Source: Peltaster fructicola (taxonomy: Eukaryota > Ascomycota > Dothideomycetes). Taken from it: 64,000 nucleotides of DNA. Positions within the stretch are counted from its first letter, which is position 1. Each line of letters opens with the position of its first letter. The translations under genes were made by a program, and so were the position numbers. Under the pieces are notes generated by a model. The model was not told the DNA's origin, did not search any database, and saw nothing but the letters and a program-made list of their open reading frames with translations. Positions 1-64,000 of this stretch are shown here, one piece after another. The stretch is taken from the NCBI GenBank assembly GCA_001592805.2, contig CP051141.1:2294001-2358000 (forward strand), in the 5' to 3' direction.

Positions 1-192
1 GTAGTACGGTGTGCCAAACAAGCCGATGGAGTCATTTGACGTGCTGTTGACAGGGTAGAGCTTGATCAGATCGCCGGCGATGGTTGTAGCTGCATTCTTG
101 ATGGAGTCTGAGGAGGAAGTGTCCAGGTCAAGGGCATTGACTGTCTGGCTGAGCACAGCTGCAAGGCTCACAACCTTGAGAAACAACGCCAT
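1..192 (-). CDS. GH76 mannan endo-1,6-alpha-mannosidase, N-terminal fragment
   Basis: Only the first 64 codons are in the window; the gene runs off the left edge. The ATG is followed by a clear secretion signal (hydrophobic core VVSLAAVLSQ, likely cut after TVNA) and then by LDLDTSSSDSIKNAA and GLFGTPYY, the typical opening of the Dcw1/Dfg5 family. These GH76 enzymes are GPI-anchored at the plasma membrane and cross-link GPI mannoproteins to the wall glucan. Family assignment rests on this short conserved N-terminus, so which paralogue it is cannot be told. The catalytic Asp pair and GPI signal lie outside the window. Confidence 0.8.
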   Translation of the reverse strand, partial: MALFLKVVSLAAVLSQTVNALDLDTSSSDSIKNAATTIAGDLIKLYPVNSTSNDSIGLFGTPYY

Positions 193-2138
193 AGTTGGTA
201 CAAGGTAAGAGGAAAGGTAGCAACGCTTGGTGTTTGAAGTACTGACAAAATCCTCGAAGGATTCCAGGCATTACGTACAAAGCGTTGTACGCAAGACGAG
301 CGCTTCATCGTATTTGCCATCGCTTGTCCTTCGTGAACGCTCCCAGCATGGCAAGTCGAAACCAAAAGTCGTCCTTTTCTCGGACCAAGCACTCAGCTGC
401 CTTTGCGAGCCAATGATCATCGTCATTCCGAGGATCACTTTGCAGGATCTTCGGTCGTGGCAAGTTGAGACCAAAATTCGTCCTCTTTTCGGACGAAGGC
501 TTGGCGGCTTCCAAGCCAATGATGATCACCGTTCGACGATCGCATGGCATGATCCTAGGTCAATCGAGACACAAGCGCGCTTATGCTCATTCTCCAACCT
601 CGTATTCGGCGATGTACGAGTCAGTCGGGATGCTTATGCCCATCGAGGCACCTCTGCGCCTCCGGTAGTGAGCCGCAGTCGCCTATCTCATCAAGTCAGC
701 AATCCTGCTCCTGGCCGAGAAGTCATAACGCTCGTAACGACAAGACAAACATCCTTGATAGGTCTTGTCACCTTCGCGACCACGCATAAGGCGTTATGGG
801 TAATCTGTGATACAACAGGTGGAATTTGTACGAGGTTCATCATCGAGCAATGCATTCTATGTCAACGACTTGCAGGATCTCTCTGTGGTATGTTTGGTCA
901 ACGCCGAAGTGGCAGCCATAGATGGAGACCTCGTCAATGCTCAACCACGTCGCTGAACTCTCATAACCAATGAGTGATCAGCTGAGGCCAAGTCCGAAGT
1001 ATCGAGCTACAGCACACCAGACAGCCGCAGTGACGGACAAGACTACGACGTCGGCGACACTCAACTGTCAGCCGGTCTCGAATGGAACAAGGCTATTGAG
1101 GAGTTTCGTAAGTGGCATTGACGGGTGGACGCCTCGCTAGGTATGTCCTCTACTGCTTAGATCCAGCCGCAATGATCGGTCGTTATGATCATACTTTGCA
1201 CAATGAAATCAATACTCTGCCGTTTGGTCTTGGAAGACAACAGGATCGAATGCAGCCCGTTGTCTGTCTACAAGAGTTCCTACGGCTCATCGCAATCGTC
1301 CTTGCTCAGATCAGTGGCACAGCCGACTGGCCGACACCTACATGCCTCACACATCCTTCGACAGGAGACCTTGTCGTTGTGTTGGGCTGCGGCATGATAC
1401 TTGCATTGTGACAAGCTTACGAGCTTCAGGCGCTTGACGGCTTCTACACACTACGACGACGATTGACACACCTCATTACACCCTACCTAGCACCTGCCGC
1501 TCATGGCCGTCACAGTGGCACACCACGCATGACGACAGATGCTATCTGACTTCGCTTTCCTGGTATGTATCAGCTTTTCATGATCTCGCCTCGAGCATCG
1601 TAATGCTCAATCTCAGCATGAGGTACATGGCAATTTCTTCTTCTTAATCTTCTACTGTCCTCTTCTTGCGCCTTTCGCTGTCCGTTTGCCTGATTACTCA
1701 CATGCTCGTCGACAGCACTACTAGCAATCAGATATCATGGTGGACGTGACAGCAATCGCAATCCTCGAGCATGGCGCGGATGCATCCATAATGGGGTCTT
1801 GAGGCTGTCGTTATCATCCGCCCTGCTCATGCTGTTTCATAAGCTCGCACGCTGGCCATAGTACATACAGGAAAGCAGGCTTACCGTTCTAGCACCAAAC
1901 CGCTCGAGTGGTGCAAGATGTGTAGCTGGCAGATATGAATATCGTGGGAGGAGTAGAATAGCGAACGCTACATGCGCACATACCGTAATCATAAGCCTAC
2001 ACCACCATCGCAACGACTCCAATGAAGGCACAACGGGACGCAAGCATAAACCACACGATCTACGAGACGATTTACGATGAATGGGTTGTGCAGACTCTGA
2101 TTCAAGTCAAGTTTGTACATATCATATTCGTAAAGACT
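193..2138. other. Intergenic, no gene recognised
   Basis: About 1.9 kb between the GH76 start and the end of the next gene. Short open frames occur on both strands, but none has a convincing start, splice pattern or recognisable protein. The only structure seen is the degenerate duplication listed separately. The part next to the GH76 gene should hold its promoter. Confidence 0.6.
344..561 (+). repeat. Degenerate tandem duplication, two units of about 107 bp
   Basis: Two successive units share the order tggcaagt-gaaaccaaaa-tcgtcct-ttcgga, then gccaatgat-atca, then gca-gatc-t-gg. The second copy starts near 455. The copies differ by many transitions and a few small indels, so the duplication is old. 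No open frame is conserved between them. Confidence 0.75.
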
Positions 2139-3263
2139 TCACACAAGCCCTTCCCGCTCATAAGCCAGCCTCTCTCTTTTCATCTCGATCAATACCCAAA
2201 CATATGTGATGCCAGCGAAGGTGGCGATGAAAGCGAAAAGCACACCCAACGAGAGCCCGAATGCGATGTGGAATGGTAACGTCCAAATAACGGCAGAGAC
2301 ACAGCCAAGGTAGACGAGCACTCCAAACTCCCAGAGAAGCGTGAGGTTGAAGAAGAATCTTCTGAAACTCGCACTATCGTCGTACCTGGCAATGAACTTG
2401 ACTCTGAATTCCCTATCTTGCAGCCCGTCGACAGCAATAAAGTCCTCGGCTGCAAAGAAAATGAATGGACGAAGCCATTGCCCTCTCGGAGTCGAGTTGA
2501 TCCCAACTGGAGTCTTGAATGGTATGAATGTCGTGACCAGCATCAAGACTCCCAAGAACGAGAACAAGAAGGCTGGACCGTAGAGGTATAGATGAGGGAT
2601 CTCAAGTGCGCCACCAACGACGAAAGGAATCAAGGCGCAGATCATCGCAACGAGGTAGACCCAAGAAGTCGCATCCAGCTCCCAGCGATTCCGAGAGAGC
2701 AGCGGTGCGCACTGTTCTCGTTGCACGAATAGTCTGTAGACTCGTGCTAGAAGTATCCATAGCTCTCCTATACCGAAGGAGGCTACAGCTGAGCCCAAGA
2801 TCTTGGAATTGAACTCTGGTGGTTGTTCAACTGGACAAGGCTGGGACGACGACCAGTATGACTGACACTGATTAGCCCAGCTAGCTTGTTGACTGTTATA
2901 CCAGGAGTAATAGATGATGATCGGCACAATTATGTCAAAAAGTACAATCATGGGCAGACCTAGTGTGATCCCCCAGTGCTGCCACGGATGTGCCTCCTTG
3001 TTGGCAAGCTTTGTGTAGTGTCTCATGAGTGCCGGTCGTTGTGGTCGCTCCGCCTTTGCGTTGTCATTACCCTGTGCCTGCATCTCTTTCTCGACTGCAT
3101 CTTGCCCACTAGCGATTCTGCTGTCATCGGACGTGTCTGTATCGGTGAAGTCTTTAGGGTCAGTGTTGAACTCCTTCTCTTCTGGCTCTCGTATTTCTTG
3201 CTGTTCGCTCGGAACGGCTCCGGAGAGCTGCGCCTCGTAGTGCTTCTCGTCTATGGCTGTCAT
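2139..3263 (-). CDS. Fungal six-span integral membrane protein, unknown function
   Basis: A 374-residue single-exon protein. The first 80 residues are acidic and polar (likely cytosolic); KLANKEAHPWQHWGITLGLP leads into the membrane domain. Hydrophobic segments are seen near residues 98-121, 155-178, 198-218, 224-248, 306-330 and 335-362. A loop around 130-145 holds two cysteines (NQCQSYWSSSQPC) that could pair outside the membrane. The tail is short and basic/acidic. This looks like the plasma-membrane proteins of unknown role found widely in filamentous ascomycetes; I know of no assigned substrate. The ATG used is the first in frame and the flanks are non-coding. Confidence 0.8.
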   Translation of the reverse strand: MTAIDEKHYEAQLSGAVPSEQQEIREPEEKEFNTDPKDFTDTDTSDDSRIASGQDAVEKEMQAQGNDNAKAERPQRPALMRHYTKLANKEAHPWQHWGITLGLPMIVLFDIIVPIIIYYSWYNSQQASWANQCQSYWSSSQPCPVEQPPEFNSKILGSAVASFGIGELWILLARVYRLFVQREQCAPLLSRNRWELDATSWVYLVAMICALIPFVVGGALEIPHLYLYGPAFLFSFLGVLMLVTTFIPFKTPVGINSTPRGQWLRPFIFFAAEDFIAVDGLQDREFRVKFIARYDDSASFRRFFFNLTLLWEFGVLVYLGCVSAVIWTLPFHIAFGLSLGVLFAFIATFAGITYVWVLIEMKRERLAYEREGLV

Positions 3264-5154
3264 ATTGCTTGGTCAATACTCCAGTTATTGGCGTTGACGA
3301 GTGCTCAAGCGACTCCCATCTTGAAGGCTGTCCTGTGTACAGTACGCAGATGATCAAAGCAGAATCATGCTAGGCGACAGGAAGAGTAGATAGCGTGAAA
3401 TGCCGAGAATTGAAGATGTTACTAACCGTTGATGATGCTTTAGACCAAAAAGTCAGCCCATCATCTGTCGAAGCTCCGGCCGATCCGACAGATCCTTTCG
3501 TAACGATCGCAAATGGCGTCTGACTCAACAGCGTCAGCCAAGTCGCTCTCGGTCTTATCGTCTCTTCGCTACCTCCGTGGTCTGCGTGGCCGTAAACGCA
3601 CATATTTTGTGCAAGAATGCTCCGAAGGTTGTCAAGAGAGTCTTCGCATTGCCAGTGCGGTGACGTTAAGAGCTCAGAGCTGCTCCATTCCGCTGTCGTT
3701 GCTGACCCTTATTTTCCTAGCACCAGATCAACGACGTCAGTGGTTGATTACTTATTGTGCCTGAGCACAGTGGCTCATCCATCCCAAGAAACTAGCATTG
3801 CCGTCCATCGTTGTCGACACATGTGATGTGCAGCGCATGAAACAGAGTAGAGCCACGAAACAGCCTCGCGGATGACCATCATCATCTTCTGGGCACACGG
3901 ATGGAAGCAGGCTCACCTCTAACGTACGACAAGGACTGCCATGCTATAGCACTTGCAAGTCAATACGTAGCACGTCCGGCCGATGACAGCAGGATAGGTA
4001 TCATCTTCAGTCTGCGACTTTCCGTTTCACATTATCTATCTTCAGTTGCACTTTCTCCTCCAAAGGAGCCGCTGAGTCAATCTCGACATATGGAAGTTGA
4101 CAGAGTCGATTTCACACGCATCACATCGCTGCATTTCGGAACGCAAGTCACCTGGCCATATCAGACGCTGGGAGATCCACGATGCACGCAAAGCCGTCCA
4201 CAAGGATAGTCTTGCTTGAGCACCATGTAGCACGCTGAGGAAGTATCAATTCTTCTTCGTTGAATGAGCTGCGTGTCAACACGGCTACTGCTGTACTCAA
4301 CATCTACCGCTTGTCTACACATGGATGTCAACCCACATACTTCAATCATGAACTGCATGCCCCGTCGTTGCTAGCACCGGAACGAGGAGATTGGATGGCG
4401 AGACAAACATTCAACCTCTACTCGAGCCACCACGCTCGATTCGATACTGTCTAGACCATCGTCTTGACTCTTCTCCTGAAGCCAAGTCTATGACCATGGC
4501 CTAAAGCGAGCGTTGCATGAGCCCATCTTGCCCGCGACCTCTGCCGACGAGATTGCAAGTCTTGGAGCGTCCATTGTTGCTGCCATCGGATGATAGGAGG
4601 CGGTATAGCTCCCAAGTATTGCTGTCGAGCTCTAGTGCAGGTCATGCTGTCACTCGTGTATACCGCTGGAGATCCAGATGGCATCGTGCACTCAACGGAA
4701 TCATCGTCGAGGCCGGCAGATCACCACCACTACTGAGTATTGGTATCAAGTACAACAATCTGTACTTCATGGAAGCTACCATCTACAGCATGACACTGGT
4801 TTGACAACGAAAAAGAAGAAGAAGAGGTGTCTCACAGTCGTTAGACCACAACGCAGAAGCAGAGACGCACGAATCAACGCAAATCCAACTGAAGAGTTGT
4901 CCATCATCCTATGGACTTGCACTCGAGACCGTGGCGTCCACATTGAAAGCCAGTGATCTTTGAATATGGGACAAGTCCACGACCTCATTTGGTTGGAGAT
5001 TTGGAGTGCTCTACGCTACTCGTTACCCATGGCAGGCTCTTCCTAAATGACCATGAACGATGCGAACGACAACGTCCTGTTGAGTGACTCATCCATCTGA
5101 CAGGAGTTCGCTGGCACTGCTTATGGATCCAATTTGGTACGATATCGTGGAATT

Positions 5155-5314
5155 CCAACATCACCAACAGTATCTACATCGTTATCCTCGACCATCGACA
5201 ACACCAACCTTGCCCACAGTGATACACTTAACCCTCGACATCACCAACAGTATCTACAATGATGTTGTCGACCCTCGACATCACCAGCAGTGTCTAAAAC
5301 GATATCTTCACTCA
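5155..5314 (+). repeat. Minisatellite, four units of 40 bp
   Basis: Units begin near 5155, 5195, 5235 and 5275, a strict 40-base spacing, each with a core like cgacatcaccaacagtatct. Units 1, 3 and 4 are close copies; unit 2 has diverged. Because 40 is not a multiple of three, the open frame crossing them reads each unit differently and is not evidence for a protein. Confidence 0.85.
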
Positions 5315-5436
5315 AGCAACGAGGAGAACATTCAATTGAAAGGCCTCAGTGAAGAACTACCGTTGTCAGCACATTCAGATTGCCACCTCATCAATGGAAA
5401 AGGCTTCTTGATGCCACTCCTTAATCTTTATCGAGG

Positions 5437-5527
5437 CTAGCTGGAGCAGGACCAAGGCGATACAACCGGATCATACGTGTTCTAGCTGGAAAGGAACCAA
5501 GACGGCACGACCAGAGATCGTACAAAG
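5437..5527 (+). repeat. Two imperfect units of 45 bp
   Basis: Both units begin ctagctgga and continue with an A/G-rich stretch, accaag and a gatc motif. The second unit starts at 5482. Confidence 0.6.
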
Positions 5528-5572
5528 AGCCTTCAGCAAAGCCATAAGCATGTACAAGAATAGCGAGCGTCA

Positions 5573-5718
5573 AGCATAGTACTCTATGCAGTAGGACTCC
5601 CTCACGCATAGTATTCTGTGCAACAGAACTTCCTCACGACCATCGCGCATGGCAATCCATCAGTAGGACCTCTCACAACCATCGAGCATAGTACTCCATG
5701 CAAGGCAACTCCCTCAAG
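5573..5718 (+). repeat. Four degenerate units of about 32-41 bp
   Basis: Units begin gcatagtactctatgcag, gcatagtattctgtgcaa, gcgcatggcaatccatcag and gcatagtactccatgcaa, each followed by a version of actccctcac. The last unit touches the stop codon of the small glycine-rich gene. Confidence 0.7.
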
Positions 5719-6031
5719 CCTTCTTGCCTTGGCTACCCTGCTCAACACCTTGAGCTAGTGAATGAGCACCTCCTTCGATACCACCAGTCACACTCTGCAA
5801 GCCATCACCAACGGCACGTGTGCCAGTGGTACTATTGACGGTATCGCCAATACCTTTACCAGCCGCGCCTACAACTCCACCGACAGTACGAGATAGACCA
5901 CCAGCAACACCTCCGAGCTGCAGCAACCACAATTAGCCTGACAGAACAAGAGACGTCTCCAACAAAGAACCCACTGTACCAGTCACGGTTGTAGCAGCTC
6001 CGGTGATTCCTTGATTCTTTTGCTCAGACAT
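5714..6031 (-). CDS. Small glycine-rich hydrophilic protein, unknown function
   Basis: Two exons, 5975-6031 and 5714-5917, with a 57-nt intron (donor GTGGGT, branch CTAAT, acceptor CAG). The 86-residue product starts MSEQKNQGITGAATTVTGT and continues with GGV/GGL/GKGIGDTV steps and a recurring TTGTRAVGDG/VTGG pattern; it ends in Lys-rich GSQGKKA. The low hydrophobicity and Gly/Thr/Val periodicity recall stress-linked, LEA-like small proteins that are common and often highly expressed in Dothideomycetes. That link is inference. An alternative donor (GTGACT) nearby would shorten exon 1 by four codons. Confidence 0.65.
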
Positions 6032-6679
6032 ATTGCTTCTTGATGGCCTCACGTTGTTTGATATTGATTGTTGTAAGAGTTATTTGTGTAGAATGATGTT
6101 GCTTGATGCACACGTCCTCTGTGATGGTATCTTGATAGATGTAGGATAAAGAAATGTATCAATCTACCTTCTACTGCATACACATAGCTCCCCTCCTGAT
6201 CGGCAACAACGTCACAACAGCTCATCTCTTTGTGTAGCAATGCCAAGATGACATGGAAGTGAAGTCGAGCTAGTCCATATGCGGAGAACATCTTGGCGCG
6301 CCTGCTTCTACAAGGCAAAAAATATTATTGACTAGCTCGTGAAAGAGACCACACCTTCTTCTAAACCTCTGATCAACATACTCTGCTGCAACCGTGCAAC
6401 ACATTAGAAAGACCAAAAAAACTTGAAGAAATCATCAAAAATCCGTCCCTTCAACAAGGCAACGTTCGCTTGTTCAAGGCTACCACTTAGCAAAGTAAAC
6501 GCAGATCACTCTCGCAGAACTCAAGTCAGTATATCGTCAGGGCACCACAGCACAACTAACGAGGACAGGCTAGAGAATACCTTACCGCTCATCTTTCGCA
6601 ACTCCACAAACTCAGGTCGGTCTTGAGGTCCACGCGCACGTCAAAACTGACTCCTTGAAGAACATAACTACATCCCAGA
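6032..6679 (+). promoter_or_regulatory. Upstream region and A-rich leader of PAB1
   Basis: No protein gene is seen. An A-rich tract lies at about 6411-6446, including a run of seven A and further A4-A5 blocks, roughly 235-270 nt before the PAB1 start. In other eukaryotes PABP binds such tracts in its own leader and represses translation; the same loop here is inference. The left part serves the divergent small glycine-rich gene. Confidence 0.45.
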
Positions 6680-8987
6680 ATGTCTGACACTCAAAGCACC
6701 TCCGCCGCTCAGGCTGCGCCAGCAGAGGCATCATCTAACGGCACAACTCAGCTCAACACCAATGTCGGCAACGAGGCAAACGATCTGCAGACACCTTCTT
6801 CCGCCGCTCCTTCAGCACACCCAAATAATGCCTCCCTGTATGTTGGTGAGCTCGACCCATCAGTCACCGAGGCTATGCTCTTCGAACTCTTCTCCTCTGT
6901 CGGTCAGGTCGCTTCAATCCGAGTCTGCCGTGATGCAGTCACCCGCCGCTCTCTTGGATACGCCTACGTCAACTACAACAACGCAAACGATGGTGAGCGT
7001 GCGCTTGAAGAGCTGAACTACACTTTGATCAAAGGTCGACCATGCCGAATCATGTGGTCTCAGCGTGATCCAGCTTTGCGCAAGACTGGTCATGGTAATG
7101 TCTTCATCAAGAATCTCGACGCAGCAATCGACAACAAGGCGCTCCACGATACATTCGCCGCGTTCGGAAACATCCTCTCCTGCAAGGTCGCTGTCGACGA
7201 GACTGGCCAGTCAAAGGGGTACGGATTCGTTCACTACGAGACCGCCGAGGCTGCTAGCCAGGCTATCAAGAGTGTTAATGGCATGCTGTTGAACGAGAAG
7301 AAGGTCTTCGTTGGACACCATATCCCAAAGAAGGACCGCATGAGCAAGTTTGAGGAGATGAAGGCCAACTTCACGAACATTTACGTCAAGAACATTGATA
7401 TGGAGGCTACCGATGATGAGTTCCGTGAGCTCTTCGAGAAGTACGGAGAGATCACCTCTGCATCTCTCGCCCACGACAGCGAGACTGGCAAGAGCCGTGG
7501 TTTCGGTTTTGTCAACTATGTCCGCCACGAGGACGCCGAGAAGGCCGTTGACGAGCTCCACGACACTGATTTCAAGGGTCAGAAGCTCTACGTTGGCCGC
7601 GCTCAGAAGAAGCACGAACGCGAAGAGGAGCTCCGTCGCCAGCACGAAGCCACTCGTCTTGAGAAGACTAGCAAGTACGCTGGCGTCAACCTCTACGTCA
7701 AGAACCTTGCCGACGATGTCGACGACGAGGAGCTTCGCAAGATCTTCGAGCCATATGGTGCAATCACCTCCGCCAAGGTCATGCGCGATACTCAGCCAGC
7801 AGACAAGCCCGAGGGCGAGACTGAAGAGAAGGATGAGAAGGAGACTGAGGACAAGCCTGAGGACGATGTCGAAGACCTCGAGAAGAAGATGAACACTGTC
7901 ACGATCGGCGGTGAGAAGAAAATCCTGGGTGCCAGCAAGGGCTTTGGTTTCGTCTGCTTCTCCAACCCAGACGAAGCCACCAAGGCCGTCACTGAGCTCA
8001 ACCAGAAGATGATTCACAACAAGCCTCTTTACGTCGCTCTCGCTCAGCGCAAGGAAGTTCGTCGTAACCAGCTTGAGGCATCCATTCAAGCTCGCAACCA
8101 AAGCCGCATGCAGCAGCAAGGTCCTGTCCCAGGCATGCCACCACAATTCATGCAACCACAGATGTTTGTCGGACCGAACGGTCAGCCAATGCTGATCCCA
8201 GGTGGTCGTGGTCAAATGCCATTCATGGGAGGTATGCCAGGCGGTCCAGGTGGACAGCGAGGCTTCCCAGGAATGCCACAACAAGGCGGTCGTGGACCCG
8301 CACCACAGCAGGGCGGTATGCCATATGGTTTCCCACCACAGATGGCAGGCTATAATCCAGCCATGATGAACCAGGCTGCTTACGCTCAGTTCATGCAGGC
8401 TCAGGCAATGGGTGGACGTGGTGCTGGCCGTGGTGGCCCAGTCCCAGGCATGCCAATGATGCCAGGTGCTATGCCAGGCATGATGGGCCCAGGTATGGGT
8501 CGCGGAGGAGCCTTCCCACCTCAGCAGGGCCGTGGTGGCTTCAATGGAGCACCAGGTCGTGGCTCAGAGGAACAGCGTGGTCGTGCACCAAACCGTCCTG
8601 CGCAAGGCCCAGGTGGTTCCGGCATCGACCTTGCAACTCTTCAGGCTGCTCCACCTGCACAGCAGAAGCAAATGCTTGGTGAAGCTCTGTACCCAAAGAT
8701 TCACGCCCAGCAACCTGAGCTTGCCGGCAAGATCACTGGTATGCTCCTTGAAATGGACAACGAAGAGTTGCTCTCACTGTGAGTTCTTTTACTTAACGTC
8801 TTGACAAACACTGACTATCAACAGGACTGGCGACGATGACGCTCTCCGTGCCAAGGTCGACGAGGCAATGGCAGTCTATGACGAATACGTGAAGAACCAA
8901 GGACCAGGTGCCAACGGTGACGCCCAGCCAAATGGTGCTGAGAATGCCAACCCAGCCGGTGAGGAGCCAAAGAAGACTGAGGCCTAG
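6680..8987 (+). CDS. PAB1: Polyadenylate-binding protein PAB1
   Basis: Exons 6680-8778 and 8825-8987 (46-nt intron, donor GTGAGT) give 753 residues. Four RRMs start near residues 51 (SLYVGELD), 139 (NVFIKNLD), 232 (NIYVKNID) and 336 (NLYVKNLA), with RNP1 cores such as SKGYGFVHY and [12 protein letters not shown]4 is split by an acidic, Lys/Glu-rich insert at about 372-412 before [10 protein letters not shown] Pro/Met/Gly/Gln-rich linker spans about 480-655. The C-terminal MLLE domain has [17 protein letters not shown], and the intron falls right after that motif. It binds poly(A) tails in the cytoplasm and links them to translation and decay. Length and order match fungal PAB1. Confidence 0.97.
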
Positions 8988-11887
8988 AAGGCTCGCAACC
9001 GGAGCGGTGTCATGGTAGCTCGTCAACTCTGGCGCGAACGAGCTAATGACATTGCAACCTGACCGCCTGCAACACAATGCTTTACGATACCCATTGCTTT
9101 CCTCAACACAACTTCCAGAAGCATTCATGTGCTAAGAATGATTTCAAATTGTACAATACGTCAACGAACGGACTAGACGCGATCTGCACAGCCGGTCGTA
9201 ATGATGAGCTTAGAAAGTTCTGCTTGGACTGGAAGGCTTGTCTTCTCGACGCAACCTAAGATGGCCATGGTCTCCGGCGAGACTTAAGGATTACCACGCG
9301 ATGATATGCTTAAGTTTGCATATCAATGAACGCCTATCTTGTGTGGATATCCATGGTGATAGCTCAAGGAAATGCAGTGATTGTTCCATAGTCTGATCCT
9401 AGTGTTTTGTGATGTCGCCACGCCGCAGGCACTGATTTTATTGATGCCCGGGTACATATCTCCACCAGCAAGGAGGCTCTCTGTGCCGTAGACAATGATG
9501 CAAGGCGGCGTTCTCAGGTAATAACCGCTAGCAAGCCGTGCGAACGTATGGACAATTGGGTTTCGCTATTATCGGCGCAACAGTCGTTCGGACGGCATAT
9601 CATATCAGGGCACCAACTACCTTATCTTGACTTTCTGACGATCGCGCCAAGATTAGACTCTACACGCCTCAAGTTACAGTCCAAGCAAATCGCCGATGGG
9701 CCATCACATACGGATATTATGCTGCCGGCAAACAGGATGGATGTTGAGGTCAACGTTTGATGTGTTGGTGCTTGCTCTATTGCCTGACTATTTGCCGACA
9801 TGATACACGGTACGCACGGGTTATTCGGATGAATCCTGCCCAGCAGGGATGATGACTTTGCACAACACGCGAGCCTGCATCAGACCTTCGTCCAGTAGGC
9901 CGACTCCAGGAAACACATTGCGGAGTGCTTCGCGAGAGGGAGGTGTCTCCGCAACCTCGTGTTGTATGAGACAAGAACCGCCATGTGAATCACAACTTAT
10001 GCGGGTTGTCAAGGTGATACAGCGTTCTGCGGTGAATCCAACAATAATCTCTCGGCCGTTGTTGTACTCCCAAAGAGAGCAAGCCCACATACTCGCTCTG
10101 CTGCAAGCTACCGATTGGAAGAATGTCCTGCAAAGAAATCAATATCAGCGCTTCACTATCAGCAGCAGAAAGTCTCAAACGACCACTAGGCAAGGAAAGA
10201 CTGCAGTAAGGTTTTGACATCTGATTGTCTGACCGATAAGCACAGACGAAAGATCGAACCTCCTCGATAACAGTGAGATGATCTCGCTCTGCAACGGCGT
10301 TGTCGTGTTGCACGACAGACCATAACGGCATTGTAGTACTCTCTGTGCGACAGAGAAAAGATTTCAGTGGATATGGATTGGTGTGGTAACTCACAGTCAA
10401 TGGCGTGCCGTCGATGTCATCGTTCGAAACACCCGTGTGCTAAAAGGAGGTTGAAGTGACGAGCAACTTCCAGGCTGCTAAGGTTTCTAGTCCTCTGCCG
10501 TTGAGCTGCAGGGTAAATTACTCGTTCGCAGGCAATCCATGTCGTCTGGGTTGATTGGCATACAGGCCTCATCTCGACGGCGACAAGTTGGACAGCAAGC
10601 GTCCTTCGAGTTGACGAGCTGCAAAGTGCGCAGCAGCGTGGGCGTCGTGGTTTGGCGCTTTTAGCGCCGAAAACAAGAATCCATGATCTTCGTGGCGCCA
10701 GGTACCCGATGGAGTGAGAGGCTGGCACATGAGGCTAAAGCTCTCAGCATTAAGGTTTGATCCGATGCCGCTAATGACGGAAGGCATCCAACGTTACCTC
10801 TTCCCGCCTTTGCATCTGCTTCGACACGACAGCGATAATACAAGGGCGATAAACTTGGTCCTTGGTGTCACGGGTGGCAATGGCTGCGCCTTCGACGATG
10901 TGTACGGAAGCGACACGTCATTCGATGTTGCACAACACCCTTCGATGAGTCTTCTGCTTCTGCTTCTTCTGCTCGCTCACACCATGCCTACCAGGGTAGA
11001 GTTCTCGCCGTCCGGACCTGACAGGTGAAGTGGATCTCCTCCTGTTCAACGGCAGCGAATGCACAAGGACACGCCTGTAAGGCAGACGGCTAGACACAAC
11101 AGGCCCGACTGCCCTTGTCGATCTCTAGGGGCAATCTGCAATCCTGCCTCCAACGTGCGAAGCTTACTTCAAACTCTACGATGCGGCGACAAAGTGACGA
11201 GATTAGGGTGAACGACCCGGGTATCAGATGCTCTGAAAGCAAACTATAATCAGAGAAACCTGGACAATGGGCGGTCCGGGAAGGAATCTCAGAGTAGGAC
11301 GTGTGGCATCAAGTCCCAGCGTCTGTACATCAGAGAGTTTTGGGAAGTATACTTTGCGTTTTTGCCTACTTCCCAATATGCCGACATGCTTCCTTGGTCA
11401 CCGAAAGGGTCTTGCTTGGTCCATCACCGGTCAAAGCGTCTTTCGATCGACCTGCTTCATTATCGTTGTCCTTGAGCAGACACTCCCTTGTCGTCTTCAC
11501 ACGCTATCTGTCTCACCCACGACATCGCTACTTTCCTTGTTGCACGTGCAATAGCCATTGCCACCTCACCATAACTTACAATTTATCGCTAGCGGCTCAT
11601 ATATCACTCTCACCAACTAATGGTGGTCACACTTGGTTGAAGACAACGGCGGCCCAACCTGTATACACTCTTTCAACCATCGACGTTATACAGCCTCTTC
11701 TACCACTATATCCACCTTCGCTCGACCGCTCTACTGTGGCTTTTGACTTTCATTATCGACAGAAACAGCAATCCTTGTCTCGACCTGCTGCAAACGACCT
11801 CTCCGTGCAGCAATATCGCATGAGCATGGTTTAGCATCACAAAGGGAAACCCTCACAGCATAGGAATCACCTACAATCCACACCCAG
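8988..11887. other. Long intergenic region upstream of the glucan synthase
   Basis: About 2.9 kb. Apart from one uncertain multi-exon gene on the minus strand (9821-10787) no coding sequence is supported. The last 600 bases are pyrimidine-rich (repeated ctt/ctc blocks), as is usual for a long fungal promoter and 5' leader, and probably control the glucan synthase. Confidence 0.5.
9821..10787 (-). CDS. Uncertain multi-exon gene, unknown function
   Basis: The reading below is inference from splice signals and composition. Last exon: acceptor TTTGCAG (branch CTGAT) then FFQSVACSRASMWACSLWEY onward to GQDSSE and a stop at 9821. The middle exon holds MPLWSVVQHDNAVAERDHL and ends at a GTCAGA donor. 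The exon before it (GVSNDDIDGTPLT) lies between acceptor CCTTTTAG and a perfect donor GTGAGT near 10394. A possible first exon opens with MPSVISGIGSNLNAES at 10787, but no clean junction joins it to the rest, and a stop follows before the next acceptor. I recognise no family. It may be a real lineage-specific gene, a decayed one, or chance. Confidence 0.33.
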
Positions 11888-14800
11888 ATGGCGCCTGTCG
11901 TTTCTCTCAAACACATCCTGCCATTGGCAGCCTGGGCACTTCGAGCCACTGCTTCATACTACGACCCTGTAGAGGTAGACTACAACCTCAACACAAATCA
12001 GAATGCTCAGCATCCACTCGAGTACTCGATAACATGGCCTAATCACACATATCACCCAAGTCCTGAGAACTGGCGCATGCCATTCTACAGTTTCTTCCTT
12101 GACAGGTTCGTCAACGGCGATCCGACAAACGACAACGCCAATGGCACATCATGGGAACATGATATCCTTGGCACACAACTACGACACGGTGGTGACATGA
12201 AAGGTCTCGTCGATACGCTCGACTATCTCTACGGTCTTGGCATTCGATCATTGTACATCGCCGGAAGCATGATGATCAATTTGCCTTGGGAATCTGATTC
12301 CTACAGTCCAATCGATCATACGATCCTCGATCACCACTTCGGTACGCTGCAAGAAGTTCGCGATGCCATCCAAGCTATCCACGACCACGGCATGTACGTC
12401 GTCATGGACAACACAATGTCGACCATGTCGGATCTGTTTGCATTCACAGCCTTCCAGAATTCCAGCACACCATGGTCTTTCACCGAGCACGACATGATGT
12501 ACAAGAGCGAACTACGATACCGCGACTTCTCACAGTCAAACACATGGCAAGAGCAGTGTCCTGAACCATACCCTAGATTCTGGGATGAGGTTGGTGATCC
12601 GATCCACGACGACAACACTGCTCAAATGATCGGTTGCATGGACAGCGAGTTCGATCAGTATGGTGAGGCCGGTGCCTTCGGAAAATACCCTGAATGGCTC
12701 AAGCAACTGTCCAAATTCAACGCTGTTCAAGATCGTCTACGAGAATGGAAGCCAGCAGTGCTCGACAAGATCAATCACTTCTCCTGCATGGTCATCCAAG
12801 GCCTCGACATCGATGGCTTCCGTATGGACAAGGGTATGCAAATCACTGTCGATGCGCAAGGCAATTTCTCGAACTACATGCGAGAATGCGCAATGCAGGT
12901 TGGCAAGACAAACTTCTTCATTCCTGGTGAGATTGTCACGGGTAATGCTGAAGGTGCTATCTACATTGGCCGTGGTAAAGAGCAGAAGATGAAGGTCACA
13001 AATCGTACAGAGGCCGTGTCAACCAACAACACGCAAACCATTCGTCCTTGGGGCCACTCTGCTTTCGACGCTGGAGCTTTCCACTACTCGACTTATCGTT
13101 CATTCGTTCGTTTCCTGGGTCTGGACGGTAATCTCACAGCACCTGGCGATGTTCCTGTCAACTTCGCAGATGGATGGGCTGCTATGGTTGAGACCAACGA
13201 TCTGAACAACGCCTACACTGGCAAATTCGATCCTCGCCATATGTACGGCGTCTCCAACCAGGATGTCTTCCGCTGGCCTGGACTCACCAACGGTACCGAG
13301 CGTCAGCTGCTCGGTGATTTCATCGTCACGATGGTTATGCCAGGTATCCCAATGATCAGCTGGGGAGAAGAGCAGACATTCTACACGCTCGACAATACGG
13401 CGAAGAACTATCTGTATGGACGTCAGCCAATGTCATCGGCACAGGCTTGGCAGATGCACGGTTGTTACAAGGTTGGCGATGACAATCTGAACGAAGTGCC
13501 GTTCAACAGATCTTTGACAGCATGTCAAGACGACTCCGTCAGTCTCGATCATCGTGATCCTTCCTTTCCAGCATACACTCTGCGTAAGCAGATGTTCGAG
13601 CTGCGACGACGATACCCAGTCCTCAATGATGGCTGGTCTCTTCTTCAGCTCTCGAACCACACCTTCAACTGGACTCAGGTCGCTTCTAACAACACACCCA
13701 CCGAAACTGGATTGTACAGCGTTGTGCGAAGTGCATGGCAAGGCGTTCAGAACCTCGATGGTCAAGGAACGTACGGCAATCAACCTGTCTGGCTCCTTTA
13801 TTCGAATCAGAACGTCTCGAGGACATTCCTCGGCGATTGCAAGACAACGGACAATGCTATCGTGGCTCCTTTCAACCCGGGTACCAAGGTCAGGAACTTG
13901 ATCTACCCATTCGACCAGTATACTCTCGAGGACTCACCTGTGAAGTACGGCTTCCAGAACTCAACCAACCATAATGGATGCCTACCACAGCTCAACATGA
14001 CAATGTACGGCTTCAAGGCGTTCGTGCCTGTAGAGAACTGGACACTACCATCTCCATCGATCACCGGCTTCTCTCCAGGCCATGATGCTCGAGTTCTGTC
14101 AAACACAAGTGCAACTGAGCCGTCGCTGGTTGAGATTGAGCTTCGCTTCTCTAGTGAGATGGACTGCGACTCCGTCACAAATGGACTCACCATCGACTCT
14201 GCCACAGAGCACAATGTTCAGGCCACAATCAAGAAAGACAGCATCTCATGCTTGACCATTGACCCAATCTATGAAGCATACTACTATGGTCCAAGCCCGT
14301 CAATCTGGCGCTACCGCGCAGTCCTGGAGAATGCCTATGATGGTATACACAGGATCAATGTCAAGAACGCCACCAACCAAGCCAAAGATATGTTCACGGA
14401 CGCTCACGACCACTTCATGTTGAGAGTTGGACAGGCTGACAACGTCATGGTCTTCCCGAAGACTGCAAACTACAGCTCATCACTACTGTTCGAGCAGCCA
14501 ACATCTAAACGAGATCTCTCTATCGACAATGCCACTCACTACATCTCGCATAAGGCTGCTGGTGCCGACAAGTGGCGTTTCAGTATGTCCTTCGGTGCGG
14601 TATGGTCTGACTGGTACGACTACAAGCCTGGCAATGCATCTCTGCCAGCACAGACTTGGGTGGGAACCAAAGTTCAAGAATGGTCTGGTGAGCACGTGCA
14701 AGTGCAATACTGGTCAGCACTCTCCGGCAGCAGCTCACACATGCAAGAAGGCGACCTCTACGGTTCGACTGGACCAGCTCGTCGATTCCCGCACTTCTTC

Positions 14801-17800
14801 ATCCATGGTAGCTTCAACGAATACGGCTATGATTCTGGTATTCCAAATGAGATGGCACAACTCGACAATGGCACTTGGGAATTCGACTTCATGACTGAGT
14901 GGCCATCCCAATTTCAGCTCAATGTTTGGGGCATGGCAGCCAACAGTCTCACAGATGTCAGCTATGCCTTCGGAGACGTTGACAACGATACTGTTCTCGA
15001 TCGCATCAACCCTACCTCGCTACAACCCGCAGTGGTCAACGTCACTGATCTTGGACCACCATCTCCATTCTTATCATGGCGCATTCTCTTCAACGACGGG
15101 GACATGAGATACTACCTTGTGCCTGTTGGCAACCGCTGGGCACAGCTTGCATTGTCAATCCTTCTCGGCGTTGTACCACTTGCGACAGCATGTCTGTGCA
15201 GCTGGCTCTATGTGCGAGCTTTCTATGGTGTCAAGTTCAACCAGATCGGTCTTTCAGAGAAGCGAGCAATTCTGCCCTTCGCCATCTTCCAGCGTGGCCT
15301 AAAGTCGAAGAAAGAAGACGAGCTCAACGAGAAGAGTGACGACATGCTAACTCCAATCGAGCCGCTATCTCCTACTATGCTTGACCGCAGCCCACACGAA
15401 AGTGTAGGTGCTGCCGTTGTACAGAAGCGAAGGACAGTTCTGATCGCCACAATGGAGTACGACATCTCTGACTGGAACATCAAGATCAAGATTGGAGGAC
15501 TTGGCGTTATGGCTCAGCTGATGAGCAAGAACCTGCAACACCAAGACCTCATCTGGGTTGTTCCTTGTGTCGGCGGCATCGACTATCCAATGGACACTCC
15601 TGGCATGCCTATTACTGTTATGATCCTTGGTAAGGCTTACGACGTTCAAGTGCAGTACCACAAGTCCGACAACATCACATATATGCTGCTCGACGCACCT
15701 GTCTTCCGACGACAAAGCCAGAAGGAGCCATATCCAGCACGTATGGATGATCTCGACAGCGCTATCTACTACTCGGCATGGAATCAGTGTATCGCCGAAG
15801 CAATGCGACGATTTCCAATCGACCTATACCACATCAACGACTACCACGGAACAGTTGCGCCATTATACCTTTTGCCAAGCACTATTCCCTGCTGCTTATC
15901 CCTGCACAACGCTGAATTCCAAGGCCTCTGGCCGATGAGATCGCCACAAGAGAGTGAAGAGATCTGCTCAGTCTTCAACCTGCCGTCTTCGGTTGTCCAG
16001 CAATATGTTCAGTTTGGAGAAGTCTTCAATCTGCTTCACGCAGGTGCAAGCATTCTCAGAATTCACCAAAAGGGCTTCGGCGCTGTTGGAGTGAGCAAGA
16101 AGTACGGGAAACGATCCTGGGCACGCTATCCTATCTTTTGGGGTCTTCGAAGAATAGGAGCACTTCCAAACCCGGATCCGTCTGATGTGGCAGTCTGGAA
16201 CAAGAAGCTGGTTGACGTCAACGAGGTAGTCATTGACAGAGACTTCGAAGATGGCCGTGCTGAGCTCAGACGTCAGGCTCAGGAATGGGCAGGTCTTGAA
16301 CAAAAGGTCAACGCAGATCTCTTCGTCTTCGTCGGTCGATGGTCCATGCAAAAGGGTATCGATCTTGTCGCAGATGTCTTTCCGGCTATCCTTGAGAAGC
16401 ACTCCAGCGCACAACTCATCTGTATCGGACCTGTCATCGATCTTCATGGCAAGTTCGCAGCACTGAAGCTCGAGAAGATGATGGAGAAGTACCCTGGCCG
16501 AGTATACTCCAAGCCTGAGTTTACAGCACTGCCACCATTCCTCTTCAGTGGTGCTGAGTTCGCCCTCATACCAAGCAGAGATGAACCATTCGGTCTTGTC
16601 GCTGTCGAATTTGGTCGCAAAGGTGCTCTTGGTGTTGGTTCTCGTGTGGGTGGTCTCGGTCAGATGCCTGGATGGTGGTACACTATCGAATCCACCACTA
16701 CCAAACATCAGGTCGAACAATTCAAGATGGCCATCTCCGGAGCATTGAAGGCCGACTACGATACTCGAGCTACAATGCGTGCACGATCAGCCAAGCAGCG
16801 ATTCCCAGTAGCTCAATGGAAGGAGGACCTCGAGATTCTGCAGGCAAGCTCGATCAAGATCCACCGCGAACGAATGACCCGTCTTCAGAACAAGCGTCTC
16901 GGTATCGAGAGTGGAAGCAGCACACCGAGCGGCTGGACTACACCAAATCTGCTCGGATGGATCACTCCAAGAAGTGGCTGGAACACACCAAATGGTTATG
17001 CTACACCTGGAGGTCCAGCTTCGCCCGTCGTCAGTCAACCTACTACTCGTCCCTCGTCTCCATCCAGGCAAAGCCCCACGTCAAACACACCTGAGCAATC
17101 GCGAACTGCGTCCTTGTCTCTTGGAGTGCGAGTTGGTCCAGGCCATGTACCATCTGAGACTGAACTACATCACCATGCGTCGAAGCTTCACAAACCTGCA
17201 AGCGCACACTCCAATCACTCGGAGAGCAGCAAAAGCAACACATCCAGCGGTATCGAAGCGACTATCAGTCCGGAGCAAGCCGAAGACAGCAGACGACAAG
17301 CTAGACTAGCTGCAATCACTCAAGAGCACTTCAATGAACTCCGTGACGGTACAGGACATGTCTCCACACCGATCGTAACCCCTGGAATGGGTACACCCAA
17401 CTACTCATGGGCAGGACTGCCACGAGGCCAATCACCAGTGCGATCTGATGGCAACACTCCAGGTCCTCTGTGCTCTGCTAAGGTCATCCACGAGAAAGAT
17501 GGAAACGCACAAGACCTTACACCTTTCTTCACAGATCCTACTGGCATGTACTACCGCAACTTCGACAAGATGCTTGGCGAGCTCAATGGCAAGACGTCTG
17601 AGAGCCAGCTCTGTATCGAAGAGTACATCGTCAAATCAGAGAAGCAGTGGTTCCATCGCCTGTACCAAGCTCGTATGGCTCAGATGAAGGGTGGAGCAGA
17701 AGTCTCCGAGATAACCTCGCCTAGTGGATCGAGCTATGCAGGCAGCATCAACGAAGAGCCCATGTCGCAGTTCTTGCTACCGGAGAACTACAAAGCACCA

Positions 17801-19120
17801 ACAGGTTTACGAAGACTGCTCAGCCATAAGATTGGCGACTGGCCGATCTATTCGTTCCTGTTGGCTCTGGGCCAGATCCTCGCTGCCAACTCCTACACCG
17901 TCACACTGCTCACTGGACAACAAGGACAGACTGCGGAACGACTCTATGCGATTGCCTCCATCTACCTGGCTGCAAGCATATTCTGGTGGGTTATCTTCAG
18001 ACGATTTACATGTGTCTACACCATGAGTCTGCCTTGGTTTGCGTACGGTCTTGCCTTCTTCCTCATGGCATTCGCACCATATGCACCGACCGTTGAGGGC
18101 CGCGGATGGGTTCAGAACGTCGCCACGGCCATGTACGCGGTTGCATCGGCTTCTGGCAGTCTGTTCTTCTCCCAAAACTTTGGCAGCGAGGGTGTGGCAC
18201 CAACACAATCATGGACCTTCCGTGCTTGTGCAATCCAAGGCACGCAACAGCTCTATCTCGTCGGGCTTTGGTTCTGGGGTGACACTCTGACAAGAGCATC
18301 GGCTCAAGGACTGACTGCACAGTCGCAGCTGACTTATGGCTGGCCGATGACCGCTATTGGAGTGCCGGTTGCTGTATTCCTGTGGTCCATCGGCATCGTG
18401 CTCTTCCTCGGTCTCCCACAGTACTACCGACAGAAGCCCGGTGCAGTGCCAAGCTTCTACAGCTCGATATTCCGACGCAAGATCATCCTCTGGTTCTTCT
18501 TTGCAGTATTTGTGCAGAACTTCTTCCTCGCTGCTCCGTATGGACGCAACTGGGCATATCTATGGAGCTCGAACCACGCACCAAGCTGGACTATCGCTCT
18601 ACTGGTCATTCTCTTCTTCGTCTTGGTTTGGGCAACCATGCTCACGATCTTCGGCAGATTGTCCAAGGTACACAGCTGGATCATGCCAATGTTCGCGGTT
18701 GCACTTGGTGCTCCTCGTTGGGCACAGATCTGGTGGTCGACATCCAACATTGGCACATTTCTCCCATGGGCTGGCACTCCACTTGCCTCTGCTCTTCTCG
18801 GTCGCAGTTTGTGGCTCTGGCTCGGCGTCCTCGATAGTCTCCAGGGCGTCGGTATCGGCATGCTGCTGCTGCAGACCTTGACACGACTTCACATCTCCTA
18901 CGCACTCATCCTCGCGCAGATTGTTGGATCCGTGGGCACAATCATCTCACGAGCCGACGGTCTAGGCAGCATCGGACCAGCGACATACTTCCCAAGCCCT
19001 GCTGCAGATGTATGGGATGTGCTCAACTCTGGGGGCTTCTGGATCTGCATGCTCTTCCAGATCTTCCTCTGCATTGGCTACTTCGCTTTCTTCCGCAAGG
19101 AACAGCTGGCTAAGCCATAA
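11888..19120 (+). CDS. AGS1: Alpha-1,3-glucan synthase
   Basis: One uninterrupted exon of 2410 codons, the usual length of the family. It makes the alpha-1,3-glucan of the cell wall. Order: signal peptide (residues 1-22); an extracellular GH13 alpha-amylase-like domain (about 50-580) with the nucleophile region GLDIDGFRMDKG near 306 and the acid/base region FFIPGEIVTG near 346; a long extracellular part; one membrane span near 1075-1100; a cytosolic GT5 glycogen-synthase-like domain (about 1177-1650) with KIGGLGVMAQL, VGRWSMQKGIDL and the sugar-nucleotide motif SRDEPFGLVAVEFGRKG; a Ser/Thr/Pro-rich linker with repeated SGW-TP units (about 1675-1900); and a multi-span C-terminal domain (about 1975-2400) thought to export the chain. 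The start ATG is directly followed by the signal peptide. Confidence 0.97.
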   Translation: MAPVVSLKHILPLAAWALRATASYYDPVEVDYNLNTNQNAQHPLEYSITWPNHTYHPSPENWRMPFYSFFLDRFVNGDPTNDNANGTSWEHDILGTQLRHGGDMKGLVDTLDYLYGLGIRSLYIAGSMMINLPWESDSYSPIDHTILDHHFGTLQEVRDAIQAIHDHGMYVVMDNTMSTMSDLFAFTAFQNSSTPWSFTEHDMMYKSELRYRDFSQSNTWQEQCPEPYPRFWDEVGDPIHDDNTAQMIGCMDSEFDQYGEAGAFGKYPEWLKQLSKFNAVQDRLREWKPAVLDKINHFSCMVIQGLDIDGFRMDKGMQITVDAQGNFSNYMRECAMQVGKTNFFIPGEIVTGNAEGAIYIGRGKEQKMKVTNRTEAVSTNNTQTIRPWGHSAFDAGAFHYSTYRSFVRFLGLDGNLTAPGDVPVNFADGWAAMVETNDLNNAYTGKFDPRHMYGVSNQDVFRWPGLTNGTERQLLGDFIVTMVMPGIPMISWGEEQTFYTLDNTAKNYLYGRQPMSSAQAWQMHGCYKVGDDNLNEVPFNRSLTACQDDSVSLDHRDPSFPAYTLRKQMFELRRRYPVLNDGWSLLQLSNHTFNWTQVASNNTPTETGLYSVVRSAWQGVQNLDGQGTYGNQPVWLLYSNQNVSRTFLGDCKTTDNAIVAPFNPGTKVRNLIYPFDQYTLEDSPVKYGFQNSTNHNGCLPQLNMTMYGFKAFVPVENWTLPSPSITGFSPGHDARVLSNTSATEPSLVEIELRFSSEMDCDSVTNGLTIDSATEHNVQATIKKDSISCLTIDPIYEAYYYGPSPSIWRYRAVLENAYDGIHRINVKNATNQAKDMFTDAHDHFMLRVGQADNVMVFPKTANYSSSLLFEQPTSKRDLSIDNATHYISHKAAGADKWRFSMSFGAVWSDWYDYKPGNASLPAQTWVGTKVQEWSGEHVQVQYWSALSGSSSHMQEGDLYGSTGPARRFPHFFIHGSFNEYGYDSGIPNEMAQLDNGTWEFDFMTEWPSQFQLNVWGMAANSLTDVSYAFGDVDNDTVLDRINPTSLQPAVVNVTDLGPPSPFLSWRILFNDGDMRYYLVPVGNRWAQLALSILLGVVPLATACLCSWLYVRAFYGVKFNQIGLSEKRAILPFAIFQRGLKSKKEDELNEKSDDMLTPIEPLSPTMLDRSPHESVGAAVVQKRRTVLIATMEYDISDWNIKIKIGGLGVMAQLMSKNLQHQDLIWVVPCVGGIDYPMDTPGMPITVMILGKAYDVQVQYHKSDNITYMLLDAPVFRRQSQKEPYPARMDDLDSAIYYSAWNQCIAEAMRRFPIDLYHINDYHGTVAPLYLLPSTIPCCLSLHNAEFQGLWPMRSPQESEEICSVFNLPSSVVQQYVQFGEVFNLLHAGASILRIHQKGFGAVGVSKKYGKRSWARYPIFWGLRRIGALPNPDPSDVAVWNKKLVDVNEVVIDRDFEDGRAELRRQAQEWAGLEQKVNADLFVFVGRWSMQKGIDLVADVFPAILEKHSSAQLICIGPVIDLHGKFAALKLEKMMEKYPGRVYSKPEFTALPPFLFSGAEFALIPSRDEPFGLVAVEFGRKGALGVGSRVGGLGQMPGWWYTIESTTTKHQVEQFKMAISGALKADYDTRATMRARSAKQRFPVAQWKEDLEILQASSIKIHRERMTRLQNKRLGIESGSSTPSGWTTPNLLGWITPRSGWNTPNGYATPGGPASPVVSQPTTRPSSPSRQSPTSNTPEQSRTASLSLGVRVGPGHVPSETELHHHASKLHKPASAHSNHSESSKSNTSSGIEATISPEQAEDSRRQARLAAITQEHFNELRDGTGHVSTPIVTPGMGTPNYSWAGLPRGQSPVRSDGNTPGPLCSAKVIHEKDGNAQDLTPFFTDPTGMYYRNFDKMLGELNGKTSESQLCIEEYIVKSEKQWFHRLYQARMAQMKGGAEVSEITSPSGSSYAGSINEEPMSQFLLPENYKAPTGLRRLLSHKIGDWPIYSFLLALGQILAANSYTVTLLTGQQGQTAERLYAIASIYLAASIFWWVIFRRFTCVYTMSLPWFAYGLAFFLMAFAPYAPTVEGRGWVQNVATAMYAVASASGSLFFSQNFGSEGVAPTQSWTFRACAIQGTQQLYLVGLWFWGDTLTRASAQGLTAQSQLTYGWPMTAIGVPVAVFLWSIGIVLFLGLPQYYRQKPGAVPSFYSSIFRRKIILWFFFAVFVQNFFLAAPYGRNWAYLWSSNHAPSWTIALLVILFFVLVWATMLTIFGRLSKVHSWIMPMFAVALGAPRWAQIWWSTSNIGTFLPWAGTPLASALLGRSLWLWLGVLDSLQGVGIGMLLLQTLTRLHISYALILAQIVGSVGTIISRADGLGSIGPATYFPSPAADVWDVLNSGGFWICMLFQIFLCIGYFAFFRKEQLAKP

Positions 19121-19608
19121 GGACGCATTTTCTTCTAATAACCTTTGTTTTTGTTACGAATAGAGATGGATACGACTTCGAAACGGTGCAAATTGTGAAC
19201 AACACAACGGCATCTGTACTTATTGGCATGATTGTTTTGTCTTTACATTACCTTCTTCATAGTGGAATAGCATTCTGAGAAGCTCGAAGTGCTCGGCTCT
19301 CTAAGTATGAACTTACATTCTTCGACTCGTTGGCTGCTCGTCTCTTCCCTGCTCGGAATGTTGAGGTCTCATTGGTTCTTGGAAGTCGTGTCTTGAGGTA
19401 GCTGACACACCGCAAGGCTCATCAAAAGGAGTTGCGAGAGCGACGCCCAGCTCAATACGCATGTGGTCGATGTCCGCCTAGGAGACGATCTGCATTGCGA
19501 TGGCGACTTCCCGTCGAGCTGATCGTACGACTTGATGTTGTTGAGACCCTTCTGACGAGACAAGCTTGCAATGCTCGCGAAACTTCTGCCCTGGAGAGGT
19601 ACTTCACA
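19121..19608. other. Intergenic, glucan synthase terminator and ERG27 promoter
   Basis: Nothing but short chance frames is seen. T-rich stretches just after the glucan synthase stop suit a 3' end region. Confidence 0.5.
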
Positions 19609-20962
19609 ATGGCTGCATCATTGAACTCGCAACAACATGCAACATACACAGTATTGGTCACAGGCGCCAATAGGTACTATAAAGCCAGCCATTCCTACCT
19701 GATAGTACGCTGACCTGACTCACAGTGGCCTTGGCCTCGCGACATGCTGCCGACTGATCGATGAGTTCCTACAGACACGACCAAGCTCACAGAGCATACA
19801 CCTTCTTTTCAGCACCCGCGATGTCAAGAAGCGAGCGCAAACCCTCCAGGCTATCAATGGACATATTGGCAACACACTGAAAGAGGTGCAAGGTACTGCA
19901 GACCGACTGCATGGACCAAGAGTGACAATTCAAGGCGTACTGGTCGACCTCAGCAGGTTGCTGACTGTCAAAGCACTGGCGAAGCAATTGCAAGGAGAGT
20001 TTGAGCATATCGACGCCGTGGTGTGCAACGCTGGTATTGGAGGGTGGTCTGGTCTGCACTGGGGCCATGCCATATATTCACTCCTCTTCGACTTTATGCA
20101 GGCTACAACATTCCCGACATTCCAGTCATGCTACGTAGGAGCAGTAACGAAGCGTCAACTACCAGCCACTGCGAACAAGGTCGAAGAGCCACCGTTAGGA
20201 GAGGTCTTCGCTGCCAACCTCTTCGGACATTACATGCTAGTACATTGGATTGCATCGGTTCTCACATCTGAGTCTCGCATAGTCTGGGTGTCGAGCTTGT
20301 CTGCTGCATCGAAGTACTTATCATTCGACGACTTCCAACGACTGGGCACGTCAGAAGCATACGAGTCATCTAAGCGTGCAACCGACCTGATGGTGCTCAC
20401 CTCAGAGCTTCCTGCAACACAGCAATATGTGAGCTCATTCCTTCCCGCATCTCCTGGCCGCAGCACAAGAAGTAAGGCCACCACTTCACATCCAGTCATG
20501 TACACAACACATCCAGGTGTCGTCTTTACTGGCATCAATGGCTTGCCGTGGTATCTGAGCATCTTCATACTTGGGTCGTTCTGGCTGGCACGATGGTTGG
20601 GATCGCCTTGGCATACTATCACCACTTACAAAGGAGCCGTCAGCGCAACATGGACTTGTCTAGCACCCGACGAGCAGTTACGTGATCTCGAGCTTCGACT
20701 TGGGAAGGGTAAATGGGGCAGTGTAGTCACTGTGCAAGGCGCTGAGGGTGTCAAGCGTACGGAGGTCGATGGCTGGGGCTTCAGTGGTGTCGTGGGTCCA
20801 GCACCTTCTGGAAGCGTGTCGGGCAAGCAAGGTAGACTACGTGGCAGGACGAAGTTCACTGCGGAGTCCAGGGTAGAGTTTGAAGAGCAGGGACGTCTAG
20901 TTTGGCAAGAGCTGGAGGTGCTCAGAAAAGCATGGGAGGAACGTCTTGACACAGCTGAGTGA
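19609..20962 (+). CDS. ERG27: 3-keto-steroid reductase (ERG27 type SDR)
   Basis: Exons 19609-19673 and 19726-20962, 433 residues. The 52-nt intron splits the nucleotide-binding motif; splicing restores VLVTGANSGLGLA. Further SDR marks are VDLSR, VVCNAGIGGW, the strand RIVWVSSLSA and the catalytic YESSK near residue 233. The long insert with DFMQATTFPTFQSCYVG and the tail with KGAVSATWTCLAP are typical of Erg27, which reduces the C3 ketone after C4 demethylation in ergosterol synthesis and works with Erg25/26/28 on the ER and lipid droplets. Compared with yeast Erg27 (about 350 residues) it is longer, with a Gly/Ser-rich segment near 365-400, as in other filamentous fungi. Confidence 0.88.
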
Positions 20963-21182
20963 GACAATGATACCACTGTAATATTCAGCTCAAGCTGATG
21001 TGTATTCCATGATTGATTCGTGACTAGTCTTGCTTCGTTCTATCTATACATGATGCATGCCACATTAGTCTTTCTCATAATACATCCTGCGCACCCATGC
21101 GCTGTGATCCCATAATCTTTTTCATAACTCCATTGTTGGTGACTCGTAGTCACATGCTGATCATCAAGCATGAGTTCATGCT

Positions 21183-23933
21183 TCATCGGAAGCGATCAAT
21201 ACCGAAATGCTCAATGCCATCTCGGCCAGCCCATCGGGCAAGGCCATACCTAGGAACGCCAGAAACACCAGTGCCACCAATGGCGCGCTGTCTCGCATTA
21301 CCAAATCCACGGAGCGAGTCAGCGAGGCTTAGCATGCTGTTGCCGGCCTCAGGAATGGCGCTGACTCGAGGGCGAGATTCGACCTTGGCTCCCGGCTGAA
21401 CGCTGAGGAGTCTCGTCACAAGGTCGACTTTGCTGACTGGCCCGTGGAATGCGAAGTCGTCAAGAATCTTGCTGTTGCGCACAAGCGCCATGATGTCCGA
21501 GAATGTCTGGACATGGTTGCCCTGCCGGGGGTAATGCAGGGCGAGGTTTCGCTCAACACGAGTGAGCGGAAGGATAAGGAAGTAGGATAGAGCGTAGACA
21601 GTGACGAAGACTGTCAGAGCGTAGAAGCCGGTCGTGTGAGCGTAGATGCGAACGGCTTGTGTTGGGACGTCGAATTGTGCCCAGAAGACTCCACCAGCCA
21701 GTATGGGTATGGTTGCTGCAACAAGAGTGTTGAGACTGACCAAGGCCACCCGCCAATGTCCGTTGGCAGCTGCGGCAGCCGAGACATGCACAGGGAAGTC
21801 TGCTGGGTATGAGAGAAGGAGGTTGCGCTCTGCAAGTTCTCCATCTTCTCGTAGCATGCTCATGACAGGCGCAAATCGTCTGAAAGCATAGTCGATATTG
21901 AGCCAGAACAGCAGGCAGAGCATTGCCAAGATTGCAGGAATGAACGAGAAGAGGAAGTTGTCGGCCCCAAACCCGAGATCACCCACAATGACTGGCAAGT
22001 TTGGCGCAAAGCCCTTGAACACCGAAGTCGATGGCAGGTATGACACGATCAGGAAGGCTAGCAGTAGCACGAATGCAATGATAGCCCAGAGCAAGGTCGA
22101 GGTGATGCGTAGAAACCACGGGTAGGAGACTGCCGAGCTTGCGTGATCCTCGTCCTCGTTACCCAGCATACGGTCCTTGGAATGTCTCCAGCGGTTGGCT
22201 TCGAGATCAGTGTCGGCACTGTCGCGGACGGCGTGCTTCTCTCGGATCTTGCCAGCCTCAACACCGTATCTTCTTGGCTCAGCATTGGCATGTCCGTAAG
22301 CATGGAAGGCATCATTTGGTCTGTTTGATGTCCTCCAGAAACCCAAACGTGCTGTTTCGTGGCCGGGAAGCGAATTGGCATCCAGTGCATTTGACCTCTC
22401 AAGCATGACCATAACATCAGCCAGGCTTCGTGGGTCCCACCTTAGACCAGTCTCGTTGATGCGTGCCAGGTAGACCATGAGCACGACCACAGCAACTATC
22501 AAGATGATGTATAGTATGATTGTAGCCCAGGCGACTCCTTGGACAGTATTCCAGCGCCAGTTGCCATCTGCGCCTGATCCGACAAAGTAGACATTGAAAG
22601 CTGAGGACAATAGGGGTATCGTGAAGAGTTGGAGCCAGGCTGCAAGCATGAAAAATCCAATAACTGGAAGTCGGGCTTGGAAGTATCTTAGCTTTGGCAG
22701 GAGAAGGTCGTTGATGTAGATGGGAAGGTTGACTCCAGCAGTGCGAGCAGCTGGTGTCGCCGAGGACATCGCAAGAAAGGGTGCAATCCGTGCAACTGCA
22801 ACTTGGATCTGGAAAAGCCAAAGCAGCAGGATCATGCCCAGGAGGATCGGGAGGTATTGGAAGACGAAATATCGGTTGTCGCCAATTGTGCCGTAGTTCC
22901 AAAGACCGTTATACTTGAGCGAGTATATTGCGGCCAGCAGCAGCAGCGCAAGGTACACAACCAAGAGCACCAGAAACATAACAAGTCGAGATGTTCGGAG
23001 TATGCCGGGTACGAAGTGTAGAGGTCGAACAGGCGATGCAGCGAGTGGCAGAAAGACATCTGCCTCTTTGGCGGCTGGCCCAGCAGAAGCATAACTGACT
23101 GATGCTGGTCTGTTTGGGTTTCGTGGTGGAACCTCAGCTGCTGCTTGGAAGCCAGGCGCAGGCATAGCTCGTGCAGTCTGAATTGTGGGTGTAGGTGCAA
23201 CAGCTCGAGACACTGGCACGGAGGGTGCAGGTGCAGCTCGTGCTGTTCGTATTTGAGGAGCTGGTGCAGCAGAAGCGCTTGAAAATCTCTTTGCCTGGTT
23301 GTACTCAGACGTTGGTCCCAGGTATGCTCTGCTCCCTCGTACTTCTTCATCTCTTGTCAATTGATCGAGCGCGAAATGGATGAACGGCGTGTCGTCCACA
23401 TCTGGTGTCGGTGCGTTGTGTCCGCGAGCCATATCCATGGCGACGGAGCTTCGTGCTCCAGCGGACGAGATCATACTTTCAGGTCCCTCAATCACTGTGC
23501 TTGGTACAGGCTTCCTCTTGAGGGCACCGTCGCGCTGATACGTCGGACTACCAGACGGGCGCGGTGTCTCGTTGTCTAAGCTGTGTCTCCGTTGCCCTTG
23601 TCCTTTCAGTGCGGTTTGAGGCTCGTTCGTTGCTGCGCCAAGGTTATCTCCTGATTGAAGTGGTGTTCGATATCGTGAGGGCGGTGTCTGGAATCGTTGG
23701 ATGGTATGTTGTGATCGATCATTGGCGGGTATTATTCTCGAATCGCCTGAGCTGAGGGAATAGTAACTCTCGCTGGCAGTGATCGATTGTTCTGATTGGG
23801 ATCGGTGTAGGATACTAGGTTTTGATACTGTCGTGAGGTCAGTGGTTGGTCAGTCAGAGCTGCAATGTTGTTTACCATTAGTTTCTCTGAGCTGTAGTGG
23901 ATGCTCGTTGTTTGGGCTCAAGGTAGAGGACAT
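21183..23933 (-). CDS. DUF3433 multi-span membrane protein
   Basis: Exons 23876-23933 and 21183-23827 (48-nt intron) give 900 residues. The start is MSSTLSPNNEHPLQLRETN; the intron removes an out-of-frame stretch and keeps a Ser/Pro-rich cytosolic N-terminus of about 300 residues. Two similar membrane modules follow, each opening with a strong span (LVMFLVLLVVYLALLLLAAI and LWAIIAFVLLLAFLIVSYLP) and then a second span leading into a variant of IQVAVARIAPFLAM or NIDYAFRRFAPVMSM. This duplicated layout is that of the fungal DUF3433 family, of unknown function. It converges on ERG27 with about 220 bases between stops. Confidence 0.85.
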
Positions 23934-24522
23934 TGGAGTGATGGTACAGTGAGATTAGAGATACAATGCAACAAATGACAATGCTGAATGCAAGAAGTGG
24001 AATGCATCATGCAGGTTAAATTGTTGATTGTTCACTACTGCACAACACAGATCTGGAGGCTGGAGTGGCTGGTGGTGGTGAAGTTGAAAGGCTGGAGAGC
24101 ACGGAATGACCAAAATGCTTGATTTTTGACCCGCATGAACGGCCAAGCGGCATTGCGTGTACCTACCTGTAATTAGAGATGCAGCTCTCGATGTGCGCCC
24201 GTCGTGACAGCTCCTTGCGCCGCTTGGTGTATCTGTAGATAGCTACAAGAACAGCTCGAACCTTGGTGGAGGCTCGAATAGTGGGAGGTCGGGAAGCTGG
24301 CCAGTGCGCTGCAGTGTCAAGATAGACTTTGGCTAGCGCCATATCATCCGGTCTAATGTACGTCACACACATGTCGTGCAGAAGATTCATGTTTGCCTTC
24401 CTTCACCACATCAGCATTGATTACCTGCTGGCCTTCGTCAACGCGTCAATCACGAGCTACCTCCTCAGCCGCAACACTGTAGTATGACTGACGGACCATC
24501 ACGATGAGTTCGCCCATCAGCC
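23934..24522. promoter_or_regulatory. Shared upstream region of two divergent genes
   Basis: A 590-base interval between the DUF3433 gene and the F-box gene. No coding frame is supported; the 75-codon minus-strand frame at 24163-24390 lacks any recognisable feature. Confidence 0.4.
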
Positions 24523-25912
24523 ATGGCTTTAGACCAGCAACGAAACTGGGATATCTCTATGGCTGAGAATCTAGAAAGGATCCAGTTGAATGCAAAACGA
24601 GACCGAGAGAAGACTCAAGCACGACTTCGAACTGAAGAACAGCCTCTTGTTCCTCCCTTTGTGCCACGGCCATTCCAAGGTCCACCCATCTATCTTCCCG
24701 ATGAGATTTTGACGCAGATCTTAAGCTTCGTCGTGCAGCACAACGATTCACAGAAGACACTGGCAGCATGCTGTCTTCTTTCACACCAGTGGTACAATGT
24801 AGCAGTACCATATCTATACGAGAGTCCTAGGCTGTATGGCAAGAACTTCGACCCTTTCGCAAGGACGATTTGCCCTTCAATCAACCTACATGTACGCAAG
24901 AGCCCGCTGTCCAGTCTAGTCCACAATCTAGATATGGGCGGACTTGTACATCAGGGTAGCAAAGTGTGACTGCAAGACTCCTGGGACGGACGAAAGCCAA
25001 CTTGAGAGCTTTAGGGCACCACAAGCATCGTTTGCTATCAACTGTTTGCCAGCCCTTGCTCGGTGCTCGAAGCTGAAGTTCCTGGATCTCTCACTCGTCT
25101 CGGAATCGCCGCCACTGCTGGATCTCCTCAAATCGGTATGTCATCTCGAAATGCTGGAGACTTTCCGATTACCACGATCAACAGGCTTCGGCTCGTATGA
25201 GGGAGTGGCTCCTATACGTTGGCCACCACAGCTGCAGGCAATCGTTCTCAGTGGTGGCATTGATGCTAGGTTCCTGGCTGGTGTGGCTTCATACCCTGAT
25301 ACTCTTCGCAGCATGACTATCGAGCACTGTCCTTTAGCCAAGAGCTATCTCGTCATCAACTTCATTGTCAACTCACTACGGAAGCTGCCTTTGTTGGATA
25401 CTCTTAAGATTTCGAACATGCCGCGCTTCAGTGCGTGTGCTCTGGACGATCTGCTGCACATTCTACCCAACATCAAGAGGCTGAGCGTCAGCGTGGATTA
25501 CATCTCGCCTGCATTCTTCGATGAAGGCAGTGGTCGACGATATGTGCTTGACGACGCACAGCAGGAGGATGAGTCTTCACTGCCCAGACAACTTCGACAC
25601 GACAAGCTGCATACTCTAGAACTCACCAACAGCAGCAACCCAAGCATTGAAGAGAAGATCACACCCATCGACGTACTGATCGCTGTGGACGATGACGTCC
25701 TGCCGGCGCTGCGTGTCGTACGAGTTGCTAAGAGCCTGCACTGGCGTAGTGGCGATACTATGCTGGATGTTGATGCCCTTACTGACGCTTTGCAATCACG
25801 AAATGCAGCTGACTGGGAGAATCGTGCTGGCGAGTACCAAACGATGCCTGTAGAACAGTGGAAGGCTACCAAACCTCTACAAGCAGCTGGTGTATGGTTC
25901 ATTGATGGCTGA
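24523..25912 (+). CDS. F-box protein with leucine-rich C-terminal region, frame interrupted
   Basis: The N-terminal frame carries an F-box (IYLPDEILTQILSFV, residues about 50-66, then CCLLSHQWYNVAVPYLYES). The C-terminal frame has leucine-rich steps (LKFLDLSLVSESPPLLDLL, LRKLPLLDTLKIS) and ends with AAGVWFIDG. F-box proteins select targets for SCF ubiquitin ligases. The two frames do not join directly: the first ends at a TGA at 24967-24969. A 43-nt intron (24964-25006) would give 448 residues, but it is very short and has no good branch site. The skipped stretch spells VTARLLGRTKANL in the third frame, which looks like retained coding sequence, so two one-base deletions are the better reading. 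Function class is sure; exact model is not. Confidence 0.75.
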
Positions 25913-26260
25913 CGAGCATATCGTTGCAGTAATTTTGGTATGTATCAGTAGCATAGCCTGTGCTCCACTCATCTCTGCTTTCTGGCATGTTTCACGAGCT
26001 CTTGAAGTGCCACTTGAACGAAGGAATTCACATGTTGCCTATTTACTTACCGGCTGTGTTACACGTGCCTTCCTGTTGTAACGCTTGTTACACGAACGTT
26101 TGTCTTGGCAGAGCTTTCAAAACAACGTCCACTTCCACACTTCGACTTTTCTTTACCACTATTCCCTTCTCACATCACTCTTCTCAACACGCCAGAAGGA
26201 CCACCCACCCCTTACATACCTCAACATTCTCGTCACAGGCACCGAGCTTCCAGAGCAATC
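25913..26260 (+). promoter_or_regulatory. Upstream region of the DED1-like helicase
   Basis: The last 130 bases are strongly pyrimidine-rich (ctt, ttctc blocks), as in leaders of highly expressed fungal genes. No other feature is seen. Confidence 0.4.
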
Positions 26261-28315
26261 ATGACTGACGCCTGGTCCACTGGCGTAGACGCCAACGGTC
26301 AGGCTTCACCGCAGAATCACGCTGACACTCGCACCTCAAGTGATGATGGAAATCATAGCGGCACACCAGCTGAAGCCGTCGATCCACAAGCTGGCAACGA
26401 AGAGTTCCGCCGAGTTGTCGAAGAACGTGGCTGGACAGCACCAGTAGCCTTCGATTACACCTCGTTCGAGCAAGCAGAGAACAACCAAGCCTGGCATGGC
26501 GAGGCCGCTCGATACGAATGGAACGAAGAGTTTGGAGATGTAGCTCCACGTGTTCCACAACTTGAAGCCATCCTCTATCAGGGCGACTTCCGTACCAAAG
26601 TCGGAAACAACTACGCAGCCCTCGAGCAATTCGAAGCGACTGTCGAAGGTCCAGAGCAGCTGGCTCCAGTCCGCGAGGTAAGCATGTGTTCGAGTCGTTC
26701 CAGAGGGATGCTAACAAATTTGCCAGTTCAAAGATGCCGCTCTACACCCAGTCATGCTTGAGAACCTTGAGCTATGTGGCTACACCCAACCAACTCCGAT
26801 TCAGTCTTACTGCATTCCATACGGCTTGACGGGACATGACATGGTCGCTGTCGCACAGACTGGTAGGCTTCTCAACGTACCTCACACCAAAGATTTCACT
26901 GACAGTTTCAGGCTCCGGAAAGACTGCAGCTTTCATGATTCCAGTCCTTTCGAAGCTCATGGGTCGTGCTGACCGTCTCTGTGCTCCTCGTCCTAACACA
27001 GCTTCGCCAGACTACAACCCACGTATCAATCGTGTGGTTGCAGAGCCACTGGTTGTGATCGTTGTCCCTACTCGCGAGCTTGCTATCCAAATCTTCGACG
27101 AAGCTCGCCGCCTGTGCTACCGCAGCAAACTTCGCCCAAGCGTCACCTATGGTGGTCTACCATACCCAAGCACACTCGAGGATCTTGGAAAGGGCTGTGA
27201 CATTCTCATCGCTACTCCAGGACGTCTCGTTGACCTCATGGACAAACCAAATATCTTGGCCATGCGTCGTGTCAAGTAAGTATCATGCGGAACATAGTTA
27301 CATGAATACTGACAGTCCCAGGTACACCATCATTGATGAAGCCGACGAGCTCCTTGAGAACGACTGGGAAGAGCAGCTACGCATGATCATGTCTGGCGGA
27401 GGTAGGTCATGTCATATATGCATTGCAGCGAGACACTGACAGATCCTAGATACCAACGTCGACGCTGACCACACCTTCATGCTGTTTTCAGCAACCTTCC
27501 CTCAGCGTGCTGTCGAACTGGCTCAGGAATACCTTGCCGAAGATTTCTTCAACATCAAGATCGGCAGAGCCGGATCCACCCACCGCAACATCCGCCAAGA
27601 CATCATCTGGGTCGACGGTAATCAGAAGCAGCAAGCTCTCTGGGATCTCCTCATGTCCATGGATCCATGCCGCACTTTGATCTTCTGCAATGCCCGCAAA
27701 GGTGTTGACCAGCTGGACGACTTCTTGTACAACCGCGGTCTGCCAACCACTTCTATCCACTCTCAGCGCAATCAGCGTGAGCGCGAGGATGCTCTGTAAG
27801 TCTAGGATCAGCTGCATCTTCACTGCATATACTGACTCAGCTCTAGTCGTTCTTTCCGCAATGGAACTTGCCCAATTCTCATTGCTACCGGAGTCTCCGC
27901 TCGTGGCTGGGATGTCGCAGACATTGCCCACATCATTAACTACGACCTTCCATCTACGAACTATGGCGGCATCGCTGAGTATGTCCACCGCATTGGACGT
28001 ACCGCTCGTATCGGCAACACTGGCATCGCCAGTTCGTTCTACAACGACAGAAACGAGGATATTGCTCCAGTATTGACTCAGGTCCTGCTTGAGTCTGGCT
28101 CTGAGATTCCAGACTTCCTCAAGCAGTACGTCCACGAGGATGGCAAGGCTCACTTCGAGGAGGATGGCGAGCAGGTTGATGGTGTCGATGACGCTTCTGT
28201 CACTGAGCACAGTGGCGACACTACTCCTGCCTGGGGCGCTACAACCAACGAGACAGAGGCTGGTCGCGATCGTAGCACCTCTCTGAGCGAGGCTTTCGAA
28301 GCTGTCGCCTTCTAG
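26261..28315 (+). CDS. DEAD-box RNA helicase, short DED1-like
   Basis: Six exons (26261-26677, 26727-26862, 26912-27275, 27322-27401, 27450-27795, 27847-28315) with introns of 46-51 nt give 464 residues. Helicase motifs in order: Q motif GYTQPTPIQ, motif I AQTGSGKT (rebuilt across intron 2), PTRELA, TPGRL, DEAD, SAT, then SARGWD and HRIGRTAR. The core is of the Ded1/DDX3 group that unwinds leaders during translation initiation. It is shorter than Ded1 (about 600 residues), lacks RGG/SRGG tails, and its motifs V and VI differ from the usual ARGLD and HRIGRTGR. The N-terminus is acidic. A second, fuller DED1 elsewhere is likely, making this a paralogue; that is inference. Confidence 0.88.
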
Positions 28316-28784
28316 AGAGCTTCAGCTGCACTCCATGGTACGCTATCGACTTGATAGTGGTACAGCAACATATCGACGATGTGAATCAGGTCGGGGAAAT
28401 GATTTCGTGAAGGACAACAGCACGAAGTACATACAATGATGTATCGTCAATGCGACATAAACATGCTTTGTCATACTTCCGCATTCGTTGAAGCTCACAG
28501 TATTATGGCATTACTCTGAACCCTCATCGCTGACCGTATGTAACGCTTCGCAGCAGACGAGGTAGGTAGTCTTCGATCACTTCCAATAATGTCGTCTCCG
28601 TCATACAGGAGGAGTAAGCACTCTTGCTTCTAGAAGGCTTCTAGCCGAAGACATGCTGTACGAGTCATGGGAGCATTATTCTCATGAATCAATGACACAG
28701 TGCCAGACCCTCGAGCGACAAGTGGCTTCACTACATTACTGTTGCGCAACTTCTTACAAGACCTTCTTCCACATCAAATTCACA
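28316..28784. other. Intergenic
   Basis: Nothing gene-like is seen; the right part should contain the SSS1 promoter. Confidence 0.4.
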
Positions 28785-29127
28785 ATGGATCAAGCAAAGG
28801 AGATCCTCGAAACCCCTCGCCAGTTCCTGCACGAGGGCAGGCAATTCATTGCTCGATGCTCAAAGCGTATGTCTCTCCATCTCATTTCGCCAGGACCCCA
28901 TACGAGCACAACTTATTGAATATACGATGCTAATGTGTATTCTCACAGCTGATCAGAAGGAATTCCTGCGCATCTCGCAAGCAGTCGGCATGGGATTTAT
29001 CGTTATGGGCGTCATCGGCTACTTTGTGAAGCTGAGTACGATGGCACAGCGAAGGACTGCGAGCAAGACAACTGACCTGAAGATAGTACACATCCCTGTG
29101 AACAACATCCTGGTCGGCGGCGCATGA
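28785..29127 (+). CDS. SSS1: Sec61 complex gamma subunit
   Basis: Exons 28785-28866, 28949-29035 and 29087-29127 encode 69 residues, the normal size. Splicing gives [20 protein letters not shown], one membrane span ([18 protein letters not shown]) and the conserved ending NNILVGGA. It is the small tail-anchored subunit that clamps the Sec61 protein-conducting channel in the ER membrane. Intron 1 (82 nt) has a TGCTAAT branch site. Intron 2 (51 nt) is a multiple of three and contains no stop, so its retention would insert 17 residues into the span's end. Confidence 0.95.
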
Positions 29128-29307
29128 TCTCTTCGTCCAGTACAATCAAATCACAATCCTGGTTCGGCGAGCAAGGCGTTGGAAGAGCATGTATGACATT
29201 ACACAGGATCGAACTATCACTCGCGCAGCAAGAGCAAGATTGTTTACGTGCATAGGATCGATCACCCTGCTCACATTGAGCAGACCGAGGCGACAGCGGT
29301 CTCTGTC

Positions 29308-29381
29308 AAAATCACAAGATCATAAGAGCCTCTTATGCACAGAGAAAGATCACAAGATCGCTAAGAGCCTTTTATATACAG
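29308..29381 (+). repeat. Two imperfect direct repeats of about 36 bp
   Basis: Both copies read atcacaagatc-taagagcc-ttat-cacag with small differences. They lie between SSS1 and the WD40 gene end, probably in a 3' region. Confidence 0.55.
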
Positions 29382-29443
29382 TGGATACCATACTCAAGGC
29401 AAATTACTCCTGACATATGCAGTCGTAAAGACGTCCCTCACAA

Positions 29444-31706
29444 TCATTCGTCCTCATCATCAGCATCCACGGCATATCCAAGATTGCGAAGTGTGGCAGC
29501 ACGTCGAGAGTTCCTAGACCTTGTGCTGCTAGCCCTGTAGAAGCTTTGCTCATGCTGTAACTGTGCTGTCACTCGAGCTCCCATCGGTGTGGCTCCCAGG
29601 CTGCGTTCCAGACTTGCCGAAGTAGATGGATCTTCGTCTACACCGACTTCATCGTTGTCCTCGATACCGTCGTTCCAGCTGTGGACCGTACACGTGCCAA
29701 GCTGATGGTCCCAGCCATTCCAGCTCGTAGCGGCGATGACGGGCGCAGATGGATGCCACGAGCAGTCTCGGACGATCGTCTTCCACGTACCAGTTCGGTG
29801 ACCATAATCCAGAGCTTCTGCGTACCTGTCGTCGCTGGCTGGACGACTATTCCTTGTGGCCCCTAGAACGTCAATGGTTGCCTTCTTCGTGCCGTCCATA
29901 TTCCAGACCCAGATCTTGCCGTCGTGAGAGCCTGAGTATACATAGCGTTGGTCTGTTGACAGTGCTGGAGAGAAATGGCAACGAATAAGAGTCTTGAGCA
30001 CACGATGACCTCTGAATGTGACCAGTGAGCAGTCGTGGGGATGTGGCTCATGCGTGCTCTGATCGTATGCAGCGAATCTATAGTCGAAGCATGTTGAAAA
30101 GTCCTGTTCAATATCAGCCTAATCATGAGTGACATCGGTATAACTCACCCTTGGATCAAGCTTCTCGCCGACGTCTGTAGAGATCATATGCCGCAGATCC
30201 CACAGCTTGCACGTCTGATCCTTGCCGTTTGAGATAACATAACGTCCATCACCTTTGCTGTCCACATAGGTCAACCCCTCAGTATGTCCTAGGAACATGC
30301 CTGCAGGGCGCATGCTACTAAGACTCCTACGGTCCCAGATCTTCAGTGTCGTATCGTCAGAACCAGAGTAGAGGATGTGCGGACTCATCTTGTCTCCGAA
30401 GCAGACAGCGTTGACGTCGTCTTGATGGCCAGGGATTCGTAGAATGCTTCGTTGGGCTTCGAGATCGTAGACATACACACTGTCGTTGCTTGTGCCTGCC
30501 ACGATCTCAGTGCCATCACCACTAAATCGTAAACTCCAAATGCCAAAGTGACCACTGTCTTCCACGCCACCACGGCGACTGTTCATATCACTAAAGTTGA
30601 GCATGGCCGGGTCAGAGGATTCTGAGGGATCTGTGCGTGCGAGACAGACCAGACTTCGGATAGAACTGTAGGCCAGTAGCTTGTTGTCTGGACTTAAGGT
30701 AGCATCTGTTATGGTCCACGAACCACCCCAGTAGTTGACGGTCTTGTAGTATTTCCAGTCGTAAGGGTTGGAAGTGTCGTACATCCGAACCTTGAAGTCT
30801 TGTCCACAGGCGAAGTAGAATGAGCCGTCCTCGCTGAACTGTCCTGAATAGCAGCGAGCATTGAGATTTATGATCATGTCCGCCTTTGAGCCTGGTATAA
30901 GCTCATGCGTGCTGAGGCTACTAAGCGCTCGTGTACGACCAAAGCCACCAGTGCCCAGCTCTCGATCCAGAAGTCTTTCTCGACAGTCGTTCTTCGCTTA
31001 TGCTCGACGCTTGGGTCGAATGGCTTGCCACAGGCGGTATGATCGCAGCGGTCATTCGTGCCGAACGCTCCGGAAGCCATGAGTTTCCTGCCTTCGTCGG
31101 ACGGAACTTTTGGCCATCTCTCGCCAACGAAGTTGCTACGTCGTGGTCGACGAGTCCGCCCATATCCCAGCCAGCTGCTGCTATAGTCATCGTCGTCATC
31201 ATCATCATCCTCCTCTTCTCCTTCCTCGTCCTCGGCTAGCGCAACATGCTCTGTACCCCCTCGTCTTGCTTGCGATCTAGTCGTGATACCACCACCTGCG
31301 GAGGGTCGGAATATACCGTGCAGTCCTGCTGATCGGAGCAGTTGGAAGATCTGCTGCTGTGTGACTTGAATCTATAAGCTTATGCTCAAGGTACAACTGG
31401 ATCTTGCTTACTTGTGATCGGTCGCTGAGTCGCCTGGGCGGGCTCATTGGTGCTCTCGCCTCGTGAGGCCTCACCTTCGCCCTCATCACCTTGCACTTCT
31501 ACGCCTGGAGCAGCATACAATGTGCCAGACTCAGCATCGAAGTACAGTGTAGTCCCCTCCTCGTCCTCCTCTCCATCCTCGTCGACATCCTCGTCTACCT
31601 GTGACATGTCCTCTGACTCTTCTGTTGCGAGCTGATAGTCAACGTCATCATCGCCACTGGATTCGGTAGGCAGCCAGTCTGCAGATGATTCCCGTTCTGA
31701 GGCCAT
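29444..31706 (-). CDS. WD40 protein of the DCAF11/LEC14B family, frame interrupted
   Basis: Exons: 31412-31706, 30149-31364 and 29444-30103, introns of 47 and 45 nt. The N-terminus is acidic, followed by TQQQIFQLLRSAGLHGIF, an Asp run and ERWPKVPSDEGRKLMASG. The WD40 propeller carries CYSGQFSEDGSFYFACG, ILRIPGHQDDVNAVCFGD, LYSGSDDTTLKIWD, CKLWDLR and VYSGSHDGKIWVWN. Relatives are substrate receptors of CUL4-DDB1 ubiquitin ligases. Near 30980-31000 the frame moves: upstream reads ..DPSVEHKR, while downstream the family-like ERLLDRELGTGGFGRTRA lies in another frame. No usable intron bridges it (best candidate 35 nt), so one missing base is the simplest reading; with it the protein is about 723 residues. 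Confidence 0.82.
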
Positions 31707-32178
31707 GACTCCCAATGGATGGTCCAGTGATTAGGAGACCCAGATGCTGTAGACTGCTTGTAAGATGCAGTATTGTCGTCAGCAAGACCTCGATGTCAAG
31801 AGTATATCGAAAGTACCGAGGCGGGAATGAGGTATCGATATGGCGATTACCTTAACTCCGAGAGAATGAATGTGCCATCACGCCACGAACATTGAAGAAA
31901 TCTCGAGCCTGAGGTCGTCCTATGCAGTCCCTGCGTGTCACACTTGGAACATGTTCGCGCAAGGAGCAGAGATGATGGTGGCCGAAGCTCATCTGGTTGT
32001 CCTACACCTGGGCGCGAAAGTATATCAGTGACGTACCCACTTTAGTCCGCCAACTCAAGCTGTCTACTACACGTCCGCTGTAACAAGCGACACCCTCTCC
32101 ATCAGCGACTGTGCTTCAGATCCGCCGTCGATGCAGTTCTTCGATGCTGTCTCCCAATCCTGAAGATGCCTCATCACA
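31707..32178. promoter_or_regulatory. Shared upstream region of two divergent genes
   Basis: Separates the WD40 gene and the NVJ2-like gene. No coding sequence or distinct motif is recognised. Confidence 0.4.
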
Positions 32179-35100
32179 ATGAGCTTCCGCGCCTTACTTC
32201 TCGCCTACATATTTGGCGGGCTGACCTTCCTACCTCTTCTGCTGGTCAGCATCCTCGCCGTACTATGGTACAGCTCGCCGATAGTAGATGAAGGCTCCAG
32301 AGACACCTCAGTCACTACTGATGCACAAATCAAAGCGAAGGAAGCAGCAGAGCTAGCAGCACAGAACAGCAAGAGTCCTACCGATGGAGCCGCAAGTGCC
32401 ACGTTCGCTGTCCTCCGTCGATATGACTTTCAAGGAGCAACTGCAGCTTTCAAAGAGGCGAGCAATCTTGCTGCGCAGGTAGAGGCCACTGGCGAAAGCA
32501 AGGGAAGTGAGAGCATATCCGTCTATCAGAGCATGTACAGAAGTGTCTTCGATCGAAACAAGAATGCCGCCAACCCGTTGCAAGAAGGAGAGACGGCGCA
32601 ACAGAACGTCAATGCAAAGGCAAGAGCAAGAGGAAAGGTGTTCTATATTGTACTTCGACATGGACATCTGATGTTGTATGACTCTCAAGTTCAGCTTGAG
32701 GTTCGTCATGTTATCAGCCTCGCACACTACGCAGTATCATTACAGGACGATCTTACCACAGATTCTGCTGAGATCATGGACGCCGATCTCTTCACCAAGC
32801 GTACAGCGATTGTGCTAACGCCCATACCGGACAAGCAGTTGGACGGCATGTCAAGCAGCCGCAAACCTTTCTACCTCTTCTGCGATGTCAATATCGAGAA
32901 GGAGGACTTCTATCACGCCCTCCTCACATCACTGGTAGATCCACCAATACCGAAAGCTATCGATCCGGAGTTTGCGATTAAGTTGCAATCTGCGTTGCAT
33001 TCAAGCTCGTTGAGTCAGGAAACTCGTGCTCTGAATGCGCTGCTAGGTCGCGTGTTCCTTGGCACACATCAAACGCCCTTTCTGGAGGCATTCGTACGCA
33101 GTAAGATCGAGAAGAAGATGGCTCGAATACAAAAGCCTGGCTTTATAGCCTCCATCGCATGTCACAGCCTCAGCCTTGGAGATGCTGCACCTATCATCAG
33201 CAATGTCCGATTAAAGGAGTTCAGTATCACGGGCGAAACAGTGCTTGCTCTTGACATGAAGTATTCTGGTGGAGTCAACTTGACCATAGCCGCTACGGCC
33301 AAGTTAGATCTCGGCCAACGATTCAAGACTAGAATGGTCAGTCTCCTTCTTGCTGTAGTCTTACAGCGTATCCAGGGAAAGATGCTGGTAAAGATCAAAC
33401 CACCACCAAGCAACAGAGTATGGTTCTGCTTCGACAGCATGCCCGAAATGGAACTCAAGATCGAGCCTGTTGTTAGCTCCCGACAAATCACCTATGCTTT
33501 CGTGCTACGAGCCATCGAAGCTCGGGTACGCGAAGCATTCGCAGAAGGTATGGTCAAGCCGAACTGGGATGATGTGCCATTCTTCGCCACGGCAGCGCAG
33601 AAGTGGAGAGGTGGTATATGGGAGTCAGAAGGACAAGAGGTTGAACAAGAGAAAGGTCTTGGCGAGGCCTCAGCCGCTGACAACCCACTATCAGCACACA
33701 ACGGCAAGACAATGTCCTCGCCTGATCTCGCGACCTCTGCTTCAGGCGCAGAGCTCAACGAAGCCCCTTCTGAGCTTCTACAGCGTCGTCCTACAGCTTC
33801 GCTTACTACATTGAATAGTAATGCTGACTCTGATCCGGGCAGTGCAAGGTCTGCTGCAGAGAAAGCATGGAACCAGACGTCACCGACTGCTCGAGCGCCA
33901 AAGTCTGTACGAGCTCCTTCATTCGCAGCTCCGAAAGCTCTGGTCGCTGTTGATGATCACAGTGCAGATGCAATTCGCTCAGGGGATCCACCGCCTCGAC
34001 GTCGCTGGATAGGCCGCAGCGGCGGACAAATGCAGACGTTGAAGCGGGATGCCGCTGAAGTAGTCCGCCAAGTAAGAGATAGAGATACATTGGTACGCAA
34101 AGATGGGACGCCGGACGCAGACGACGCAGAGAAAGATGATGCCTCGCTCAATTTGCCTTCTGACGCCGAGCTCGAAAGTCCCAGACGTGCCTCTGAACCT
34201 GGAGCTGAGGGCGTGAGTGCGCCCAAGAGAACCATGACCGGCTTTGGATCGATGGCTACAGACGCAGTGCCACGTCTCGGCGGACGACGTGACCATGCAC
34301 GACAAGAGTCACAGGACAGCGGAGTACAACGCAAGACCATTCTTGCAAGTACTGCTGCTGCTACTAATGCCGCTCGCCAGTGGACCTGGAACGCTGTGGC
34401 CAATCGTGCGAACCGCCAACAGCTTTGGAACCGTGGTGGACCGCAACGTCAAGGCTCGATGGCATCTACTGAGTCAGGACTATCGCAAACACCACCGAAG
34501 GAAGTAGCACAAGCTGAGCCTATTGGACGTGGCCAACCGCTTCCACCTCCAGGCATGCCACTTCCTGGTCCAGCTCCGAAGGGACTTTGGGGTTCAGCGG
34601 CTGCCGGGCTTGGCAGCATGCGAAGAAAGCCTGCACCAAGACTACCTGCACGAAGGCCAGAGCATCATGTCACGACTACACCATCTCAGGACGACCTGAG
34701 TATGAAAGATTCTGCAAGCTCAGCAGGGCACAGTATAGACGAAACTGACATTGAGCCTGACGCTGAGGGAGAGTTTGGACCTTGGATGGCGAACGATGAT
34801 GACGTTCAAGAGACGAATATTGCAAATGGCCAGGGCGAAGAGGAAAGGCCGGACTCACACGCGGATATCGTTCACGCACCAGAGCCTGCCACAACTCTGC
34901 CTCAGAAGAAGCCGGCTCCTCCACTACCGCCACGTCGCCGTGCTGTCGCTGACGATGCGAAGACGAAGGCCATACACGACAGTGTACCACAGCTGGTGCT
35001 CAGAGACGACGAAAACGTCGTACAGAATGTCCAGCACGACCAATCTCCTGCTAGCGCAACGGTCGCCAGTGTCTCAGCACACGATGAGACTGCACCACAA

Positions 35101-35373
35101 GACGAGGTCCAGAGTCCAACACCACCCGATCTGATCGACCTAGATGATGGGAGTGGTTCTGAAGAGGCGACACATGAGCATGTCCTATCAGAAGCCGATT
35201 TGGCTCAACTTGACGACGATATTCAGGCTATACCTGCTCCTGTGGATGCCCAAGCCGAAGAGACTGGAGTGCTTGACATTGAAGAGGACAACGCAGCTGT
35301 GCCTGCTGACGATCAGGGAGTAGAAGTTCCAGATGTGACACTGCGGTCGGATAGATCAGATACGAAGACATGA
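32179..35373 (+). CDS. NVJ2: NVJ2/TEX2-like lipid-transfer protein with PH and SMP domains
   Basis: A single exon of 1064 codons. A membrane anchor lies at about residues 5-30 (FGGLTFLPLLLVSILAVLWY). A PH-like domain (about 147-250) starts with ARGKVFYIVLRHGHLMLYD. The SMP lipid-binding domain (about 284-467) has NALLGRVFLGTHQT, ISNVRLKEFSITGETVLALD and the strand VWFCFDSMPEMELKIEP. The C-terminal half is disordered, with proline-rich APPLPPRRR near 915. Nvj2 works at ER-vacuole and ER-Golgi contacts and moves ceramide. It flanks the mating-type genes; a PH-domain gene in this place is known from related fungi. Confidence 0.9.
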   Translation: MSFRALLLAYIFGGLTFLPLLLVSILAVLWYSSPIVDEGSRDTSVTTDAQIKAKEAAELAAQNSKSPTDGAASATFAVLRRYDFQGATAAFKEASNLAAQVEATGESKGSESISVYQSMYRSVFDRNKNAANPLQEGETAQQNVNAKARARGKVFYIVLRHGHLMLYDSQVQLEVRHVISLAHYAVSLQDDLTTDSAEIMDADLFTKRTAIVLTPIPDKQLDGMSSSRKPFYLFCDVNIEKEDFYHALLTSLVDPPIPKAIDPEFAIKLQSALHSSSLSQETRALNALLGRVFLGTHQTPFLEAFVRSKIEKKMARIQKPGFIASIACHSLSLGDAAPIISNVRLKEFSITGETVLALDMKYSGGVNLTIAATAKLDLGQRFKTRMVSLLLAVVLQRIQGKMLVKIKPPPSNRVWFCFDSMPEMELKIEPVVSSRQITYAFVLRAIEARVREAFAEGMVKPNWDDVPFFATAAQKWRGGIWESEGQEVEQEKGLGEASAADNPLSAHNGKTMSSPDLATSASGAELNEAPSELLQRRPTASLTTLNSNADSDPGSARSAAEKAWNQTSPTARAPKSVRAPSFAAPKALVAVDDHSADAIRSGDPPPRRRWIGRSGGQMQTLKRDAAEVVRQVRDRDTLVRKDGTPDADDAEKDDASLNLPSDAELESPRRASEPGAEGVSAPKRTMTGFGSMATDAVPRLGGRRDHARQESQDSGVQRKTILASTAAATNAARQWTWNAVANRANRQQLWNRGGPQRQGSMASTESGLSQTPPKEVAQAEPIGRGQPLPPPGMPLPGPAPKGLWGSAAAGLGSMRRKPAPRLPARRPEHHVTTTPSQDDLSMKDSASSAGHSIDETDIEPDAEGEFGPWMANDDDVQETNIANGQGEEERPDSHADIVHAPEPATTLPQKKPAPPLPPRRRAVADDAKTKAIHDSVPQLVLRDDENVVQNVQHDQSPASATVASVSAHDETAPQDEVQSPTPPDLIDLDDGSGSEEATHEHVLSEADLAQLDDDIQAIPAPVDAQAEETGVLDIEEDNAAVPADDQGVEVPDVTLRSDRSDTKT

Positions 35374-35948
35374 AGTATTGACTCTAGTTACATGCACCAT
35401 TGGCGTTCTGCTTCAGAAGATTGCTCCATTCAGATTCCGCGCCTTGATCGTGTGATGGCTGAACCTGTGCACACTGGTCGGGTTTCGTTGTCATTCATGC
35501 AACTCGCCTGCTTGCCTTATCTTTGTGTGAGACCTGGTGTTGCTTGCTGTTGAGACGATACAATGTCGTCAGGAGATCCGAGACATCAAATTCCGCGCCG
35601 TAGCATTGAAGAGCAAGGACCTCAGAAGCGAAAGTGGCTGATAGTGCGGCCAGCGGTGGCAATGCTATCATTATTGCAAAAGAGGCGCCTGATGTTTGTG
35701 CGGCATTCCTGACGCCCTCGTTGGCTGTGACAGAGAGGGCTATGGTGGAATGTCGTTGTCTTTATGCTTGATGCGTGCCTTACTTGTTCTTGTCTCGGCT
35801 CGACATGCCAGGAATGGACTCTTTCTTTCATTGGTTTAGCTCCTTTATGCCTCTCAGGCGCTTGACCTCACTCCAGATGAACCATGATATTCACAACAGC
35901 GAGCGCAAGGCATCATTCCAAGCTTGCGCCGATCATGATACTTGTACG

Positions 35949-36829
35949 CTATATGAAAAGAGTGGCGTCCTGCGAGGGTGGCAGTGTGCGATGGACTGTC
36001 TCCTTGGCCAATACACGATTGTAAGCTTCTTTGCGCAATCTGGACCTCTTGCTGCCTTTGTTCGATAGTTTTTCCTTTATCTTGTCTGTCTCTTCATTCT
36101 CTCGACGTTTGTGCCAGACGAGAGCAGGGGTCAGTAAAGAAGTGAGTTGTACAAATCGATATTACTTACACCAGTCTGAAACATCGTTGTGATTGCAGTT
36201 CATGAGTTGAGCAAGCATCATCACTTCCAGGTCATTCGGGAGACTGCAGACATCGAAGAAGTCCTCAGCCATCGCCTGCTCCCAGACCTCCCACATCCGT
36301 CTTGTACGCCTTTCTGACTCTGTCGAGTTCACCAGATCATTGTGATCGATCAGGTCTTGCGTTAGCCTGTTGTTCTTGTAAGTATGCAATGGCTGCTTCG
36401 AAATATCTTTGCCTTACTTGTTAGCTTTTTCTTTGGCTGCTTTGACAACTCGCATCTGATCAGCGATTGGTAGTGTTGTCGGCCGTTCCAATCCCTGAGA
36501 TGGTGTCGCGGATGACCGGAATATCGAATTCAAGGTCTCATCGTGGAGTTCATTGATCAGGTCGCACTCTGCGTCGTATACCTTATTCAATCCTCGCACC
36601 ATTTCGACTTGTATCGGCGCCCGAGTCGTCACCAGAATCCGACGCCCATAGCTGACCGGGTCGCAGACGTCCGATGACAATCCTGTTTCTTCCGGTACAA
36701 TTCCTTCTGCTTCAAGCACAGCCAAGACATCCTCGACCTGTTCGAGGAAACTGGAAGCTCTTGAGAGTTGCAGCAGTGGTTATGCTCCCGCTCGACACAC
36801 TTCTTGAAGCCTGCATTGCTTGTAGCCAT
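35949..36829 (-). CDS. MAT-linked homeodomain-like protein
   Basis: Exons 36801-36829, 36418-36750, 36170-36366 and 35949-36118 give 242 residues in one frame to a TAG. Introns 1 and 2 (50 and 51 nt) are normal GT-AG. Intron 3 (36119-36169) has a perfect GTAAGT donor, a CTGAC branch and a pyrimidine tract but ends in CG, not AG. The stretch from about residue 135 looks like a homeodomain: EDFFDVCSLPNDLEVMMLAQ (helices 1-2), then NHNDVSDW plus FWHKRREN, matching the VxxWFxNRR core of helix 3 with His at the usual Asn51. A Lys/Arg-rich tail (GSKRSRLRKE) may be a nuclear signal. It is transcribed away from MAT1-2-1. Extra MAT-linked ORFs with a possible DNA-binding domain are reported in Mycosphaerellaceae; equating it with one of those is inference. 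Confidence 0.62.
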
Positions 36830-37180
36830 CGTGTACAGAGCCAGGGAGACGTTGGGTGGTGGGTGGAGGACTCCTTGTTGTGGTTGTTGATGAGGTGAGT
36901 CTGCTCATACGAACAAGGACAGAATAGTGCTCAGCGACAACTCTGCCTTTCACTGCCCAGCCACTCGAATATCTACTAAGCTATGCAGCATAGGCAAGAG
37001 TTGGCGGATGTGAACTTCGTGTTTGTTTATTATCACATTTTGAAGAGGCTGGTGAGTTTGACGCTCCTTCCCGCCAATGTGATTTTGAAAACAACACCAT
37101 ATTTTCTTCTGTTTGTTTTGTCTTGCACATCATATCTCGATCACAACATCACCCTACTAACCAGCTACGACAAGCTGATC

Positions 37181-38458
37181 ATGATGGCAGCCTCAAGCAT
37201 TGTGATCGGGACCGCCAACACGCGGTTTGAGGCTCGCCGTATATCCCTCGACGAGCTCATTGACGAAGTGTACCACAAGCTGCGCAACCGCCTCAACGAC
37301 GGAAAGTCAGAACCAGCTGCGCCATTCACACAGATCGCTGTGTCTGGTCAAGACGGACTTAAGCGCCTGAAGGACCGCCTTGAGGAAGCCTTTGATCTTC
37401 CAGTGACTCTTGAGATCAACCTGGTAAGTTGACATAAATCTGCGTATGGCATGATCTATACTGACCGAGCACTCACAGTTCGCCAACACCATTAGTGCAA
37501 TGCCTGTATTCGATTCAGATGCTGAGGTCACAGCCACCTCCACAACCAACGATTCTCCAGCAATATCCACAAACAAGACCAAGATTGCGCGTCCGCAAAG
37601 TAAGTATTGTAATTACTGCTTATGATTTGCACCACGTATTTGTGTTGACCAATGCTGACCCTTCACCTCAATTTAGATGCCTTTATCTTGTACCGAAAGG
37701 ACTGGCACTCAGTAGTGGTTGCAGAGAACCCACACCTCCACAACAATCAGATCTCGAAGATCATTGGCGAAAAATGGCGAAATGAAGCTTCGGCAGTCAA
37801 GGACGAGTACAAGAAGAGAGCCGAACTCGTCAAGAAGCAGCATGCCGTTCTCCATCCCGACTACTCATACCAGCCCCGCAAGCCTTGCGAGCGCAAGAAA
37901 CGGATGACCAAGAACAAGCTTGCAAGATTGCAGGCCGAGGGAGCTATCGTGGCTCCTAAGCTTACTGTCAACACCAACACGCGATACGCAATGTTTGATG
38001 CTGGTCCAGAGGTCAATGACGGTCTGCTCCACCAATTCCAAGATGCTGAACTCTGGCCCGTCAACCGCTATGTCACCTCGGCCAATACTAATGCAGCTCA
38101 GCCACAACCACCAGTTGATCTGATGCTTCCACCAGTTGATACGGTCTGGAATATGGTGGGCGGTTCGCGCGCTATGGATATGACCAGCTTCGCAATCAAG
38201 GATTGCGAGCCGATGCACAAGATGGTCGTCGTAGACACATCGAACGCAACCGCTTGCGCAGACCTCATCGACTCTCACATGAGCGCACACCCGGGTCAAG
38301 AAAACATCAGCCTCGCCGACGTTGTCTCCGCACCCTGCGGCACTGATGGATTCGAAAATGAAGCTATGCGACAGGACGACTATCAGCAAGAGATGAGTAA
38401 CTTCTTCGACTTCGACTTCGCTTCTGGACACTCCTCAGCAACCGCTGTAGACCATTAG
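37181..38458 (+). CDS. MAT1-2-1: Mating-type protein MAT1-2-1 (HMG box)
   Basis: Exons 37181-37423, 37479-37599 and 37677-38458 (introns 55 and 77 nt) encode 381 residues. The HMG box spans about 119-190: the second intron splits the Asn codon of RPQNAFILYRKDW, followed by NPHLHNNQISKIIGEKWRNE, EYKKRAELVKKQH and HPDYSYQPRKP with a basic end (CERKKRM). This is the sequence-specific DNA-binding regulator that gives MAT1-2 identity and drives pheromone and receptor genes. Two adjacent ATGs (37181, 37184) open the frame; the first is used here. The acidic, Asp/Phe-rich C-terminus (FFDFDFASG) may activate transcription. Confidence 0.95.
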
Positions 38459-38986
38459 CTGTCTTGGCAGACTTTCCAGAATCATGTCATCTCATCAATG
38501 TTCTCACACCAAACATTTGCGCTTCGCAATTAATGGGTCACAACTTCGAAGAGGTGCCGTCAGAGTTCACAATTAGGGATTTCACTGGAAAGACCCTGCT
38601 TAGGCAAGGATCGGGCACACTATCGGGCACATCATCGAGTACTTGTAGATAGACAGTCCATTCAATAATCATGTAGCACAGTAACACATGCATTCAAGAT
38701 CATGAAGAACCTCGACGCTAGCGATCCTTTTCGAACAACCGTGGGATTGATGTCGAGCGGCAGAAAGGTCAGTAAATGCATCAATAGCGGCCAACAAAGC
38801 AGAAGCTCGGTCAAGACGTTTGTTGCAAAGTGTCGATCGGCAGCATTCGTATCGCACACACAAGATATGCAGCTTGGCGGATTCTGCCTAACACACTCCC
38901 TAGACTCCATATTGGCATCGCATTCAACGCTGAACAATCAGGAGACAAGCAGATACCAGAGAGAGTACCCACCTTATAAGTAGGAC

Positions 38987-40920
38987 TCAGCCCTCACCGT
39001 CCTTCGCAACCTTGTCTTTACCACCTCCACCCTTTGCATCCCAGTCAGAGCACCATATGAACGTGGCGCACCTCCACTGAGTGCCCTTCTCCTTATCGCC
39101 ACTGGGACCAAGAGGGCGAGCACACATCCAGAAACTCCTACCTTGGTTATAACCCTTCTTTCTTTTGGTCAACATGCTTCTTGCAAGGCTCGCCATGTTC
39201 GCACAAAGGCGCTACAGGCCTCGAGAACAGAGCATTCCAGTTGCGATGGGTTTGCTCGCGTGCCTCGAAGCTCTGCATTGTCTTCGTCGGCGAATCACTT
39301 GTGGAAGCTGGTGAGTAAGGTTCGGTGAATGATCCATTTGCTGAACCAGGGTCGTTCTTCCTGACCTGCGCAGGACTACTGGCAGGCGTGAGCTCAGGCT
39401 TTACATCTATAGTGGCAGTACCGGCTGATGCAGGCACATCGTCGTCTGGGAAGCCATGGTCATCTTGCGGGTTTGATTCGCTGGTGTCGGTCTTCTTCGC
39501 TTGCAATTTGGGTTGGAAAAAGCCCATGAGACTCTTCTGTCCTTTGCCGGCTACAGCAGGATCAGACTTGGTCCTCTTCGGTGGGCTTATCTTTGCTGTC
39601 GTAGAACTCTTTCGCTTAAGCGCAGGGCTGCTAGTCAATGCTGGTGATGGCTGGAGGATTGGGATGCTTGGCTGCTGTATCTGTTCGGCAACATCATTAT
39701 CGCTAGGCTCTTCTGTAACAGATGCGGATTTCGTAAGAGGCGCTGCAAACATTGACTTGATGCTTCGGCGTTTGTCAAACTCTGGTAGTCGTCGGCCACT
39801 GAACTGAGGCACATCTTGTATGCGCCACTCTTGTAGTCTTTCGCCTTTCAAGAACACGCCAGTCGGGTTCATGAGGTCCACGAGTAGTTGCTGTTCTCCG
39901 ACCGTGTCGTGGAAGTCAATGTATACAGGGCAGTGATCGGAGCCAAGAAGCCCTTCTTGGATGTTCGCATCCTTGATCCACGACTGCAAACTCTCCGAGA
40001 CCAGGATGAAGTCGATTCGACTACCATAGTTACCAGGCCTTGCATTGATCTTCTGCTCCCAGTGAGTGTACATGCCTCGCCTGTCAGGATGGAAGCCACG
40101 ACTTGTGTCCCACAGCACCCCGGTCTCTCGACCTTTGTCCCGCTCACCGAAGACCTCGCCACCGATCAACAGCTGGTTGAATATACGTCTGTTGGGGGTC
40201 GATATGTACTGCTCGTGAGAAATGCCTTCTTTCCTGCAATCCTCGGCCGCTGAGGCTCCGTCCTTCTCATCGCGGGAGACATTGAGGTCCCCAACAAGTA
40301 TCACTGCTTTGCCGGAAGCAACAAGGTTGCGAATGCGTCGATCCAACGCACAATGGAATGCATGACGAAAGTCGTCTCGCTGACCATTGCTGTTCGCTGG
40401 TGCATAAACACCAAAGAGTATGAAGGCGGGAAACTCCAGTGCAACACATCGTCCTTCAGCGTCCAGCATTACAGGATCAACATTGAGGCCCTCGATCTGG
40501 TCGTCAGATAGATAGCCACCAATGTGCTGCTGAGCAGGTAGATCTCTGAAAGGGACGCCACTTGGTGATGGCAAGACACCCAGCAAGCCTTCTTCTGCTC
40601 TGATTGGAGCACATGTTGCATTACGAGTGTAGATCCCGACTCCTGAATAACCTTTCTTATGCTTGGGCAGGCTGAAGTAGCAGTCCCAACCATCAAGGAT
40701 GACCATGTCATCTCGGAGGTCCTTGCGTTGTATCTTCAGCTCTTGCATGACCACAATATCGCTTTCGAGGATGTCGAACATTGCTGGGTATGTCCTTGCT
40801 GAGTTCCATGGCTGGTATGCAAAGGGATTTCTTATGCCGTTCACGTTCCTTGTGCAGGTTAGTCTATAGATTGTCAGATGCCTCTTTGTACATGTATACT
40901 GACCATGTCGTGAGTCTCAT
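38987..40920 (-). CDS. APN2: DNA-(apurinic/apyrimidinic site) lyase APN2, frame interrupted near the C-terminus
   Basis: A 17-nt first exon (40904-40920) and a 55-nt intron restore the family start MRLTTWNVNGIRNPF; the main exon begins at 40848. Exonuclease III-type residues are visible: VMQELK, GYSGVGIYTRN, FGVYAPANSNGQ, VGDLNVSRDEKD, GSRIDFILVS and LGSDHCPVYI. A PCNA-like QKSLMGFFQPK motif sits in the disordered middle. The enzyme repairs abasic sites in the nucleus. The main frame stops at 39147 inside the GRF zinc finger; the rest (GRSFWMCARPLGPSG, WRCATFIWCSDW) continues one frame over to 38987. One extra base in the GGG run near 39151-39153 explains this. Confidence 0.9.
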
Positions 40921-41261
40921 CTTGAGATTTCATGCTCCGCTATTTCAAGCTCCTTGGTGGCCGCCTCAGACATAGCAAGACCCGGTATGCTGCTAGGTCT
41001 AAGCAAGGCTGCTACTAGGAGAGCGCTCGACAGGACGTTGTGAAGGCAGCGACGGGTAGCTGTCAAGACGAGCTCAATGCGTGAGAGAGGACGGGCACAT
41101 TCGACATGAGTGACGTCAACTGATAGCGCTAAACGCGCTTTCACGTGATCTCGTGCGACCATCGCTCCAAGAGGATATCCCATAGCACGTGCTCTTCCAC
41201 ACACAACACGGTCAACAACAACAATGGACGAAGCTTGCGAGTTCCGTATGCTTTGTTCAAT
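40921..41261. promoter_or_regulatory. Bidirectional promoter of APN2 and APC5
   Basis: In 341 bases it holds a palindromic CRE-like TGACGTCA (41112-41119), an MCB/E2F-like ACGCG core (41134-41138) and an E-box CACGTG (41143-41148), within 37 bases of one another. Such sites fit DNA-damage and cell-cycle control; function is inferred from sequence only. Confidence 0.45.
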
Positions 41262-43550
41262 ATGGCAAGATACCTGACACCAGCACGGATATGCACATTG
41301 GTGCTGATTGAGGCATATCAGAACGATGAGCTATGGGCCAACAAGCCCGAGACATCTTCGACGATCTTCGGCGTCATCGCGCGAGATTGTCTACAAACGA
41401 GCGAGCATGCATCTCTCGATCTATCAAAGGCCGTAGAGGTGCCGCGTAACGTGCTAGAGTATGGCAAGCCATTGGAGGGTCTCGATAGGAACGTCCCTGG
41501 AAGATCATGGTTGAGCCTGCTGATCAAGGATCTCTGGACATTACACACCATCGACGAGCTACACGAGCTTTTCCATCGTTGTATGCAGCTATTGGCGACC
41601 GCATCAGACCATACCAACCTGGAAGACGAAAGGGCAGACCCGATAACACGTGCATCACCAGTCGGACGGTTCATCCGGAAGTGTAACGTTGAGTTCACAA
41701 GGCTGCAATTTGCAGAGACACTCACACTATGGCACGCCTTTGTCGCATACCGCGAGCCGTCAAGAGCTATCTGGTCTCATCACTACCCAGCCATTGCGAA
41801 ATCAATGCCCGCATCCTCCGTGGGCCAACTTGGGTCGTCTGGTGGTGACCATTCCAGCGACAGCATACTCGTGGGCTCGGATACCATTGACACACTTCTT
41901 TGTGCTTCAGTGTCACAGCTGCAGAAATTAGGCCAGAGAGTGCCTGAACAAGTCAAGACCAAACTAGGAGAATGGCTTAGTACGCAACAAGCATCTCGAA
42001 TGCAGTACCTCCATCACTTCATGGCCTTCTTCGATACTTGGCGAGCTGGACAGTACAGTCTGGCCCTTGAGAATCTGCACAGATACTTCGATTACGCTGT
42101 AGCCAAGGACGGCGGTGAGGACATGAAAATCTATTACCAGTACGCCCTACTCCATCTGAGTGCATTGCACGCAGACTTCGAACACTGGGATGATAGTATC
42201 AGCGCTATGAAGGAGTGCATCGCGACAGCTCGGGAGAATCAGGACACAGCATGTCTGAACTTTGCACTATCATGGCTGTTATACCTTCGGCAATCCGGAC
42301 ATACAAGGAATGCGGCCAGTCTACGATCACTAGCAGCTATTGCCGGTGAAGGTGGCAGTGAGCGTGATGAGATAGCATTCCTCAAAGCAAAGGCACGGGA
42401 TAGCAAGCACTGGTCACTGATGAGTAGCACTCTGCTAGAGGAGACAAAATACGAGCTTCGTCACTACGGCATTTGCGCAAAAGCGGCTGAGCTTGTGCTG
42501 CAATCGTCTTATTTGAACGCACAGCACGCACTTCGATCAATGATACCCGCCACTGCTGTGTTCCAGCATGCGATATACGATAGACTTGGCCAAGCCCATC
42601 TTGCCAAGACTCTTCTCTCCTCTGTCAATATGACCCAGCACTGCTCGCTCGCTGACAGTACGCGCATTGTCTGTCGCCTGGCATATTATGCAGCGCAGCA
42701 TGGACATTATACGGAAGCCTTGGCCATGCTGCAAGACTATCGCCCGAGGATATCAGGGACTCTCAAGTTGGAGCAGAGGCTCACAGCCTTGGCAGAAGCT
42801 CTCGCGCTGTTACGTGCTGTCCGTCGGTCGGACATACAGGCTGCAGAATACCACATGATCAATCTCCGCCCTGTTCGAGACTTTGCAGATCTTGATCTTG
42901 TTGGATTGATTGAGCAGCTCGACATAGCTCTCTTGATGAAGCGACGTCAGCTGAGTGCTGGGCTGCAAAGAGTGAATGCTGCTCTCGAACGATCTAAGAC
43001 TCAGGACAATAGCGACATTGCCGAGACCTTGTCGCTGCTCATGCAGAAAGCCAACATCTTTGCCGCAGCGGGCAGAGCTACAAAGGGCTTTTCGATAGCT
43101 CTTCGAGCAGCACTGTCTGCACAACGCTGTCATGTGATGAATCTATTCGTTGAAGCACTGCACACATTAGCACGAATCTTCAACGATCTTGGTAAGTTTG
43201 AGGCCGCATGCGAGCTCAGTCAGGCTGCTTTGCCATATGCACTCGAAGGCAGCAACCTGTTGGTATCGGCACAACTCTTCGTCACACTGGGCGAATCATA
43301 TGTCGGTCAGATCACTGCAGCGCCTCAGGTGACGGAATCGAGACAATCACATCTTGCTCATGTTGCGTCCTCGCACATCGAGAGAGGTCGTGAGATATAC
43401 GAGCAGATCGAAGAATATGAAGGACAGCTTGACTGCCTTCTTATGCTGGCAAGATTGGCTCGCTGGGCAGACGATGAACCGAGTGCTGTTCGAGCTGATG
43501 CAAAATATCACCAGCTTGTGATCGAGCACGATGCACGACAGCTACAATAA
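41262..43550 (+). CDS. APC5: Anaphase-promoting complex subunit 5
   Basis: Single exon, 762 residues from the ATG of MARYLTPARICTLVLIEAYQ; the frame is open upstream but has no earlier ATG. The Anapc5 domain with TPR-like helices lies at about 279-380 (YYQYALLHLSALHADFEHWD, CLNFALSWLLYLRQSG), and further TPR-like repeats fill the rest to VRADAKYHQL. Apc5 is a scaffold subunit of the APC/C ubiquitin ligase that drives exit from mitosis. Its place beside APN2 and COX13 next to MAT is conserved in many Dothideomycetes. Confidence 0.9.
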   Translation: MARYLTPARICTLVLIEAYQNDELWANKPETSSTIFGVIARDCLQTSEHASLDLSKAVEVPRNVLEYGKPLEGLDRNVPGRSWLSLLIKDLWTLHTIDELHELFHRCMQLLATASDHTNLEDERADPITRASPVGRFIRKCNVEFTRLQFAETLTLWHAFVAYREPSRAIWSHHYPAIAKSMPASSVGQLGSSGGDHSSDSILVGSDTIDTLLCASVSQLQKLGQRVPEQVKTKLGEWLSTQQASRMQYLHHFMAFFDTWRAGQYSLALENLHRYFDYAVAKDGGEDMKIYYQYALLHLSALHADFEHWDDSISAMKECIATARENQDTACLNFALSWLLYLRQSGHTRNAASLRSLAAIAGEGGSERDEIAFLKAKARDSKHWSLMSSTLLEETKYELRHYGICAKAAELVLQSSYLNAQHALRSMIPATAVFQHAIYDRLGQAHLAKTLLSSVNMTQHCSLADSTRIVCRLAYYAAQHGHYTEALAMLQDYRPRISGTLKLEQRLTALAEALALLRAVRRSDIQAAEYHMINLRPVRDFADLDLVGLIEQLDIALLMKRRQLSAGLQRVNAALERSKTQDNSDIAETLSLLMQKANIFAAAGRATKGFSIALRAALSAQRCHVMNLFVEALHTLARIFNDLGKFEAACELSQAALPYALEGSNLLVSAQLFVTLGESYVGQITAAPQVTESRQSHLAHVASSHIERGREIYEQIEEYEGQLDCLLMLARLARWADDEPSAVRADAKYHQLVIEHDARQLQ

Positions 43551-43690
43551 CGCAGTGATACTTAGCATAGAGTATTGCAACACATGAAACATCCGATTCC
43601 GCTAGACTACATCCTTCTTATGTACAGCTCAATCGCGCCGGTCTGGATAGTCGTGTGGCTTCCATCCTACTTGTCCTGATATTGCAACCT

Positions 43691-44282
43691 TTACTCCTCG
43701 CTCTTGTTGCGGGTGTTGACCTTAGGGTTCCAGAATAATGTCTACACAGATGTTAGTCTGCATCTTGTCTGAGTCGTCACAGTCGTACCTTGTCTCCATC
43801 GCCCCATGGGAAGGCTTTCGTTCGAATGTTCATGTATGGGTATTCAACTCGCTCGGAGATTGGTGGTCCATGTGCAACATGCTCCCAGTGCTCGTCCCAC
43901 AATCGCCATGCGTTCACAGCGGCAATGATAAGAGATGGAATGACGACGTAGATGGAGAGCTTGCGCCAGAGATCTGTCAAGATCAAGTTAGCATGCGCAC
44001 ATCCTATGATTACTGCATGATGATGCTAAGCATATCCCCAACCTCTGCTACCATCATGACAGTGTCCCAGCTCTTCTCGCATGCATGTTACATTATGCCT
44101 TCTCGATATCACGTACCACTGGTAGCAGCAGCATGTGCCTTCACGGCAGCACGCTCTCTGTTGAAGGCATTGTCGGCAGCTCCCTGAAGCTTTGGTGTCT
44201 CTGCAAACTTGCGGATGGAGGTGGTGAAGTTGCGACGGAAGGCCGGCGAGGCTGATGAGCGGATTGCGCGAAGACCGAGCAT
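43691..44282 (-). CDS. COX13: Cytochrome c oxidase subunit 6A
   Basis: Exons 44117-44282, 43789-43973 and 43691-43741, introns 143 and 47 nt; 133 residues. The N-terminus is a basic, Ser/Ala-rich mitochondrial presequence (MLGLRAIRSSASPAFRRNF). One membrane span follows LWRKLSIYVVIPSLIIAAVN, and the conserved intermembrane-space tail has EYPYMNIRTKAFPWGDGDK and LFWNPKVN. Cox13 is a nuclear-encoded subunit of complex IV. It converges on APC5 with 140 bases between stops. Confidence 0.96.
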
Positions 44283-44562
44283 CTTTGCTGTGTGTTTGAC
44301 AGGTCAATGGCACAGTTGAAGAAGTGCGTGTGCGTTTCTTCTTTCTCGTGTCTCGAGCTCAGAGGTTGAAGCTTGACGTCGGGAGGCTGCGGCGGGCCAA
44401 GCCGTGCGCAGTACATTTCAGCATTGCAGTATCATGGGTACGCCAAGGCTCATTATAGTACTATACTGTTCGTGATCTTACAAGGGTGAAGAAACATGAC
44501 TTGTTGTACACAGATATACGTAAGACTTCCCGTCAAATGGTCTAGAAACACGACGCAGCCCA

Positions 44563-46201
44563 CTAAAGCTCAGCAACAGTGTCGTCTTCCTGGTTTTGCC
44601 CTGCGACTTCATGCTCATCGGCTGCGACAGCATCCTGGAGAGGCTCTTCGGCGGCGGCACTGGATTGTTTTGCGTCATTTGCGGCCACGGCCATAGTTTC
44701 GTCTGCAGGCTCTGCCTGCGACTCTGCTGCAAGTGGTTCCTCTTCGGGTCCAGCTTGCACTGAAGCATCAGGCATCTCGATGTCTGTTGTGGCGTCCACA
44801 TTCGATGGTTCGACCTTCGGCTGCTCGTCGTTTACCTGGGTCAGTGCTGTGAGAGCGTCGCCAGTCGATGCGGTGGTAGGTTCGTCCACTGCATCATGTA
44901 CATCCTCAGAAGCTTTGAAACTATCCTCCTCTTCCGCTACCTTACTCTCAGCCCGAGAAGTATCATTAGCATCCGTTTGTGGCGTCCCTGGTTTCGTGTC
45001 GGTTTCTGCGGACTCCTCGACAAGCTCACCCTCTTCTCTGTCGTCTCCGTCCTCATCGCCCTCGTCACCATCATCATCTTCGTCTCCCTCCTCATCGCCA
45101 TCGACCTCTGCAGCCTTCATGCTTGCGGCCTCCTCTGCAGTAATGTCTCTGGCGGCCTCTTCACCTTTAGCTACGTGTTTGACCGTTTGACCAGGTTGTG
45201 GCACGATCTTGGTTGCGTTGGGCACAATGGTAGTGTATGTGCTTCCATCAGGGTTGGTGAAGGTCACACGCTTCTTGCCTCTGCCTGGTCCACCCTTCTT
45301 CTTCGGAGGTGGGCGGTTTCTTCGCTGAGCAACTCCAGCAGCGTTCCGAATCTCGCTAACCAGCACGCCATCAGGGTTGGCCGTGCCTAGGCCTTCGATG
45401 AATGTGCCCACAGTAAGTGCCGTCACTTCCTTGCTTGCGAGGTCAGACTCCTCGAGGACTTCGTTCTCCAAGGACTGTCCCTCAGGGACCAAGATCTCGT
45501 AGACTGCGGTCTCGCCAGTGGCTGCATCTAGTACTCTCGAGACTTTGGTCTTGCGCATTGGCACTGGCGCACCGAACCCATCGCCATTGAAGTTGTGATA
45601 GAAGCTCGGCAGGCCTTTGCGACTGCGTGCGAGGAATTCAAGATGTAGATGTTCTGGTACGAGTGCATGCTCAGGAACATGCCGCCACTTCTTGGCGACG
45701 AATGCACGATCTTCGCCGAGCATGTTGCCTTTGCTGAGACCATTAGACTCGTCGCCTGCGTTTCCATCGTCCTCACGGGCGCCGTAGTCCTCGCCGTCAG
45801 CATCATCAGCATCGCGAGTCGGCTTGCGTTTCTGACCGAGTTTGCCACTTCGAGCCAGGCGCAGTAGTTGTTGAGTCCATGGGTTCAGCAGTTGGTAGTC
45901 GCGTGGCATGGGTGGCTCTGCCCATCTGTCGTGTCCCTGTTCACCGGGCACTTCTGAGGCTGGTGGCACAAGGGAGACTCGTGTAGGTGCGTGCGTCCAC
46001 TGTTTCACAGGAAGGCCTTCGAACACATCGTTATCTGCTTGTGTGCGGCCAGAGCGATTGCTACGCCCAGCTGGTCGGAACTACAATCATGTCAGCTGTA
46101 ACCCTGGTGTACATGTTGGGTCAGGACAGTCGCCTCGGACAGCTAGGCGCGTCGTACTTGTAGCGTTGCAAGGTATGCTGACAAGTTGGACAACGCATCG
46201 G
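44563..46201 (-). CDS. Acidic, probably nuclear protein of unknown function; start unresolved
   Basis: The main exon (44563-46080) follows a 77-nt intron (CTGAC branch) and a 44-nt exon at 46158-46201. The joined frame reads ALSNLSAYLATLQ then FRPAGRSNRSGRTQ. Conserved-looking blocks are DVFEGLPVKQWTHAPTRVSL, DYQLLNPWTQQLLRLARSG and EHLHLEFLARSRKGLPSFYH; a Lys/Arg patch (PPPKKKGGPGRGKKRV) follows, and the last 170 residues are mostly Asp/Glu/Ala/Thr. This suggests a chromatin or RNA-linked nuclear protein, which is inference. The short exon has good acceptor and donor signals, but no in-frame ATG is found before it; the nearest ATG (46281) is off frame by one base through the apparent 46202-46272 intron. 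Confidence 0.6.
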
Positions 46202-46667
46202 CTATGTCAGAAGGTTGTCTTTGGCATGACGTGCTGCATGATATGCGCCGCGTAGGTGAGATCAGAACATACCGGTGCCATTGAGGTACGCTATGCGCCA
46301 GAAGCGGTACTGTGAGTACAACCCGGTGTGATCGCAATTACAGAGGTCGCGAATATCGATATGGCGTGTCCGTCTCGTGTGACAATGAGCGTACACGTCG
46401 ACAAATGTTAGAATACTGCAAGTATTGAATGCCGTCGTGGTTGGTGTATGTCGGCTGGGAGTCGCGACTCGCGAAGCACAACTGAACCCTGACGGGATTT
46501 TTGACTTCACCCGATCAGTTCGGTCGAGATGACATAACGAAGAGAGCCATATTTCTCGTCTCATCTGTTCTCTCTAACACCAGTCGCGACCCTCATCGAC
46601 TATCCTGTGCAGCATCGACCTTCATCATACCGTTCTGCGCGCTTGTCGTCATCGCTTGTACGCACAC
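46202..46667. promoter_or_regulatory. Region between the acidic-protein gene and ISD11
   Basis: Should contain the missing first exon of the minus-strand gene and the ISD11 promoter. A short minus-strand frame YRFWRIAYLNGT just after a CAG acceptor looks protein-like but cannot be joined with certainty. Confidence 0.4.
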
Positions 46668-47061
46668 ATGGCAGCTCCATCTGCCATCGAAGCACGATCG
46701 CTGTACCGATCGCTTTTGCGACAGGGCAAACAATTCGCGAATTACAACTTCAGAGACTATACGATAAGGCGGACGAAGGACGCATTCAGAGCAGCTGAGA
46801 AGGAGACGGACGAGCGAAGGCGGCAGGATCTGATGCAAAATGGACTGAAAGAGCTGCAGATGTTGAAGGTACGAGATGATAACTCGACAACGCAATAGAC
46901 CGCTTGGAAACTCCTCTAGAGGAATACACTGACATCTACTTCAGCGTCAGACCGTTGTCTCACAATTCTTCCAACTCGACAAGCTGGTCGTAGAAGGTGG
47001 CAAGCAAGGAAAGCAGAAGGGCAACTCTGGTGACATTGTGAGGCAGAAGGATCAAGGGTAG
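46668..47061 (+). CDS. ISD11: Fe-S cluster assembly factor ISD11 (LYR motif)
   Basis: Exons 46668-46868 and 46945-47061 with a 76-nt intron; 105 residues. The LYR motif is at residues 12-14 ([20 protein letters not shown]), followed by [13 protein letters not shown], the normal Isd11/LYRM4 pattern. Isd11 binds and stabilises the cysteine desulfurase Nfs1 in the mitochondrial matrix together with acyl-ACP. The tail is Gly/Lys-rich ([13 protein letters not shown]). Family members are 80-110 residues, so the length fits. Confidence 0.9.
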
Positions 47062-47268
47062 GTGCTATGACTGAGTGATACTGCCAATACTGACCCGTAG
47101 CAGCTGGGATTGAGGAACACTCTACCAGGAGTGATGTAAGACTATGATAGACGCATGCTGAACCAACAGGCTCATCGACTTTGCCGGTGTGGATGCATTA
47201 GCTGATTTGTACATATGATACCAAAGCCCTCGACACGCTTGAATGCAGCATTGTCAACACATTCATCA

Positions 47269-48168
47269 TCACATGCGTGCCAGTCGACTAGGATGCATAC
47301 CTCCCATGGCTTCCTCCTCTGCAGGGCCAGCATCTTCCAACTGCTTGCCCTTGACCTCTACAGCTGCACCTGACTTCTTCCTACGCTCTTTTTCTTTGGC
47401 TTTTCGCTCAGCCTCTTGTCTCCTGGCTCGCTGCCCATCAAGCCGTTCATTCTTCACTTTAATCTTCTCTTTGCGAGCCTCCGTGTTACCACCGCCTCCT
47501 GCAGATAACATGACATTGATCTTGCGTCCTTTAGCCCGCTTCTTCATGCGACTGTTCTGCGTAGGGTCTTCGTCTGGATCTTTCGCATTCGGGTCTTCAG
47601 GATCGAAGTAACTGTGGTGATAAAGCTTGAGACATGTCTTGAGCCGGTCATAGTTCTCGAACTCGAGGAAAGCAAAGCCTTTGCTCTTACGTGTGGCAGG
47701 ATCCGTGCGATGTCGTAACGAGAATGGCTGTAGCTTCTCGAAGTGCTTCTCCAAAGACTGATCGGTAGTCGAGTACGGAAGGTTGCCAACAAAAAGAATG
47801 AAGCGCTTCTTGCCAGCAGCATCGCCAGTATCCGAATCTGCTGTTTTCTGCCGCTTTTTGCTTGTCGTAGTCTTCGTCTTAGACTCTTGCTTCGCGGACT
47901 GGTCCTGTGCATCTGGCTCTTGTGTCACAGCTGCTCGTTTCCGTTTCTTCGATTGCACTTGTGTGTCGCTGACAGCCTTCTCGTCCGGGCTTGGTTTCGT
48001 TTGCGCAGATGCAGCCTGTTCCGCCGAGTTTTCCTGATCATCGCCGGGCAGATCTGCTGGTGCTGGCTTGTCCTTCTTTCCACTCTTTCTGAACTTGGAT
48101 GCGCGCTCAGCATCACGCTTAGCACGCTTATCCTTGCGCGACACCACGGCTGACGTATCTTCGGACAT
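47269..48168 (-). CDS. NOP6: RRM ribosome-biogenesis protein NOP6
   Basis: Single exon, 299 residues. The N-terminal 120 residues are highly charged with Lys/Arg clusters (RKDKRAKRDAERASKF, KKRKRA). One RRM spans about 124-205, with RNP2 FILFVGNLPYS and RNP1 SKGFAFLEF. The C-terminus is basic (MKKRAKGRKINVMLSAGG, then a long Arg/Lys/Glu helix) and ends in GGMHPSRLARM. This order is that of Nop6, a nucleolar factor of 40S subunit assembly. It converges on ISD11 and diverges from the MFS gene. Confidence 0.88.
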   Translation of the reverse strand: MSEDTSAVVSRKDKRAKRDAERASKFRKSGKKDKPAPADLPGDDQENSAEQAASAQTKPSPDEKAVSDTQVQSKKRKRAAVTQEPDAQDQSAKQESKTKTTTSKKRQKTADSDTGDAAGKKRFILFVGNLPYSTTDQSLEKHFEKLQPFSLRHRTDPATRKSKGFAFLEFENYDRLKTCLKLYHHSYFDPEDPNAKDPDEDPTQNSRMKKRAKGRKINVMLSAGGGGNTEARKEKIKVKNERLDGQRARRQEAERKAKEKERRKKSGAAVEVKGKQLEDAGPAEEEAMGGMHPSRLARM

Positions 48169-48418
48169 TGTTGCGAGTATCTGCGGTTAGAGAGGTTCAC
48201 CAAGGTCGCAAACGATTCGGGTGGTACTAAAATGCTTACCTAAATTTTAGCATTGGACCCTGCATATTACAGACCTGCCTATTGCAGATGAGGCTGAGAA
48301 GCACAGGCAACAGAGCGATGAGTAAGATACGGTTTAAGTTCGGATACGACCTGTGAAATAACTCAATACGTTCTTGTCTTCTTCCTTCCTGAACCTTGCA
48401 TCGTTCTTTCACAACAAG

Positions 48419-50133
48419 ATGAGTGTGACAGCTGATCCTACGAAGGCCTCATCTGGCGTACCTGCAGCGGACGAACGAACGCCTCTACTGGGAGCTCCAG
48501 ACACGGCTGGAGGACAAGCACTCGCAACAACACCACCGAATCCAGGAAATGGCAAACATGGCGATCCCGTCAATGAAGAAGGACAGCCCATATCTCAGGA
48601 GACAGACCAAATCGACGAAGACAAGCCAATGCCATACACGCAGATTATCTTACTCTGCTTTGCTTCAATCATAGAGCCCGTCTCCTACTTCGCAATCTTC
48701 CCCATTGTTAGCGACATGCTGAAGTATACAGGCGGTCTCCTCGAAGAGGACCTTCCTGTGTATTCTGGAATCATAGAGGCACTCTTCTCGGTTGTCCAGA
48801 TGGCCGTCATGATTACCTATGGCAAGCTCGCAGATCGCATCGGACGAAAGCCGATTCTTGTATTCAGCCTCTTCGGTATTGCCGGTGCAAGTGCTCTCTT
48901 TGGCCTGTCGCAGAACCTCTGGCAGATGATCTTACTAAGAGCCTTCACCGGACTATTCGCTGGCTCCAGCGTGACCATTCGAGCAATGCTGAGCGAGCTG
49001 TCGACGAAGAAGACACAGGCAAGGGCTTTCAGTTGGTACATGTTCTCCAGAAACATGGGTATCTTTGTTGGCCCACTGATAGGTATGATCTGGAGTTCAT
49101 TGTAGCAGCATATCTGATCATGCCATAGGTGGTAGCCTTGCAAACCCAGCAGAGAATATCCCACTTTTCCACGACAACACCTTCTTCAAGCAGTTCCCAT
49201 ACTCACTGTCCATGTTTGCTACATCAGCTGTCTGTGTCCTTGCAGCTGTTGTGACACTGACCAGTGTCAATGAGGTGAGCTTCATCAGTATCGTCATAAC
49301 GTAACTCATACCCTGCAGACACTCCAACCCAAATCCAAAGACGATAATGGAGTCGTGGAACCTCCAATGACTATACGGGAACTTCTTGGAAAGCCTGGTG
49401 TTGCCATAGTTGTCTACCTGTACGCCCATGTGGGATTTCTGGCTTTATCATTCACAGCAGGTGTGTTATGCAACCTCGCTAGTGTTCCACGACTGACGGT
49501 CCGCAGTGAATCCAGTCTGGTCGTACGAGCCTGTGGAATATGGCGGACTTGGATTCTCGCCAAAGATTATCGCCATCTTCGTAGCTTTCGCTGGTGCCTC
49601 TCAAGCTCTGTGGATGCTGGGACCCTTCCCACCACTGCAGCAGCGTTGGGGCACAGGTGGAGTGTTTCGTTTCTGCGCCAATATATGGCCATTCTTCTTT
49701 CTCATTGACCCATTGCTGAACGAGCTCCGGCGTGCTCAGCTGGACGTGCCTTTCTGGATCGTTATGTCCGTATACACTTTTCTAGGAAGCAGCGTTTCTA
49801 TGGCGTTTGGTAAGTCAGATCAACGCACGGCGTACACCTCCTGACTCGTACACAGCCTGCGTCCAGCTTTGCCTGAACGACGTGAGCCCGAATGCTCAGA
49901 CTCTAGGTCTTTTGAATTCCGTGGCTCTCACGATCAACAGCGGCATACGTGCTGTGGTGCCTGTCCTCTCGACCGCCGTCTACGAAGCGGGAATCAAATC
50001 AAGGTGGATCCACGGACACTTGATCTGGATCATCTTGATCATCCTAGCTCTTGGTCTGGTCGTCGGTGTGCGCTACTTGCCAGAGAACGCAGAGGGCAGG
50101 CCTCAGAAGAAGGTTGTTGAAGAAGAGACGTAG
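48419..50133 (+). CDS. Major facilitator superfamily transporter (DHA1-like)
   Basis: Five exons (48419-49082, 49129-49274, 49319-49460, 49507-49809, 49856-50133), introns 44-46 nt, 510 residues. A polar N-terminus of about 75 residues precedes twelve predicted spans. MFS motif A is clear after span 2 (GKLADRIGRKPIL, near 134), and a motif-C-like glycine pattern (NMGIFVGPLIGG) follows span 5. C-terminal signatures are LCLNDVSPNAQTLGLLNSVA and INSGIRAVVPVLSTAVYEAG. It resembles fungal ZIFL-type carriers (yeast YCR023C group); the substrate is unknown. The stop lies six bases from the stop of the next, opposite gene. Confidence 0.88.
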
Positions 50134-50139
50134 CACGGT

Positions 50140-51018
50140 CTACATGAGGATCTGCTCAGGCTCACCCGGCTTCCTCTTTGGTTGTGGTGTATCCATGAGA
50201 CCTAGAGGCTCTTCCTCTTCCTCCTGTTCACGTAGATCGAAACCACTGTCCTTGCTGACATTCTTGCTTGAAGAATTGCTGGCATAAGCCTCTGCTATCC
50301 TCAGCTCGAATGGTCCCTGGATACGGTCTGTCAGGCCAATACCCAGACTGCGCACCTTCATGGTCTGCATCTCGTTCTGCGGCTCGACGACAAGACCGTG
50401 GTTTGTGCGTACGAAGTCGGAGAATGGAATGGCTATGGTCTCCCACTGGCCTGGCGTCCTGGTCGGTAGGATGTGCTGATGTATATCGGTCGGGACGATG
50501 GTGTCTGTCTGTATGTTGACGAAGTATTTGCGTCCATCGGACTTGACACGCATCACAAGATATGTATATTGTCCTAGATCCCAAAACACTTTTCCAAATG
50601 CGCTGAAACCCATGTCTCGTGTCCGCCAGCCGGTGAATCCCGTACGTTGAATTGATGGATCGTTTCGGGGCAACTCTGTTGAGACTGTGCCTGAGAAGAG
50701 TGCGTGTGGTGGTTCCTCGTCAGGCTTAGGATCTGCTGTCTGGAGAATAAGTGATGCTGCTGAACGGCTCATGTCTAATGCTGGAGTGTTTCCCGCTTGA
50801 TAGGTGAGGTTCGCGACACTGAAGCCTCCGATACCTCTATCTGACATCGCTTTGCAGTGGTCGATGATGTTGGGCGAGTTGAATTGGACCAGTGGATATG
50901 GCTTGGTGGGAACTGTGAGTCCTCCTAATGTAACAGCCATGTTTGTCTGACGCTTCACATGGTCGACTGTTCGGCGCCAGAAGCTGGGCATGCCAGCCAT
51001 GGCAAGTGTAGCTCGCAT
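50140..51018 (-). CDS. CIA30: Complex I intermediate-associated protein 30
   Basis: Single exon, 292 residues. The CIA30 domain fills about residues 40-245, with GGFSVANLTYQAGNTP, LFSGTVSTELP, TGFTGWRTRD, VMRVKSDGRKYFVNIQTD and QWETIAIPFSDFVRTNHGL. The Ser/Glu-rich C-terminal tail is variable. The human homologue NDUFAF1 helps assemble the membrane arm of complex I at the inner mitochondrial membrane. The start region (MRATLAMAGMPSFWRRTVDH) fits a mitochondrial targeting helix. It diverges from the RIM2-type carrier across 288 bases. Confidence 0.93.
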   Translation of the reverse strand: MRATLAMAGMPSFWRRTVDHVKRQTNMAVTLGGLTVPTKPYPLVQFNSPNIIDHCKAMSDRGIGGFSVANLTYQAGNTPALDMSRSAASLILQTADPKPDEEPPHALFSGTVSTELPRNDPSIQRTGFTGWRTRDMGFSAFGKVFWDLGQYTYLVMRVKSDGRKYFVNIQTDTIVPTDIHQHILPTRTPGQWETIAIPFSDFVRTNHGLVVEPQNEMQTMKVRSLGIGLTDRIQGPFELRIAEAYASNSSSKNVSKDSGFDLREQEEEEEPLGLMDTPQPKRKPGEPEQILM

Positions 51019-51306
51019 GATGGCGTTGCAAGAAGTACATGTAAGTACAAAAGGATGAGGTGGTGTATTTGGAGACTGATGAAGTCATGTCCAAGCGGAC
51101 TCCCGACAATTCACAATTGCAACCCTGTGAGAGTGATGAGAGCAACAAATCAGTCAGAAGTTCGCTACACAGCATCAACGCATATACCACACCCAAAGCT
51201 TCTTCATCTCCAATCGCAGTAGCAGCCGTCACGATAAAGTGAAACGCAGGAACAAAAGCTCAATACATCCGTTGCAGTAAGGAGCTCTCACTTGAGCTTG
51301 AACCGA

Positions 51307-52452
51307 ATGACCGCGACAACGACCAACCCAATAAGCACGCGCACAGCAAACAACCTTCCATCAGGCCCTTTCACAGCTTCACGCGAGCAAGGTCAACTCG
51401 ACCCAGCCGCCGAGGACCATGGCGCCTCGATAGCATCAGAGCCGCGAGAGCGCAAAGCATGGGCACATTTCGTTGCAGGTGGCCTGGGAGGCATGACTGC
51501 AGCAACACTCACCTCACCACTTGATGTGCTCAAGACGCGACTCCAGAGTACATTCTATCAATCGCAGCTAGCAGCAGCAAGAGCAGCAAAGGGCATACCT
51601 CCCCCGAATCAGCTGCCATTCGCAAGAGCCGCTCTCCTACACATCACAGAAACTGGGCAAATATTGGCACAAATACCGAAGGTCGAAGGTTGGAAAGCGT
51701 TGTTCAAAGGTCTCGGTCCAAACCTTATAGGCGTCGTGCCGGCACGAGCGATCAACTTTTGGGCATATGGTAATGGCAAACGAGTCATCAGTCAGACATT
51801 GTTCGACGGGAAAGAGACGGCAGTGGTACATCTCCTCGCAGCAGCAAGCGCTGGCATCATCACCGGTACGGCAACAAACCCAATCTGGCTCGTCAAGACC
51901 AGACTACAGCTCGACAAGCAGAACGCAGGAATTGGAGGCCAAGGCAGGCAGTACAAGAATGCCTGGGATTGCGTCCTACAGACTGTTCGTCAAGAGGGAG
52001 TCCGTGGGCTATATCGTGGGCTTTCTGCGAGCTACCTAGGAGTATCGGAAAGCACACTTCAATGGGTCCTCTACGAGCAAGCGAAGCGCACATTGGCCAG
52101 GCGGGAAGAGGATATGCGTCGTTCTGGCAGAGAACCTACTTTGACTGACCGGGTCGTGGCATGGACTGGCAGGCTCACCGCTGCAGGAGGAGCGAAGTTC
52201 GTCGCCGCGCTGATCACATACCCTCATGAAGTGGTCCGAACACGTTTGCGACAAGCGCCGGTCGACGCCTCTGGTAGAGTCAAGTACACTGGCTTGTGGA
52301 GCTGTTTCAAGACAGTTTTCAGAGAGGAGGGTGTCGCTGCACTTTATGGTGGCTTGGTGCCGCATATGCTACGTGTGGTGCCTAGTGCAGCCATCATGTT
52401 CGGCGTCTACGAGGCTGTATTGAGAGGTCTCGGTGAGACCTCTTCAGTGTAG
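51307..52452 (+). CDS. RIM2: Mitochondrial pyrimidine nucleotide carrier, RIM2 type
   Basis: Single exon, 381 residues from the first ATG. Three carrier repeats with their motifs are seen: TSPLDVLKTRLQ, TNPIWLVKTRLQ and TYPHEVVRTRLRQ. The first repeat carries a long insert (SQLAAARAAKGIPPPNQLPF), and each repeat ends in a GLGPNLIGVVPARAI, GLSASYLGVSEST or GGLVPHMLRVVPSA type segment. The PIW in repeat 2 and the length match yeast Rim2, which exchanges pyrimidine nucleotides (and affects iron use) at the inner membrane. NAD or folate carriers are related, but the insert favours Rim2. Confidence 0.9.
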   Translation: MTATTTNPISTRTANNLPSGPFTASREQGQLDPAAEDHGASIASEPRERKAWAHFVAGGLGGMTAATLTSPLDVLKTRLQSTFYQSQLAAARAAKGIPPPNQLPFARAALLHITETGQILAQIPKVEGWKALFKGLGPNLIGVVPARAINFWAYGNGKRVISQTLFDGKETAVVHLLAAASAGIITGTATNPIWLVKTRLQLDKQNAGIGGQGRQYKNAWDCVLQTVRQEGVRGLYRGLSASYLGVSESTLQWVLYEQAKRTLARREEDMRRSGREPTLTDRVVAWTGRLTAAGGAKFVAALITYPHEVVRTRLRQAPVDASGRVKYTGLWSCFKTVFREEGVAALYGGLVPHMLRVVPSAAIMFGVYEAVLRGLGETSSV

Positions 52453-52648
52453 ATAGTAAAGGGGAGGAAGTGTATCAATAATGTAAGACTAGTAGACCGC
52501 ACTGTGTGCATGTAGCTCGACTCAAATGGGTATCATAATACCAGAAGACATATGCTAAACACAAAGATCCACCCCATGCAAATGCTATGCATGCTCATGT
52601 ACTCATACACTGTTGCGAATACGCTCAAAGATAAAACACACTCCTGTC

Positions 52649-55016
52649 CTATGCATGCCCACTTCCTCCTCCGACCATTGTGCCGTTAGGAAGTATAACA
52701 TGATAAGAGGTCAGATCAGCCGAATAGCCACTGCCTAAACCCAAGCTGTTCGCGCTGGCCAAGGAGCCTGATGGTGACGAGAAAAAGCGCTGAAGGTTCT
52801 GCTGTGCAGCATAGCTGCTGTTGAACGACTGGGTTTGTTGGAAGACGAAGAGGACAGCTGTACGAGCGAAGTCCAACACAGTAGCGCTGGCCGTGAAGCT
52901 GGCTGTACTCGATGCTGCTGCCGTAGTACTGGTTGTGGTTGCGGTTGCGAGAGTCGTCGACGACGATGTCGGGCCGCCGTTCTGATAGATGATTCCCTCG
53001 CTGGTCGCTGCTGCTTGTCGACGTTCATTCACATCTCGCTGTGCCAGCCCATTGAAAGTGATCAGAGCATTCTCGACAGTGCAACTGAGCCCGGAGCTGG
53101 AGAACAAGCCAAGCAAGGTCGAGCTATCCAATGGAATGCTGAAGTTGCTATAGGCAGAGTCGATAATGCGAGGAAGAGCACTGCCCAGTGTGACGTTGCC
53201 CGTGCTACCAATGCTGACTGTATTACAGCCAGTACGATCTTGCTCTGTACATGTCGCTCCTGTGTAGCCGTTAATGCAGACGCATTGACAGGAACCGTCG
53301 AGCGCCACGATGCTGGCTCCACCATTCTGGCACGAGTATCTCTGTTGGCAGATTGTAGTGGTATTCGCTGAAGTCTGCACATTACGTTGTTGGGGATTGA
53401 CAACGAAAACCACTGGGATGACGATTGCGACTGCGACCAAGCAGATGCCAATGACAATTAACAAGATGAGTAGCCACAATGGAAGACCGCAGCATCTTCT
53501 CTTATCCTGTGATCGTTCTGATCGTGGCTGTGCCTTTTCCTTGCTGAAGTCGTGATTGCTCTGCAGCTGAGGTGAGAATTTCAGATTGCTTGACCACGTA
53601 GACAGAGCACGTTTCCTGTCCGTGCCACGAGGCGAATCTGTAGGTGTACCGATGGCGGGAGGTGGAAAGGAAGCAAGCATGTCGGTCAAGCTGTTGGCAG
53701 ACCGTCGAGCTGTCGATGGACCAGACTTGCCCTTCTCGCTCTGGTTAGCAGAATCGTTCAGCCATGCGCCCATGCCAAGTCTACTGGCAGTTTTGCCACG
53801 GTCAAGATTCGATGCTAACCTGGTCGCACGCTTAATGAGATCAGGTAGGCTAGTGAGGGAGCCTCTTTGTTCTGCTTCGGCCACTGCGCTCATATCAAGG
53901 CGTGGTGGACGCTTCTTGCCGCTCCGGAATGCTGAGGGCGTTGGCTCGACACCTTCTTTGCGAAGCTCCGCCGGAACCAGGGGCGAGCTTGACTTGGTGC
54001 GGACAGGTGCAAGAGGACGCAATGTATCTGGCTCGTCAGACTCTGATGCAGAAACGTCCAGAGATGCGGCTCCGAGTGCATCACTGCTCCCGCCATTTGA
54101 TTGCGGATATAGCTTAGGAAGAGCTTCTCGATTGTCCGGAGACTGTACCGCTGGACTCTTCACGGGACTTGCAGTGGGAAAGTCTTGTTTCAGGGTATCC
54201 GCTGATCGACTTCCTTTGTCTGGACTGCGCACAGTGGTCACCTTAGGTGTTGTCTTCAGACCTATGCTGGCATTCCGCACGAGAGCATTCAGACCATTAA
54301 TGGTAGAGACAGGCCGAGGCGGCTCGATTGGGGATGTCGTAGATGGATGCAACGACGGTGGCATGCTTGGAACACCACTGTATATGCTACTAGCATCGTC
54401 CCGATAGTACGACGGCACACCAAGCGAAGTGTTGTTGTTACTGGAGACCGAGTTATGGCTTCCGGCTTGCATGCTTCCTCTTTGCTGTCGCTCTCTCGAC
54501 GATAGGATCCACATGCTGTGTGTCCTGGTGGTAGTATGAAGAGGGACCTCTTCGTGCGGAGGGTGGAGGCCCCAAAGGCACACGCTGCTTAATCAATGCC
54601 TCCAATCCAGGTGATGGTCGAGTGGCTCCGGGGCTGGCGTAGCCATCCTCTGTCCATTGTCCAGTACCGTGATGCGTAGGCGACTCCTCGAAGAATTGTT
54701 GGTACATTTGATGTCGCCGCTGCTGAGGCGATGGGACGTAATCCGTGACGGGAGAATGATCAGGTCGTTGCGGTCGAGATGGAGGCACACCTCGTGCATA
54801 ATTTGACCTTGGTGGTGACAGTGACTGCGAGGGAGTGTCCTCTACGTAGTAGGACCCATATGGCTCAGCTGCAAGCTGATGTACATGGCTACGTTGTTGT
54901 TGAGGCGCATAATTTGGAGCAGATCTCTGCTGGCCGTACGGTTCATGCTGTTCATATGGAGGAATTCCTTGAAATTGTCTGCCACGAGGGCCGGTTCGGG
55001 AGTTGTCGTTGCTCAT
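52649..55016 (-). CDS. Single-span membrane protein with EGF-like domain, frame interrupted
   Basis: The first frame opens at 55016 (MSNDNSRTGPRGRQFQGIP), is Pro/Gln/Ser-rich, and reaches PPSARRGPSSYYHQDTQHVD. The second frame continues with RGSMQAGSHNSVSS, a long disordered cytosolic part, a dibasic CCGLP boundary and a membrane span (LWLLILLIVIGICLVAVAIV). Outside are an EGF-like module (CQQRYSCQNGG.. CQCVCINGYTGATC), a Ser/Thr-rich stalk and a short tail. This layout recalls fungal surface glycoproteins of unknown function. The frames differ by one base near 54495-54510, inside GAGAGAG, with no usable intron; corrected, the protein is about 788 residues. Confidence 0.78.
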
Positions 55017-55401
55017 TGAGCATTACGGTGCTCAAGTTGTATAGTGAGAAGGGCTGTCAGAATAGTGCGAGATAGGTTGATAAAGTGACGCTGCGTCCCC
55101 AGATGTCGTTGAGACCCTTGTGCCGCAGTATGCAGGTGACCGGCAAGGAGCCAGGATGTAATGATATGGCCTTGGTGTAGATGCTGTGCAAGATATAGAG
55201 AATAGATTGCTCCGTGGCAGTGTTGCTCTCCCACTGGAAGGCGCCGCAAATGATGGATTGAAGAGAATAATTGGTTTTGAGGACTACGTGGTCGCTCAAG
55301 CTCAGTGTTACGTCAAACGCGTATGGCTACACAGCTTCGAAAGTTATGGTCGATTGTAAACGAGTGGTTGTCTGTTCTCGGCAAGGAGTTGTGGTCGTTG
55401 T

Positions 55402-56400
55402 TTGTCGAATGAGATGAGCTCGTGTAGATCAAGCGAAAATCGTCGGACCAGCGAGGCGAAGTGTCGGCAGAACTTCTGTCGAAGAGAAGGATATGACTAC
55501 GACCACAGGCGCAGTTGTGTATGTTCCCTCATCAAGAGGACACAGTCGAGTTTGTTGAGGGTGCAGGAAGAAAGTGCTGTGCATGCAGCCACACTTCGAG
55601 ATCAATACCCTTCAGTGTTTCAGATGAAGCACCAGCGCGCAGCTTTAACCTCATATGTTTTAGCCTGGGAATTGACTTCGCGGTCCTGAATGGCCCACCT
55701 CCTTCGGATCACTTCCTGGCCGATTACATTCTTGCGGCACGCAGAAGCGTTCCGGCATCTCGAGACCTCAGATCACGCGACGATACTGTCATGGCACTGG
55801 CAAGAGCGCATTTGGTGATGTCAGTGATTGTCTGACCCAACACACCATGCTTGGATGGAACCATCCACATCAAACGGCGACTGTCTCAGAGCGACCTTGC
55901 TTCATCACGCCAAGACTGTAGAGCAGCAGATCCTTGTTGGCCTAACCTCGAGCCAATCTGCACTGAGAACAGGCCTGATTGCGACCCATCTGACTACACT
56001 TCACGAAAGGTTATATCTATCTTTGAACTGGCTCATCTCAGATGCGTAGGACTCTTCATCATGCACAGAAGCACGTTATCTACTCTTCTAGAACCACCGC
56101 CATGGCACAGGCGTCCTTGGTAGATGATGCTCAGACGGCACGCGTCTTCGATGCGCTCCTATCGGAATGGCCTTCTACGAAAGCTGCTCACCTGGGAGAT
56201 TGCTTGTAATCAACCGCAGACGCGCGACGACATTCTTCCGCAGCTAAATGGCGAATCTTTGGGTGGTCATATTACTGCCCCAGCCTTCGGACAATCTACC
56301 TAGCCTGTGGCGGAGTCTTATAGATGCGAGCGGCGTGGTTCTAGCAAGAATCTACGGCGCGTCCGAGCAGTCACTCAATACAGCGATGCTGGACACTGTA
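55402..56400 (+). pseudogene. Decayed Zn2Cys6-type transcription regulator (probable)
   Basis: Protein-like pieces follow each other on the plus strand in several frames. The first (SSCRSSENRRTSEAKCRQNF then CRREGYDYDHR) aligns by eye to a Zn2Cys6 cluster, but at least the third and sixth zinc-binding Cys are replaced (Arg, Tyr) and the first is missing. Next come FLADYILAARRSVPASRDL, ALARAHLVMSV and, one base out of frame, SDPTHHAWMEPSTSN with LRTGLIATHLTTLHERLYLS, then ANLWVVILLPQPSDNLPSLW in another frame. The later pieces look like the alpha-helical middle region of fungal regulators. Introns could join some pieces, but the lost zinc ligands argue for decay. No family match could be checked. 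Confidence 0.4.
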
Positions 56401-56406
56401 CGACTC

Positions 56407-57333
56407 TCAATACTCTGTCGAGCTCTCGTGAGTATTCTCAGCTGCACCAGTGTGAGCCTGCGCATCTGCGATGTTGGCTTGTGTTGCAATAGCCACACCA
56501 GCACTCGTACCCAACCGACTGGCTCCTGCTCTTAGCATAGTAAGCGCATCCTGCAGTGATCGCACACCACCACTCGCCTTGACGAGCATTTTCTTCGATC
56601 CACCAAGGTGGTCGCAAGCAGCAGACATAAGTTGTACATGCTCGATCTTAGCCCCATGGCCCAAGAACCCAGTGCTCGTCTTGACATAGTCGAAGTCTGC
56701 CGAGGATGCGAGCACGCAGGCAGCCACAATCTCGCTGTCTTCCAGTTGGGATGTCTCGAAGATCAATTTGAGCAGCGTCGGACGAGGAGCTGCCTCCCTG
56801 ATTGCGTGTAGCTCGTGATAGATATCGTTGTAGTGCGAGGACTTGATTTGTGGCCAATTGATCACAACATCTAGCTCTGTGGCACCGCCTTGAAGTGATT
56901 CGCTTGTCTCCCTGATCGCAGTCAACCAGAGGTTCTCGTTACGCCTCAGACGTACTTCAGCTTGTAGGCTGTGTCGTAGGTTCCTTCGTGGAAGCCGATG
57001 ACACTTGCTACCTTGACATCGGTGCCTTTGAGGTTGGCCACGCATCGTGAGACATAGTTGGGTCGTACACAGACTGTCTTTTCTGGGTCAACGCTGCGTT
57101 GACAAGTCTCAGTGTTCACCCACTGCGAAGCCATACTCTCGAGCCTCTTCACACAATGCATCGATCTGTGAAGGTGTGGCATCGAGCTTGAGAAGCGTAT
57201 GGTCCAGTGTCTTGCTGATGGCAGATGTTGGTAGAGCTCTGGGCTCATTCGACACCTTCATAGCTCTGCTAGCTGCATCTATGAGCTGCTTCCACTGCTC
57301 GTCAGTGGATGGTACGGATCGGTGGGATGACAT
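56407..57333 (-). CDS. Deoxyribose-phosphate aldolase
   Basis: Exons 57124-57333, 56956-57077 and 56407-56911 (introns 46 and 44 nt), 278 residues. Class I aldolase marks: ISKTLDHTLLKLDATPSQID, FATVCVRPNYV (made by splicing), VIGFHEGTYDTAYKLKET (made by splicing), ELDVVINW with Asp125, DYVKTSTGF with the Schiff-base Lys188, and LVKASGGVRSL with Lys222. It splits 2-deoxyribose 5-phosphate into glyceraldehyde 3-phosphate and acetaldehyde, feeding deoxynucleoside carbon to central metabolism. The N-terminal 45 residues before the barrel are longer than in bacteria. It diverges from the metallo-beta-lactamase gene over 160 bases. Confidence 0.95.
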
Positions 57334-57493
57334 CTTCAATATCGTTAGGCTCCGGTGTCTGCAAGTGCTGTGAGCTGGGGAGAAAATATGGGTTCCTTGA
57401 TCGACTGCTTGGCCAGTATTTCTTTGAGATCGGCCATTTGTAACGCCAGCTTCGAGCGTCACTTTCACATTTCCACCTTCGTTTCAACACGCT

Positions 57494-58567
57494 ATGGCAG
57501 ACCTTCTCGAGCTAGATTCTCTTGAGATCCTAGCGATCATAGACAACGAGCTTGACCCAATCTCACCATGCGTCAATCCAGCTATACGACAGTTCGGCGG
57601 ACTACGAGACATAGCATCTCGTAGCAAGAATTCCATCAACGATATCAGAGGCAGCGAGAGCTTTGAGTTGCGCATGAGCAATATATGCTGTAGTGCCCAC
57701 GGCCTTTCACTCATGATCACCGGCATCAAAGGCAATATGCGACACACCATCCTGTTTGACACAGGTCCAGAAGAAAACTCGTGGGAGCGTAATGCAACAC
57801 GTTTGCGAGCAGATGTCAGTCGAATAGAGATGATACAACTCAGTCACTACCACAGAGACCACTCAGGAGGGATGTTAAAGGCACTTGATATGATCAAAAA
57901 GGCACAGCAGGAGGCAAAACATGCTCTGCAACCAGTCGTCGTCGACTTGCACCCAGACCGGCCTGCGTTTCGTGGCTTTCAACCTCCTGGCCATGCTATA
58001 GTATCCTTTGAGGCCGATCCTACTTTTGAGGACATCGAGAAAGCCGGAGGTGTTGTCCAGACGAGAGACCAACCTCATGTCGTTCTGGAGAACATGTTCC
58101 TCGTGTCTGGTGAAATACCACGAGGTACTCCCTACGAGCAAGGTCTTAAGTTTGGCATGCGTTTTGAGGACGGTGTTTGGCGGCCTGATGAAGCAATGAA
58201 GGACGAAAGACTGCTGATGTGCAAGTTGAAAGGTATGCTCAAGACTGTGCTTCAAGATCGGTACTTACTGCTTGCAGACAAAGGACTTGTGGTATTCACT
58301 GGCTGCGCTCATGCGGGAGTCGTCAACTCTGCACGCTATGCCGTCGACCTGGGCCAAGGGACACCACTATACGCTGTAGTGGGTGGCTTTCACCTTGCGG
58401 ATGCACAGCCAGAGGTCATTGATGACACTGTCCGCGACCTTGAAGCACTGGAGCCACAGTTGCTTCTGCCAGGTCACTGTACAGGATGGCGAGCAAAGTT
58501 CGCATTGCAAAGCAAGATGCCTGGACGTATAGTACCGTGCTTTGTTGGGTCTGGTTATGAGCTGTGA
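57494..58567 (+). CDS. Metallo-beta-lactamase-fold hydrolase, MptA/RFA-P synthase-like
   Basis: Single exon, 357 residues. The metal site HxHxDH is intact (LSHYHRDHSGG: His118, His120, Asp122, His123), with ILFDTGP before it and FTGCAHAGVVNSARYA, VVGGFHLADA and LLPGHCTGW after it. This order is that of the archaeal/bacterial 7,8-dihydropterin-6-yl-methyl-aminobenzene phosphate synthase-like branch, whose fungal members have no proven role. Expected to be a cytosolic, two-metal hydrolase or oxidoreductase. It shares a short promoter with the aldolase. Confidence 0.85.
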   Translation: MADLLELDSLEILAIIDNELDPISPCVNPAIRQFGGLRDIASRSKNSINDIRGSESFELRMSNICCSAHGLSLMITGIKGNMRHTILFDTGPEENSWERNATRLRADVSRIEMIQLSHYHRDHSGGMLKALDMIKKAQQEAKHALQPVVVDLHPDRPAFRGFQPPGHAIVSFEADPTFEDIEKAGGVVQTRDQPHVVLENMFLVSGEIPRGTPYEQGLKFGMRFEDGVWRPDEAMKDERLLMCKLKGMLKTVLQDRYLLLADKGLVVFTGCAHAGVVNSARYAVDLGQGTPLYAVVGGFHLADAQPEVIDDTVRDLEALEPQLLLPGHCTGWRAKFALQSKMPGRIVPCFVGSGYEL

Positions 58568-60036
58568 GAGGTGTGCTGTTGGTTCGTGTAGACTCATAAA
58601 CGAGTGCCATTAAAACATCGACGAGCTACACCAACAGCAGTGGTCTCCTCTGTTGAGTGTCAAATGCGTTATGTTTCTTCGTGATGCCAACTCGTCTGCC
58701 ACAATTGCTTGATGTGACTCGTGATTTCGTACTTATCGTCAAGCTTATCCTGGGATGAGGTCAAGGTGCCCAGCTTGCGTACATTCCAGGGATGTCACAT
58801 AGCCATAATAACACTTCAAGCTATTTGTGTTAATGCATCAGCAGAGAATCAGGACCACAGTCTCATCTGACATCTGCCCGCCGGCTCGCTCCTGGTCCGC
58901 TAAGTCAAGACACCACCCATCTTTTGCTTGCCATTGGCCGATGATCGCCTACCTAAGAAGGATGGTGCGCGGATGACCACCTTCACACGAGGAAATAAGA
59001 GCATCTCATTCTCCATTCCTACAACTCCTCCGTCTCAGCTTCGCAAGAAGCAGAAGACTTTGGTGGTGTCATCATCAGCAATCTCCGAGAGGACGTCGCC
59101 AGCAGGACCGAATCAGGAAAGCCTCGGGCGACCATGACAAGAGGCACGTCGATTCGCAATTTCGTGCGCTGGCAGGCTTCCAAGGCCCAAGCGATGATGT
59201 CGAAGAGACGGTGTCAACTCGTCAAGACGTCGTTACGTGGCTAGCCAAGCGCTATGCTTGCCCGAGCGATCTGTGCTGGAAGCTCAAGACGAGAAGCATC
59301 CAAAGCAGAGATTGTGCAGAGCGTCATCGCTTTGGTTCTGGACAGACGTTGTGCCGCGCTCTGGTCGTGATTTGGCTTTTGCACTACAATGGCTTTGAGC
59401 ATTGTTTCGAATCGACTTGTTCACGAGGTGCTCAAGCCTCTTCGAGATCCGGGACTTCTCACTGCTCCAATCAGCAGATGCTCTGGTGAAAGAAGAAGTC
59501 CTCTAGATCGATGCCAGCGCATGTGCCGTGGCTCGAGAGTCGATCATACCAGCCACCTTGTGAGTCTGGTAAGTGTCAGCAATTCCAAAATTACTGCCTT
59601 AGCTAGGCTTACCGCGGAGAGCGGGAAATCCGTCCGTCTTGACCAGCCTCTTTCTCTTTCCAACCACCTCGATTATGATGCGCGCAACGCGTTTCCTCCT
59701 CGACTGATCTTACTCTCCTTGTTCCTCGCAATCAAGGGAGAAGTACACATCGACAATGGCTTTGCCGCTCGAAAAGCCTCCTTGCTTACCTTGTCTTCCA
59801 TCTCCCAGCAAGACATCCCTACACTAAAGATCACAACCTCACTTCAGCGTTCACCTTGCTAAGGTGCGGCGCGCATTGATCTCCCGCGCAGTAACGGGAG
59901 GTATAAGATCGGGTTCCATTGTTTGCAAAAGACACCGGCCAACCTTGCTTGCGACTCCAGAGTATACTACAAACGACGACATCATAACACACCGAAGACA
60001 CAAGAGCCTTCGTGACACAGCGTAAGGGTCGCCGCG
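58568..60036. other. Intergenic with possible coding remnants
   Basis: No complete gene is supported. On the plus strand, 58974-59400 has protein-like pieces in successive frames: MTTFTRGNKSISFSIPTTPP, then RHVDSQFRALAGFQGPSDDV, then SSLWFWTDVVPRSGRDLAFA. I do not recognise them. They may be exons of an unmodelled gene or a decayed one. The right part is the upstream region of the coiled-coil gene and contains no ATG from 59758 to 60036. Confidence 0.35.
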
Positions 60037-62406
60037 GTGTCACTCCAAATCCCTCGAACGCTTCGTAACGACCGCCACGAGACCCACGAACGGTATACGA
60101 CACCATTGTTACAGCAGCAACAAGAGCAGGCCTCAGCATACTATCGTCAACAGCTTCAGCTGCTATCTAGGCCGTCATCGTCATCAGGACACAGCACACA
60201 TTCCCTACGGCGCACAGCAAGATCCAACCCGCAAGCTTCTCGTCTACGATCGAGCTCGGCTGATTCGCCTACAAGACTTCTAGCAGCAGTTACTGAAGAC
60301 AAGCCAGAAGCCGAGCCTACAAGACATCATCGGCGCACAGTATCTGAAGCTTTCAAATTACCTGACGATAAGCCACACCCTGCTCTACGCATATCCGGGC
60401 GAACACACTCTGCTATTTTGTACGCACTCGAAGAAGCAATCAGAAACCCAAATCCATTCACACCAGACTGGGAGGAAGAGAACGCACAAATGTCAGACCT
60501 GGGCGGTGGCCGCACTTCCAATGGCGGGCCCGTGCCGGTCTCCTCAGCATCGTCAGTGCCGGCGGGCTTAAAGACACCTCGCGATGTCATGCGCGATCGT
60601 CGCGCGCGCGAAGCAAGACGAGTAGAGGAAGCGAAGCTGGAAGATCAGCGTCGACGACAGCAAGAAGACGAAAGGAGGAAGAGTGCTGAAAGGAGAGCGC
60701 TCGCCGCGACTGGAGGAGCAAGAGCCAGTGCTGCGTCGTCACAATATACGCCTGACATCAGTGCACAACAAGGGGCATTCGCAGGTTCCAGGCTGAGTGG
60801 CAGTGGTCAAGTCGCTAGTAGTGCAGACTATGGTGCGCCCACAGGACGTGCTGATGCGACCTACTCTTCACAAGGTCGACGATCGACCGGCACAAGCCAA
60901 GCACAAGATCAGCCGAGACCTGCACCGACGGCTGCTTCATCGAGTCGTCGTGCCCAGTCCGCGCAGCCCAAACAAGCAGCACAACCACAGCCTAGTTCAG
61001 CACCGCCTGAGCAACCTGCAGCAGAGCCTCGAGCGTCCACGTTTCCACATGCATTCGAGCGATGGGAGCAATTGTCCTCGCATTGGGAAGGACTGACATC
61101 CTACTGGCTTAAGAGGCTCGACGCTGATGCTGAGGAGATTTCGAGGACGGTGCCATCGGCTGCAGCCATGTCGCGACAGATCACAGACTTGTCTGCTGCT
61201 GGCGCAAATCTTTTCCATGCTGTGGTTGAGCTTCAAAGACTACGAGCAAGTAGTGAGCGGAAGTTTCAGCGATGGTTCTTCGAGACACGTGCCGATACTG
61301 AGCGGGATCGAGAGGTCAAAGCACAGCTTGAGCAACAACTTCAGGCAGAACGTGCTGAGCGACAAAGAGCCGCCAAAGAACGTGTTGACATCGACATCGC
61401 TGCAGAGAACGCAAGAAGAGAGGTCGCAGAGATGCGGCGTGAGCTCATGATCTCGAAGGAGGAAGCACGTCGTGCTTGGGAAGAGCTAGGCAGACGTAAT
61501 CAGGAGACTCTAGAGCTTGCTGAAAGTCTCAAGGCTGGCAAGATGACCATCGTCAGTGGTATGCAAGTACTCCCTATCTTCAGCGGACCGAGCAGGACCG
61601 CAAGCGCCAGTCAACGTCCGGCGACAAGAGATGGCGCTTCTCAGTTTGACGCGACTCCTGGGATCAACACAGCTGGCGCGGCTGGGTTGAGAAGTCCTGC
61701 AGATGACGACTACTACGACCAAGCCGAGAGTCCAACGAACACGGACCCTTTCACCGAGGGCAGACAACAATTACACCATGAGCCCGGAGTGTCGTCTCTA
61801 GCCACTGGCACGTACCAGCCGAGCTTCCATGCTACCAGCGGACCACTGCCATCACAGCCTGCGTATGGCAGTCCTAGTCAGCGACCTTCGTCAGCTGGAC
61901 AACAAGCCACACCGAGAGCAACGCAGCAACATCTGCCCGTAACGACCGCTGACGACCCGGAACACTTTTATCAACAGGCTCATCATGACCCACAGTCACG
62001 CACGCCCGTCACAGCACAGCGACGCCAGCCACAGCCTGTAGCAAGACATGATGAGCATGATCTCAATTCCGAATCAGAAGATTGGGAGGCAGAAGCAGAT
62101 ACGCAGCGACAACGAGAGCTTGCCGATCGTTATGGTCTTGGTGGTGCTGCACATCCTACAGCACTCACGCAGATCCCGCCAGAAGCCCCGACAGTTCCTG
62201 CAACAAGTGCCGCAGCAATGGCAACCTACGGCCCGACTGTCGTAGAGCCTCATGGTGCAGCTACGCTCGGCGCTGAGCCTGACTATGAAGGCAGTGGCTA
62301 CGATGGATGGGAGAATCTTGGTGCGAGGAGCACTCACCATCCTACACGATTGAGCGACGTGCTTGAGGAGGAAGAGGAGAGAAGCAGTCGAAGGACAGCA
62401 GAGTGA
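60037..62406 (+). CDS. Coiled-coil, disordered protein of unknown function; start unresolved
   Basis: A frame of 789 codons that opens at a GTG, not an ATG. Order: Gln-rich start (LLQQQQEQASAYYRQQLQLL), Ser/Arg-rich linker, a conserved-looking helix (SGRTHSAILYALEEAIRNPN), a charged Arg/Glu coiled coil (about 185-225), low complexity, then WEQLSSHWEGLTSYWLKRLD and a long coiled coil (about 420-505, RKFQRWFFETRADTERDREV). The C-terminal third is disordered and ends in an acidic helix (DVLEEEEERSSRR). This resembles conserved filamentous-fungal proteins of unknown role. No ATG lies in frame in the first 150 codons, so an upstream exon, a base error or a non-ATG start must be assumed. Confidence 0.75.
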   Translation: MSLQIPRTLRNDRHETHERYTTPLLQQQQEQASAYYRQQLQLLSRPSSSSGHSTHSLRRTARSNPQASRLRSSSADSPTRLLAAVTEDKPEAEPTRHHRRTVSEAFKLPDDKPHPALRISGRTHSAILYALEEAIRNPNPFTPDWEEENAQMSDLGGGRTSNGGPVPVSSASSVPAGLKTPRDVMRDRRAREARRVEEAKLEDQRRRQQEDERRKSAERRALAATGGARASAASSQYTPDISAQQGAFAGSRLSGSGQVASSADYGAPTGRADATYSSQGRRSTGTSQAQDQPRPAPTAASSSRRAQSAQPKQAAQPQPSSAPPEQPAAEPRASTFPHAFERWEQLSSHWEGLTSYWLKRLDADAEEISRTVPSAAAMSRQITDLSAAGANLFHAVVELQRLRASSERKFQRWFFETRADTERDREVKAQLEQQLQAERAERQRAAKERVDIDIAAENARREVAEMRRELMISKEEARRAWEELGRRNQETLELAESLKAGKMTIVSGMQVLPIFSGPSRTASASQRPATRDGASQFDATPGINTAGAAGLRSPADDDYYDQAESPTNTDPFTEGRQQLHHEPGVSSLATGTYQPSFHATSGPLPSQPAYGSPSQRPSSAGQQATPRATQQHLPVTTADDPEHFYQQAHHDPQSRTPVTAQRRQPQPVARHDEHDLNSESEDWEAEADTQRQRELADRYGLGGAAHPTALTQIPPEAPTVPATSAAAMATYGPTVVEPHGAATLGAEPDYEGSGYDGWENLGARSTHHPTRLSDVLEEEEERSSRRTAE

Positions 62407-62922
62407 TAACGTGCGAGGCATAGTGCGAGGTAGCTTACAGATTTTGCAGGCGTTCAAGCGAGCATGAACAACACAGCACGACTGGAGAGCAGAGGAGTAT
62501 TGGGCAGATCGGCAAGGCTCTGTGCATAATGTGTTTTTGCCTTTCGATATCTTGTCGATTGAAGTACTGGGCATAGCACGGCGATGGGGATAGTCGGCGA
62601 GTGGCATCTCGTCGGCTTGTAAATTGAGTTCATATATCTTGCAAACATCACATCTGATGACTCTGCGTGTTGAAAATGCATCACCTTGTGCTCGAGATCC
62701 GTGTAACCGGACGAGAAGGTCGAAGGGCTTCCTGTTTGGCTGGCTAACTCGCCCGGCGTGCGACGCGTGGCCAACTTTTGAAGCTAGCATGACATCGTCC
62801 ATCATTCACTGCGTTCGTGAAGCATCGTGACGACGAGCTTCGGTATCTATGACTGTCCATGGCGGTAACGTCGGTCATTCATTTCTATAAACCAACCTCA
62901 CTGCGGTAATGGGCTGTTCATC
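62407..62922. other. Intergenic
   Basis: No feature beyond the expected terminator of the coiled-coil gene and promoter of the potassium channel. Confidence 0.4.
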
Positions 62923-64000
62923 ATGTCTGCCGCAGATACTGGAAACGAAGGTCGAATCAAGCAAGCAGCTCAACAAGCTGATCAAGATCAAGATCAAGAT
63001 GGATCAACAACCCAGGACTACACCGACTCTGGAGAGTACTGGACATGGAGCACTCTATCGCCTTTGTTGGCCGGCACTTTCGGTCCAATGGCCACTGCCT
63101 TCAGTATATGCGCTCTTGTCTACGGTTGGCGAGAGTATCTACCTCCGGGTACTGTCGAAGCTGATGCTTCGGCTTTGAGTGATCCTCACTGGCTTGTATG
63201 GCGGCGATGTATCTATGAGTCAAGAGGCTGACTACTAACAGATCGCAATCAATGCTCTTTCTCTGGCCGCGGCTCTTGCTGGGAATCTAGCTTTGCTGCT
63301 CAACATGGCAGCACGACTACGCTTCACCATCGCACAGCCTATCACGATAGGAGGCTTTTACCTGGCGAGCGTACTACTGATTGCAGACATGGCAGCTCTG
63401 ACGTCCTCGGGAGACTATCGCATCGACTGGGCACCTGCTGAGCCTTCTCAGTCTCATACACTGACGAGTGCCTTCTACTACGCGACGTTTGCAGCCGGAC
63501 TGTACTTTATCATCGCCAGTCTGATGTGTCTAACAGTATATGGTGCTAACAAACGCTATTATGACAAGAGCTTTAGCCTGAGCAGGTCTCAGAGAACACT
63601 AATGCTGCAGACTATGTCGTTCTTCATCTATCTCTTGTTGGGTGCGCTTGTATGGAGCAAGATCGAAGGCTGGAAGTACCTTGACGCTGTCTACTGGGCT
63701 GACACAACCTTGCTAACGGTCGGCACTGGAGATTTCTATCCTCAGACTGCCGTTGGACAGGGTCTGCTCTTTCCTTTTGCCATCGGTGGCATTCTCATCC
63801 TTGGTCTCGTTGTTGGAAGCATCAGAACGTTGGTTCTCGAGAGAGGCGAAGAGAAGATGGCGGCTAAGATCACGGAGAAGCGTCGTGACACGGCGATAAA
63901 CCATGTCGATGTAAAGCACCAGACGATCAAGATCGGTATCCTTGCGAAAGCGCAATTCGTCATCAAACCAAATATGCTACCAGCACATCGTCGAGGCGAG
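62923..64000 (+). CDS. TOK1: TOK-type outward-rectifier potassium channel, N-terminal part
   Basis: Exons 62923-63195 and 63242 to beyond the window, with a 46-nt intron (CTAAC next to the acceptor). The 344 residues seen hold a polar N-terminus, spans LLAGTFGPMATAFSICALVY, AINALSLAAALAGNLALLL, PITIGGFYLASVLLIADM, FYYATFAAGLYFIIASL and MLQTMSFFIYLLLGALVW, then the first pore loop with the potassium filter TVGTGDFYP near residues 250-258 and the next span (FAIGGILILGLVVGSIRTLV). Fungal TOK channels have eight spans and two pores; the second pore lies outside the window. They sit in the plasma membrane and release K+ on depolarisation. Confidence 0.92.

What the first reader, a model, noticed from the sequence alone, without database searches (positions are those of the whole stretch)
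35949..36829. Homeodomain-like gene beside MAT1-2-1
The gene divergent from MAT1-2-1 has four exons whose joined frame shows a homeodomain-like helix-turn-helix: SLPNDLEVMMLAQ, NHNDVSDW, then FWHKRREN, with Trp48 and Phe49 positions kept and His in place of the near-invariant Asn51. Homeodomain proteins are MAT regulators in basidiomycetes and yeasts but are not part of the standard filamentous-ascomycete MAT set. Extra MAT-linked ORFs with a possible DNA-binding domain are known in Mycosphaerellaceae (from memory); whether they are homeodomain proteins would be worth establishing. A HMG/homeodomain pair in one idiomorph would suggest a two-protein mating switch.
Basis: partly seen in the sequence, partly recalled or inferred. 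Interest (0 to 1): 0.8.

Follow-up and report, generated by a model that had tools for sequence, protein, structure and literature searches.

The report
Unannotated gene beside fungal mating switch
Beside the master mating gene of a fungus with a small genome lies a small, apparently unannotated gene whose end faintly resembles a homeodomain (a DNA-gripping fold that some other fungi use to control mating), but the resemblance is below accepted thresholds and depends on an RNA splice that the usual rules would not make.

Summary
The window is Peltaster fructicola: its MAT1-2-1 equals AMS68_004812, on a contig of the same length, 3,676,293 bases. Divergent from MAT1-2-1, across 354 bp, a four-exon reading frame exists at 36829-35949. 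No related protein of 135-429 aa turned up among 5.8 billion sequences, not even a self match, although MAT1-2-1 relatives are held there.

The homeodomain reading is weakly supported. The best solved-structure match is a homeodomain (E 0.0027). Exon 3 alone is predicted to put helix 2 and the start of helix 3 at homeodomain positions; most listed fold matches are homeodomain-containing chains, none significant.

Against it: joining Trp48 to FWHKRREN uses a 3' splice end without AG, and every AG acceptor listed loses WHKRREN. Asn51 is His. My own homeodomain profile gives about 1% against shuffles, and nothing for exon 3 alone.

Verdict: a probable secondary MAT gene, or its relic, with a possible divergent homeodomain-like domain. 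Homeodomain membership is not met.

The parts
36801..36829 (-). exon 1 (ATG at 36829; MATSNAGFK)
   Evidence: open frame, GT donor at 36800
36760..36800 (-). intron 1, GT..AG, 41 nt
36418..36759 (-). exon 2 (342 nt; no Pfam hit at E<=1 for its 113 whole codons)
36367..36417 (-). intron 2, GT..AG, 51 nt
36170..36366 (-). exon 3: encodes the putative homeodomain up to Trp48 (helix 1, helix 2, start of helix 3)
36830..37183 (.). 354-bp divergent intergenic region shared with MAT1-2-1
37184..38458 (+). MAT1-2-1 (HMG box); its spliced product is identical to AMS68_004812 of Peltaster fructicola; introns 37424-37478 and 37600-37676
32182..35373 (+). flanking frame: PH + MMM1/SMP-domain protein (PF15413, PF10296)
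39150..40916 (-). flanking frame: APN2-like endonuclease (PF03372); the APN2 name follows the MAT flank described in papers
41133..43550 (+). flanking frame (stop to stop): APC5 (PF12862)

Best explanation
A fast-evolving, apparently unannotated secondary mating-type gene that sits in the MAT1-2 idiomorph of P. fructicola, back to back with MAT1-2-1, and encodes a small protein of about 190-245 residues ending in a divergent homeodomain-like helix-turn-helix. Most likely mode of action (inferred): it is expressed from the shared divergent promoter with the HMG protein and adjusts the same target genes, binding DNA weakly or through a partner because Asn51 is missing. Shown: gene position, open frames, weak homeodomain similarity, helix 2 and helix 3 start in register in single-sequence models. 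Inferred: expression, splicing of exon 4, DNA binding, fast evolution, role in mating.
Against: Unrelated families reach E 0.007-0.05 with the genome's true homeodomains, so E of about 0.01 is within noise. With my 8-sequence profile 33 of 5000 shuffles reach the observed score; with hhalign 3 of 300 do, and for exon 3 alone 52 of 300. The acceptor lacks AG. Asn51 is His. Helix 1 spans positions 1-17 in the 51-residue model and ends at 16 in the other, not the usual 10-22 (recalled). The codon statistic hardly separates exon 2 from non-coding stretches. No homologue found.
Confidence: 0.38

Rival explanations
1. Decaying relic: an ancestral MAT-linked gene that has lost a usable 3' splice site for its last intron, so that the recognition helix is no longer made. 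The homeodomain-like trace is a fossil.
For: No AG at the 3' end of the pyrimidine-rich stretch; the AG acceptors listed truncate at Trp48, skip WHKRREN or change frame; no product of 135-429 aa was found in protein sets that do contain this species' MAT1-2-1.
Against: The exon frames are otherwise free of stops over 245 codons in four pieces, and the right frame scores best in exons 3 and 4, though only slightly above non-coding stretches. A sequence error at one site could give the same picture.
Confidence: 0.29
2. A real secondary MAT gene whose resemblance to homeodomains is chance; its C-terminus is another helical or basic domain.
For: Signal near noise; DUF6909 scores alike; loss of Asn51; HTH_69 rather than Homeodomain is the helix-turn-helix hit in the CAG variant.
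Against: Sequence and single-sequence structure point to the same family, mostly in the same register.
Confidence: 0.24
3. Not a gene: open frames on the strand opposite MAT1-2-1 without a transcript.
For: No annotated product found for it; exon 2 scores 0.000 bits per codon, and a frame of intron 3 (0.132) and a downstream stretch (0.061) score about as well as exons 3 and 4.
Against: A 121-codon open frame and two canonical introns that join frames; the coding frame is the best of three same-strand frames in 4 of 4 exons; relatives are reported to have an extra gene at MAT.
Confidence: 0.09

Closest known systems
Teratosphaeria MAT1-2-12 (and MAT1-1-10)
   Same: An additional gene in the MAT1-2 idiomorph beside MAT1-2-1 in another Capnodiales-type fungus (passage in PMC7513301).
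   Different: No sequence of it could be compared here; the passage gives no domain. The protein set that holds T. gauchensis MAT1-2-1 gave no hit for this product.
Cladosporium fulvum ORF1-1-2 and ORF1-2-2
   Same: Hypothetical genes flanking MAT1-2-1 (passage in PMC9453070).
   Different: Sequence and domains not available here.
Hortaea werneckii MAT1-1 locus (Unknown-1, Unknown-2)
   Same: Same flanks: APN2 on one side and a PF10296 protein on the other (passages in PMC3744574).
   Different: Opposite idiomorph; the unknown genes are not described by domain in the passages seen.
Yeast MATa1/MATalpha2 and basidiomycete HD1/HD2 homeodomain mating proteins
   Same: Would be the functional analogy: a homeodomain regulator encoded at MAT.
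   Different: They are recognised homeodomains with Asn51 (recalled); here Asn51 is His and the score is under threshold.
Dictyostelium MatA/MatB
   Same: Mating-type proteins with a homeodomain-like fold that sequence comparison alone could not detect (outline and section 7 of PMC5580921).
   Different: There solution structures were solved and DNA binding is reported (section headings); nothing comparable exists here, and there is no evidence of common descent.

Membership tests
Homeodomain (PF00046) | Score over Pfam's curated cut-off (22.9 bits) | tested here: not met
Homeodomain (PF00046) | Three-helix fold with helix-turn-helix in positions 28-58 | tested here: inconclusive
Homeodomain (PF00046) | Trp48, Phe49 and Arg53 | tested here: inconclusive
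   Trp48 is encoded in exon 3; Phe49 and Arg53 need an acceptor without AG
Homeodomain (PF00046) | near-invariant Asn51 | tested here: not met
   His at that column in the ungapped alignment
Homeodomain (PF00046) | sequence-specific DNA binding | not testable with these tools
   needs protein
Secondary MAT gene of the MAT1-2 idiomorph | lies beside MAT1-2-1 between conserved MAT flanks | tested here: met
   PH/SMP gene, this gene, MAT1-2-1, APN2-like, APC5; APN2 and a PF10296 gene also flank MAT in Hortaea
Secondary MAT gene of the MAT1-2 idiomorph | absent from, or different in, MAT1-1 strains | not testable with these tools
   only one strain held; no MAT1-1-1 alpha box over cut-off in this genome, searched without regard to introns
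MAT1-2-12 | sequence homology to the Teratosphaeria gene | tested here: inconclusive
   no hit at E<=10, in a database where T. gauchensis MAT1-2-1 is present; the MAT1-2-12 sequence itself was not in hand

The most novel reading that the evidence does not exclude
A filamentous ascomycete MAT1-2 idiomorph encodes a divergent homeodomain-type regulator back to back with the HMG master regulator, so that HMG and homeodomain proteins would act together in one idiomorph, a logic so far known from yeasts and basidiomycetes; it could be the hidden nature of the 'unknown' MAT ORFs of this group of fungi.
Probability: 0.2. Interest if true: 0.85.

Novelty: new member of a known kind. Interest (0 to 1): 0.4.

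Why it matters
Homeodomain proteins act at the mating-type loci of basidiomycetes (passages of PMC3360767) and yeasts (recalled); the Podospora study found that deleting homeobox genes, even six in one strain, left crozier formation intact (same passages). A homeodomain-like protein inside a filamentous-ascomycete MAT locus would bear on whether that control was lost or hidden. The extra MAT genes reported in relatives would get a testable hypothesis. If instead it is a relic, it is an ordinary case of decay of a secondary MAT gene.

Tried and rejected
Acceptors: exon starts from 36150 down to 36041 were listed where the intron ends in AG or the product exceeds 225 residues; no AG acceptor in that range keeps WHKRREN. 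Homologues: whole product (406 candidates, none at E<=10), residues 125-235 (11 candidates, none), viral-contig scan (33 pattern stretches, none confirmed). Genome contigs was not scanned (bacteria and archaea only). A second copy in the genome: only the window's own exons match. MAT1-1-1 elsewhere: one sub-threshold stretch of 33 profile positions (21.1 of 28.1 bits) on C5; not taken as MAT1-1-1. Rfam at gathering scores: nothing in the window. NCBIfam: nothing. Repeats around the locus: nothing notable. The PF00046 and PF05920 searches of the genome did not return the window's gene among their matches (5 and 4).

Papers: nine searches. Passages only were seen of PMC7513301, PMC4981457, PMC3583454, PMC9602353, PMC8454179, PMC11196620, PMC9453070, PMC3744574, PMC8905617, PMC8867778, PMC7011104, PMC3360767 and PMC9677705; outline and section 7 of PMC5580921. 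Nothing I saw there describes a homeodomain in a filamentous-ascomycete MAT idiomorph. The M. fijiensis locus paper is not held; the original Teratosphaeria and C. fulvum locus papers were not looked up.

Odds changed on checking: the codon statistic proved less telling than I first wrote, so 'not a gene' went from 0.05 to 0.09 and the other three readings down by 0.01-0.02 each.

Full report
Identity and setting. The MAT gene in the window (37184-38458, +) carries an HMG box (PF00505, E 4.4e-17) and its spliced product is AMS68_004812 of Peltaster fructicola, listed on a 3,676,293-base contig, the length of contig C3 of the window's genome (5 contigs, 18,987,130 bases). The order is: PH + MMM1/SMP-domain protein, the gene in question, MAT1-2-1, an APN2-like endonuclease, APC5. 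Hortaea werneckii MAT1-1 is reported with APN2 and a PF10296 protein as flanks (passages of PMC3744574), so the gene lies where an idiomorph would be expected. SLA2 (found here by its I/LWEQ domain) is on the same contig at 1,560,011-1,560,513, about 0.77 Mb from MAT; the C. fulvum paper reports a separation of 1.43 Mb (passage of PMC9453070). No MAT1-1-1 alpha box over cut-off was found, so this appears to be a MAT1-2 strain.

The gene. On the minus strand an ATG at 36829 opens a frame that, over two GT..AG introns (36800-36760 and 36417-36367), runs to a Trp at 36173-36171 and a GTAAGT donor at 36169. The coding frame is the best of three same-strand frames in 4 of 4 exons and has no stop. 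That codon statistic is weak, however: exon 2 scores 0.000 bits per codon, level with the lowest of 14 training frames (which lies opposite the RRM gene at 6668-8779 and is probably a shadow frame), exons 3 and 4 score 0.088 and 0.086, while a frame of intron 3 reaches 0.132 over 15 codons and a downstream stretch 0.061 with 5 stops. The region shared with MAT1-2-1 is 354 bp.

The third intron. That end is CG, not AG. From position 36150 down, the first AG lies at the end of the WHKRR codons; the AG acceptors listed give 189 residues (ending at Trp48), in-frame products without WHKRREN (234 and 224 residues) or products in other frames (267, 264, 228, 226). A branch-like ACTGAC and a pyrimidine-rich stretch stand just before the CG end (read), so the place looks like a former or non-canonical acceptor, or a sequence error; I cannot tell which.

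Homeodomain similarity. DUF6909, of unknown function, scores E 0.026-0.048 on an overlapping stretch, and 0.0042 in the WW variant, ahead of Homeodomain there (0.052). The CAG variant and exon 3 alone show no homeodomain hit in Pfam. Against solved structures the join gives 14 matches at E<=10; the best four are homeodomain proteins (Pit-1 twice), E 0.0027 for 2da2, ungapped; with the CAG variant 2da2 is still first of 12, at E 0.01, the others being unrelated by name. Five true homeodomains of this genome score 28.8-76.2 bits, and alongside them unrelated families reach E 0.007-0.05, which shows the noise level. A small profile from this genome and PDB segments gives 4.2 bits, reached by 33 of 5000 shuffles; hhalign gives 3 of 300 shuffles for the join and 52 of 300 for exon 3 alone. 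The sequence case is therefore suggestive, and most of it rests on the disputed join.

Intron habit. Introns interrupt the Trp48-Arg53 neighbourhood in four of the five PF00046 loci of this genome (positions read by eye, no transcripts): before position 47 in two, within codon 52 in two. The disputed intron is within codon 49. This is a mild resemblance, not a shared position.

Conservation. Protein searches found none, in a database that does hold MAT1-2-1 of Hortaea, Teratosphaeria, Dothistroma and Pseudocercospora, and not even this species' own copy, so the gene appears unannotated or is annotated outside 135-429 residues; the search reaches only relatives that share exact five-residue words. 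Extra MAT genes are in print for Teratosphaeria and C. fulvum, without any domain in the passages seen.

Judgement. I file it as a probable secondary MAT gene, not as a homeodomain protein, because the curated score and Asn51 were tested and not met. That it might work like a divergent homeodomain regulator, as is argued for Dictyostelium MatA/MatB, which sequence comparison alone could not place (section 7 of PMC5580921), remains open at about 0.2 for the full claim. The splice junction is the cheapest decisive test.

Noticed in passing
window 11864-19117 (+): Stop-free 2418-residue frame with alpha-amylase and starch-synthase domains (looks like an alpha-glucan synthase). Ordinary.
   Followed up: no
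G000:C3:1560011-1560513: SLA2-type I/LWEQ domain lies about 0.77 Mb from MAT on the same contig, so the common APN2-MAT-SLA2 linkage is not kept here.
   Followed up: partly
L001, L002, L004, L005: Four homeodomain genes of this genome seem to have an intron inside or just before the recognition-helix codons 47-53, so six-frame searches see only pieces.
   Followed up: partly
protein P0003: A MAT1-2-1 relative without a source name (37% identity over 92% of the query) sits on a 3000-base contig; its flanks might hold an orthologue of this gene but could not be fetched here.
   Followed up: no
window 37535-37557 and 37733-37755: Two 23-nt copies at 78% identity in MAT1-2-1 exons 2 and 3; probably chance.
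   Followed up: no
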